The notes below the pieces were generated by a model. That model was not told where the DNA came from. It saw only the letters and a program-made list of their open reading frames with translations, and did not search any database. A stretch of 44,390 nt of DNA, from NCBI GenBank assembly GCA_937899625.1, contig CALCCB010000139.1, positions 1-44,390 of the forward strand, given 5' to 3'. Positions 1 through 44,390 of this stretch are shown here, one piece after another. Position numbers and translations under genes: made by a program. Source of the stretch: an uncultured Bacteroidota bacterium (GTDB taxonomy: Bacteria > Bacteroidota > Bacteroidia > Flavobacteriales_D > Crocinitomicaceae). How positions within the stretch are numbered: the stretch's first letter is position 1; every line of letters starts with the position of its first letter.

Positions 1-2640
1 CGTTGTGAAAGTCACATCCGTGATCGCTGTATTGATACATACTGATGGATTTGATGAAGATGCCGATACCGTATTGTCAGGTGCCACTGTGATCGTTCCT
101 GTTGCATCCAATGTACCACATCCTCCCGTCAATGGGATCACATAGTTAAAGGTTCCTGCTGCACTTGGTGTTCCACTCACAGTGATCGTGTTTGCTGCAA
201 AAGATGCTGTTACACCCGCAGGTAAACCTGTTGCAGCGCCAATACCAGTAGCTCCAGTTGTCGTAAATGTCACATCAGGGATCGCTGTATTGATACAAAC
301 CGATGGATCTGATGAAGATGCCGATACCGTATTGTCAGGCGTCACTGTGATCGTTCCTGTTGCTTCTACCAATCCACATCCTCCCGTTAATGGGATCGTG
401 TAGTTGAAGGTTCCGGCCGCACTTGGTGTTCCAGTCACAGTGATCGTGTTTGCTGCAAAAGATGCTGTAACTCCTGCAGGTAATCCTGTTGCTGCGCCAA
501 TACCCGTAGCTCCAGTCGTTGTGAAGGTCACGTCCGTGATTGCTGTATTGATACAAACCGATGGATTCGATGATGCAGCAGTAACTGTATTGTCAGGAGT
601 CACTGTGATCGTTCCTGTTGCATCCAATGTACCACATCCTCCCGTCAATGGGATCGTATAGTTAAAGGTTCCTGCTGCACTTGGTGTGCCGCTCACAGTG
701 ATCGTGTTTGCTGCAAAACTTGCTGTTACACCCGCAGGTAATCCCGTTGCAGCGCCAATACCCGTAGCTCCAGTTGTCGTAAATGTCACATCAGGGATCG
801 CTATATTGATACATACTGTAGGATCAGAAGATGGAGGAGTTACCGAATTCGATAAAACTACTGTAATCGTTCCAGTCGCCTCAACCAGTCCACAACCTCC
901 CGTTAATGGGATCGTGTAGTTGAAGGTTCCGGCTGCACTTGGTGTTCCACTTACAGTGATCGTGTTACCTGCAAAACTCGCTGTTACACCTGCTGGTATA
1001 CCAGTCGCAGCGCCAATACCTGTAGCTCCAGTCGTTGTGAAAGTTACATCCGTGATCGCTGTGTTGATACATACTGATGGATTCGATGATGCAGCAGTAA
1101 CCGTATTGTCAGGCGTCACTATGATCGTTCCTATTGCATTTACTGCACCACACCCCCCAGTCAATGGGATCGTGTAGTTGAAGGTTCCAGATGCACTTGG
1201 TGTTCCACTCACAGTGATCGTGTTTGCTGCAAAACTTGCTGTTACACCCGAAGGTAATCCTGTTGCTGCTCCAATGCCTGTAGCTCCAGTTGTTGAGAAA
1301 GTCACATTAGGAATTGCTGTATTGATACATACTATAGGATTTGATGATGCAGGGGTAACTGTATTGTCAGGAGTCACTGTGATCGTTCCTGTTGTCGTTG
1401 CTGGTGGACAGCCACCAGTTGTCGTTACTGTATAGTTGAATGGTCCCGCGACTGTAGGTGTTCCACTAATCGTAGCAATATTTCCTGACCATGCTCCTGT
1501 AACTCCCGTCGGTAAACCCGAGAATGTCGCACCTGTTGCACCTGTTGTTGCTAAAGTGATGGCAGTCATAGCAGTATTGATACAAAGTGTCGGACTTGTA
1601 CCAGCTGCGATCGTATTCTGTGCATTGACAGTGATCGTTCCTGTAGCAGTAACTGTTCCACATCCTCCAGTCAATGGAATCGTATAGTTGAATGTTCCTG
1701 AAGCACTTGGTGTTCCACTTACAGTGATCGTGTTACCTGCAAAACTCGCTGTAACACCTGCAGGTAATCCTGTTGCTGCTCCAATGCCTGCAGCTCCAGT
1801 TGTAGTGAAAGTCACAGAAGGGATTGCTGTATTGATACAAACCGATGGATTCGATGATGCAGCAGTAACTGTATTGTTCGGTGAAACTGTGATCGTTCCA
1901 GTCGTTGTTGCCGGTGGACATCCACCCGTTGTCGTCACCGTATAGGTAAATGTCCCTGATACAGTTGGGGTGCCACTAATCGTAACAACATTTGCTGACC
2001 ATGAGCCCGTTACACCTGCAGGTAAGTTTGAGAAAGTGGCACCTGTTGCACCTGTTGTTGCAAGGTTGATCGGTGTGATCGCAGTGTTGATACATACTGT
2101 CTGGCTTGTTCCAGCTGCAATGGTGTTTTGAGGTGTTACCGTGATCGTACCTGTCGTTGTTGCCGGTGGACAACCACCAGTTGTAGTTACTGTATAGTTG
2201 AATGGTCCCACGACTGTAGGTGTTCCACTAATCGTAGCAATATTTCCTGACCATGCTCCTGTAACTCCCGTCGGTAAACCAGAGAATGTGGCACCTGTGG
2301 CACCTGTTGTTGCTAAAGTGATAGCAGTCATAGCAGTATTGATACAAAGTGTCGGGCTTGTACCAGCTGAGATCGTGTTCTGGGCATTTACAGTAATGGT
2401 TCCCGTAGTAGTTGCCGGAGGACATCCGCCTGTTGTCATGACAGTATAGTTAAATGTACCCGAAGCAGTCGGTGTACCGCTAATCGTTGCAACATTTGCT
2501 GACCATGATCCCGTTACTCCAGCAGGCAAACCTGAGAAAGTAGCTCCTGTGGCTCCCGTTGTTGCAAGGTTGATTGCAGTCATTGGTGTATTGATACAAA
2601 CTATCTGGCTTGTACCAGTAGCGATTGTATTCAAAGGATT
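1..2640 (-). repeat. Tandem 252-258 bp repeats encoding He_PIG-like Ig modules
   Basis: The motif VCINTA recurs at even spacing. On the plus strand its anchor (attgatac or gttgatac) starts at about 31, 289, 547, 805, 1063, 1321, 1576, 1831, 2086, 2338 and 2590, so the spacing is 258 bp, then 255, then 252. Two sub-types are present. One has [20 protein letters not shown] and [10 protein letters not shown]. The other has GVTGxWSxN and [15 protein letters not shown]. The sub-types are partly interleaved around 1436-2450. Each unit has one cysteine near its start and one near its end. Confidence 0.9.
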
Positions 2641-4284
2641 TACCGTTATTGTTAAGGTATAAGAAGGGCCAGGACATGTCCCTGCTGTCGGTGTAACTGT
2701 ATATGTTGCGGTTTGAGGAGTAGATGTCGGATTGGACAATATACCATTTACGCTTATCCCTGATTCTGCAGCTCCACCGGTCATTCCGCCAGTTACGACT
2801 GGCACTCCCCAGCTCAATGTTGTTCCAGCAGGAACAATTCCGTTTGTTACGTTAACTGGTGTGGAGCTAAAAGCCGTTCCGCTACAGGTTATTCCTGTCA
2901 TATTGTTAATGGCTGGACTTGGGTTAACCGTCACTGTCAGTGTAAAAGTTGCACCCGGACACAACCCAGCTGTAGGCGTAACCGTATAGGTTGCGGTTTG
3001 GGCCGTATTCGTAGGATTTAAAAGAGTTCCCGTTACACTGGTCCCCGATCCTGCCGCTCCACCAGTTATACCACCCGTAACCACAGGGACTCCCCAGCTG
3101 TAGGTTGTACCTGCCGGTACGCTTCCATTAGTACCATTTAGAGGGGTAGATGAGAAAGCAGTAGCGCTACAGGTGGCATTCGTCATATTACTGATCGATG
3201 GAACCGGACTCACTGTCACCGGCACTGTAATAGCTGTTCCGACACAACCTGAGGCAGTGGGTGTAACCGTATAAGTAACAGATTGAGTAGCATTTGTTGT
3301 ATTGGTCAGCACGTCTGTAATTGTTGCTCCGGATCCACCTGAAGTCGTTTCACCCGTGATATTTGCATTGGCTGTTGTAGACCAAGCATAAGTCGTACCT
3401 ACTACTGAAGAGGACAAGGATACGCCAGTCGGATTGCCGGAACAAATAGTTTGAGGATTTGGTGTTGCAGTCGCTACAGGAACTGTACAAGAACAGGATG
3501 GAGATGCAATATTTGTGAGCATTGTTGCTGAACAAATTCTTTGAGTTTGGGCGCTCCCACCGGACGCCCCTGTAAAGCCCCAAAATACGTTTGTTGGATC
3601 AGCAAAAAGAGTTCTGATATTACCATTGTATTGCATTATTTGAGCACCATCAAAAAACACAGTATATCTGTTGATTGCAGGATCCCAGGTAATACACACA
3701 GCATGATCAAGCCCGTCTTTTACGGTTGTGCCACCGGATAACATACACGCAGGACCAGCCAACGTATTTCCCGCTGTCATAACCCCATTTGTTTGAATTG
3801 AAGAGTGATCACAGACCAAATCATTAAGTCCATCTGGAATGTTATTCCATGTATCAAATTCAACTGCAACGGAAGGCGATATTGGACAAGGGGCTCCCTG
3901 ACAAGGTGAACCATTTCCTTGCGCATAACCCAAACCACCTCCGGCACCCCCAATTACCTGAGGAACACCTTCAGTTTGAAGAAGGAAAGCCATACCATCA
4001 CCAGTAGTTGTAACATTACCAAAGTTGATATTGAAATTCAGTTTAAAAGATTGATTTAAATTAATCCCGCTACATGCCCAAATTGCTCCGTTTTGAAAAG
4101 CACCGGTAGTAAAAGTGACACAGTTTCCACTTACATTGGCAGAATTCAACGTTTTATAACCCCCTGCAGTACAGTTACTTGGAGCTCCTCCTGACGCTGT
4201 TAAAGCAGTTCCATTAAGAGTTAAAACTTGCGAATTCAATCCGAGGCTGCAAGTTAGAAATAGCAGAATAAATATTTTCTTCAT
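1..4284 (-). CDS. Giant secreted adhesin with L-type lectin head and Ig-like repeats (3' end outside window)
   Basis: The frame is open from an ATG at 4284 to the window edge, giving 1428 visible codons; the C-terminus, probably a T9SS sorting domain, is missing. Residues 1-18 form a signal peptide ([19 protein letters not shown]). Residues about 20-265 resemble a bacterial L-type (legume-like) lectin: [34 protein letters not shown] and [10 protein letters not shown] all fit that fold. Residues about 270-545 hold three PKD-like modules with TYTVTPTA and [10 protein letters not shown] motifs. From about residue 548 onward there are tandem He_PIG-type Ig-like modules of 84-86 residues. Such proteins are usually exported by the type IX system and fixed to the cell surface or released. 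The lectin suggests sugar binding, but the ligand is unknown. It lies next to a laminarin locus, separated from it by a hairpin terminator. The family assignment is firm; the role in adhesion or glycan capture is inferred. Confidence 0.85.
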
Positions 4285-4290
4285 AATACC

Positions 4291-4319
4291 AAAAAAAGGG
4301 AGGTCACCCTCCCTTTTTA
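4291..4319 (-). terminator. Rho-independent terminator after the duplicated-module T9SS gene
   Basis: A perfect 11-bp inverted repeat (AAAAAGGGAGG / CCTCCCTTTTT, 4-nt loop) lies 15 bp past the stop at 4334 and ends in a T-run on the minus strand. It sits only 8 bp before the ATG of the lectin adhesin at 4284. Confidence 0.85.
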
Positions 4320-4333
4320 AAAATAATTAATTC

Positions 4334-6325
4334 TTATTTCATGATAAGTCTTTTGTAAATCTGACCTTTTTCATCTTCGAAAAGAATGAAATACGCTCCA
4401 GATGACAATTTTGAGACATTAATATCTCCATTCTGACCAACTGAATTATTTTTCGAAATAGATTCTCCATTTACGGCAGTAATCTCGATAGATTTGAATA
4501 GGATATTGGATTCAAAATGTAGGATGTCACTTGCCGGAACAGGATAAATCGAAATATTAGCGTTGTTCTCTTCTTCTAAACCAAGAATACAAGGATCACA
4601 ACTATTCCAACATACATTCATCAAATTAGCATCAACACTCGCTACAAGATATCTGTTGTTAAATTCATCAGCAACAGGATCTAAGCAAGATTCAGTTCCA
4701 GTGAAACTTTCAAAGTCTGTCCAATCATCGACTGTAAACAAGTATTCATGATTTCCAACAGGTAATTGAATTTGACCCGACCAACTTCCGTTTCCATTAT
4801 CGGTTAATGCATCGCAATTGCCACACCAGTTATTAAATGATCCACTTACAAAAACACCTGTGTTGATAGTTCCTGTGTATTCAGACATGTCTACTTTGAA
4901 TGTGATTATTGGGTCCGGAGCAACGACAATGTTCGTTTTTTCATACACAAATCTCCACCATCCTCCGCCGAAGTTTATATCAGCGATCATGGTATTATCA
5001 TTATCTGCCAATGTAATCAAATACGTGACAGATGATGGAACTGGAGGTGGTGAAGCTGCGCTAAGCTCTCCTGAATTTGTAACTTTTGAAAGTCCTATGT
5101 GAGCACCAATTCCAATTGTTGTTAATTCACCAGTTGCATTACTGTAGTTGTAGGTGTATGGTGAGTTGGTTGTGCCATCATGTGGAGCAACCGGTGAACC
5201 GCATCCCTCTGGTGTCATACCTTGCCATCCTTCCAGCCAAGTGTTTCCGTCCATGTATTGAGTCATGGAACCATTTGCTTCAAATCTTACGGAGTCATCA
5301 AATAAACAAGCCCTTGTTGTAACGTCAGCGACAGAATTTGACCACCAAGAACCATCACCTTGGTTCGGACCAACTGCAAGAGATCCAGCAGCTTCTTTTA
5401 ATTTCCATGTGCCTACTAACTGAGGATCAATGGACACACAAGGTGAGCAGCTTTCCCAACAATATGCTGGAAGAATAACGTCAGTACCCGAAATTTCTGC
5501 ATAACGATTATTGTTTGCATCTGGTATTGGGTCAAGACAAGATTCTGTCCCCGTGAACGATTCTGCAACTGACCAGCCATCGACTGTGTACAAGAATTCA
5601 ATAGAACCCGCTGGGATCGGTAATGTAGCTTCCCATAAACCATTACCCATATCTGTAAGAGGGTTGCACGTTCCACACCACGAGTTAAAAGTTCCATTGA
5701 CATAAACACCTGTACTTATGACTCCTGCATAATCGGACATGTTTACCCTAAAAGTAACGTTGGGATCTGGAATCGTAATCGCGTTAGTTCTTTGATATAC
5801 AAATCTCCACCATCCACCGCCGAAATTGATGTCGGCTGTCATTGTATTATCATTGTTCGAAAAGGAAATTAGGTAGGTAATTGAAGAAGGCACCGGAGGC
5901 GGTGTCGCTGAACTCAACTCTCCTGCATTCGTCACTTTAGCTAAGCCAATATGCGCACCTGTACCATTTACTGTAAGCTCACCAGTAGCTGAGTTATATG
6001 AATAAGTGAATGGGGCGTTAGTTGTGCCATCATGAGGAGCTACTGGAACACCGCATCCATCCGGTCCAGACCCTTGCCATGCCTCAAGCCATGTGTTCCC
6101 ATCCATGTAATGAGTAAAATCACCTGCTGCTCCAAATGAAATTGAATCATCAAAGAAACATGCTCTCGTAGTAACATCGAGTGCACTGCTGGTGTACCAT
6201 GACCCGTCTCCCTGAGCCGGCCCTACAGCAAATGCTCCTGCTGTTGGAGATAATTTCCACATACCTTCAATTTGTCCAAACAAACATGACGGTGTAAATA
6301 GGATAGAGAATAACAATTTTTTCAT
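4334..6325 (-). CDS. T9SS-secreted protein with two copies of a glucan-binding-like module pair
   Basis: I chose the ATG at 6325 (MKKLLFSILF signal peptide), giving 663 residues. A longer reading from 6385 would run through the promoter and operator at 6343-6380. The order is: module A (about 20-180, with GDGSWYTS, DVTTRACFFDD, APHDGTTN, FGGGWWRFVY), module B (about 188-298, an E-set/CBM48-like fold with VTFRVNMSDY, VYVNGTFNSWCG, SIEFLYTVDGW), then second copies of A (about 302-465) and B (about 470-582), and a C-terminal type A Por secretion tail (about 590-663, IYPVPASD ... ILFEDEKGQIYKRLIMK). Module A is often seen attached to GH16 enzymes in marine Bacteroidota (family knowledge), so carbohydrate binding is likely. 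No catalytic residues were recognised. Its promoter carries the same inverted repeat as the susC and zwf promoters, which argues for a role in laminarin capture. The exact ligand is inferred. Confidence 0.8.
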   Translation of the reverse strand: MKKLLFSILFTPSCLFGQIEGMWKLSPTAGAFAVGPAQGDGSWYTSSALDVTTRACFFDDSISFGAAGDFTHYMDGNTWLEAWQGSGPDGCGVPVAPHDGTTNAPFTYSYNSATGELTVNGTGAHIGLAKVTNAGELSSATPPPVPSSITYLISFSNNDNTMTADINFGGGWWRFVYQRTNAITIPDPNVTFRVNMSDYAGVISTGVYVNGTFNSWCGTCNPLTDMGNGLWEATLPIPAGSIEFLYTVDGWSVAESFTGTESCLDPIPDANNNRYAEISGTDVILPAYCWESCSPCVSIDPQLVGTWKLKEAAGSLAVGPNQGDGSWWSNSVADVTTRACLFDDSVRFEANGSMTQYMDGNTWLEGWQGMTPEGCGSPVAPHDGTTNSPYTYNYSNATGELTTIGIGAHIGLSKVTNSGELSAASPPPVPSSVTYLITLADNDNTMIADINFGGGWWRFVYEKTNIVVAPDPIITFKVDMSEYTGTINTGVFVSGSFNNWCGNCDALTDNGNGSWSGQIQLPVGNHEYLFTVDDWTDFESFTGTESCLDPVADEFNNRYLVASVDANLMNVCWNSCDPCILGLEEENNANISIYPVPASDILHFESNILFKSIEITAVNGESISKNNSVGQNGDINVSKLSSGAYFILFEDEKGQIYKRLIMK

Positions 6326-6342
6326 AGTAATGGTATTTAATA

Positions 6343-6380
6343 CAATTAGTAAATTAAAAATAGTACTTTTTACAATAAGC
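6343..6380 (-). promoter_or_regulatory. Promoter with third, weaker copy of the inverted-repeat operator
   Basis: On the minus strand GCTTATTGT (6372-6380), a 7-nt spacer and a poor second arm ACTATTTTT (6356-6364) are followed by AAT, then TACTAATTG (6343-6351), a degenerate -7 box. The first arm matches the zwf and susC sites in 8 of 9 positions. The ATG at 6325 lies 18 bp further on. Assignment to the Nudix regulator is inferred. Confidence 0.6.
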
Positions 6381-6391
6381 TCCAAATTTTT

Positions 6392-7096
6392 TCACATCTT
6401 GAACCTGAAATTTCTTTGATTAACAAGCTTCTCGAATTTATGTTCATCAAATGAAAATAATTTCGCAGGTCTGTGTTTCACATTCTTTTGTTTCTCATTA
6501 TGCTCAATGAGCGGAATCGGTTTTATTTTTTTTCTAAAGTTTGCTTTATTCAAATTAACCTTATAAGCATATTCGTAAAGCTGCTGCAGTTCATTCAAGG
6601 TAAATTTATCCGGAAGCAAATCGAAACAAATCGGCTCATTACTTAGTTTGATTCTCAATAATTCAAGCGAGCTATTAAAAATTTCATTGTGATCAAAAGC
6701 TAATTTAGGAATCCTTTGAATTGGAACCCACTTGACTTCATTAGCCCAAGACGAAGCAATTGCATTCACCTCATCAATTTTAACCATTGCAAAATAAGCA
6801 CACGTAATTACTCTTCCTTGAGGATGTCTGTCGGGTTTTCCAAAAGTTTGCGATTGATGAAGTTCAATATTCTTAATGTTCGTGAGATCGAAGAGTATTC
6901 TACTTGCAGCTTCTTCCAAATCCTCCTCCGGGTATACAAGGTCACCGGGTATAGCCCAATCACCTTTGAATGGATCCATATTTCTTTTGATAAGCAGAAG
7001 TTTAATTTCTCCTTCTTCAAAACCAAAGATCAAGCAATCGACTGAGAGCGAATATGAAAAGAACTTTTCAAATTCTATTTTATAATTATGGGTCAT
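6392..7096 (-). CDS. Nudix-family transcriptional regulator (AraR/NrtR-like)
   Basis: The protein has 234 residues. Residues about 14-145 form a Nudix-type domain (LIFGFEEGEIKLLLIKR, WAIPGDLVYPEEDLEEAA). Residues about 155-232 form a C-terminal winged-helix DNA-binding domain (FTLNELQQLYEYAY, NLNKANFRKKI). The Nudix box (residues 51-74) is degraded: the REUXEE core reads RILFDL, so the metal-binding glutamates are gone and hydrolase activity is unlikely. Members of this family in Bacteroidota, such as the arabinose regulator AraR, use the domain to sense a small molecule. The gene overlaps the GH3 gene by the 4 bases ATGA, so it is translated with the glucan locus. It is the likely binder of the inverted repeats at 6356, 15936 and 21453. 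The effector is probably a sugar or sugar phosphate of the glucose pathway, but nothing in the sequence shows which. Confidence 0.85.
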   Translation of the reverse strand: MTHNYKIEFEKFFSYSLSVDCLIFGFEEGEIKLLLIKRNMDPFKGDWAIPGDLVYPEEDLEEAASRILFDLTNIKNIELHQSQTFGKPDRHPQGRVITCAYFAMVKIDEVNAIASSWANEVKWVPIQRIPKLAFDHNEIFNSSLELLRIKLSNEPICFDLLPDKFTLNELQQLYEYAYKVNLNKANFRKKIKPIPLIEHNEKQKNVKHRPAKLFSFDEHKFEKLVNQRNFRFKM

Positions 7097-9405
7097 TTCT
7101 TGTTAAAGAAAAAATTAATTTTTTGATTACCTACCGTTAACACATAGCTCCCTGATTCCAGTATTTTATTTTCATCGTTATCATAGAAAATAAGATCTTC
7201 TGAATTAATTGTGAAGGTTTCTTTTTTAAGCTCCCCAGGATTCAACTCGATCTTTCGGAATCGCTTCAATTTTTTCCCTTCTGGAGTAAAAGTCGCGTAT
7301 TCGTCCGTCAGATAAAGCTGAACTATTTCATTTGTTGAGAATTGTCCCTTATTCTTGATGTCGACACTCACAATCAAATTTTCTCCTTCGGATAAAAGAT
7401 CTGAGGAAATGGAAATATTTGAATATTCTACTTCTGAATATGAAAGACCATATCCAAAATCCCATTGAGGATCGTATGCGCTAAAATCACCTGATTTAGA
7501 TCTATCCACACTCTTTGGGTGATCATAAAACTCTATTACACCATCATATTTAGGATAGGTATATGGTAACTTACCTGAGAAGTTTTCCTTACCGTATAAC
7601 AGCTTAACGATCGCATTTGCACCGTAATCTCCTGGTAAATAACATTGTACGATTGCTCCAGACTTATCTACAATCTCTCTGATGATTCTCGGTCTACCCT
7701 CCAGTAATAAAATGACTACGGGTTTTCCCAGTTCATATGCAATTTCAGCTAGGATCAATTGCTCCTTGTCAAGATTCAAGGAATGAATATCTCCTGGTTT
7801 TTCTGTTGACGGGGATTCACCCAAACACAAAATGATTATATCAGATTCTTTTGCCTTTTTCCTGTAGTCATCAAGATCCAGGTTGCGGGTTTTTTCAAAT
7901 CCACTTTCATAGAACAGCTCTGCACCTTTGGAAAAAAGAACATTTCCCTTTCCCAGGAATGATTCAAAACTTTGCTTTATAGTTTTACAACCTACTGTAT
8001 TGAAATTTGTATCAGCCCCCTGCCAGGTATGTGTCCATGCGCCATTAAGATAAACGAGATTGTCTGATGTCGGTCCCGCAACTAACACTTTCTGATTCTT
8101 TTTAAGAGGTAATATGTTATTCGTGTTTTTTAATAAAGTGATGGACTCCAATGCTGCTTTTTCAGCCAACGCTTTAAATTCTTCAGATGCAAAATTTGGG
8201 TAATCCTTGATCTCAAAATTCTGAAGCTCAAACAATCCTAATTTTTGTTTCACCTTCAATATTCGTCTTACCGCATCATTAAGTCTTTCGGTATCGATCT
8301 TACCCTCATTAACTGCCTTGACCATTATTTCACAATACTCTTTGTATTGAGGACTCAAAGGAACCATACTCATGTCCACACCTGCGTTAAAAGCAGATAT
8401 AAATGCATCTTCTAATGTGGATGAAGTCTTATGCACAGTGTGCAGCATTATGAAATCTTCCCAGTCGGAAACAGCAAAACCTTCGAAGCCAAATTCACCT
8501 TTTAATACTTCGGTGAGAAGATGATAATTAACATGGCCGGGCACTCCATTTACAACTCCACTATTGATCATCACAGTTAATGCTCCTGATTCAACTGCTT
8601 TTTTGAATGATGGCAAATACAGTTCTCTCATATATTTCTCAGGGATCCAAGCAGGTGTTCTGTCTCTTCCACTGAAAGAAGCACTGTATCCAACGAAATG
8701 TTTCATGCACGCAGCCACATGCAGGGAGTCAATGTTGTCAGCATTTTCACCTTGATACCCCTTTATCATAGCACTTCCCATCTCAGCACATAAATAAGGA
8801 TCTTCCCCGAATGTTTCGAAGTGTCTTGACCATAGTGGCTGTCTTCCAAGATCGAGCACCGGAGAAAAATTCCAAGGAATACCAGAGGCTCTTACCTCAT
8901 ATGCTGTTGCTTCAGCAACTCGTTTTGTTAAATCAGTATTCCATGTCGCCGCTAAACCAATTTCCTGTGGAAATAATGTACTGCCTTTGGCATAATTCAT
9001 CCCGTGTATTGCGTCAATTCCATATATGACAGGGATCTTAGTTTGACCAGATAAATAGTGCTGATGCACAGATTTATATACTGTACTCCATTCTTCCTGA
9101 CTTAAGGTATGATAACCAACATTGAGCACAGATCCTACCTTGTATTTCAGCAAGGCCTCTTTTAAATTATTCTCATTCAATTCAATTGGAGAAACAGCTC
9201 TATCGTTTTCAAATTTTGTGATCACATCGAGTGTAATCTGACAAGTCTGACCAACTTTTTCCTCTACAGTCATTTTGGAAAGTAAAGCTTCTATTGGGTC
9301 AAGCTGTGTATTTTCTTCAACTGTAACTATAATAGGGCTCGTTACACCGCAAGAGAATAAAATGACAGTCAACGATGAGACTAAAAGTTGTACAGCACCT
9401 TTCAT
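7093..9405 (-). CDS. GH3 beta-glucosidase, lipoprotein
   Basis: The protein has 770 residues, the usual size for BglX-type GH3 enzymes. A lipoprotein signal ends at C19 (TVILFSC). The N-terminal TIM-barrel shows IPVIYGIDAIHG, FSPVLDLGRQPLW, MKHFVGY and GFAVSDW; D314 of SDW is the expected nucleophile. The alpha/beta sandwich follows (VLVAGPTSDN, ILCLGESPSTEKPGD, where a glutamate is the likely acid/base), then a fibronectin III-like C-terminal domain (WDFGYGLSYS, VQLYLTD, LKRFRKIEL). It should release glucose from short beta-1,3- or beta-1,6-gluco-oligosaccharides. The residues after C19 (GVTSP) lack the acidic surface-export signal, so it probably faces the periplasm. It is 5 bp downstream of GH16 and overlaps the regulator gene by 4 bases. 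Oligosaccharide preference cannot be read from sequence. Confidence 0.93.
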   Translation of the reverse strand: MKGAVQLLVSSLTVILFSCGVTSPIIVTVEENTQLDPIEALLSKMTVEEKVGQTCQITLDVITKFENDRAVSPIELNENNLKEALLKYKVGSVLNVGYHTLSQEEWSTVYKSVHQHYLSGQTKIPVIYGIDAIHGMNYAKGSTLFPQEIGLAATWNTDLTKRVAEATAYEVRASGIPWNFSPVLDLGRQPLWSRHFETFGEDPYLCAEMGSAMIKGYQGENADNIDSLHVAACMKHFVGYSASFSGRDRTPAWIPEKYMRELYLPSFKKAVESGALTVMINSGVVNGVPGHVNYHLLTEVLKGEFGFEGFAVSDWEDFIMLHTVHKTSSTLEDAFISAFNAGVDMSMVPLSPQYKEYCEIMVKAVNEGKIDTERLNDAVRRILKVKQKLGLFELQNFEIKDYPNFASEEFKALAEKAALESITLLKNTNNILPLKKNQKVLVAGPTSDNLVYLNGAWTHTWQGADTNFNTVGCKTIKQSFESFLGKGNVLFSKGAELFYESGFEKTRNLDLDDYRKKAKESDIIILCLGESPSTEKPGDIHSLNLDKEQLILAEIAYELGKPVVILLLEGRPRIIREIVDKSGAIVQCYLPGDYGANAIVKLLYGKENFSGKLPYTYPKYDGVIEFYDHPKSVDRSKSGDFSAYDPQWDFGYGLSYSEVEYSNISISSDLLSEGENLIVSVDIKNKGQFSTNEIVQLYLTDEYATFTPEGKKLKRFRKIELNPGELKKETFTINSEDLIFYDNDENKILESGSYVLTVGNQKINFFFNKK

Positions 9406-9410
9406 TTTTT

Positions 9411-10502
9411 CTATTGAAATACACGTACGTAATCAACATACATGGTCTGAGGAAAAACAGATGTTGCATCGGGACTTCCTGGCCAATTACCACCAACTGC
9501 CACGTTAAGAATTAAAAAGAAATTCTCTTGAAACTCGCTTAATTCAGCTGGCGTAATATCTATCTGGCTGTATTGAACATCATCCACTAGCCACTTAATT
9601 GAGTTAGCATCCCAAATAATTGAAAATACATGAAATTCATCCGCAAACTTACCAGCGGCCAATGAGAAATCGTTGCCATATTGTGCATGCCCTGCTTGTT
9701 CCCAATGTGCTGTTCCATATACCGTCCTATCATTAAATCCATCTCCACCGATTAGTTCAACGATATCTATTTCTCCACAAGACGGCCACCCGGTAGATGT
9801 TATATTATCCCCTAACATCCAGATAGCCGGCCAAATACCTTTTGAATAAGGGAGTGCAGCACGAACATCAACCCTTCCATATTTCCATGATTTCAGCCCT
9901 TGTGTTTTCAAACGTGTTGAAGTGTACTCCTGTGAATTGAAGGTTTCTGACTTTGCATGAATTTCTAAATATCCGCTGTTCAACGAATAATTTTGATCTG
10001 TGTAATATTGTAGTTCATTATTCCCCCAACCGGATGATCCAGTACCAATGTCAAATGTCCAATCTGGCGATAAAGTCGTTCCATTGAACTCATCACTCCA
10101 TACCAACGTGTATCCTGGATAAGAAGATGAAGAAACATATCCGGAAGAAGGTGCTCCCGAAGGTGTTTGGTCCACAAAAATTACCACATTTTCAGAACTT
10201 TCAATAAAGTCTAAATGGGTTGTGTTGGCTCTTACCGTAATTTTGTAAGTACCTGACTGAGCAAATGTATAATTTGCAGTACCTGTCTGTGTCTCTACCC
10301 AAACTGTATCCGTAAGATCATAGAATACAATAGTATAGAAGTTTGCATTATCTGCAGAAGCATTGACTGTAACATCGCCACTGGTATGAGAAATATCGAC
10401 CTGCAGATTAGAGGGATCTACAGGATTAGGAACCACTTCATCTTTTACACATGAAGCCGAGATTAGAAGCATTAATGCCAGAAGGGATAGAAGATTTTTC
10501 AT
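9411..10502 (-). CDS. GH16 endo-beta-1,3-glucanase (laminarinase), surface lipoprotein
   Basis: I start at the ATG at 10502 (MKNLLSLLALMLL), 5 bp after the preceding stop, rather than an in-frame ATG at 10535 that overlaps that gene. The protein has 363 residues. The lipobox ends in SASC (C18), followed by VKDE, which fits the K-(D/E)2 surface export signal known from Flavobacteriia. Residues about 25-112 are a PKD-like beta-sandwich. Residues about 130-363 are a GH16 domain with WSDEFNG, GWGNNELQYYT, GIWPAIWML, and the catalytic motif EIDIVE, in which E244 is the nucleophile, D246 assists and E249 is acid/base. The extra residue in this motif is typical of laminarinases. It should cut laminarin at the cell surface into oligosaccharides for SusCD import. 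Laminarinase rather than another GH16 activity is likely but not proven. Confidence 0.93.
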   Translation of the reverse strand: MKNLLSLLALMLLISASCVKDEVVPNPVDPSNLQVDISHTSGDVTVNASADNANFYTIVFYDLTDTVWVETQTGTANYTFAQSGTYKITVRANTTHLDFIESSENVVIFVDQTPSGAPSSGYVSSSSYPGYTLVWSDEFNGTTLSPDWTFDIGTGSSGWGNNELQYYTDQNYSLNSGYLEIHAKSETFNSQEYTSTRLKTQGLKSWKYGRVDVRAALPYSKGIWPAIWMLGDNITSTGWPSCGEIDIVELIGGDGFNDRTVYGTAHWEQAGHAQYGNDFSLAAGKFADEFHVFSIIWDANSIKWLVDDVQYSQIDITPAELSEFQENFFLILNVAVGGNWPGSPDATSVFPQTMYVDYVRVFQ

Positions 10503-10507
10503 TTTAA

Positions 10508-11350
10508 TTATTCGCTTTTTAGTTTCAAATACCACAACAAACCACCTTCATGATGCTTGTACTGCAACTGCATTGTTGTATCTGTCATTTCTAAGATATT
10601 GTATGTTCGAACGCCTGTAAAAAACCCTATGAATGCATTATTCGAAATTGAAATTGAATTTTGGGTTCCTTCGGTTAATTGCCATGATTCATTGAGTTGG
10701 TCTGTGTAGGGTGCCGTGTAATCAAATAAATTCTGGAACGAACCTAGAAAAGTCGAAGAAAGACTATTATGAATGTACACATCTCCATTGGTAATCATGT
10801 CAAATTTGAAGGCGTTCAAATGGAAGACATAACTATCATCATATATTCCGCACCCCGGTTTTTCATTGGGATTTGCTGACCACCATTCAGGAATTGCACC
10901 AGCTGCGCTTTCAGGGTCTGGCCCTACACCAATGTGAGCAACTGCTGCGGAATCAACATGCCAAACTTTGAATCCAGGTCCTGATACACCACCGGTTAAC
11001 ATATTGTAAATTGGGTTGTTCAACAATGATAAATCATCCTGATCAATGGTTATCGTCTGCGTAGAACTAACACTACCACCTTGTCCAAAAACAGTTAGCT
11101 TTACAATGTACGTCCCTGCATATGGATACTCCCCAACTATATTAGCTCCTTGCTTTTTAATTCCATTGCCAAGATCCCAAAGATATTGCTTGTCTTCACT
11201 TGCCGCAGCGAATTCAATAATATTATCACTGGCAGCGGAGACAGCATAAGTGAATTGTGCATCCGCAGAAGTCGGAGCAGATCCCATTATAGGATCCTTT
11301 GTGCAAGAGAACAAAGTAAGGGCGACTATAATAAAAATCGAAATTCTCAT
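10508..11350 (-). CDS. PKD-domain lipoprotein, probable surface glucan-binding protein of the locus
   Basis: The protein has 280 residues. A lipoprotein signal ends in TLFSC (C16), followed by TKDP, which is close to a surface export signal. Residues about 30-105 form a PKD domain (YLWDLGNG, YPYAGTYIVKLTV). Residues about 120-280 form a beta-rich domain (GFKVWHVDSAAVAHIGVGPD, EWWSANPNEKPGCG, GLLWYLKLKS) whose VGPD and WW features faintly recall the glucan-binding-like module of the 4334 gene. Position directly after SusD and before GH16 is that of SusE/SGBP-type proteins, which hold the polysaccharide at the surface. No catalytic motif was recognised. The gap to susD is 10 bp. Function is inferred from position and domain type. 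Confidence 0.75.
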   Translation of the reverse strand: MRISIFIIVALTLFSCTKDPIMGSAPTSADAQFTYAVSAASDNIIEFAAASEDKQYLWDLGNGIKKQGANIVGEYPYAGTYIVKLTVFGQGGSVSSTQTITIDQDDLSLLNNPIYNMLTGGVSGPGFKVWHVDSAAVAHIGVGPDPESAAGAIPEWWSANPNEKPGCGIYDDSYVFHLNAFKFDMITNGDVYIHNSLSSTFLGSFQNLFDYTAPYTDQLNESWQLTEGTQNSISISNNAFIGFFTGVRTYNILEMTDTTMQLQYKHHEGGLLWYLKLKSE

Positions 11351-11360
11351 AACTTAAAAA

Positions 11361-12821
11361 TTAATATCCTGGATTTTGTGACCAAGTGCCTCCAGCCAGG
11401 TCGATCTCAACTTGAGGAATTGGAAATAATTCATGTTTGCCTGGCACGAAGCCTGAAATTTTTGTTGACGCTTGTCCAGTTCGTACAAGATCAAAAAATC
11501 GATGACCCTCACCCGATAATTCAAATCTTCGTTCATTGTATATAACATTCAATGAATTTACCGGAATCCCCTGTATTCCAGCCCTGCTTCTAATTGAATT
11601 GACCAGCTGTTGCGCAGTGGATTGATTACCAAGTTGAAAATTAGCTTCAGCAAGCATTAGAAGCACATCTGCATAGCGAATCACTCTATAGTTAACTGGA
11701 CTTGTCAGGTCATTATCTGGCAATCCTATTTCTCCCTGACGCTTAATGTACTTGTTATTGTAATATCCGGTATGACCGCCTGCGCCTATCGCATAAGAAA
11801 TTGATTCAGGATTTGGCTGAGCGGCAATAAAAGCCTCGATATCTAAAACAGAATATCCTCTTCTTGGGTCTGACGAGTTGAATGCGTTATACAGATCTTG
11901 AGTTGGGAGATTGTAGCTGTTACCATCCCCATAAACTGGACCATTGTATTGCCTAATACCATGAAATCCAGGAGCTGCATTTCCTTCAAGACATATTAAA
12001 CATCCATAACTTCCACCTTCCAATCCTGAATATTCAATATCAAAAACTGTCTCAGAATTATTTTCATTCGAAACTGAAAATAATTGTTCATAATCACTGA
12101 TCAAAGCATAAACACCACTGTTTTTAACTTCGTTCAAGGTATTAGCCGCTTCTGAATATTTTCCCTGATATAAATATGCTTTACCTAAGAGTGCTAAAGC
12201 TGCTCCTTTGGAAGCTTTTCCTTTGACTGATGATGTCCATGGTAATACGGATGCTGCATAGATCAGATCATCCTCTATCTGAGCATACACCTCTGAAGCT
12301 GGAGATCTTGGAATATTTCTTGCCTCTTCTATTCCTATTCTTTTATCAATGATTAAAGGAACATCTCCAAAGAATTTTACCAGTTCAAAGTAGTAATACG
12401 CTCTCAAAAAACGTGCTTCAGCAATCAATTCTCCTTTCCCCGGAAAATCAATTTTATCCTTGTTTTCCATGATGTAATTCACTCGAGTGATTCCAGCATA
12501 ATTCCAACGAAAAATATTTCGAAGCTCATTATTCACAGCCCCATGTGACATTGCATCGATTTGATGAAGGCCTTGAGAGTCATTTACACTTTCTCCTCCC
12601 GCAATAGAGTTGTCGGATGCTATTTCACCAATCCAGAGTGATAAAAATGATCCCTGCAAAAGATCATACGCCCCGACTAATGCACGTTCATAATCTTCCT
12701 TCGTCTCAAAGAAGTTTTCCGCATCTTGGGTATAAGGCGGATCAACATTCAGGAATTTTTCACATCCAGAAAAGATGACCCCAAATAATCCGATAGTAAC
12801 GATAAGTATTCCCTTCTTCAT
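11361..12821 (-). CDS. susD: SusD/RagB-family nutrient-binding outer-membrane lipoprotein
   Basis: I start at the ATG at 12821 (MKKGILIVTIGLFGVIFSGC, C20 lipidated), one base after the susC stop; the longer open frame to 12926 would overlap susC deeply. The protein has 486 residues. SusD hallmarks are CEKFLNVDPPYTQDAENFF, YERALVGAYDLL, EARFLRAYYYFELVKFFGDVPLI, KGAALALLGKAYLYQGKY, the C-terminal VNYRVIRYADVLLMLAEA, and NERRFELSGEGHRFFDLVRTG. SusD caps the SusC pore and binds the incoming oligosaccharide. Together with GH16 and GH3 downstream the cargo is most likely beta-1,3-gluco-oligosaccharides. Confidence 0.95.
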   Translation of the reverse strand: MKKGILIVTIGLFGVIFSGCEKFLNVDPPYTQDAENFFETKEDYERALVGAYDLLQGSFLSLWIGEIASDNSIAGGESVNDSQGLHQIDAMSHGAVNNELRNIFRWNYAGITRVNYIMENKDKIDFPGKGELIAEARFLRAYYYFELVKFFGDVPLIIDKRIGIEEARNIPRSPASEVYAQIEDDLIYAASVLPWTSSVKGKASKGAALALLGKAYLYQGKYSEAANTLNEVKNSGVYALISDYEQLFSVSNENNSETVFDIEYSGLEGGSYGCLICLEGNAAPGFHGIRQYNGPVYGDGNSYNLPTQDLYNAFNSSDPRRGYSVLDIEAFIAAQPNPESISYAIGAGGHTGYYNNKYIKRQGEIGLPDNDLTSPVNYRVIRYADVLLMLAEANFQLGNQSTAQQLVNSIRSRAGIQGIPVNSLNVIYNERRFELSGEGHRFFDLVRTGQASTKISGFVPGKHELFPIPQVEIDLAGGTWSQNPGY

Positions 12822-12822
12822 A

Positions 12823-15800
12823 TTAAAATGCAATTTGTAATCCAACCATGTACGACTTTGCCTGCGGGTATAAACCATAATCCACACCTGCTGCCAATAC
12901 ACCTGCTGACCCAATGTCTGGATCAAAACCTTGATATTTCGTTAATGTGAATAGATTATTCGCAGAAACGTACACTCTCAAGTTTTCAGTTTTCATTTTC
13001 TTCAATATCTTCTTTGGCAACTTATAGCCCAATTGAATGTTCTTCATTCTTAAGAATGATCCATCCTCCACAAAATAGGACGAAAAGACTGTGTTTCTCG
13101 TTGGTTCGGTAGTCACTCTCGGATGCTCATTTGTGCTTCCTGGTCCTGTCCAACGATCTATTATATAACCCAATTGATTCGCATAAGGTTGTTGTCTTTC
13201 AAAGTTTCGGATGATCTCCTGACCTATAACAGCATAGAAATTTGCCGATAAGTCGAATGCCTTGTATTTCATATTTAGAGCAAGACCCATTGTGAAATCA
13301 GGAATTGGAGAACCTAAATTCGTTTTATCTGAATCGTCGTTAAAATTGATGATCCCATCGCCGTTCTGATCGACAAAACGAATATCTCCAGGTTTTGCCC
13401 CTTCCTGATATACGGCAGCATTATCAATCTCTTCCTGAGTTTGGAAAATTCCATCCATTTCATAACCAAAGAAATAGCCGATTTCATATCCCTGCTCGAA
13501 TCGTGTAGCAATATCACCACCAACCCCGAAGCTTGCTCCCGGAATATAATCTACTCCCTCCGGAACACTCATAACGACGTTATTTACCATGGTATACGTA
13601 AAGTTGAACCCTGTTACAAAATCCTTTTTGGTATCAGTTGTGTAGCCTAAGTCGAATTCAAATCCTTTGTTACTTACATCACCAGCATTGATGATCGGTG
13701 GATAACCACCGGGGCCGTATGAACCAAGAATTGCTGTAACCTCAGGTTGGAATAAAAGATCGAAAGTATTCTTGATGAAATAATTTGCGGTAAAATCAAT
13801 GTTCTTTAAAAACGTTAGATCCACACCTACATTGAACTGGCGTGTTGTCTCCCATTTTAAATCCGGGTTAGCTGGTCTTCCAATTGCCACTCCCTGTGTG
13901 ATGACATCGTCAAATACATAAACTCCTTCGCCATTCAGTAAGGCTCTGTATGCGAAATTTGGAATTTGATCATTCCCTGAAATACCATAGCTCATTCTGA
14001 TCTTGAACAAGTCGATCCACTTCGGTTTGAAAAAGTCTTCGTCAGACAATAGCCATGCTCCCGAAACAGTAGGGAAAAACCCATATCGACTGTTCTGACC
14101 AAATTTACTTGATCCATCCCTTCTCAAAATAGCGGAGAATAAATATTTGTATTTATAAGAGTATTCAGCTCTTAAAAATGCCGACAGTAATCTTTCGGTG
14201 AATTCCCATGAACCTGTGTTGTTCAGGTACCCACCATCGGCAGTATTTGCAGAAATATCAGCATACTCTATTGAGTTGTTCGGAATATTAAATGCTGTCC
14301 CGTTAAGAGATTCTCCTCTCCTTTGGAATATACTAATACCTCCTGTTCCCTTCACACGATGAACAGAATCAAAAATCTTATCATAATTCAAATAACTCTC
14401 ATAGGTGAGGTCTGTGAAAGATGATCTTTCTTCATACACAGCCGCACCCCTTTCAATAAACACATCTTCAGCAATCTCTACTAATGGAGACTCAAGATTA
14501 GCATTCAATGCAGTGTTTGCATACTTACCATCCCCATACCATACCAATGGAGAAAACACTTTCGTGTTCACCTGAGCATAATTATAGTTGAATCTATTCG
14601 TAAAAGTTAAATGATCGTTGAAGGTATAAACGAGCTCTTCCTTACCTACAAATTTATTCGCAATGCTCCCATTGTATTGATTGTTGATTTGAGCAATTGG
14701 ATTAATGATGTCACTAACTTCTTCAAGGTAAGAATAATTACCGTCCGGTGTGTGAACGGGTTCATCTGGGAATGCATTAATGGTATTGTATAAAACTGAT
14801 CCAATTCCATTCTCCGGTAACGTACTGCGAAAATCATTTGAGTAAAGGAATACAGAATTGAAATCCATTTTCTTCGAAAGTTCAGTCTGGAAGTTCAATC
14901 GAGCATTGTAACGAGAGAAATTAGCTTTCTCTCCACCAACTATTCCTGTCTGATCAAAATAACCTAAACCAAGAGAATATTTGGTGGTATTTGTTCCACC
15001 AGTCAAACTAATATTATGACTTTGTACAGGAGTTCTTTGAAAAACTGAATCCTGCCAATTTGTTCCCTCTCCTAATTCAGTATTAACATATGGCATAGGC
15101 TGACCACCCAATCCAAACATTTCATTCTTTATTACTGCATATTCTCTTGCGTTTAACAAGTCCAGTCTTTTAGCGGTCGTCTGAATTCCGTAATACCCGT
15201 TGTATTCTACTCTTGGTTTGGCATTGATCCTTCCTTGTTTTGTTTCTACAATGATGACCCCGTTTGCAGCACGAACTCCATAGATTCCAGCTGTCGCGTC
15301 TTTCAGTACATTGATCGATTTAATATCCGCAGGATTCAATGCGTTCAATCCTTCTGAATCATATACGACACCATCAACCAGAATCAACGGATCATTATCA
15401 CCAAACGTAGAGAGCCCTCTTATTCGAATGTTTGCGCTTCCTCCAGGAGAACCTGAATTGGTACTGATCGTAACCCCGGATACTTGTCCTTGAAGTGCCT
15501 GATCCATTCTGGAGACGTTCATTTTTTCAACATCATCGCCCTGCACTTTAGAAGTTGCACCGGTAAATTCTTTGCTTTTCGCTTCACCATATCCAACAAC
15601 AACTACCTCTTCAAGATCCTGTGCCTCCGAAATCAAAACGACATCCAACTTTGTATTTGATCCTATAAGGCTTTCATACCTTTGGTAACCGATGAAATAG
15701 AAAGAGATTGTATCTGTTTCTGATACTCCCTCAAGCACATACTTTCCATCAAAATCGGTTTTTGTACCCTTGTTCTTGCTTTTTACGCTAACTGTAACAA

Positions 15801-15906
15801 ATGGCATTGCTTCACCTTTTTCATTGGTGACAGTACCACTAACATTGATTTGTGACTGAACAGTGAATGAACATACCAGTACAAAATAGATCAGTATTTG
15901 TCTCAT
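12823..15906 (-). CDS. susC: SusC/RagA-family TonB-dependent outer-membrane transporter
   Basis: The protein has 1027 residues. It starts with a signal peptide (MRQILIYFVLVCSFTVQSQ), then a carboxypeptidase-regulatory-like domain (about 21-95: VSGTVTNEKGEAMPFVTVSV, TDFDGKYVL), a TonB box (LEEVVVVGYG), and a plug domain (about 115-230: ALQGQVSGV, NIRIRGLSTFG, PLILVDGV, AGIYGVRAANGVIIVETKQG). The remainder is the beta-barrel, ending in YMVGLQIAF with a terminal phenylalanine as usual for outer-membrane barrels. It imports oligosaccharides with TonB energy. It is the first gene of the glucan operon; the 57 bp in front hold the -7 box and inverted repeat at 15925-15960. No terminator separates it from gap, so read-through from the Entner-Doudoroff operon is also possible. 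Confidence 0.96.
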   Translation of the reverse strand: MRQILIYFVLVCSFTVQSQINVSGTVTNEKGEAMPFVTVSVKSKNKGTKTDFDGKYVLEGVSETDTISFYFIGYQRYESLIGSNTKLDVVLISEAQDLEEVVVVGYGEAKSKEFTGATSKVQGDDVEKMNVSRMDQALQGQVSGVTISTNSGSPGGSANIRIRGLSTFGDNDPLILVDGVVYDSEGLNALNPADIKSINVLKDATAGIYGVRAANGVIIVETKQGRINAKPRVEYNGYYGIQTTAKRLDLLNAREYAVIKNEMFGLGGQPMPYVNTELGEGTNWQDSVFQRTPVQSHNISLTGGTNTTKYSLGLGYFDQTGIVGGEKANFSRYNARLNFQTELSKKMDFNSVFLYSNDFRSTLPENGIGSVLYNTINAFPDEPVHTPDGNYSYLEEVSDIINPIAQINNQYNGSIANKFVGKEELVYTFNDHLTFTNRFNYNYAQVNTKVFSPLVWYGDGKYANTALNANLESPLVEIAEDVFIERGAAVYEERSSFTDLTYESYLNYDKIFDSVHRVKGTGGISIFQRRGESLNGTAFNIPNNSIEYADISANTADGGYLNNTGSWEFTERLLSAFLRAEYSYKYKYLFSAILRRDGSSKFGQNSRYGFFPTVSGAWLLSDEDFFKPKWIDLFKIRMSYGISGNDQIPNFAYRALLNGEGVYVFDDVITQGVAIGRPANPDLKWETTRQFNVGVDLTFLKNIDFTANYFIKNTFDLLFQPEVTAILGSYGPGGYPPIINAGDVSNKGFEFDLGYTTDTKKDFVTGFNFTYTMVNNVVMSVPEGVDYIPGASFGVGGDIATRFEQGYEIGYFFGYEMDGIFQTQEEIDNAAVYQEGAKPGDIRFVDQNGDGIINFNDDSDKTNLGSPIPDFTMGLALNMKYKAFDLSANFYAVIGQEIIRNFERQQPYANQLGYIIDRWTGPGSTNEHPRVTTEPTRNTVFSSYFVEDGSFLRMKNIQLGYKLPKKILKKMKTENLRVYVSANNLFTLTKYQGFDPDIGSAGVLAAGVDYGLYPQAKSYMVGLQIAF

Positions 15907-15924
15907 ACTTTTAAGTTGTAGGAA

Positions 15925-15960
15925 CGAATATAATTAATTATTTTACTATTTACAATAAGT
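15925..15960 (-). promoter_or_regulatory. susC promoter with inverted-repeat operator
   Basis: On the minus strand ACTTATTGT (15952-15960), a 7-nt spacer and the arm AAAATAATT (15936-15944, 7 of 9 positions of the ideal arm) are followed by AAT and then TATATTCG (15925-15932), one base off the Bacteroidota -7 consensus TAnnTTTG. The spacing from operator to -7 box is identical to that at zwf. The ATG is at 15906. The operator covers the place where a -33 box would be. Confidence 0.8.
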
Positions 15961-15963
15961 CAA

Positions 15964-16977
15964 TTAAATCAAACTTTTTCCATGCACATATTGAATCAAA
16001 TCCAGCAACTTGTTTGAATAACCTGCTTCATTGTCATACCACGAAACAATTTTGACAAAATCATCCCCTAACATCATACCGGCATTCGCATCAAAAATGG
16101 AAATCCTTTTATCTCCGATGAAGTCTGATGAAACAACAGGTTCTTCAGTATAACCTAAAACGCCCGATAATTTTTTTTCAGATGCTTCTTTCATGGATTT
16201 CTTGATTTCATCATACGTCGTTGGTTTTTTTAAATTAACTGTAAAGTCGATCAATGAAACATTCGATACAGGAACTCGAAAGGAAGTTCCGGTGAGACAA
16301 CCGTTCAATTCTGGTATAATTTTACCAATTGCAGCAGCCGCTCCGGTAGTGGATGGAATAATATTTTGAAACGCACCCCTTCCTCCTCTCCAATCTTTAT
16401 TTGACGGACTATCAATTGGTTTTTGAGTTGCGGTAACAGCATGCACAGTTGACATTAAGCCAGACTTTATCCCAAAATTCTCATTTAAAACAAAAGCTAT
16501 GGGTGCTAAACAATTCGTCGTGCAGGATGCATTTGAAATAATGTTTATTTCACCACTATAATTGTGATGGTTAACACCCATTACATACAAAGGTGTATCG
16601 TCTTTAGGGGGGGCTGACATAATAACTTTTCGAGCACCAGCGATCAAATGCTCATTTGCTTTTTCTGACGTAAGATTTACACCTGTAGATTCAACAACAT
16701 AATTTACTCCTACTTCTCCCCAACCAATTTCTCTGGCTTCCCTTTTGTTGGTAATCCTAATCCTATTACCATTGTAAAACAAATCCCCATTGACACTCTC
16801 TATTACTCCTTCAAGCAAACCATGAGTTGAGTCATATTTGAGCATGTATGCTAAATAATCAGCATCATATAAATCATTTATCGCGCAAATTTCAATTTTT
16901 GGGTTATTCACGGCAGCGCGAAAAACCATTCGGCCAATTCGACCAAATCCGTTTATACCTATTCTTACTTTTTCCAT
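15964..16977 (-). CDS. gap: Glyceraldehyde-3-phosphate dehydrogenase
   Basis: The protein has 337 residues, full length. The Rossmann motif is [16 protein letters not shown]35 in AINDLYDAD fits NAD preference. The catalytic cysteine is C152 in [14 protein letters not shown], with H179 in STVHAVT. Other conserved stretches are [20 protein letters not shown] and [12 protein letters not shown]. It turns glyceraldehyde-3-phosphate into 1,3-bisphosphoglycerate with NADH production. As last gene of the Entner-Doudoroff operon it takes up one of the two products of KDPG aldolase. It starts 3 bp after the eda stop. Many Bacteroidota carry more than one gap gene; whether this is the main one cannot be told here. 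Confidence 0.96.
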
Positions 16978-16980
16978 TAA

Positions 16981-17541
16981 TTATTTTATTACCCAACTGC
17001 CTCCAACCGAAATGACATTATCCAAGGAAAGGTATTCTTGATGATTACTTTCATTTATTCCTCCTGTAGGACAAAATTTAACTTCATTAAAAACTGACCC
17101 ATACGATTTTAAGGCTTCAATACCTCCATATAGATTAGCAGGGAAAAACTTGAAATACCTCCAACCGATCTCCATACCACGAATTATTTCACTTGGAGTT
17201 GCGACTCCCGGAATAAATGGGATTCCGCTATGTTCAAGATTTTGAACCATTGTAGATGTCAAACCCGGACTTACCATGAAGGCCACCCCCATATCTACGC
17301 ATTTATTGATCTGTTGAACTGAAATTACCGTTCCAACACCGACATCCATGCTTTTGCCATACCTCTTTTTAAATTCAGCGATTGCTTCCCAGGCATAAGG
17401 AGTTCTAAGTGTAATTTCAATACAAGTGATGCCCTTGGCACTGAGGGCAGAATAGACTTTATCTATTTCACTTTCCTCATGGATCGAAACAACCGGAATG
17501 ATCGGATTGCGTTCAAGAATATCAAGTATATTATTCTGCAT
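16981..17541 (-). CDS. eda: KDPG aldolase, short C-terminus
   Basis: The protein has 186 residues. It cleaves 2-keto-3-deoxy-6-phosphogluconate to pyruvate and glyceraldehyde-3-phosphate. E42 (CIEITLRT) and the Schiff-base lysine K131 (WRYFKFFPA) are present, with the phosphate-binding PTGGI and GGSW near the end. The usual length is about 205-225 residues: this copy stops right after GGSWVIK, so the C-terminal helix of about 20 residues is missing. The stop is followed after 3 bp by the gap start. The gene sits 5 bp after edd. The hydroxyketoglutarate aldolase activity often found in this family cannot be excluded. Confidence 0.93.
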   Translation of the reverse strand: MQNNILDILERNPIIPVVSIHEESEIDKVYSALSAKGITCIEITLRTPYAWEAIAEFKKRYGKSMDVGVGTVISVQQINKCVDMGVAFMVSPGLTSTMVQNLEHSGIPFIPGVATPSEIIRGMEIGWRYFKFFPANLYGGIEALKSYGSVFNEVKFCPTGGINESNHQEYLSLDNVISVGGSWVIK

Positions 17542-17546
17542 AATTT

Positions 17547-19346
17547 TTAAAATAGACTCGCCCCACTTTCGCTACTGCTAATCAGGGTTCTTAGTTTTGT
17601 AAACAATTCTCTACCATGACTTTCATGGACATAAGGTACAATTCGAGTCGCTCTATTATCGAACCCTTTCTCTAAACACTCAACCACTCCATTTTCAGCA
17701 TCCAATCGGATAAGATCACCTGTTTGAATTTTTGAAATGTTTCCACCCTCTGAAGCCTCCGGATATAAATGAATGGCCGAAGGAACTTTTCCAGAAGCAC
17801 CAGACATTCGGCCATCCGTAACAAGTCCAACTTTATACCCTCTTTTCATTAGAATTGTCAGAGAAGGCGTCAATTTATGCAGCTCCGGCATACCTTTGTG
17901 CTTTGGACCCTGAAAAGGGATCACCGCAATAAAATCCTTATTTAACTCATCATTTTTAAATGCCTTAATAAGGTCATCCTGATCATCAAAGACAATTGCC
18001 TCTGCTTCTACAATAAGATTTTCGGGATCCACGGCTGATGTCTTTATTACTGAAGTACCAATGTTTCCTTTAAGAACTTTTATTCCTCCAGTAGGAGAAA
18101 ACGGATTCTTCACAGAACGCAGAATACTCTCATTCAAAGATTGTTCAGACCCATTTACAAATTCCAGTTCACCGTTAATTATTTTCGGTTCCTTGGTGTA
18201 AGAGTTTAACCCTTTTCCTTTCACTGTCATTACGTCCTCATGTAACAATCCACTTTCCAATAATGTTCTTATCAGGTATCCCATTCCTCCTGAAGCATGA
18301 AAGTGATTTACATCTGCTGCACCATTTGGATAGATTCTACAGAGTAATGGCACTATCTCCGACAACTCTGAAAAATCATCCCAGTCGATAATAATTCCGG
18401 CCGCTTTAGCGATAGCGGGTATATGCAATGTATGATTCGTTGAACCACCCGTAGCGAGTAATCCAATAATACCATTTACAATCGTTTTTTCATTGACTAG
18501 AAATCCAATTGTATGTTCTAAACTTTTCTGATTGATGTTATTGACAAGTGTACTTACCGCTTCCTTATTCAAGGCATTTCTCAAATCGGTTCCAGGATTT
18601 ACAAAACTACTTCCAGGCAATTGTAAACCCATGATCTCCATGAGCATTTGATTGGAGTTGGCAGTTCCATAAAAAGTACAAGTTCCAGGAGAATGGTATG
18701 AATCAGATTCTCCTTTTAACAACTCTTCTCTTCCTATCTTCCCTTCAGCGAACAACTGTCTGATCCTCGCTTTTTCTTCATTTGGTATTCCGCTTTCCAT
18801 AGGCCCTCCCGGAACAAAAATTCCTGGCAAATGGCCAAAACTTAAATTACCAATCATTAAACCCGGAACAATTTTGTCACAAATCCCCAGGTTCATTGAA
18901 CCATCAAACATATCATGGGACAACGCAATAGCAGTCGAGAATGCAATCACATCTCTACTCAACAGAGAAAGGTCCATCCCTTCTTTTCCCTGAGTGACTC
19001 CATCACACATTGCAGGAGTCGCTCCTGCCACCTGCAAAGTAGCATTGCATTCATTGGCAAATTTCCTTAATAGTTTAGGATAATCCTCGTAGGTTTTATG
19101 AGCGGATAGCATATCATTGTATGCAGTAACTAATCCGATATTTGGAAGCTTACCTTCAGCGATTGTATTTTTATCCTTTTCACCACATCCCGCAAAACCA
19201 TGCGCCAGATTGCCACAAGACAATTCTGATCTGTATGAAAGAGGTTTGAAATTACTCTCTATTTTTTTTAAATAGTTATTCCTTTCTTTCTCTGACCTTG
19301 ATCGGATCCTATCTGTTATCTCTTCAATTTTTCTATTTATCTGCAT
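17547..19346 (-). CDS. edd: 6-phosphogluconate dehydratase
   Basis: The protein has 599 residues, close to the normal 600-608. It belongs to the IlvD/Edd family. Three cysteines expected to hold the iron-sulfur cluster are seen: C114 ([12 protein letters not shown]), C156 ([10 protein letters not shown]) and C223 ([15 protein letters not shown]). The last motif and [13 protein letters not shown] mark it as Edd rather than dihydroxyacid dehydratase. The C-terminal [20 protein letters not shown] is conserved. It converts 6-phosphogluconate to KDPG. Its start overlaps the pgl stop by 14 bp. Confidence 0.96.
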
Positions 19347-20010
19347 AAAAAATATGTATATCAGGTCTTTGTTTCAATATGTCATGGATCGGAAGGTCCC
19401 TTTCATTGTCCAACAAAACTTTCTTCTTATCCTTTCCGGTAATGATCAAATAAATAAACTTTGAATCACATATTAATTCTTTGCTACATGTAATCCTCCT
19501 TGTTGGCGAGATAGGTGCATTCGTATTGTATACTTCCTTGTCATTTGATCTTCTCGGGAGCTCAGAATTTTCATCCCCGGGAAAAATGGAAGCCGTATGG
19601 CCGTCAGTACCCATTCCCAGAATTGATAAATCAGTGCGTTGTTTAAAAGGAACATATGCCTCGTTTACCAATTCAAGATTTTTCTGATAACTATCCAAAC
19701 GATATATCATCCCTTTGATGTCAGACTCAATTCCCAGACACTCTTTTATCATTTTTTCGTTACTGTTTCCATCATTGGTCTCAACAAATCTTTCATCGAT
19801 CAGTCCATATTGGAGATTTGGATTACCCTTGAATGATTCTTTACCAAGTCTCAAATACAATGGTTTAGGTGTACTACCTCCAGATAGAAGAACATTGCAT
19901 TTTTTGTTCTCCCTTAACGCATGTTTTATTTCCCTGGAAATCATATCTCCCAGAATGTCAAACATCAAGTCTGCATTGTCAAACTCATTTATTTTTATTT
20001 CGTCTGCCAT
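19333..20010 (-). CDS. pgl: 6-phosphogluconolactonase
   Basis: The protein has 225 residues, of the DevB/SOL type. Motifs are NVLLSGGSTPKPLY, YGLIDERFV, SNEKMI and SILGMGTDGHTASIFPG. It hydrolyses 6-phosphoglucono-lactone from Zwf to 6-phosphogluconate. It overlaps zwf by 16 bp and edd by 14 bp, so the genes are tightly coupled. Confidence 0.95.
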   Translation of the reverse strand: MADEIKINEFDNADLMFDILGDMISREIKHALRENKKCNVLLSGGSTPKPLYLRLGKESFKGNPNLQYGLIDERFVETNDGNSNEKMIKECLGIESDIKGMIYRLDSYQKNLELVNEAYVPFKQRTDLSILGMGTDGHTASIFPGDENSELPRRSNDKEVYNTNAPISPTRRITCSKELICDSKFIYLIITGKDKKKVLLDNERDLPIHDILKQRPDIHIFYADK

Positions 20011-21419
20011 TGCACTCCTTTTTCCAATATTTTATCTCCTGGTCCCCATGTTCCTGATTCGTATAAATCAATAGGTACATTGTCAATCCAGTTTTTTGTA
20101 ATAGACTCTATCCAGATCCATGCGGCTTCAAGTTCGTCATTTCTCATGAACAAAGTCTGGTTTCCTCGCAGTACGTCAATGATCAAACGCTCATATGCAT
20201 CCGGCATACGTTCTTCAAAAGAATCTACAAAATCAAGTTTCAATGAAATCGGTTTGAATCGGTATCCTCCTGGTCCGGGAACTTTACTTAATTGAACCAA
20301 TTCGATCCTCTCTTCAGGTTGCAACCTAATGATGAGCTTGTTCTGCAGTGCGTGCTGAGATTCAGGGAATATATTGTGAGCAATCTCCTTAAAATTGATC
20401 ACAATATCTGAATACCGTTTTTTCATTCGCTTACCTGTTCTTAGGTAAATCGGCGTATTTTTCCATCTCCAATTGTCGATGTAGGTTCTTATTGCAACAA
20501 ATGTTTCTGTATCGGAGGAGTACTGATCAATATCTTCCAAATAAGAATTCACTCTTTGTTCGCCAATTTTCCCTCTTGTATATTGTCCTTTTACAATCTG
20601 TTGCTGAATGGTGTCTTTATCGAATTTTCTAAGGGATTGTAGAACCTTCAATTTTTCATTTCGAACTGAATTAGCATCCAGGCTCGCTGGAGGCTCCATG
20701 GCTACCAGACATAATAATTGAAGGAGGTGATTCTGCACCATATCCAATAAAGCTCCTGTTTTGTCATAATAACCTGCACGATTTTCAACGCCTAAACTTT
20801 CTGAAACGGTAATCTGGATGTTATCAATATTATCTCCGTTCCATGATTTTTCGAACAAATGATTTGCAAAACGCAATACCATCAAATTCTGCACAGTTTC
20901 TTTCCCCAGATAATGATCTATTCGAAAGATTTGACTTTCTTTGAAGCTTTGGCCTATTACATTTGAAATTTTCCTGCTTGAATTGAGGTCATGTCCCAAA
21001 GGTTTTTCAATGACCACCTTACTTTTTTTATGGATAAGGTCGGTTTCTTTTAGCGCAGCACAAATCTCTCCATAAGCGGAGGATGGCACCGAAAAATAAA
21101 AGACTCTCTGCCAATCTGGATTAATTTCCAATAAATCTTTTAACGGACTGTATGCCTGAACTGAATTGACAGGTAAACAAATTACCTTAAGTCGATCAAT
21201 GAAACTCGCCATGTTTTCGGAAGAAATGGCATCCGTCGGAAGAAATTTTTTCAATTCATTTATAATTTCTTCATTATGTTTTTTTCGAACAATAACAACG
21301 ATCTCAAAGTTCATTGTGAGCTGATCATCCATATATCTCTGGAAAAGTGCAGGGATGATCTTTCTCTTGGATAAATCTCCATCACCACCGAAAATAACTA
21401 TATAAAATGGATGTATCAT
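19995..21419 (-). CDS. zwf: Glucose-6-phosphate dehydrogenase
   Basis: The protein has 474 residues. The N-terminal coenzyme motif reads FGGDGDLSKRKIIPALF, close to the usual GASGDLAKRK. The substrate and catalytic motif RIDHYLGKE is at residues 166-174, followed by TVQNLMVLRFAN. The EKPLGHDL motif is also present. It oxidises glucose-6-phosphate and starts both the Entner-Doudoroff and oxidative pentose phosphate routes; here edd and eda follow directly. It is the first gene of the operon, with promoter and the best inverted repeat at 21442-21477. NAD versus NADP preference cannot be read safely. Confidence 0.96.
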   Translation of the reverse strand: MIHPFYIVIFGGDGDLSKRKIIPALFQRYMDDQLTMNFEIVVIVRKKHNEEIINELKKFLPTDAISSENMASFIDRLKVICLPVNSVQAYSPLKDLLEINPDWQRVFYFSVPSSAYGEICAALKETDLIHKKSKVVIEKPLGHDLNSSRKISNVIGQSFKESQIFRIDHYLGKETVQNLMVLRFANHLFEKSWNGDNIDNIQITVSESLGVENRAGYYDKTGALLDMVQNHLLQLLCLVAMEPPASLDANSVRNEKLKVLQSLRKFDKDTIQQQIVKGQYTRGKIGEQRVNSYLEDIDQYSSDTETFVAIRTYIDNWRWKNTPIYLRTGKRMKKRYSDIVINFKEIAHNIFPESQHALQNKLIIRLQPEERIELVQLSKVPGPGGYRFKPISLKLDFVDSFEERMPDAYERLIIDVLRGNQTLFMRNDELEAAWIWIESITKNWIDNVPIDLYESGTWGPGDKILEKGVQWQTK

Positions 21420-21441
21420 TTCGCTTAATTTTGACTAATAA

Positions 21442-21477
21442 CAAATATAATTACTTATTGTTTATTTTACAATAAGT
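21442..21477 (-). promoter_or_regulatory. zwf promoter with perfect inverted-repeat operator
   Basis: A perfect palindrome with arms ACTTATTGT and ACAATAAGT and a 7-nt spacer lies at 21453-21477. On the minus strand it is followed by AAT and then TATATTTG (21442-21449), a full match to the Bacteroidota -7 consensus. The zwf ATG is at 21419. The remaining 130 bp up to the permease stop at 21609 show no further clear element. Confidence 0.85.
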
Positions 21478-21608
21478 ATATTTTAAGATTTCGCAAACAC
21501 CAATTAGTTTTTACCTTCGATTCGATCACTATAAAAGTGAGAAACAATCAACAACCTGGTTCGAAAACACAATTTCAGTTCAGACAAAAAACTCATTATT
21601 CCGAGCTA

Positions 21609-22931
21609 TTATCTTCTCATTGATCTAGTAATAAATCCTCTAATAAGGTAATACAGTGGTAGCCCTGAAATAAACAGGATCGCTCCCCACATAAACGCGG
21701 AGGGATTAGATAGGAACACCGCGTAATTCACCCCCGCATACACTGCAATATACAGTATAGGTATCCATGGATAACCTTTAAGCTTGAAGATCTCAAGGTG
21801 CTCACCTTCCTTTCTTTTTCTCAGTATAAAAATGGCTGAGGCGGCTGTTATTAAACTAATGCTATCAAAAAACATCACGTATTCAAGAATCTTTTGAAAT
21901 GAGCTCACAAAAAAGAGCGTCAGAAAAATAAATCCGCAGAATACAATTACTCCATATGTCTGAACATTCGTCTTTTCATTGACTTTTAGAAATAACGGAG
22001 GTAAAACCTTGTCTTCAGCCATCGCATAATACACCCTGGGATTACTCATTATAGAAACATTCACATAGGTCATTACTGCGAAAAACATAACAATTGAAAT
22101 GATCATTCCAGACCAATCGCCAAAAATTACTTTCGCAGTATCTGCAGCCAGTGTTTTTGTATTTGCGAGCCCTTCCAAACCAAGCACTTTATAATAACTG
22201 TAATTCACACTTAGATACAAGATTAGTATTACGATCATTGCATAGAAGATCGATCTTGGAAGTACCCTCGAAGGATTATCAATATCGCCTCCAAAGTTCA
22301 TGGTTTGCTGATACCCTCCAAATGTGAAAAAGACAGGGACAAAACACATGATGAAAGACTTCCAAGAAGGAGTAGCATGTGTAACAGATTCAATATGTGT
22401 TTCAGAGATCCATTCTTTGGAAATGAAAAAAACTGCTGAAATAAGGATCAACAACAAAAGAATTTTAAGGATCATAAGTGTGTTAAGCACGGCTACACTC
22501 ACTCGTATTCCCAGTAAGTTTACCCCCAGCAAACCGAGCGTTGTAACTATCGCGATCAATTGAGTGGAAGTCGCAACACTTTCTGGAAAGAAAACCGAGG
22601 CAAGGTAGGTAGATCCCATTATTGCCACCGCTGCAGTTGACGCTGCATTTGAAATAACAGTGATCCAATTCACCATGAAAGCAAATGCGGGAGAATAACA
22701 TACTGAAAAGATCTTGTAAAACCCTCCTGTCATTGGCTTCCTGGAACCAATTTCCGCAAAGGTCAAAGCTCCTACAAAACTAATTAGTGAGCCTGCCAAC
22801 CATGCAAGAAAAAATATCTCAATTGATCCGGCTTTTTCAGCCACCTCTGAAGGAGTTCGAAATATACCCATACCGATCACCAGACTGATGACGATGATCG
22901 TAAGATCAAACGGACGAATCCTTTTCTTCAT
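21609..22931 (-). CDS. APC-superfamily amino acid permease
   Basis: The protein has 440 residues and about 12 hydrophobic segments. The first segment has the APC consensus (FDLTIIVISLVIGMGIFRTPS), followed by FAEIGSRKPMTGGFYKI, as in SteT/PotE-like exchangers. It moves an amino acid or a related amine across the inner membrane; the substrate cannot be read. It is transcribed towards the Entner-Doudoroff operon but separated from it by 189 bp that contain the zwf promoter, so it is probably a separate unit. A sugar transporter would have fitted the context better, but the motifs are those of amino acid permeases. Confidence 0.88.
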   Translation of the reverse strand: MKKRIRPFDLTIIVISLVIGMGIFRTPSEVAEKAGSIEIFFLAWLAGSLISFVGALTFAEIGSRKPMTGGFYKIFSVCYSPAFAFMVNWITVISNAASTAAVAIMGSTYLASVFFPESVATSTQLIAIVTTLGLLGVNLLGIRVSVAVLNTLMILKILLLLILISAVFFISKEWISETHIESVTHATPSWKSFIMCFVPVFFTFGGYQQTMNFGGDIDNPSRVLPRSIFYAMIVILILYLSVNYSYYKVLGLEGLANTKTLAADTAKVIFGDWSGMIISIVMFFAVMTYVNVSIMSNPRVYYAMAEDKVLPPLFLKVNEKTNVQTYGVIVFCGFIFLTLFFVSSFQKILEYVMFFDSISLITAASAIFILRKRKEGEHLEIFKLKGYPWIPILYIAVYAGVNYAVFLSNPSAFMWGAILFISGLPLYYLIRGFITRSMRR

Positions 22932-22965
22932 GGAAGAATTTACAACTTTCAGTTAAGGATAATGA

Positions 22966-22992
22966 GTTAAAAAGTCGGTCATAAATCGACAA
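22966..22992 (-). terminator. Weak hairpin terminator after the 2744-residue adhesin
   Basis: On the minus strand GTCG, a 9-nt loop and CGAC are followed by TTTTTAA, beginning 11 bp beyond the adhesin stop at 23001. The stem is short, so the call is tentative. Confidence 0.4.
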
Positions 22993-23000
22993 TTTCTTAT

Positions 23001-26000
23001 TTATCGCAGAAGATTAACATGCCCTAAAGCTTGCTTTCTCTCATCCCATCTTGTAACCTTGAATTCGATCTTCCAAGTATATGTGCCATCCTGACACATT
23101 TCGATTTCTCCATTGGATCCATACGTTCCATCCCATCCGACTGTTGCATCATGTGATTCGAAGATCAATTCACCCCATCTGTTAAAAATGTATAATGAAT
23201 AATCATACGGATCAAATCCTGATGTGAACACTGGCTGGAAAATAGGGTTGAAGCTATCATCATCCGGTGTAAACGTGTTTGGCACATAATAGATCAATTC
23301 TTCATATACCTGAATCGTAGTATTTGCCGTATCTGCACAACCAAAAGGTGAATATGCGATCAATGTCACATTGTAATATCCTTCATCTTGCGGGAATACG
23401 ATCAATGGATTTTCTTCAGTCGAAGCAACATCATCAAAACCAAAAGTCCAGTTATATACATTCGCACCTGTCGTCATATTCTCGAAGAAAACTTCAGTGT
23501 TCAACGTAGAAACTTGAGTTTCACTTGGATTGAACGATGCATTTGGATAATCTTCAACACAGATCAAGTTATTTGCTGTGAATGAAGACGTACATCCATC
23601 CGTATTTGTTGTGGTCAAGGTAACATCGTAACATCCACCTTGATTAAACGTAACCGGAACTGCTCCACAACCTGATACCGTTGTACCATTACTAATCGTC
23701 CAAACACAGTTTTGTGAGTTCGGTGTACTGTTGGTAAGTGTAACTGTCTGTGGTACACATCCCATTGTGATATCAGGCATGAATGATACGATTGGAAGTG
23801 GATTCACTGTTACATCTAATTGGTCAGTGTTTGTACATCCAGCCGTTGAAGTACCTGTAACTGAATATGTAGACGTTCCAACTGCCGGAATAAATCCTAC
23901 TCCCTGAGATACTCCTCCTGTCCAAGTGTATGAGTTGGCTCCTGAAGCAGTGAGGATAACTGTCTGTCCTTCACAAACCACCACACTATTCCCTGCAAAC
24001 ACGTTTGGAAGTGGGTTAACCGTTACGTTCACCGCGTCTGTGTTCACACATCCATTCAGATCTGTTCCTGTCACTGTATAAGTTGTAGTTCCAACTGCTG
24101 GTGTAAATGTTAATCCGTTAGTTACTCCACCCGTCCAGCTAAAGTTCTGAGCACCTGTTGCTGTTAATGTAACCTGCTCTCCTTCACAAACACTAACATC
24201 GAGTCCTGCGTTCACTGCTGGAAGTGGGTTCACCGTTACAACTGCTTGATCCGTATTGACACATCCGTTTGCATCAGTTCCTGTCACAGTATAAGTTATT
24301 GAACCAGCAGCAGGAGTAAATGCTTGCCCATTCGCAATACCGCCTGACCAGCTGTATGTAGCTGCTCCCGATCCTGATAAAGTAACTACAGTGCCTAGAC
24401 AAACCGTCTGATCAGGACCTGCATTCACCACCGGAAGCGGATTAACCGACACTACTACCTGATCTGTATTCGTACAGCCAGCTGCAGAAGTACCAGTTAC
24501 AGTATAAGTGGCCGTACTTGTTGGCGTAAATGGAATTCCTTGAGTAACACCATTGTTCCATGTATAGGTTGTTCCTCCTGACGCCGTTAGTGTAACGCTC
24601 GTACCAATACAAACCGTTTGATCTGGTCCAGCATTAACGTTTGGAAGAGGATTTACTGTTACCACTACCTGATCGGTATTGATACATCCATTTGCATTCG
24701 TTCCTGTAACAGTATACGTTGTTGTAACAATCGGAGCGAATGCAACACCATTCGTAACACCGTTATTCCAGGTGTATGTTGTTGCTCCCGACCCAGATAA
24801 TGCCGTTGAAGCTCCAATACAGATCGCCTGATCAACTCCCGCATTCACGTTTGGAAGTGGATTTACAGTCACTGTTACCTGATCAGTATTCGTACAACCT
24901 GCTGCACTAGTTCCTGTTACAGTATATGTCGTAGTTACTGCAGGTGTAAAGGCTACACCATTTTGAATACCTCCAGACCATGAGTAAGTTGCTGCACCAG
25001 ATCCTGTAAGTGTCACAGATTGTCCAACACAAACAGCTACATCCGGACCAGCATTCACCGTTGGAAGTGGATTCACAGTTACCAGTACCTGGTCTGTGTT
25101 AACACATCCGTTAGCATTCGTTCCTGTAACTGTATACGTTGTTGTTGAAGCAGGAGCAAAAGCTACTCCGTTCGTTACACCGTTGTTCCATGTATAGTTC
25201 ACAGCACCAGCTCCTGAAAGAGTCACTGAAGCACCGACACAGATCGTTTGATCAGTACCTGCGTTAACGTTTGGAAGCGGATTAACTGTAACCAGCACCT
25301 GATCAGTATTTGTACAGCCATTAGCATTAGTTCCTGTAACAGTGTATGTTGTTGTCGCAGCAGGAGTAAAAGCAACTCCGTTGCTCACACCATTGTTCCA
25401 TGTATATGTTATTGCTCCTGAGCCAGAAAGAGTGGCAGAAGCGCCAATACAAACCGACACATCCGGACCAGCATTCACTGAAGGAAGAGGATTCACAGTT
25501 ACAATTACCTGGTCAGTATTGATACAACCTCCTCCATCAGTACCTGTTACAGTATAAGTAGTGGTTCCAACTGCTGGAGTGAATGCTACTGCATTGGTTA
25601 CTCCATTATTCCACGTATAAGAAGAGGCTCCAGTACCTGATAACGTAATAGTACTTCCCTGGCAAACTGTGATATCAGCACCAGCACTAACGTTTGGTAA
25701 TCCCGCAACGGTTACCACAACCTGGTCTGCATTAATACATCCGTTTGCGTCTGTTCCTGTTGCAGTATAAGTTGCTGTTGAAGCCGGTGAGAATGCTACT
25801 CCATTGGTAACTCCATTATTCCACGAATAGTTCACCGCACCAGAAGCTGTTAAAGTAACACTTCCTCCGACGCAAGTTGTTAGATCAATTCCAGCATTCA
25901 CATTCGGAAGCGGGTTCACCGTTACTACAACCTGATCGGTATTTGTACAACCATTGGCATTAGTTCCTGTAACTGTGTAGGTTGTAGTAGCTGCAGGTGT

Positions 26001-29000
26001 AAATGCAACTCCGTTGCTTACTCCATTGTTCCATGTATATGTGGAAGCTCCAGACCCTGAAAGAGTTGCTGATGCTCCGATACAAAGTGCTTGGTCAACA
26101 CCCGCATTTACTGTCGGTAAAGGGTTAACTGTTACCACAACTTGATCTGTGTTAATACACCCGTTCACATCAGTTCCTGTCACAGTATATGTTGTTGATC
26201 CAACTGGCTGAGTGAAAGGTGTTCCCTGAGTGATGCCATTGTTCCAGACATACGTTGAAGCACCTGTTGCAGTTAACGTAACTGATGTTGGTGTACACAC
26301 AGTCTGATCTAATCCAGCGTTCACACCTGGAAGTGGATTCACAACCAAGGTTACGTTGGCAATACTATCACACCCTGACACAGAAGTAAAGCTCTGTGAG
26401 TATGTACCCGCAACAGATTGAGATACTCCATGAATTACAACCGACTGACCCTGACAAATTGTTTCTGTAAAGTTAGCCGTAATCACACTGTTCTCTGTAA
26501 CAGTAAATGTTGAAGATGTAGCCTGGCATCCAAATGCATTAGTAACCGTTACCGAAATTGGGTTATTTGCAGTGGTTACGTTCACTGTAGCACTTGTCGC
26601 CCCAGTAGACCAGGTGAATCCAGCATATGCAACTGATGTTGACAACGTTGCTGTATTTCCAGAACAATATTCCGTAGGTCCTTGAATAACTGGAACTGGA
26701 TTAGGGTTCACAGTAACTATCACCTGATCTGTAGCTGTACATCCAGCCGCAGTGGTTCCAGTTACGTTATAAGTGATAGATCCTACAAAAGGTGTAAATG
26801 GAACTCCATTTGTTACACCGTTATCCCATGTATAAGTTGTCGCACCAGTTGCCGTCAAAGTCACTGATGTACCATTACATACGGTTTGATCCGCTCCTGC
26901 ATTTACCACTGGAAGTGGATTCACAGTAATAGTTACCTGATCCGTCATCGTACAACCCGATGTTGTACCAGTCACAGTATAGGTAGTAGAAGAGGCAGGC
27001 GTAAATGCCACCCCTTGATTCACCCCATTATTCCATGAATAAGTCGTTGCTCCCGTTGCCGTTAGTGTTACTGATGTCCCGGCACATATCGTTTGATCTG
27101 CTCCTGCATTTGTTATAGGCATTGGGTTCACTGTTACGGTTACCTGGTCCGTACCAGTACATCCTGCAGCAGTTGTTCCTGTAACCGTATAAACTACAGA
27201 TCCTACTGAAGGAGTGAAAGCAACTCCTTGAGTTACGCCATTATCCCAAGTATACGTGGATGCCCCAGTTCCTGTCAAAGTAACTGACGTTCCAAAACAA
27301 ACTGTCTGATCCGCTCCAGCGTTGACCGTTGGAAGTGGATTTACCGTAACTGTAATTGCGTCTGTTCCTGTGCATCCGTTTCCATCTGTACCTGTAACCG
27401 TGTAAGTAGTTGTTCCGGTTGGGGATACTGTAAAGTTATTCCCTGTTCCTAAACCATTGTTCCAGTTGTATGTAACCCCACCGGTCGCGGTTAAAGTCGT
27501 CGATTGTCCATTACAGATTGAAACATCTGGCCCAGCGTTGATCGGTGCGTTTGTTAATACAGACACAGTAATTTGATCCGTGTTGATACAGCCATTAGCG
27601 TCTGTACCCGTTACTGTATATGTGGTTGTTGAAGCAGGAACAAAAGGCACGCCGTTATTCACGCCATTATTCCAAGAATATGCAACTCCACCTGTTCCGG
27701 TCAATGTTACAGATCCCCCTGTACATACTGATACATCAGGGCCTGCACTTATTGCTGGTAACGGATTAACCGTCACAACAACTTGATCTGTGTTGGTACA
27801 ACCCGCAGCACTTGTTCCAGTTACTGTAAAAGTAGTTGTCGCTGCAGGAGTAAAGGCAACACCTTGTGTAACTCCATTATTCCATGAATACGTCGATGCC
27901 CCAGATGCGGCTAACGTTGCTGATGCTCCTATACAAATTGCTTGGTCAGCTCCTGCATTTACCGTTGGAAGTGGATTCACAGTTACTACAACTTGATCTG
28001 TATTAGTACATCCATTACCATCCGTTCCGGTAACTGTATAAGTAGTCGTTGCTGCCGGAGTAAAAGCTACACCTTGTGTAACCCCATTGTTCCATGTGTA
28101 AGTTGATGCTCCCGTTGCTGTTAATGTAACTGCGGTTCCAGAACAAACTGTCTGGTCTAAGCCTGCATTCACCATAGGAAGTGGATTTACTGTAACAAGC
28201 ACCTGATCTGTGTTGGTACATCCTGCCGCACTTGTTCCTGTAACAGTATATGTCGTTGTTGCAGCAGGAGCAAATGCTACTCCCTGATTGACACCATTGT
28301 TCCAAGAATACGTCGATGCTCCCGATGCTGTCAACGTTACTGAAGCTCCAATACATATCGTTTGATCTACTCCGGCATTTACCGTCGGAAGTGGATTTAT
28401 CGTTACAACCACTTGATCTGTAGATGTACAACCTGCGGCAGTGGTTCCTGTAACAGTATATGTTGTTGTAGCTGCTGGAGTAAAGGCTACACCCTGTGTA
28501 ACTCCATTATTCCAAGAATACGTAGATGCTCCAGATGCTGTCAATGTTACTGAAGTACCTGTACAAACAATTTGGTCCACACCTGCATTCACGATTGGCA
28601 GAGGATTCACTGTTACTACAACCTGGTCTGATCCAATACAACCGTTTCCATCTGTTCCAGTCAACGTATATGTTGTGGTAGTAGCTGGGGTAACTGTTAT
28701 TGCCGCTGTCGTCTGACCTCCTGGCGCCCATGAATAGGTGTTTCCTCCCGTTCCTGTCAATGTCGTTGAAGCACCGGCACAAATAGACACATCCGGACCA
28801 GCATTGATTGGTGCGTTACCTGAAACTGTCACTGTAACAGCATCTGATGCAGTACATCCAAGACTTGTTCCAGTCACAGTATAGGTAGTATTCGATGCTG
28901 GAGATACCGTAATTGAAGCAGTAGTTTGACCACCCGGAGACCAAGAATAAGTTGTAGCTCCCGAAGCCGTTAATGTGGTTGATCCTCCCGAACAAATTGA

Positions 29001-31235
29001 AACATCCGGTCCTGCACTAACAACTGGAATCGGATTAACAGTAACTAATACCTGGTCGGTATTCGTACAACCAGCAGCACTCGTTCCAGTAGCAGTATAG
29101 GTTGTTGTTGTACTCGGTGTAAATGCAACTCCCTGTGTTACACCATTATTCCACGTATATGTTGACCCACCACTTGCCGTAAGTGTTACATTTGTTCCTT
29201 GACAAACCGTCTGGTCAACACCCGCGTTTATGATCGGTAGTGGATTAACTGTCACAGTAACTGTTGCCGAATTGGTACAACCTGCGGTTGTTCCTGTTAC
29301 AGTATAGGTTGTAGTAGATGTCGGTGAAGCCGTAACCGTGGCACCAGTTGTTGGTGATAGCCCTGTTGTTGGTGACCAGGAATAAGTCGTCGCACCCGAA
29401 GCTGTCAGGTTTGTTGAAGCACCACTACAAATAGCGGCATTCGGACTGACTGTGACGGTTGGAGGTGGAACAACTGTTACCGTTACCTGATCGGTAGTTA
29501 CACATCCTGAAGCACTCGTACCTGTTACGGTATAAGTAGTTGTTGATGCTGGCGACACAATTTTAGGGTTTCCAGCACCAAGACCATTACTCCATGAGTA
29601 TGTCGAAGCACCAGAAGCTGTCAATGTAGTTGATTGACCAACACAAATAGTTACATCTGGACCAGCGTTCACAGGAGTATTCGGATTCACAGTGATACAT
29701 TGCACCTGAGAATAAGTACAACCAAAATTGTCAGTTACCGAGTATGTATAACACTGAGATCCTGTTGATGTTGGTGTAACAGTTGCAGTTGTTGCACCTG
29801 TAGAAGTTAATCCTGGAGTAGCGGTCCATCCTTGACTAGCAATGGTTGGTGTAAAGCTACCTGTTGCAGGTGGTACGTTAAAGTTAATGTCCCAGTTAAA
29901 GATATACCCGTTATCAGATGCCAGGTTATCTGTTACCTGAATCGCCCATGCCCCATTCAAAGGGCAGCCAATAAGGTTAGTAAAAGGTTGGGTTGGCATG
30001 TAATTTCCTGGAACTATTGAGTTTCCAGCTGTTGGCCCTGGAGCTGCTTGAGTAGCTCCTGCGGTTAATAATGTACCTGCTGAAGGCGTAAAACAATAGG
30101 TCGAACCTACACCTGGTCCCCATGTGGCATCATTAACTCCATCATACGGCCCACCAAGGAATGTTCCATTCCCCCCATTTGCATAGGATTTCAGGATCAT
30201 TGACTGTCCATTAGGACAAATGATCGTAATCTGTAAATCCCCCAAATAGGAGTGCTCCATGTTTAAACAAATATTTTGAATATTAGCTACAGAGGTCACT
30301 GTTTGTGTGGCATTATAACAATTTACATTGATCGCTGTCGAATAAGATACTCCTGATCCGTCGGGAAGGAATGTCGTACCCGAAACTGGTGGAGTACAGT
30401 TTGGTACAAAAGGAGTCATCGCAACAGTTGAGGACAAGTTGGCCGATTGTCCTAAACAGATAGAGGTTGGGGAAGCGGAGGGAGTTATTGTAGGCGTAGT
30501 AGAAACCTGAACTGTTGTTGTAGCTGAATTAGTGTTAGGACAACCCCCTTCAGTTCCATTCAAAGAAACTTGGTAACTCCCCGCATTCGGGAAAGTGGCT
30601 GTTGGGTTTTGCTGAGTAGAAGTGGCACCGTTACCAAAATTCCAGGCATAGGTATCAGCTCCACCAGGACCACCCGTAATTGATCCACTGAAATTAACAG
30701 TTCCTCCCTGACAAATTCTAATAATACCACCAGAAGCAGCAGGAGTAGTGCTTGTAATTGTAGCAATTGGAGCCACACATGGTGTTGAGCATGAAATAGT
30801 TGCAGCCCAACCCGCATTATTTATACTCCCATCCGAGTCAAATACAAAAGTAATACAACCCGAAGCGTTCGTTGGAGAAGCTGTAACCAGTCCTGGACTT
30901 GTAGTACCAGTGTATGTCCCTAAGGTAGGAGCCGCTGTTGAATTTCCATCATAAACCGTCAAGAAGTCAAATGCATTTTCAAGGTTGAATGAAGTAAAGT
31001 TCAAAACCATATCTGCACCTGGAGTCGATGGGCAAAATGTAACAGTATACAATTGATTTACAGCATATGTACCTCCATTACCTCCAGAATCATAAAACGT
31101 TCCTGAACAGGTGTTAATGGTCGTAGAAGTACTTGGAGTGTAATTCTGCGCCAAAGATGTTGAGGCACAAAACATTGTTGCTATTGCAACTTTGGAAATA
31201 TTTTTAAAAATAGGTCTCATGGTAGTTCGGATCAT
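23001..31235 (-). CDS. Giant T9SS type B adhesin with CUB, P-domain and about 26 PKD/Ig-like repeats
   Basis: The protein has 2744 residues from the ATG at 31235, which overlaps the preceding stop as ATGA; the ATG at 31220 (MRPIFKNISK) gives a more usual signal peptide and is equally possible. In order: signal peptide to about residue 30; CUB-like domain (about 40-150, GTFYDSGG, FDFLTVYDG, ITFVFDSDGS); PKD (about 155-245); proprotein-convertase P-domain-like beta-sandwich (about 280-452, VANIQNICLNMEHSYLGDL, CPLNGAWAIQVTDN); repeat array (about 518-2480); PKD domains (about 2480-2640); and a gliding-motility-associated C-terminal domain (about 2645-2744, VPNTFTPDDDSFNPIF, IFNRWGELIFES, WKIEF), the type B signal for T9SS export. 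It is a surface or released adhesin, possibly for gliding or attachment. The ligand is unknown. There are no signs of frame damage despite 8.2 kb of repeats. Confidence 0.9.
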   Translation of the reverse strand: MIRTTMRPIFKNISKVAIATMFCASTSLAQNYTPSTSTTINTCSGTFYDSGGNGGTYAVNQLYTVTFCPSTPGADMVLNFTSFNLENAFDFLTVYDGNSTAAPTLGTYTGTTSPGLVTASPTNASGCITFVFDSDGSINNAGWAATISCSTPCVAPIATITSTTPAASGGIIRICQGGTVNFSGSITGGPGGADTYAWNFGNGATSTQQNPTATFPNAGSYQVSLNGTEGGCPNTNSATTTVQVSTTPTITPSASPTSICLGQSANLSSTVAMTPFVPNCTPPVSGTTFLPDGSGVSYSTAINVNCYNATQTVTSVANIQNICLNMEHSYLGDLQITIICPNGQSMILKSYANGGNGTFLGGPYDGVNDATWGPGVGSTYCFTPSAGTLLTAGATQAAPGPTAGNSIVPGNYMPTQPFTNLIGCPLNGAWAIQVTDNLASDNGYIFNWDINFNVPPATGSFTPTIASQGWTATPGLTSTGATTATVTPTSTGSQCYTYSVTDNFGCTYSQVQCITVNPNTPVNAGPDVTICVGQSTTLTASGASTYSWSNGLGAGNPKIVSPASTTTYTVTGTSASGCVTTDQVTVTVVPPPTVTVSPNAAICSGASTNLTASGATTYSWSPTTGLSPTTGATVTASPTSTTTYTVTGTTAGCTNSATVTVTVNPLPIINAGVDQTVCQGTNVTLTASGGSTYTWNNGVTQGVAFTPSTTTTYTATGTSAAGCTNTDQVLVTVNPIPVVSAGPDVSICSGGSTTLTASGATTYSWSPGGQTTASITVSPASNTTYTVTGTSLGCTASDAVTVTVSGNAPINAGPDVSICAGASTTLTGTGGNTYSWAPGGQTTAAITVTPATTTTYTLTGTDGNGCIGSDQVVVTVNPLPIVNAGVDQIVCTGTSVTLTASGASTYSWNNGVTQGVAFTPAATTTYTVTGTTAAGCTSTDQVVVTINPLPTVNAGVDQTICIGASVTLTASGASTYSWNNGVNQGVAFAPAATTTYTVTGTSAAGCTNTDQVLVTVNPLPMVNAGLDQTVCSGTAVTLTATGASTYTWNNGVTQGVAFTPAATTTYTVTGTDGNGCTNTDQVVVTVNPLPTVNAGADQAICIGASATLAASGASTYSWNNGVTQGVAFTPAATTTFTVTGTSAAGCTNTDQVVVTVNPLPAISAGPDVSVCTGGSVTLTGTGGVAYSWNNGVNNGVPFVPASTTTYTVTGTDANGCINTDQITVSVLTNAPINAGPDVSICNGQSTTLTATGGVTYNWNNGLGTGNNFTVSPTGTTTYTVTGTDGNGCTGTDAITVTVNPLPTVNAGADQTVCFGTSVTLTGTGASTYTWDNGVTQGVAFTPSVGSVVYTVTGTTAAGCTGTDQVTVTVNPMPITNAGADQTICAGTSVTLTATGATTYSWNNGVNQGVAFTPASSTTYTVTGTTSGCTMTDQVTITVNPLPVVNAGADQTVCNGTSVTLTATGATTYTWDNGVTNGVPFTPFVGSITYNVTGTTAAGCTATDQVIVTVNPNPVPVIQGPTEYCSGNTATLSTSVAYAGFTWSTGATSATVNVTTANNPISVTVTNAFGCQATSSTFTVTENSVITANFTETICQGQSVVIHGVSQSVAGTYSQSFTSVSGCDSIANVTLVVNPLPGVNAGLDQTVCTPTSVTLTATGASTYVWNNGITQGTPFTQPVGSTTYTVTGTDVNGCINTDQVVVTVNPLPTVNAGVDQALCIGASATLSGSGASTYTWNNGVSNGVAFTPAATTTYTVTGTNANGCTNTDQVVVTVNPLPNVNAGIDLTTCVGGSVTLTASGAVNYSWNNGVTNGVAFSPASTATYTATGTDANGCINADQVVVTVAGLPNVSAGADITVCQGSTITLSGTGASSYTWNNGVTNAVAFTPAVGTTTYTVTGTDGGGCINTDQVIVTVNPLPSVNAGPDVSVCIGASATLSGSGAITYTWNNGVSNGVAFTPAATTTYTVTGTNANGCTNTDQVLVTVNPLPNVNAGTDQTICVGASVTLSGAGAVNYTWNNGVTNGVAFAPASTTTYTVTGTNANGCVNTDQVLVTVNPLPTVNAGPDVAVCVGQSVTLTGSGAATYSWSGGIQNGVAFTPAVTTTYTVTGTSAAGCTNTDQVTVTVNPLPNVNAGVDQAICIGASTALSGSGATTYTWNNGVTNGVAFAPIVTTTYTVTGTNANGCINTDQVVVTVNPLPNVNAGPDQTVCIGTSVTLTASGGTTYTWNNGVTQGIPFTPTSTATYTVTGTSAAGCTNTDQVVVSVNPLPVVNAGPDQTVCLGTVVTLSGSGAATYSWSGGIANGQAFTPAAGSITYTVTGTDANGCVNTDQAVVTVNPLPAVNAGLDVSVCEGEQVTLTATGAQNFSWTGGVTNGLTFTPAVGTTTYTVTGTDLNGCVNTDAVNVTVNPLPNVFAGNSVVVCEGQTVILTASGANSYTWTGGVSQGVGFIPAVGTSTYSVTGTSTAGCTNTDQLDVTVNPLPIVSFMPDITMGCVPQTVTLTNSTPNSQNCVWTISNGTTVSGCGAVPVTFNQGGCYDVTLTTTNTDGCTSSFTANNLICVEDYPNASFNPSETQVSTLNTEVFFENMTTGANVYNWTFGFDDVASTEENPLIVFPQDEGYYNVTLIAYSPFGCADTANTTIQVYEELIYYVPNTFTPDDDSFNPIFQPVFTSGFDPYDYSLYIFNRWGELIFESHDATVGWDGTYGSNGEIEMCQDGTYTWKIEFKVTRWDERKQALGHVNLLR
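23795..29690 (-). repeat. Array of about 26 PKD/Ig-like repeats, period about 207-210 bp
   Basis: Units of about 69-70 residues share NAGxDxxxCxGxxxTLTxxG, YSWNNGV, TTTYTVTGT, and GCTNTDQVxVTVNPLP. I count 14 units, then two unlike modules (about 26330-26700 on the plus strand, with GPTEYCSGNTATLS and NFTETICQGQSVVIHG), then 12 more units. Each unit has two cysteines. Protein sequences are very alike, while synonymous codons differ widely between units. Confidence 0.92.
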
Positions 31236-31654
31236 TTTGAAAGAATTGCCTCTTGTGGTATGATATAAATGATCTTGTTCACACCTTTTAACTTGTATAC
31301 CTGAGCTTCATTCGTTGAGAAGTAACGATATTTAAGCGGGTTGAAATTTGGAGATTCAACTTCTTGGATAAATTGCTCTACCGTAATGTAGCTTTCAGTC
31401 TTGCTTGTCAACGGAATGAATTCAATTGGCTCCTGCTCCTGCTCATACTTCCCTTCACTGACCGAACGAACAAAAAATCCATGATCAACATATTTATCCA
31501 TAAGGATTAACAAGTCGGGATTATCTGATCTCCTCTGATCATACCATTCCTGTCCATAAACCTCGATTATTTTTCCGGCATTTTCCAACTCCTGAGAGTA
31601 ACTGAAGCCAGCCAATCCAAATGCTAAGAGTAGCGTTAGTATAGTAGTTTTCAT
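31232..31654 (-). CDS. Small secreted protein preceding the giant adhesin
   Basis: The protein has 140 residues with a Sec signal peptide (MKTTILTLLLAFGLAGFSYS|Q). I do not recognise the family. The mature part is rich in E, Q and aromatic residues, has no cysteine, and ends in a beta-strand-like stretch (VNKIIYIIPQEAIL). Its stop overlaps the adhesin start as ATGA, so the two are translated together. A comparable small gene with the same overlap precedes the other type B adhesin at 42435. A -7-like box TAATTTCG lies at 31685-31692 on the minus strand. A helper role in adhesin export or anchoring is a guess from position. Confidence 0.8.
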   Translation of the reverse strand: MKTTILTLLLAFGLAGFSYSQELENAGKIIEVYGQEWYDQRRSDNPDLLILMDKYVDHGFFVRSVSEGKYEQEQEPIEFIPLTSKTESYITVEQFIQEVESPNFNPLKYRYFSTNEAQVYKLKGVNKIIYIIPQEAILSK

Positions 31655-31783
31655 TTTCAGTATTGATGATTTTTTAGCGCATCACGAAATTATGACGTAG
31701 CAATCACTCATCCGTTGCCTCAAATTTACCTAAAAATCGGGTTATTTCAAATAATTTCAATGCCATCAAAAGATAATGTGTTT

Positions 31784-31819
31784 GAAAAAAAAATCCCTAT
31801 TCAATTTTGAACAGGGATC
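31784..31819 (-). terminator. Rho-independent terminator after the 31840 lipoprotein gene
   Basis: On the minus strand ATCCCTGTTCAA pairs with TTGAATAGGGAT (one G-T pair, short loop), followed by eight T's. It lies about 20 bp beyond the stop at 31840. The rest of 31655-31839 holds only the presumed promoter of the small secreted protein. Confidence 0.85.
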
Positions 31820-31839
31820 AAATTATCATTACAAAAAGA

Positions 31840-32376
31840 TCAAACTTTCATACCTCTAACGATTCTATCTTTTCGTTTCGTTTTCTGAAGCTTCTTTAAT
31901 ACAACCATCAAATATGTATTTCCTGAAGCTGATGAAACTGTATACTCGTCGTTCCCATAGTCGATCTTACCATTTTTCTGACTTGACCAATCTGCAACAA
32001 GATAAAACTTACTTCCTTGTTGATTTGGGCGGGCTGCAAAAGTCAATGTCTTATTCACTCCCGTTTCAAATCGTATGATCAGCTCTGCATTCTCTCCTAA
32101 ACCATCATAGATACACTTCGTATTTATCGGAATAATGATCCTGTTCTCTTCTTTACTCGAATTGGTAACCAACGCTCCCGATTCAGAAGTCCCCTGATTA
32201 CCCGATGCTTTACTCTTTTCCATGATTACGGTCGCAGAGGTATAGAACTGAACTTTCTTTAATTTCGACGGATCATCCAAACCAAACTCTTCTTGAATAT
32301 CTACGGTGTATGGAACTTTAATACCGCATGAAAACAACATGGTTGTCAAAACTACTAGTGGAAATAACCTTTTCAT
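31840..32376 (-). CDS. Lipoprotein of unknown function
   Basis: I start at the ATG at 32376 (MKRLFPLVVLTTMLFSC), giving 178 residues; the frame is open to 32430, but that extension lies upstream of and through a -7 box (32393-32400). C17 is the lipidation site, followed by GIKVPY without the acidic surface signal, so it probably faces the periplasm. The mature part contains KLKKVQFYTSATVIMEKSK and a basic C-terminus (KKLQKTKRKDRIVRGMK). I do not recognise a catalytic motif. It is a single gene with its own promoter and terminator, divergent from the hydrolase gene at 32465. Confidence 0.75.
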   Translation of the reverse strand: MKRLFPLVVLTTMLFSCGIKVPYTVDIQEEFGLDDPSKLKKVQFYTSATVIMEKSKASGNQGTSESGALVTNSSKEENRIIIPINTKCIYDGLGENAELIIRFETGVNKTLTFAARPNQQGSKFYLVADWSSQKNGKIDYGNDEYTVSSASGNTYLMVVLKKLQKTKRKDRIVRGMKV

Positions 32377-32392
32377 TACTAATTTTTTTTTA

Positions 32393-32400
32393 CAAAGATA
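32393..32400 (-). promoter_or_regulatory. -7 box of the 31840-32376 lipoprotein gene
   Basis: TATCTTTG on the minus strand matches TAnnTTTG exactly and lies 16 bp before the ATG at 32376. TTTG runs lie further upstream (about 32416-32426), a possible -33 element. Confidence 0.6.
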
Positions 32401-32452
32401 TGATTTGGCGCAAAACAAAAATGATACCACACCATAAGTTCACTGATATATC

Positions 32453-32460
32453 TAACTTTG
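32453..32460 (+). promoter_or_regulatory. -7 box very close to the start of the hydrolase gene
   Basis: TAACTTTG matches TAnnTTTG exactly. It ends only 4 bases before the ATG at 32465, so transcription would begin at or next to the start codon. Confidence 0.6.
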
Positions 32461-32464
32461 TATC

Positions 32465-33109
32465 ATGATCAATGTTAGTATCCATACTTTTAATGCTTTC
32501 CAACAAAACACAAGTGTTGTGTCAGATGAATCAGGTAATTGTGTGATCATCGATCCGGGTTGCTATTCCAGTCATGAAGAGAATGAACTGACTCAATACA
32601 TTGAATCTTCTGGATTCAAACCCAGAGCAGTATTAAATACGCACGCTCATATTGATCATGTGCTGGGGAATCAATTCGTTTCATCAAAATATGATATCCC
32701 GCTTTATCTTCATAGGGATGATCTTTCAACCTTACGATCAGTAGAGAATTATGCTCATTTATATGGATTTGAAGGCTACAAAAAATCTCCTGAACCTACG
32801 TTCTTTCTCGAAGATGGACAAGTATTAACATTTGGAAATATTTGCTTTAAAGTAATGCATACGCCAGGTCACGCGCCGGGACACGTCGTTTTTATTGATA
32901 CTGCAAACAATTTTGTGATCAATGGCGACGTTCTGTTCAGAGGAAGTTTTGGAAGAACTGATTTGCCAGGAGGTGATTTTGAAACCTTAAAATCCATCAT
33001 TCTGAACAAAATGTTCTCTCTTCCTGAGGATATGACTATATACTGTGGACATGGGCCTTCAACTACCATTGGTACAGAAAAGGTAAGCAATTACATCTTG
33101 AATTTTTAA
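32465..33109 (+). CDS. Metallo-beta-lactamase-fold hydrolase, glyoxalase II-like (YcbL type)
   Basis: The protein has 214 residues and no signal peptide, so it is cytoplasmic. The zinc-binding motif THAHIDH is at residues 59-65, with HTPGHAPGHVVFI, NGDVLFRGSFGRTDLPGG and CGHGPSTTIGTEK completing the metal ligands. Its size and motifs match short YcbL-type hydroxyacylglutathione hydrolase-like proteins, which lack the C-terminal glutathione-binding domain of true glyoxalase II. The substrate is probably a thioester but is not certain. Its stop shares one base with the glycosyltransferase start (TAATG). Confidence 0.9.
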   Translation: MINVSIHTFNAFQQNTSVVSDESGNCVIIDPGCYSSHEENELTQYIESSGFKPRAVLNTHAHIDHVLGNQFVSSKYDIPLYLHRDDLSTLRSVENYAHLYGFEGYKKSPEPTFFLEDGQVLTFGNICFKVMHTPGHAPGHVVFIDTANNFVINGDVLFRGSFGRTDLPGGDFETLKSIILNKMFSLPEDMTIYCGHGPSTTIGTEKVSNYILNF

Positions 33110-34236
33110 TGAAAAGTAGACCAAGAATAGCGATCAATACCCGATTTCTCCTCAACGGAAAAATGGAAGGATTTGGTTGGTATACTTACGAAGTCACAAA
33201 ACGCATAGTTGAATCACATCCAGAGATCGACTTTTATTTCTTCTTTGACAGGCAATTCGATCATCGTTTCATTTTCTCAGATAACGTTACTCCAGTCATT
33301 ATCAATCCGCCGGCAAGACATCCTGTTTTGTTCTATTTATGGTTCGAAATCGGAGTAAAGCGGGCCTTGAAAAAACACAACATCGACCTGTTCTTCTCAC
33401 CTGATGGATATCTTTCACTTTCTTCGAAAGTAAAACAGATCTGCACCATTCACGATATTAATTTTGAGCATTATCCAGAAGATATTCCGTTTGCCGCACG
33501 AAAGTATCTGAGACATTTTTTTCCAAGATTCGCAAGAAAGGCTAATCATATCCTTACAGTTTCAAACTATTCCAAAACAGATATTTCTGCCAAATATCGA
33601 ATAGACGAAAACAAGATTTCTGTGGTTTGGAATGGTGCTTCTGAAATTTTTAGACCATTGTCAGATGATCTAATAACTGAAATAAGGACTACCTATTCTG
33701 AAGGTTCTCCATATTTCATTTATGTAGGATCTATTCACCCCCGCAAAAATATCCGTCGATTAGTAGATGCATTTATTCGATTTAAAACCGAAACAAATTC
33801 TACCTGGAAATTATTGATCGTTGGTGAGGCAATGTGGGATGAAAATGAACTTGGGACAATCAAAGGAAAACAAGACATCGTTTTTACAGGGCGGATGGAA
33901 CTTTCAGAGCTCGCAAAATTGGTGGCTGCCGCCAGTGCCTTAAGTTATGTTCCATATTTTGAGGGATTTGGTATCCCTTTGGTTGAGGCGATGAAATGCG
34001 GAATTCCTATCTTGAGTGGTGACAAGACATCATTGCCGGAAATTGCGGGTGATGCTGCCATCTATTGTGATCCTTTTAATATTCAATTGATTTCTGATGG
34101 CATGAAGAGATTGTCATCCAACGAGTCATTAAGGAAACAACTTTCAGAAAGTGGGATCGAACGATCGAAGAACTTCAGTTGGGATATCGCCGCTACTAAA
34201 ACCTGGGAAATAATTTCTGATCATTTATCCAACTAA
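33109..34236 (+). CDS. Glycosyltransferase family 4
   Basis: The protein has 375 residues. The N-terminal domain has INTRFLLNGKMEGFGWYTYE, typical of GT4 enzymes. The C-terminal GT-B domain has YFIYVGSIHPRKNIRRLVDAF and the nucleotide-sugar motif EGFGIPLVEAM (E-x7-E). It transfers a hexose or similar sugar to a surface glycan or lipid; donor and acceptor are unknown. No signal peptide or membrane segment is evident. It forms a two-gene operon with the hydrolase, the only plus-strand unit in the window. Confidence 0.92.
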   Translation: MKSRPRIAINTRFLLNGKMEGFGWYTYEVTKRIVESHPEIDFYFFFDRQFDHRFIFSDNVTPVIINPPARHPVLFYLWFEIGVKRALKKHNIDLFFSPDGYLSLSSKVKQICTIHDINFEHYPEDIPFAARKYLRHFFPRFARKANHILTVSNYSKTDISAKYRIDENKISVVWNGASEIFRPLSDDLITEIRTTYSEGSPYFIYVGSIHPRKNIRRLVDAFIRFKTETNSTWKLLIVGEAMWDENELGTIKGKQDIVFTGRMELSELAKLVAAASALSYVPYFEGFGIPLVEAMKCGIPILSGDKTSLPEIAGDAAIYCDPFNIQLISDGMKRLSSNESLRKQLSESGIERSKNFSWDIAATKTWEIISDHLSN

Positions 34237-34260
34237 AAAAGCCACCCTTTCGGATGGCTT
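34235..34260 (-). terminator. Terminator at the convergent end of the glycosyltransferase and the adhesin operon
   Basis: On the minus strand AAGCCATCC, a GAAA tetraloop and GGGTGGCTT (one G-T pair) are followed by TTTTTT. It terminates the minus-strand operon ending at 34281. The hairpin also forms on the plus strand just past the stop at 34236, but without a good T-run there. Confidence 0.88.
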
Positions 34261-34280
34261 CTATCTTGTTTGTTTTGATC

Positions 34281-35759
34281 TTATTTTGTCTGTAGTTCGA
34301 TGAACTGATATGGACGATACTTATCCTGGTTGTCGAAGTCTCCTTCGTACTTAGGACCCTGTACCACTGCAGCGATGATCTGTACTTTTACCTTCGCATC
34401 CATTCCTTTTGATTTGAAGTACTGATTCAATTCCTTCTCGATCTGCTGAGCACGAGACTTTGCAAGCTTGTCGTTGGTCTTGAATGTTGTTGTTGGCACG
34501 TATGACGCTGATGAGTTGATCGTGATCGTTACCATTGGTCTTCCCTGTGCTACGATCTTCTCTACTCCATTTACAAACTCTTTCAGCTTCCCTTCTTCTA
34601 CTGTTAGCTTGTCTGCGTTGTAATCAAAGAAGTGTTTTAGGCTGATATCCATCGGTGCAGGTGGTTCTGTAACTGAACATGTACTGCTTGCTGTTTGTCC
34701 AACCGCATCCGTTACTGTTACTGTGTACTCACCAGCTCCTACTCCCATGATATCTTCTGTTGTTCCACCATTGGTCCATGAGAAGCTATACGGCTCAACA
34801 CCACCTTTCACTGTAGCATCTACTCGTCCGTCCTTCACTCCATATGAGCTCATGTTTGTTGAAGAACATGTGATCGATACCGGTGGTGGTGTAAGAATGT
34901 AAGCCATGTAGATATCACTTCTCTCTGATTCCTTGTTACTTGACCAGTAGATCATGTTACCACTGTAGCTGAAATAAGCATCAAACTTCGCTGAGTTTAC
35001 TTTTGGTCCAAGATTCACCGGATTTGACCAGCTTGTCCATGAACCTTGCTTCACTGAATAGAAGATATCTGCATCCCCCTGACCTCCATGACCATTACTC
35101 GAGAAGAAAAGTGTATCCTGTGTCTTGTTCAGGAATGGCGAGATCTCAAATCCAGTTGTATTCAAAGTTGAACCCATATGGACTGGCGCACTCCATGCTC
35201 CTCCGCTCTTTGTACTTACGTAAAGGTCTTCCTCTCCGACAGATCCTGGTCCTTTGTAGGAGATGATCATTATATTCTCATCTTCATTCACATGGAAACC
35301 GTAGAAATCTCCTTCGATATCCAAAGTAGGGATCTCGATCTGTGCCGGTGACTCCCATCCATTGCCTTTTTGCATGGAGATCGCACACCCTTTTTCCATA
35401 TCCTTCTTCCCTTCATAGGCATTCAACAGGTAGATCGATTTTCCGTCTCTGGAAACTCCAAATACAGCATTATTGAACTTGTTGTTGATGTTCTTTACCT
35501 TCTCGCACTCTGTGTATTCTCCATTTGGCTGACGACGGCTGTACCAGATATCCTGATCGTATTCTCCTCCGTTGTTTGATGCATCATACGTTCTTGTGAA
35601 GTAGAGTATTGAGCTATCCTTGGAGAAAACCGGCATACTCTCTTCTGCCTCTGTATTTACCGTCCCAGGTAATACCATCGGTTCTGAGATCTTCCAAAAT
35701 TGTGCGTTTGCTCCAAATGCGCCTAATACTACAACACCTAATAGAAGTTGCTTCTTCAT
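34281..35759 (-). CDS. PD40 propeller / SprB-repeat / OmpA-like C-terminal domain protein
   Basis: The protein has 492 residues with a signal peptide (MKKQLLLGVVVLGAFGANA). Residues about 30-285 are WD40-like PD40 repeats (SMPVFSKDSSILYFTRTYD, VFGVSRDGKSIYLLN, ISPFLNKTQDTLFFSSNGHG, AYFSYSGNMIYWSSNKES). Residues about 290-365 are one SprB-type repeat (CSSTNMSSYGVKDGRV, EPYSFSWTNGGTTEDI, GEYTVTVTDAVG). Residues about 370-492 resemble an OmpA C-terminal region (FFDYNADKLTVEEGKLKEF, KSRAQQIEKELNQYFKSKG). It resembles PorE and other T9SS-linked periplasmic proteins that bridge outer membrane and peptidoglycan, but has no TPR domain and is not clearly PorE. It follows PorP/SprF by 42 bp. Codon use is strongly biased to AAG, ATC, TTC and AAC, suggesting high expression. 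Confidence 0.82.
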   Translation of the reverse strand: MKKQLLLGVVVLGAFGANAQFWKISEPMVLPGTVNTEAEESMPVFSKDSSILYFTRTYDASNNGGEYDQDIWYSRRQPNGEYTECEKVKNINNKFNNAVFGVSRDGKSIYLLNAYEGKKDMEKGCAISMQKGNGWESPAQIEIPTLDIEGDFYGFHVNEDENIMIISYKGPGSVGEEDLYVSTKSGGAWSAPVHMGSTLNTTGFEISPFLNKTQDTLFFSSNGHGGQGDADIFYSVKQGSWTSWSNPVNLGPKVNSAKFDAYFSYSGNMIYWSSNKESERSDIYMAYILTPPPVSITCSSTNMSSYGVKDGRVDATVKGGVEPYSFSWTNGGTTEDIMGVGAGEYTVTVTDAVGQTASSTCSVTEPPAPMDISLKHFFDYNADKLTVEEGKLKEFVNGVEKIVAQGRPMVTITINSSASYVPTTTFKTNDKLAKSRAQQIEKELNQYFKSKGMDAKVKVQIIAAVVQGPKYEGDFDNQDKYRPYQFIELQTK

Positions 35760-35801
35760 AAAATTTGTGATAATGGTTTTTTCCTTTTTCCTTGCTTTTC
35801 C

Positions 35802-36803
35802 TTAATCTCTTCTGCCAAGCATCAAGCCCAGTACGATCTCATGACCTCCTGAACTCACCTGGTTGAATCTCGATAATGAGAAATCATATGAGTAACCAAA
35901 CTTGAACTTGTTGTTCACATTCAGACCCACCATTCCGATCATCGCATCCTTGTGACGGTAAGATACTCCCATCCACAACCATTCCTTGTACTCCAGCTGT
36001 AATGATCCATCGATCGATACAGGAGCAGGTGCCATATACTTCACCAATACTGCCGGCATCAACGTCAAGTTATCATTGATCGGGAACTTGTATCCTCCTG
36101 TGATATTGAAGTGCATCTGTGTATTGAAGTTGGCTGTTCCAGATCCGAACTCTACAAAGTCCTTGGAAAGGTTATCTCCACTGATCCCTAAGAACGCGTT
36201 CTTTGAATACAAGTACATCCCAACGCCCAAGTCAAGGATATTCATGCTTGAATTCCCTGAATAGAAATTTGCATATACATTATCTGTTGCGTTGTTATAG
36301 TTCGTAGCATCCATGATGTTACCCACAACAGCCTTGTCCTGCAAAAACGTATTGTTCGATAATCCGATCCTTGTTCCCAATGATAAATTCAGCTTCTTTG
36401 ACATCGGTACGTGTACCGCATACGTCAAGCTCGCATTCATTCTTCTGAAGGCACCGTACTGATCTGCCAACAACTGCCCTCCCAAAGCATGCTTCAACTT
36501 CCCGGTCTTGATCTCTGGATTCCTTACAGGACCAGAGCTCACACGAAGTGCAGGGTTGTATGGCGTTCTCTTCTTAAAGTTCAGCAGTGATGCCACCGAT
36601 ACATAGGCTGTCTTCGGAGCATCCGTCAAACCCATCCATTGCCAACGTCCACTCATCGTTACATCAACGAAGTCATACACCCCAGCAGCGCCCGGGTTGA
36701 TCATGAACTGATTTCGCAAGTATTGACTATACTGTGGATTCTGCTGTGACATCGCAAAACCTGTTGTAAGTCCTAAAGCCAGTGTTAAAGCTATCTTACG
36801 CAT
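35802..36803 (-). CDS. PorP/SprF-family outer-membrane protein
   Basis: The protein has 333 residues with a signal peptide (MRKIALTLALGLTTGFAMS). Family hallmarks are QNPQYSQYLRNQFMINPGAAG, VTMSGRWQWMGLTDAPKTAYVS, GGQLLADQYGAFRRMNASLTYA, VGMYLYSKNAFLGISGDNLS and a final barrel strand. PorP/SprF proteins are outer-membrane barrels each paired with a neighbouring type B T9SS substrate, to which they help export or attach (established for SprF and SprB in Flavobacterium johnsoniae). Here the partner is the 1867-residue adhesin 28 bp upstream. Codon use is biased like that of the next gene. Confidence 0.93.
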   Translation of the reverse strand: MRKIALTLALGLTTGFAMSQQNPQYSQYLRNQFMINPGAAGVYDFVDVTMSGRWQWMGLTDAPKTAYVSVASLLNFKKRTPYNPALRVSSGPVRNPEIKTGKLKHALGGQLLADQYGAFRRMNASLTYAVHVPMSKKLNLSLGTRIGLSNNTFLQDKAVVGNIMDATNYNNATDNVYANFYSGNSSMNILDLGVGMYLYSKNAFLGISGDNLSKDFVEFGSGTANFNTQMHFNITGGYKFPINDNLTLMPAVLVKYMAPAPVSIDGSLQLEYKEWLWMGVSYRHKDAMIGMVGLNVNNKFKFGYSYDFSLSRFNQVSSGGHEIVLGLMLGRRD

Positions 36804-36831
36804 TTTCTATCTTATTAGTAGTTAGTAGTTC

Positions 36832-39800
36832 TTATTTTTCTAACAGGATACTTACCGCTCCTGATTCAACTTTCTTGTCCTCATCATTCAATTCGATGAT
36901 GTAGTAGTATGATCCAACTGGTAATGCCTCACCATTGTAGTCTCCCTTCCATCTGTTCGAGTCATATGGACCATCCACTGATGAATCGTGCTCATACAAC
37001 AAACCTCCCCAACGGTTGAAGATCCTTACCACGTTGTTCGGGTAAGCAGCATCCAATCCGTATAATTCCCAGTCGTCATGAACACCATCAGCGTTCGGTG
37101 TGATTGCTGTTGGGATGGTGAAATCACAATTATTGATCACAATTGTACCAGTACCACTTGCTGTATTGACACAATTTGCATCTTCAATATCTAGGATATC
37201 ATAAACTCCGGCTGCCGTACCTAACAGAATTGGTGAAGTAGAACCAGTAGCAGTTTGGGCAGCTCCACCATCCACTGAATATGTTACAATCCAAACAGGA
37301 GAACCTGTCACATTAACCGCGACATCATTAACCGGATCACCTTCACAGAAAGTTCCACCACCAGTTACTGCCGTTACATTAGGCAATGGATTGATGGTAA
37401 CCAAGAACGATTGTTCATCAGTACAACCACCATTTGAATCAAATACATAAACTGTCTGAGAGGATGTGACCGGACCTGAAATTTGAACACCTCCATTCGA
37501 TTGACTATTGTTATAGTAAGCTTCTGATCCACTCAAGTTAGTTCCAGTTATTGCTCCCAGAGTTAAATTAGCACAAGCAACCTGATCGCCAGGGTTTGTA
37601 ATTACTGGAGTGTTATTTATTGTAACCACAAAACTTTCTTCATCTGAACATATCCCAATGTTATCATAAATATAAACGGTTTGGGAAGCATTGATCGGTC
37701 CAGTTATTTGTACTCCTCCATTTGTTTGTGAGTCGTCATAATAAGCTTCATTCCCAGAAAGATTAGTTCCTGCTATCGTTCCAAGAGAATAGCTATCACA
37801 AGCTGTCTGATCATCTGGATTAGTTATTGTTGGCGTCGTATTAATTGTAACAACAAACGATGTTTCATCATAACATGCTCCCTGAGCATCGTAGATCCAA
37901 ACAGTTTGACTAGATGTAATATTACCTGAAATCTGTACAGCTCCATTTGCTTGAGAGTCATCATAATATGCCTCAGTTCCAGATAAATTTAAACCTGTAA
38001 TAGTTCCTAAAGTATAACTATCACAAGTAATCTGATCACCAGGATTAGTCAAAGTTGGAGTATTATTCACAGTTACTACATAACTCTCTTCATCGGAACA
38101 AGAACCATTCACATCGTAGATATAAACCGTTTGAGTCGATGTAATTGCTGAACCAACAGCCAATTGTGTACCCGTTGCACCTGTTCCTGTCCAATAAGAT
38201 TCGTTTCCTGTTAATGCAGTCCCCGAAATTGCAGGTAAAGAATAAGAGTCACAAACAACCTGCACTCCAGGATTTGTCAAAATTGGCGCACCTGGGTTAT
38301 TTAAGTTAATTACAGAAGAACTTGTCCCAGGACAGCCATTTAATGTAAGAGTAAAGTTATCATATGTACCTGCATTCAAGCCTGTGATAACAATATCACC
38401 TGAAACATCGGAGGTTAAAGAAAGTACTCCTGAGTTAATGTTATCATCATCATAGCTTACACCATAGGCAGTTGACACATCTAATCCTGAAATCGTAATT
38501 GTACCATCCGAACCATTACATGTCGTTGGATCCGTCGATCCCAAAGTAAATACTGGTGTAGGATTAATTACAACCGAAGCAGTTACGTCAACAGATGGAC
38601 ATCCTCCTGAAGCTGGGATTGAATAAGTTACTGTATACGAACCCGGAGTTGAAGTCGAAGGTTCAATAACCCCAGATGAGGCATTAATTGTTAAACCAGC
38701 TCCTGCACCAAATGAACCACCTGCATACGCTGCTGTTCCTGATAAAGTAACTGCATCTGTTCCAACAAATGATTCACAATATGGAGTATTGTATGAAATA
38801 GAAGCAGTCGGAGCTTCAGTGACAGTCACTCCAGTCGTAACAGGTACCGCAGGACAACCACCTGAAGCAGGAATAGTATAAGTAACTGTATAAACTCCCG
38901 CAGTAGATGTTGAAGCATCAATGTCCCCTGATACAGGATCTATCGTAAGGCCTGCACCCGCTGAATAAGCACCACCTGTCCAAGCTGCGGTACCAGAATC
39001 AGTAACAACTTGGGCTGTTGCATTCGATGTACAGAATGGATCTGCGTAATCAATTAACGCTGTTGGAAGCGCTGTAATTATTACTGGTGTTGTAACATCC
39101 AAAGAAGGACATCCTCCAGATGCAGGTACAGTATAGGTAACAGTATATGATCCAGCAGTAGATGTTGATGGTGTAATATCACCAGATGAAGCATTCAATG
39201 TCAATCCTGCTGTAGATGCATATGTTCCTCCCGTGTAAGCACCTGTTCCGGTCAACGAAACAGAAGCCGCTCCAGCAAAATCAGTACAGAAAGGATCTGT
39301 ATAATCAATTGCAGCAGTAGGACCTTGAGTGATTGTCACTGAAGTAGTAGCAGGTACTGATGAACATCCTCCTGATGCAGGTACTGTATAAGTAACTGTA
39401 TATACTCCCGCAGTAGATGTTGAAGCATCAATATCTCCTGATACCGGATCTATCGTAAGGCCGGCACCCGCTGAATAAGTACCACCTGTCCATGCTGCAG
39501 TACCAGAAGCAGTAACAACTTGAGCTGTTGCATCTGTTGTACAGAATGGATCTGCGTAATCAATTAACGCTGTTGGTAATTCGGTGATCGTCACATTGGT
39601 TGTTACATCAACCGCGGCACATCCTCCTGAAGCTGGAATAGTATAAGTAACGACATATGCTCCTGGTGTAGATGAACTTGGTAGAATATCTCCAGAGAAA
39701 CTATTGATTATCAAACCAGCAGTTGAAGTATAAGAACCGCCAGTGTATGCATCTGTTCCTGTTAAAGTAACTGTTTGTGCATTTGTATTGTCTTCACACC

Positions 39801-42435
39801 ATGGAGAAGTATATGAAATTGAAGCCGTTGGAGTTGTATTGATTGTAATAGTAAAATTCTCTTGATCTGTACAAGCTCCGTTTACGTCATAAATATAAAT
39901 TAGCGCAGAGGCAGAAATTATATCATTCTCGAAATATTGAGTCCCTGTACCATTAGGTCCTGAGAAATAACCAGGGTTCTGAAGTGCAGTACCTGTAATG
40001 GCAGGTAATTGATAACCTACATCACATAAAATTTGATTTGCAATATCAAATACATCAGGAGCTCCCGGGTTGATCAAACTTACTGCAGTTGGATCCGTTG
40101 CAGGACACCCAGTCGACACATATGAGATAACAAAGTTATCATACGACCCCGCGTTTAGTCCCGAAATAATAATTTCCCCTGATCCATTTGACGTCATTAC
40201 GCCTGGTCCTACTGGAGTCCCATCATCGTTATAAGTAACATTGTAATCAGTTGAAGGATCCAAACCTGAGATTAATAACGAACCATCCGTACCATTACAA
40301 ACTGTTGGACTAGTTCCAGATACAGTAAATACCGGAACTGGGTTAATTACAACAGAGGTTGTCACATTAAAGCTTGGGCAACCAACATTCGATGGTACTG
40401 CATATGTAACAGTATAAGTTCCAGCTGTTGAGCTTGAAGGAATAATTGAACCGTTCGCGGTATTGATCGTCAATCCCGCAGTTGATGAATATGTACCACC
40501 AGAAAATGCTCCTGTTCCAGTCAAAGTAACTCCTTGTGCTGTGGTAATCGAAGTACAGAATGGATCTGCATAATCAATTGCGGCTGTTGGTAACAAGGAA
40601 ATAACTATTGGAGTAGTTACAGGTATTGCAGCACAACCTCCAGACGCAGGAATAGTATAAGTTACAGTATAAGAACCTGCAGTTGATGTTGATGGTGTGA
40701 TGTTTCCATTTCCACTATTAATTGTCAACCCTGCACCTGCACTGTATGTACCGCCAGTATATGCTCCTGTTCCAGATATAGTTACTGCTGCAGGACCTGC
40801 ATTTGACGTACAGAATGGATCTGCATAATCAATCGTAGCGGTCGGTGCTGCTGTTATCGTAACAGTGGTAGTTGCTGTTACTACCGGACATCCACCTGCC
40901 GCTGCAATTGTATACGTCACAGTGTATGTACCTGGTGTAGTGGTAGATGGCGTTATAGCTCCAGATGAAGCATTAATTGTCAAACCGGCCGGAGACGAGG
41001 AATAAGTACCACCAGTGTATCCACCAGTTCCAGTTAACGTAACAGATTGGGCAGTTGCAACTGATGAACAGTATGGTCCTGCGTAAGAAATTGATGCAGT
41101 TGGTAATGCAGTAACATTAATGATCACATCGTCATATTGAGTACATGCGTCATCTGTAACCGCCAATGTAAATGTTACTGGACCAGTTATCCCAACAGGA
41201 GGAGTAAATGTCGGAGTTAAAGAAGTTGTACTAGATAGACCTGCAAGGGCTCCTGCTGGGGAAGCAGTCCAAACATAGGAAACTGCTCCTGTAGTATTCG
41301 AATACGAACCACTTAATGAGGTTGAAGCGTTAGAACAGATCGTTTGGTCAGGACCAGCATTAACAATTGAAGCACAACAAAGCAGGGTCGCAGAAAATGC
41401 AGGAGAAGGGTCTCCAGTACATGCAAGAGATGACCATGAACCTGATTCACCATCTGCAGTGGTATTTATTACCATCCCTAAATCATAGTTCCCGGTGCAA
41501 ACAGCTACTGTAGATACGGACCAACAGAATTGGCCACCGGCACCGCTCCAAGAAGTAATTGAACATGGATCTCCAAAGTTGTTTCCAGCATTACCATTAG
41601 GAGGAGTCGGCCCATTAGGATCAATATCCACGTACCATCCTTCACCTGTTACGAGACCTGTCGCCGTTGACGTATTGGAATTCAGCCACATCCATGTATA
41701 AGTGGTACCTCCACCTCCACAATCTGGCGGGGCACTAACGCCATTTAATGTTATGAGGTCCCAAGCATCACCCATAGTAGGTATAACGCCATGCAGCCAG
41801 TTATTTGAGATATTATCCCATTCTTCAACCGTCAAACAAAAAGTAACCGATGTACCTGGTGCATAGTATCCGTTTGTAGGTGGTGGGGTTGCGGTCAAAG
41901 ATGATTGCAAATTACATATATTACAATTGAAATAGTTTTCCAATGTCAAATTGAAAGCACTCACGTCTGTGGTACTACCGCCACTAATTTGCATGTAGTA
42001 TGTAGTACCTGGTGTTAAAGGTTCAAACGTTGTAGTCAAGTTTCCAGTTGCAGAGATGTCACAGAAAGCACCGGAAAGTGAAGCACAAGTTCCTGTCCAC
42101 AAAGCGACATTCATTTGTGACATGGAGGAAGTTATCGCAACATCCAAAACAGTACCCGATGCCGTAAACGAATACCAAACATCTGCAGCTGGTGCATCCA
42201 TATCATCACCATTACCCGGAGCCCCTAAACAGTTCACTAGGTAAACGTAAGGACTCGGTGCAGTGGCACCAACTGTTGTACCTGCCAAGTTGACAGGTGT
42301 TCCATTTTCCGTTGGACAGGCTGCCGGTGCAGGCAAAGTGCCTAATGATGTAGCAGTAGTACAATTATCTCCCTGAGCAAAAGCAGAACCTGCGCCTACA
42401 AAGGCGATGATCAATAATGAATATAACTTTCTCAT
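36832..42435 (-). CDS. Giant T9SS type B adhesin with 85-residue and 75-residue repeats
   Basis: The protein has 1867 residues. Signal peptide (MRKLYSLLIIAFVGAGSAFA); a prepeptidase C-terminal-like domain (about 24-165, ADVWYSFTASGTVLDVAI, LTPGTTYYMQISGG); a beta-sandwich (about 170-350) with many aromatic residues and WYVDIDPNG; a PKD module (about 355-440); eight 85-residue repeats in blocks of three and five (about 442-1288) split by other modules; four 75-residue repeats (about 1375-1685: NPGDQ, CDSYxLGTI, SQTVYIYD); and a gliding-motility-associated C-terminal domain (about 1770-1867, IPTAITPNADGVHDDWEL, IFNRWGGLLYE), the type B export signal. It should be displayed at the surface with help from the PorP/SprF protein 28 bp downstream. 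The start overlaps the previous stop as ATGA. Ligand unknown. Confidence 0.9.
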   Translation of the reverse strand: MRKLYSLLIIAFVGAGSAFAQGDNCTTATSLGTLPAPAACPTENGTPVNLAGTTVGATAPSPYVYLVNCLGAPGNGDDMDAPAADVWYSFTASGTVLDVAITSSMSQMNVALWTGTCASLSGAFCDISATGNLTTTFEPLTPGTTYYMQISGGSTTDVSAFNLTLENYFNCNICNLQSSLTATPPPTNGYYAPGTSVTFCLTVEEWDNISNNWLHGVIPTMGDAWDLITLNGVSAPPDCGGGGTTYTWMWLNSNTSTATGLVTGEGWYVDIDPNGPTPPNGNAGNNFGDPCSITSWSGAGGQFCWSVSTVAVCTGNYDLGMVINTTADGESGSWSSLACTGDPSPAFSATLLCCASIVNAGPDQTICSNASTSLSGSYSNTTGAVSYVWTASPAGALAGLSSTTSLTPTFTPPVGITGPVTFTLAVTDDACTQYDDVIINVTALPTASISYAGPYCSSVATAQSVTLTGTGGYTGGTYSSSPAGLTINASSGAITPSTTTPGTYTVTYTIAAAGGCPVVTATTTVTITAAPTATIDYADPFCTSNAGPAAVTISGTGAYTGGTYSAGAGLTINSGNGNITPSTSTAGSYTVTYTIPASGGCAAIPVTTPIVISLLPTAAIDYADPFCTSITTAQGVTLTGTGAFSGGTYSSTAGLTINTANGSIIPSSSTAGTYTVTYAVPSNVGCPSFNVTTSVVINPVPVFTVSGTSPTVCNGTDGSLLISGLDPSTDYNVTYNDDGTPVGPGVMTSNGSGEIIISGLNAGSYDNFVISYVSTGCPATDPTAVSLINPGAPDVFDIANQILCDVGYQLPAITGTALQNPGYFSGPNGTGTQYFENDIISASALIYIYDVNGACTDQENFTITINTTPTASISYTSPWCEDNTNAQTVTLTGTDAYTGGSYTSTAGLIINSFSGDILPSSSTPGAYVVTYTIPASGGCAAVDVTTNVTITELPTALIDYADPFCTTDATAQVVTASGTAAWTGGTYSAGAGLTIDPVSGDIDASTSTAGVYTVTYTVPASGGCSSVPATTSVTITQGPTAAIDYTDPFCTDFAGAASVSLTGTGAYTGGTYASTAGLTLNASSGDITPSTSTAGSYTVTYTVPASGGCPSLDVTTPVIITALPTALIDYADPFCTSNATAQVVTDSGTAAWTGGAYSAGAGLTIDPVSGDIDASTSTAGVYTVTYTIPASGGCPAVPVTTGVTVTEAPTASISYNTPYCESFVGTDAVTLSGTAAYAGGSFGAGAGLTINASSGVIEPSTSTPGSYTVTYSIPASGGCPSVDVTASVVINPTPVFTLGSTDPTTCNGSDGTITISGLDVSTAYGVSYDDDNINSGVLSLTSDVSGDIVITGLNAGTYDNFTLTLNGCPGTSSSVINLNNPGAPILTNPGVQVVCDSYSLPAISGTALTGNESYWTGTGATGTQLAVGSAITSTQTVYIYDVNGSCSDEESYVVTVNNTPTLTNPGDQITCDSYTLGTITGLNLSGTEAYYDDSQANGAVQISGNITSSQTVWIYDAQGACYDETSFVVTINTTPTITNPDDQTACDSYSLGTIAGTNLSGNEAYYDDSQTNGGVQITGPINASQTVYIYDNIGICSDEESFVVTINNTPVITNPGDQVACANLTLGAITGTNLSGSEAYYNNSQSNGGVQISGPVTSSQTVYVFDSNGGCTDEQSFLVTINPLPNVTAVTGGGTFCEGDPVNDVAVNVTGSPVWIVTYSVDGGAAQTATGSTSPILLGTAAGVYDILDIEDANCVNTASGTGTIVINNCDFTIPTAITPNADGVHDDWELYGLDAAYPNNVVRIFNRWGGLLYEHDSSVDGPYDSNRWKGDYNGEALPVGSYYYIIELNDEDKKVESGAVSILLEK
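38570..41110 (-). repeat. Eight 255-bp repeats in two blocks (three and five units)
   Basis: Units share IDYADPFCTS, VTLTGTGAYTGGTYS, AGLTINxxSGxIxPSTSTxGxYTVTYTIPASGGCP. Three units lie at about 40335-41110 and five at about 38570-39840; other modules fill the space between. Two units 510 bp apart (about 39345-39590 and 38835-39080) are nearly identical even in DNA. Each unit has two cysteines. Confidence 0.88.
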
Positions 42436-42779
42436 GATTTTTTATTGTATGTGGCACTCATTGGACGCATCAAAACACCTGACTTGATAGACCAAACGAT
42501 ATCGTTTTCTTTACTATTATTTTCTCTTACACAAGTCGAATCAAATCCCTTAGCCAGGGGGGCTGAAAATATTACAACTTCAGTTCCGTCATCAAATAAA
42601 ATTGTATAATCCTGATCAGGATTGATCAAGCCACAAAAATTCGAATTTTCAAAAGCCGCTTCAATATCAGATTGAGAATACTTTTCTCCAATTTTATTAA
42701 TTTGATATACAGGCTTTTGAGCTAGCGCGTTTATTGTTCCTATCATTAAAAATGACAATAGAAGCAAACTCTTCTTCAT
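42432..42779 (-). CDS. Small secreted protein preceding the second giant adhesin
   Basis: I start at the ATG at 42779 (MKKSLLLLSFLMIGTINALA|Q), giving 115 residues, rather than the in-frame ATG at 42821, which would put charged residues before the signal peptide. The mature part has two cysteines (NFCGLINPD, STCVREN) and a short beta-like stretch (YTILFDDGTEVVIFSA). I do not recognise the family. It overlaps the adhesin start by ATGA, exactly as the 31232 gene does with its adhesin, and it shares a faint pattern with that protein (a NF-x-x-L motif followed by a hydrophobic strand). First gene of the operon with adhesin, PorP/SprF and the OmpA-like protein. Confidence 0.78.
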   Translation of the reverse strand: MKKSLLLLSFLMIGTINALAQKPVYQINKIGEKYSQSDIEAAFENSNFCGLINPDQDYTILFDDGTEVVIFSAPLAKGFDSTCVRENNSKENDIVWSIKSGVLMRPMSATYNKKS

Positions 42780-42813
42780 AAAATGTATGTATTTAGGCAG
42801 GATAAAAGTAATC

Positions 42814-42846
42814 AATTTCACATAATCAGACGAAAATTGTGAAATT
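42814..42846. promoter_or_regulatory. Inverted repeat upstream of the second adhesin operon
   Basis: Perfect 9-bp arms AATTTCACA and TGTGAAATT with a 15-nt spacer lie 35-67 bp before the ATG at 42779, within the likely promoter. On the minus strand TACTTTTA (one base off the -7 consensus) lies just downstream. A regulator site is possible but not shown. Confidence 0.4.
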
Positions 42847-42890
42847 ATGTTGCACTGAAAGGATCATTCAATTCGTTTTCAACGAAAATT

Positions 42891-43460
42891 TTACTCCATG
42901 CAGTCGCACGGAGGATCAATCAATAGTTCAACATCGGGAAGACGTTCTTTCATTGTTCGATTAAAGGTTGGACTATGCTTGACTCCTTGAAGATCAATTT
43001 TTTTTAAATTCTTAATTTCAAAAAATGATTCAGGAAAACTTTGAACTGGTGTCTCCCATAGATCCAGGTATTCGAGATGTACCATGTAGCCGATCTCCTT
43101 GGGTAGTCGGTCAAAATCATTTCGGTTCAGAACTAAGGTCTTAAGGTTTTTCAGTTGTATCAGAACAATGGGAAACACTTCGAATCTATTCTTGCCAGCA
43201 TTGAGGATTTCTAAAGAATCCAGTCCTGATATAAAGTCAGGTAAATTAGAAAGCTTATTCTTTGAAACGTCGAGATACTTGAGTTCTTTGAATTTGGAAA
43301 GTTCTATTGGAATTGAATCTAATTTTAACCTTGACAAGTCTATTCCAAAAATTGTATCCGGTGAAGTATTTTGCACCTCGTCCCATAAATAGATCCTATA
43401 CTCTTGAGAGTAAGAAAGGAAGCTAAACAACAGTAAAAAAATTACGAGCAAATTCTTCAT
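42891..43460 (-). CDS. Secreted leucine-rich-repeat protein
   Basis: The protein has 189 residues with a signal peptide (MKNLLVIFLLLFSFLSYS|Q). Residues about 38-165 are leucine-rich repeats of about 23 residues (IDLSRLKLDSIPIELSKF, LKYLDVSKNKLSNLPDFIS, LKTLVLNRNDFDRLPKEIG, LEYLDLWETPVQSFPESFF), followed by a CDC motif near the end. LRR proteins bind other proteins; the partner is unknown. No sorting tail or lipobox is seen. Its first 38 bases overlap the 3' end of ribF in another frame, so it is probably co-transcribed with ribF. Confidence 0.8.
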   Translation of the reverse strand: MKNLLVIFLLLFSFLSYSQEYRIYLWDEVQNTSPDTIFGIDLSRLKLDSIPIELSKFKELKYLDVSKNKLSNLPDFISGLDSLEILNAGKNRFEVFPIVLIQLKNLKTLVLNRNDFDRLPKEIGYMVHLEYLDLWETPVQSFPESFFEIKNLKKIDLQGVKHSPTFNRTMKERLPDVELLIDPPCDCME

Positions 43461-44358
43461 CCAAATGTATCTGTTCTTTTAGCAGGTCCAGGTTTTCAAA
43501 CACCTGCTCATTCCTGATCCTTTTCAATAAACGTACCGTTAAATTCTGACCGTAAATATCTCCTGAAAAGTCCAGAATATGTACTTCGAGTCTTTGATCT
43601 CCTTGAGCAGCAATAGTTGGGCGATTGCCAATATTCATTATTCCATGATGTATCTCCTCTCCAAGCATAACTTCCACAGCATAAACACCATTTCCAGGAA
43701 TTAGTTTTACCTCACTATCAACCTCAATATTGGCCGTCGGGTATCCCATTTTTGTACCTACTTTATCCCCATAAATAACAATGCCATCTATTTCAAAAGG
43801 TTCACCAAGAAACGTATTAGCAAGATCGACATTCCCTTCTTTAATTGCATTTCTGATCTTTGTTGAACTAATATTCACCTCATCGATCTCTTGAGCTGGG
43901 ATTTCGATCACTTCAAAACCATACAATTCAGATACATCTTTTAAAAACTGTATCCCCCCTTCCCTATTCTTACCGAACTGATGATCATATCCTATTACCA
44001 GTTTCTTTACGTGAAGCGTGTTCACTAAAAAATCTCTGACAAATTCCGTAGCAGTTAAACGGGAAAATTCCTGTGTAAATGGATGAATGATTACATTCTG
44101 TAGACCAAACCGACGAAGCTTATCTATTTTCTGGACCTGCGTCTGAATTAACTTGACGCCATGACTATCCGGAAACAAGATCATTCTCGGATGAGGGTAA
44201 AATGTGAATAGCACAGATTCTCCACCTATCTTCTTTGCCTCCTCACTTAAGCGATCTATGATCATTTGATGTCCCTTGTGAACTCCGTCAAAAGTTCCAA
44301 GGGTTACAATTGTTTTTTTAGACGTTTTAAATTCGTTAAGAGATTGATATATTTTCAA
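43423..44358 (-). CDS. ribF: Bifunctional riboflavin kinase / FAD synthetase, TTG start
   Basis: The protein has 311 residues, normal for RibF. The N-terminal FAD synthetase domain has VTLGTFDGVHKGHQMII and FTFYPHPRMILFP, then VIGYDHQFGKNREGG and ISSTKIR. The C-terminal flavokinase domain has GDKVGTKMGYPTANIEV, GVYAVEV and GIMNIGNRPTI. It makes FMN and FAD from riboflavin. The start codon at 44358 is TTG; no ATG exists upstream within the window, and the start matches the usual MKxxxSxxEF opening of the family. A perfect -7 box TATTTTTG lies at 44378-44385, about 20 bp before it. Confidence 0.94.
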   Translation of the reverse strand: MKIYQSLNEFKTSKKTIVTLGTFDGVHKGHQMIIDRLSEEAKKIGGESVLFTFYPHPRMILFPDSHGVKLIQTQVQKIDKLRRFGLQNVIIHPFTQEFSRLTATEFVRDFLVNTLHVKKLVIGYDHQFGKNREGGIQFLKDVSELYGFEVIEIPAQEIDEVNISSTKIRNAIKEGNVDLANTFLGEPFEIDGIVIYGDKVGTKMGYPTANIEVDSEVKLIPGNGVYAVEVMLGEEIHHGIMNIGNRPTIAAQGDQRLEVHILDFSGDIYGQNLTVRLLKRIRNEQVFENLDLLKEQIHLDEEFARNFFTVV

Positions 44359-44377
44359 AGTCAGTTATATGTTTATG

Positions 44378-44385
44378 CAAAAATA
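44378..44385 (-). promoter_or_regulatory. -7 box of ribF
   Basis: TATTTTTG on the minus strand matches TAnnTTTG and lies 19 bp before the TTG start at 44358. The -33 region falls outside the window. Confidence 0.55.
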
Positions 44386-44390
44386 AAAAG

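Follow-up and report, generated by a model that had tools for sequence, protein, structure and literature searches.

A predicted Nudix regulon joining glucan uptake to the Entner-Doudoroff pathway in a Crocinitomicaceae bacterium

Described PUL regulators are for the most part glycan sensors of the HTCS, SusR or ECF type, and HexR-type control in Proteobacteria, in which zwf, edd and eda are repressed and the inducer is derived from a sugar, relies on a protein family unrelated to the Nudix regulator considered here. The closest described system is BtAraR (BT0354) of Bacteroides thetaiotaomicron (PDB ID: 5bs6, 5dd4, 5ddg and 5deq); the account of it states that Lys179 touches the first G of the GTGT half-site, where Arg180 intercalates, and that the NrtR family carries an impaired form of the Nudix signature GX5EX7REUXEEXGU (PMC4666351). 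Among the matches listed from the open-licence PMC literature, no title or abstract opening names a Nudix regulator of Entner-Doudoroff (ED) or laminarin genes. Our study concerns a window of 44,390 nt, the whole stretch of DNA that was analysed, which encodes a regulator that its sequence assigns to a known type (NrtR family, AraR-like) but not to AraR. This protein very probably binds a repeated operator governing glucan import and glucose catabolism genes jointly, and we place high confidence in this core reading of regulator, operators and regulon.

The original prediction described three elements, before zwf, susC and the 4334-6325 gene, and all were recovered at those coordinates on the minus strand: the zwf palindrome is perfect (9/9 in each arm), the second arm at susC matches at 7/9, and the third element combines a first arm of 8/9 with a poor second arm of 5/9 (Table 1). 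The AAT reported after each element and the equally spaced -7-type box at zwf and susC are also there. Operator 1 reads ACTTATTGT-aaaataa-ACAATAAGT, then AAT and the -7 box TATATTTG, and operator 2 reads ACTTATTGT-aaatagt-AAAATAATT, then AAT and TATATTCG, each box lying 3 nt past the operator end; operator 3 reads GCTTATTGT-aaaaagt-ACTATTTTT followed by AAT, without a clear -7 box. The operators end 33 nt from the start codon of zwf, 29 nt from that of susC and 30 nt from that of the 4334-6325 gene, for which the ATG at 6325 was used, the longest open reading frame starting at TTG 6385. The element at 6326-6350 had been overlooked in the earlier note.

Table 1. Operators and genes of the window, with the basis of each assignment.
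Feature	Position	Strand	Remarks
Operator 1	21453..21477	-	perfect 9-N7-9 palindrome ACTTATTGT-N7-ACAATAAGT; 5' of zwf-pgl-edd-eda-gap; 27.2 bits, rank 1
Operator 2	15936..15960	-	5' of susC; arms 9/9 + 7/9 (16/18); 20.8 bits, rank 2
Operator 3	6356..6380	-	degenerate; 5' of CBM48/T9SS gene 4334-6325; arms 8/9 + 5/9; 13.9 bits, rank 3
Candidate operator, weaker	6326..6350	-	in tandem with operator 3; abuts 4334-6325 start codon; 13.3 bits, rank 4
Secreted T9SS protein, CBM48/AMPK1_CBM-like domains	4334..6325	-	Pfam/NCBIfam-type domain matches
Nudix-domain regulator (NrtR family, AraR-like)	6392..7096	-	Pfam NUDIX, NrtR_WHD, AraR_C; degraded Nudix box, C-terminal winged helix
GH3 glycosidase, probably beta-glucosidase	7093..9405	-	NCBIfam matches below cut-off
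GH16 beta-glucanase, laminarinase-like	9411..10535	-	NCBIfam matches below cut-off
PKD-domain PUL protein	10508..11350	-	domain match
SusD-like	11361..12830	-	start chosen here; longest ORF from 12926
SusC/RagA TonB-dependent transporter	12823..15906	-	domain matches
gap, type I GAPDH	15964..16977	-	last ED operon gene
eda, KDPG aldolase	16981..17541	-	family match
edd, phosphogluconate dehydratase	17547..19346	-	family match
pgl, 6-phosphogluconolactonase	19333..20010	-	match just under curated cut-off
zwf, glucose-6-phosphate dehydrogenase	19995..21419	-	family match

The ED operon comprises zwf, pgl, edd and eda and, as a correction to the earlier note, also contains gap. The same genome has a phosphofructokinase gene, and we therefore rejected the ED pathway as the sole route for glucose. 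Laminarin is a likely PUL substrate; the NCBIfam matches of the GH3 and GH16 proteins fall under the curated cut-offs. The GH3 and regulator genes overlap by 4 nt and are thus read as one operon; the glucan PUL operon would then comprise susCD-PKD-GH16-GH3-regulator, and the regulator, encoded within it, would control itself.

The degraded-box Nudix regulator proposed for this locus is borne out by the 6392-7096 protein. Pfam PF00293 and PF21906, both above cut-off, delimit an N-terminal Nudix fold and a C-terminal NrtR winged helix, and the Nudix signature reads GDLVYPEEDLEEAASRILFDLTNI, with the REUXEE glutamates lost; together with palindromic sites in its predicted target promoters, these features are those of the NrtR family. 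BtAraR is the closest PDB sequence (E 1.4e-49), and a Foldseek search with the AlphaFold model (mean pLDDT 88) returns the AraR entries 5dd4/5bs6 as best PDB folds, with TM 0.80-0.83 for apo AraR. The AraR DNA contacts Lys179, Asn181, Lys184 and Arg205 are kept, while Arg180 is replaced by Ala and Lys204 by His; of the arabinose contacts Arg34, Arg86 and His131 are kept, Gly48-Phe49 of the Gly47-Gly48-Phe49 stretch is replaced by Asp-Leu, and Phe36 is Met. Residues Arg34, Arg86, Phe129 and His131 are invariant among the aligned regulators that cover those positions, all but one of which (L130 of genome G035) also have Asp-Leu at Gly48-Phe49. An AraR orthologue was rejected on the loss of Arg180 and Lys204, the changed Gly48-Phe49 and a site of ATTGT type, not GTGT type. 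The phosphate contacts Lys76 and Asn43 of SoNrtR align with Leu67 and Met36 of the regulator. At least 586 relatives of the regulator branch were confirmed, and the 80 that were kept nearly all have Bacteroidota titles.

Palindromes can arise by chance or composition in AT-rich promoters, and some genome-wide counts agree with such an origin. A degenerate pattern at up to 2 mismatches gives 27 forward matches vs 43 in the control; the operator itself occurs at 3 places in the whole genome at up to 2 mismatches vs 1 for the reversed control, and at 4 places vs 10 at up to 3 mismatches, so the raw genome count is not enriched at the latter cut-off. Against this, the arms of the zwf and susC elements are perfect or nearly so, and sites recur at these same genes in other genomes. 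Chance is thus untenable for operators 1 and 2; as a general explanation we regard it as exceedingly improbable. A weight matrix from 27 sites, hand-picked from same-family entries with the window genome and its near-twin G012 excluded, ranks the zwf, susC and 4334-6325 elements first to third in the window, at scores for which the Markov expectation is 0, 0 and 0.04 per window, although this test is partly circular because the 27 sites came from a search with the zwf consensus. Since 0.04 per 44 kb corresponds to ~2.6 per genome, the score of operator 3 is insufficient alone genome-wide, and its candidacy rests on a kept position in relatives: where the regulator-CBM48 gene order occurs, a site of at least 14/18 is found at this position in 5/9 relatives and is absent in 4/9. 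A consensus-free search of regulator flanks for any 9-nt arms at gaps of 0-18 found gap 7 in excess (27/131 flanks vs 10 expected; 22/115 vs 11), but fails to single out N7 because several other gaps show a similar excess.

Enrichment in other genomes, out of sample, is clear. The 24 genomes with an orthologue of at least 59% contain 40 sites vs 5 in the control, whereas the remaining 63 genomes, some with more distant relatives of the regulator, contain 27 vs 39; at least one site is present in 21/24 genomes with the orthologue vs 16/63 others. The 12 genomes with a 43-51% relative have 54 sites vs 4, to which we give little weight because 27 of the 54 lie in G083 and G093, many within predicted ORFs. 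Eleven of these 12 genomes belong to other families, and G045 to the same family. In relatives, sites lie upstream of zwf, of susC and of operons with the GH3 and regulator genes, and also flank the regulator gene itself. With identical translated stretches merged and close relatives remaining in the counts, 42 sites fall within the 350-bp flanks of 59 distinct non-KR regulators vs 1.85 in shuffles, and 52 vs 1.35 within those of 67 distinct KR regulators. A site lies within 350 bp of 19/46 KA regulators, and some others have one further away, at susC or GH3.

A match between regulator residues and operator base was also observed. Where AraR positions 179 and 180 correspond to Lys-Arg, the regulators adjoin half-sites of GTGT type (G82:T10), and where they correspond to Lys-Ala, Lys-Gly or Thr-Arg, the regulators adjoin TTGT (T76:G4), close relatives again being retained in both counts. 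Another transcription factor could bind the palindrome, leaving the Nudix regulator a bystander, and G003, a 96% complete genome with an ATTGT-type zwf site in which no regulator was found, would fit such a factor. This is very improbable given the residue-base match, the flank sites, the co-occurrence with the regulator and an N7 layout identical to that of AAGTGT-N7-ACACTT, the BT0365 oligonucleotide of the AraR study (PMC4666351). The assignment of the sites to the 6392-7096 protein thus draws support from orthologue co-occurrence, from recognition-helix fit and from its being the only match to the regulator query in its own genome (94.6% complete).

The same distinction is seen at zwf, in a comparison of 34/35 genomes with a zwf match (G002, with zwf split over contigs, was excluded; zwf of G052 is fragmentary). 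Loci with a Lys-Arg paralogue directly upstream have an AGTGT arm in 17/17 cases, and loci without one have an ATTGT-type site in 10/17. The Fisher test table (17 G and 0 T with the paralogue; 1 G and 10 T without) counts related genomes as independent and leaves out three ties (G056, G037 and G085), two loci without a site (G058 and G096) and G010, which has no upstream DNA. Exceptions to the pairing are these ties and loci without a site, G003 as described above, and G046, with an AGTGT zwf site and no Lys-Arg paralogue found; in G059 and G040 the AGTGT site is outscored or equalled by an ATTGT-like element that lies 45 nt further upstream. A Zwf tree of 33 rows shows two ED lineages. In the first, with 11 rows, ATTGT prevails (7 T, 2 ties, 1 G and 1 row lacking upstream DNA); in the second, with 17 rows, AGTGT does (16 G and 1 T). 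Whole-operon inheritance or transfer thus partly explains the operator classes, and an in-place operator swap was rejected as the whole story. G055 and G003 cross the lineage lines, G003 being a long branch of unsure placement.

In relatives the ED operon often adjoins a sister regulator with the Lys-Arg helix and an AGTGT site, whereas the window lineage has the ATTGT site of the PUL regulator; in Pedobacter a KR-type relative adjoins a pfkA-x-gap operon. On the sequences compared, the pairing of two regulator residues with one operator base is a new specificity code, and suggests that changing a single base in each half-site may pass control of the ED genes to a sister repressor. We think it fairly probable that in Flavobacteriales sister Nudix glucose repressors split ED control, and have swapped it more than once, through this base, pairing KR with AGTGT and KA, KG or TR (two ways of breaking Lys-Arg) with ATTGT. 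Loss of the intercalating Arg would be one form of the switch, and in the window lineage the PUL repressor would have taken ED over, making glucan uptake and glucose catabolism one regulon.

The predicted regulon of three promoters proved too narrow. Across the 2.93-Mb genome, matches with up to 3 mismatches occur only at zwf, at susC and at two further places, at C136:7692 by a secreted-protein gene and at C168:8962 by a gluP-like permease gene (E 8e-55, under the curated cut-off); these four places have glucan, ED, permease and secreted-protein genes, no NAD genes, and no arabinose gene is annotated beside the regulator. Had the pattern turned up randomly in the genome, unconnected with glucan or glucose genes, the original prediction would have been refuted; the searches gave the opposite. 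Over 184-267 aligned residues, the C136 protein shares ~50-58% identity with site-adjacent proteins of G004, G090 and G055, and its gene probably belongs to the regulon. The C168 site was first assumed to be pure chance, an assumption dropped because the gene is gluP-like and its product shares 44% identity, across 213-223 aligned residues, with MFS proteins encoded close to sites in G006 and G025; its membership is likewise probable. In these two genomes the MFS start is ~170-180 bp away from the site, which the MFS gene shares with a divergent glycosidase-like gene.

In the model that our data suggest, the 6392-7096 protein, from a glucose-type branch of NrtR/Nudix proteins related to AraR, would act as a dimer to repress its targets and would respond to sugar; binding, effector and regulatory sign are here inferred from sequence. 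Without inducer, each winged helix would read one ATTGT half-site of ACTTATTGT-N7-ACAATAAGT, and the dimer bound before zwf or susC would cover the -33/spacer region to within 3 nt of the -7 box and exclude RNA polymerase. Uptake and cleavage of beta-glucan would yield a glucose-type ligand without a phosphate group, most likely glucose itself, which would enter the Nudix pocket and release the dimer from DNA, so that the zwf-pgl-edd-eda-gap operon of the ED pathway would be switched on jointly with the glucan PUL and the secreted-protein gene; the second secreted-protein gene and the gluP-like permease elsewhere in the genome would probably be co-induced. We are less sure of repression, and of glucose as effector, than of the core reading.

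The original prediction had left repression and activation both possible, and the position of the sites favours the former. A ligand-bound dimer that activates by recruiting RNA polymerase just upstream of the -7 box would suit the zwf and susC sites, which do lie upstream of that box, and also the susC promoters of G004, G008, G013, G023 and G024 and the second G046 site, where a -7-like box comes no closer than 11 nt, nearer an activator position. At most zwf promoters of both the ATTGT and AGTGT classes, however, this distance is 2-4 nt, and here, at zwf and susC, the sites overlie the -33 region; the C168 site straddles the permease start codon, past a TATCTTTC box judged by eye, the 6326-6350 element abuts a start codon, and BtAraR is described as let go by its sugar (PMC4666351). 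Activation is accordingly unlikely. The effector could be an ED intermediate, phosphorylated or oxidised (glucose 6-phosphate, 6-phosphogluconate or KDPG), or a laminari-oligosaccharide, a less probable alternative to glucose in keeping with a regulon that combines PUL and ED enzymes and with a pocket that has changed, as Asp-Leu at Gly48-Phe49 and Met at Phe36 indicate. Glucose is favoured by the three hydroxyl-binding residues kept from AraR and by the lack of any new basic residue among 11 compared pocket positions; a GH3 enzyme of putative periplasmic or outer location would cleave oligosaccharides ahead of their entry into the cytoplasm, and the Pedobacter KR-type relative points to a signal common to ED and glycolysis users.

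One sugar sensor thus appears to link glucan import with a chosen branch of central metabolism, and the locus would offer a natural example of a core metabolic operon passing from one regulator to another. A function can be predicted for a many-membered branch of Nudix repressors, and the two-residue, one-base code is directly comparable with the solved AraR-DNA complex. The window regulator shares with BtAraR the Nudix-like sugar domain with a degraded box, the winged helix and the closest sequence and fold and, from the published description (PMC4666351), inverted half-sites 7 bp apart and a regulon coupling SusCD/glycanase operons with a cytoplasmic catabolic operon. It differs in being ~36% identical, in having Ala for the intercalating Arg180, His for Lys204 and Asp-Leu for Gly48-Phe49 in the pocket, in adjoining ATTGT sites instead of GTGT, and in its glucan and ED targets. 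NrtR of Shewanella oneidensis (PDB ID: 3gz5/3gz6) has the family fold and winged helix, but is 27% identical, binds ADP-ribose and controls NAD genes, in contrast to the sugar regulon predicted here. XylR (BT0791) is, like the window regulator, an NrtR-family sugar regulator, described from Bacteroides as clustered with its sugar genes, which are xylose genes (PMC3878776, PMC4666351).

The three elements proposed as operators before zwf, susC and the secreted CBM48/T9SS gene (site 3) are present as originally described, and those at zwf and susC have the same spacing to the promoter box, both ending 3 nt before TATATTTG/TATATTCG, in agreement with the Bacteroidetes -7 consensus TAnnTTTG (PMC7366714); the window has 56 copies of TAnnTTYG, counting both strands. 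They are the three best-scoring places in the window for a matrix built from 27 sites of other genomes, a ranking that is partly circular as those sites were themselves found with the zwf consensus, which affects a side argument only. The same matrix places a further element fourth. On the minus strand the order is zwf-pgl-edd-eda-gap, then susC-susD-PKD-GH16-GH3-regulator, then the CBM48/T9SS gene; GH3 and the regulator gene share 4 nt, which puts the latter in the operon of the polysaccharide utilisation locus (PUL).

Putative operators and neighbouring features (G000, genome holding the window; C, contig; L, locus)
Feature	Position	Strand	Remarks
zwf element	21453-21477	minus	
susC element	15936-15960	minus	
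Site 3	6356-6380	minus	before 4334-6325 gene
Fourth-ranked element	6326-6350		abuts start codon of gene having site 3
Regulator gene	6392-7096		
Giant surface protein	23001-31235		T9SS-secreted, 2744 aa; Ig-like, PKD and CUB domains
Giant surface protein	36832-42435		T9SS-secreted, 1867 aa; Ig-like domains
PorP/SprF gene	35802-36803		adjoins 36832-42435 gene
C136 site	C136:7692-7716		precedes gene for T9SS-secreted protein
Candidate operator	G000:C168:8962-8986 (L006:8962-8986)		3 mismatches; across start codon of gluP-like glucose/galactose permease (MFS) gene
G035 operator	L103:13816-13840		between zwf-pgl-edd-eda-gap and divergent 292-aa ORF, then GH3, regulator

Across the genome (2.93 Mb, 171 contigs; the window, G000:C139, has 44,390 bases), the pattern with up to two mismatches matches three places against one for the reversed control, and with up to three mismatches four against ten, the four being zwf, susC, C136 and C168. 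When the pattern is relaxed to accommodate site 3, its exact matches are C136, site 3 and zwf only. The C136 secreted protein is ~50-58% identical to proteins directly adjoining the site in G004, G090 and G055, and the C168 permease shows, along 213-223 residues, 44% identity to MFS genes that G006 and G025 carry near the site. The original prediction would have been undermined by a pattern scattered at random with no link to glucan or glucose genes; genome-wide, the types of gene at these places make the set read as a single putative pathway of secreted glucan proteins, SusCD, GH16/GH3, permease, Entner-Doudoroff (ED) enzymes and GAPDH. A BadF-type ORF is divergent from zwf in G023, with an ORF of the same length in G003; its 31% homologue in the window genome (C19) lies at none of the listed sites.

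Among 99 genomes searched, own included, the 24 carrying a regulator at least 59% identical hold 40 sites against 5 for the control, 12 with 43-51% regulators hold 54 against 4, and the remaining 63, some with more distant regulators, hold 27 against 39. The site recurs upstream of zwf, precedes susC in G004, G008, G012, G013, G023, G024 and G046, precedes the GH3-regulator genes in G002, G006, G009, G013, G016, G025, G040, G052, G055 and G059, and lies directly 3' of the regulator gene in, for example, G002, G009, G022, G052 and G059. The G035 locus, with one operator between the zwf operon and the divergent ORF, is a condensed form of the arrangement in the window. Site 3 has a counterpart matching at least 14/18 in five of nine relatives with the regulator-CBM48 order (G004, G010, G012, G013, G015), the match falling below 14/18 in G008, G011, G023 and G024. 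Separately, G083 and G093 (L216-L231) carry 13 and 14 ATTGT palindromes against 0 for the control, many within predicted ORFs; five of eight matches in G039 share an identical sequence, which may be the end of a mobile element, as four of the five lie near contig starts; and L136 (CALPWQ020000037.1) has a locus very similar to that of G008:C37.

A second NrtR-type gene, of Lys-Arg type (residues at AraR positions 179-180) and ~37-42% identical to the window regulator, lies just upstream of zwf in 17 of 34 loci examined. In all 17, the aligned zwf start is preceded at 81-95 nt by a ACTTAGTGT or ACTAAGTGT arm, and the G-type (AGTGT) score exceeds the T-type (ATTGT) score in 15; G059 and G040 have an additional T-like element farther upstream, with a score above or equal to that of the G-type site. 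The 17 loci lacking this paralogue comprise ten of ATTGT type by score (G000, G003, G012, G023, G035, G052, G075, G079, G090, G094), three ties (G037, G056, G085), one of G type (G046), two with no site upstream of zwf (G058, G096) and G010, unscored for want of upstream DNA.

A base-blind scan for sites up to 350 bp from each distinct regulator gave half-site bases of T76 G4 A3 C1 for 60 Lys-Ala, Lys-Gly, Thr-Arg or Lys-Pro regulators (31 with a site) and T10 G82 A11 C1 for 67 Lys-Arg regulators (44 with a site); flank sites numbered 42 against 1.85 in shuffled flanks for the former and 52 against 1.35 for the latter. The correlation falls on plausible residues, because in the DNA complex of BtAraR, the Bacteroides thetaiotaomicron arabinose regulator, Lys179 touches the leading G of GTGT, with Arg180 intercalated beside it (PMC4666351). 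Support is 100/100 for each of two clades, the window's Lys-Ala regulators (28 rows) and the ED-adjacent Lys-Arg ones (16 rows), on a regulator tree rooted at its midpoint, which does not polarise the residue states. The Thr-Arg label needs two changes on this tree; the ATTGT label needs six on the Zwf tree, four forced by starred branches. The Fisher tests (site enrichment, half-site base, zwf class against paralogue) take no account of relatedness.

The regulator matches NUDIX, NrtR_WHD and AraR_C, and the degraded Nudix box attributed to it is visible in the alignment. Its AlphaFold model (mean pLDDT 88) has apo AraR as best PDB matches (TM 0.80-0.83). The AraR pocket residues Arg34, Arg86, Phe129 and His131 are retained, whereas both the window's clade and the ED-adjacent clade have Asp-Leu in place of Gly48-Phe49, which together favour an unphosphorylated sugar other than arabinose as the probable ligand; glucose, by inference, is the natural choice. 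A further pointer to glucose use comes from Pedobacter psychrodurus, where a GTGT site separates a Lys-Arg-type relative from the divergent pfkA-x-gap. Lys-Arg-type relatives, likely governing a glycolysis regulon of the same regulator branch, lie near a gap gene in L188, L190, L191, L192, L195, L196, L199, L203, L207 and L209-L215 (Pedobacter, Mucilaginibacter, Flavihumibacter, others); L195, the sole annotated locus of these, has the relative adjoining pfkA-x-gap with GTGT-N7-ACAC between.

By titles and abstract openings, and among the matches listed, the open-licence literature names no Nudix protein that controls ED or laminarin genes, and no code pairing Lys-Arg with AGTGT and Lys-Ala with ATTGT. 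The core-promoter position of the sites fits repression, and arabinose frees BtAraR from DNA (PMC4666351). AraR and XylR are NrtR-family sugar regulators of Bacteroides, and AraR links PULs with catabolic genes (PMC3878776, PMC4666351); the window's regulator is placed in the NrtR family but is not an AraR.
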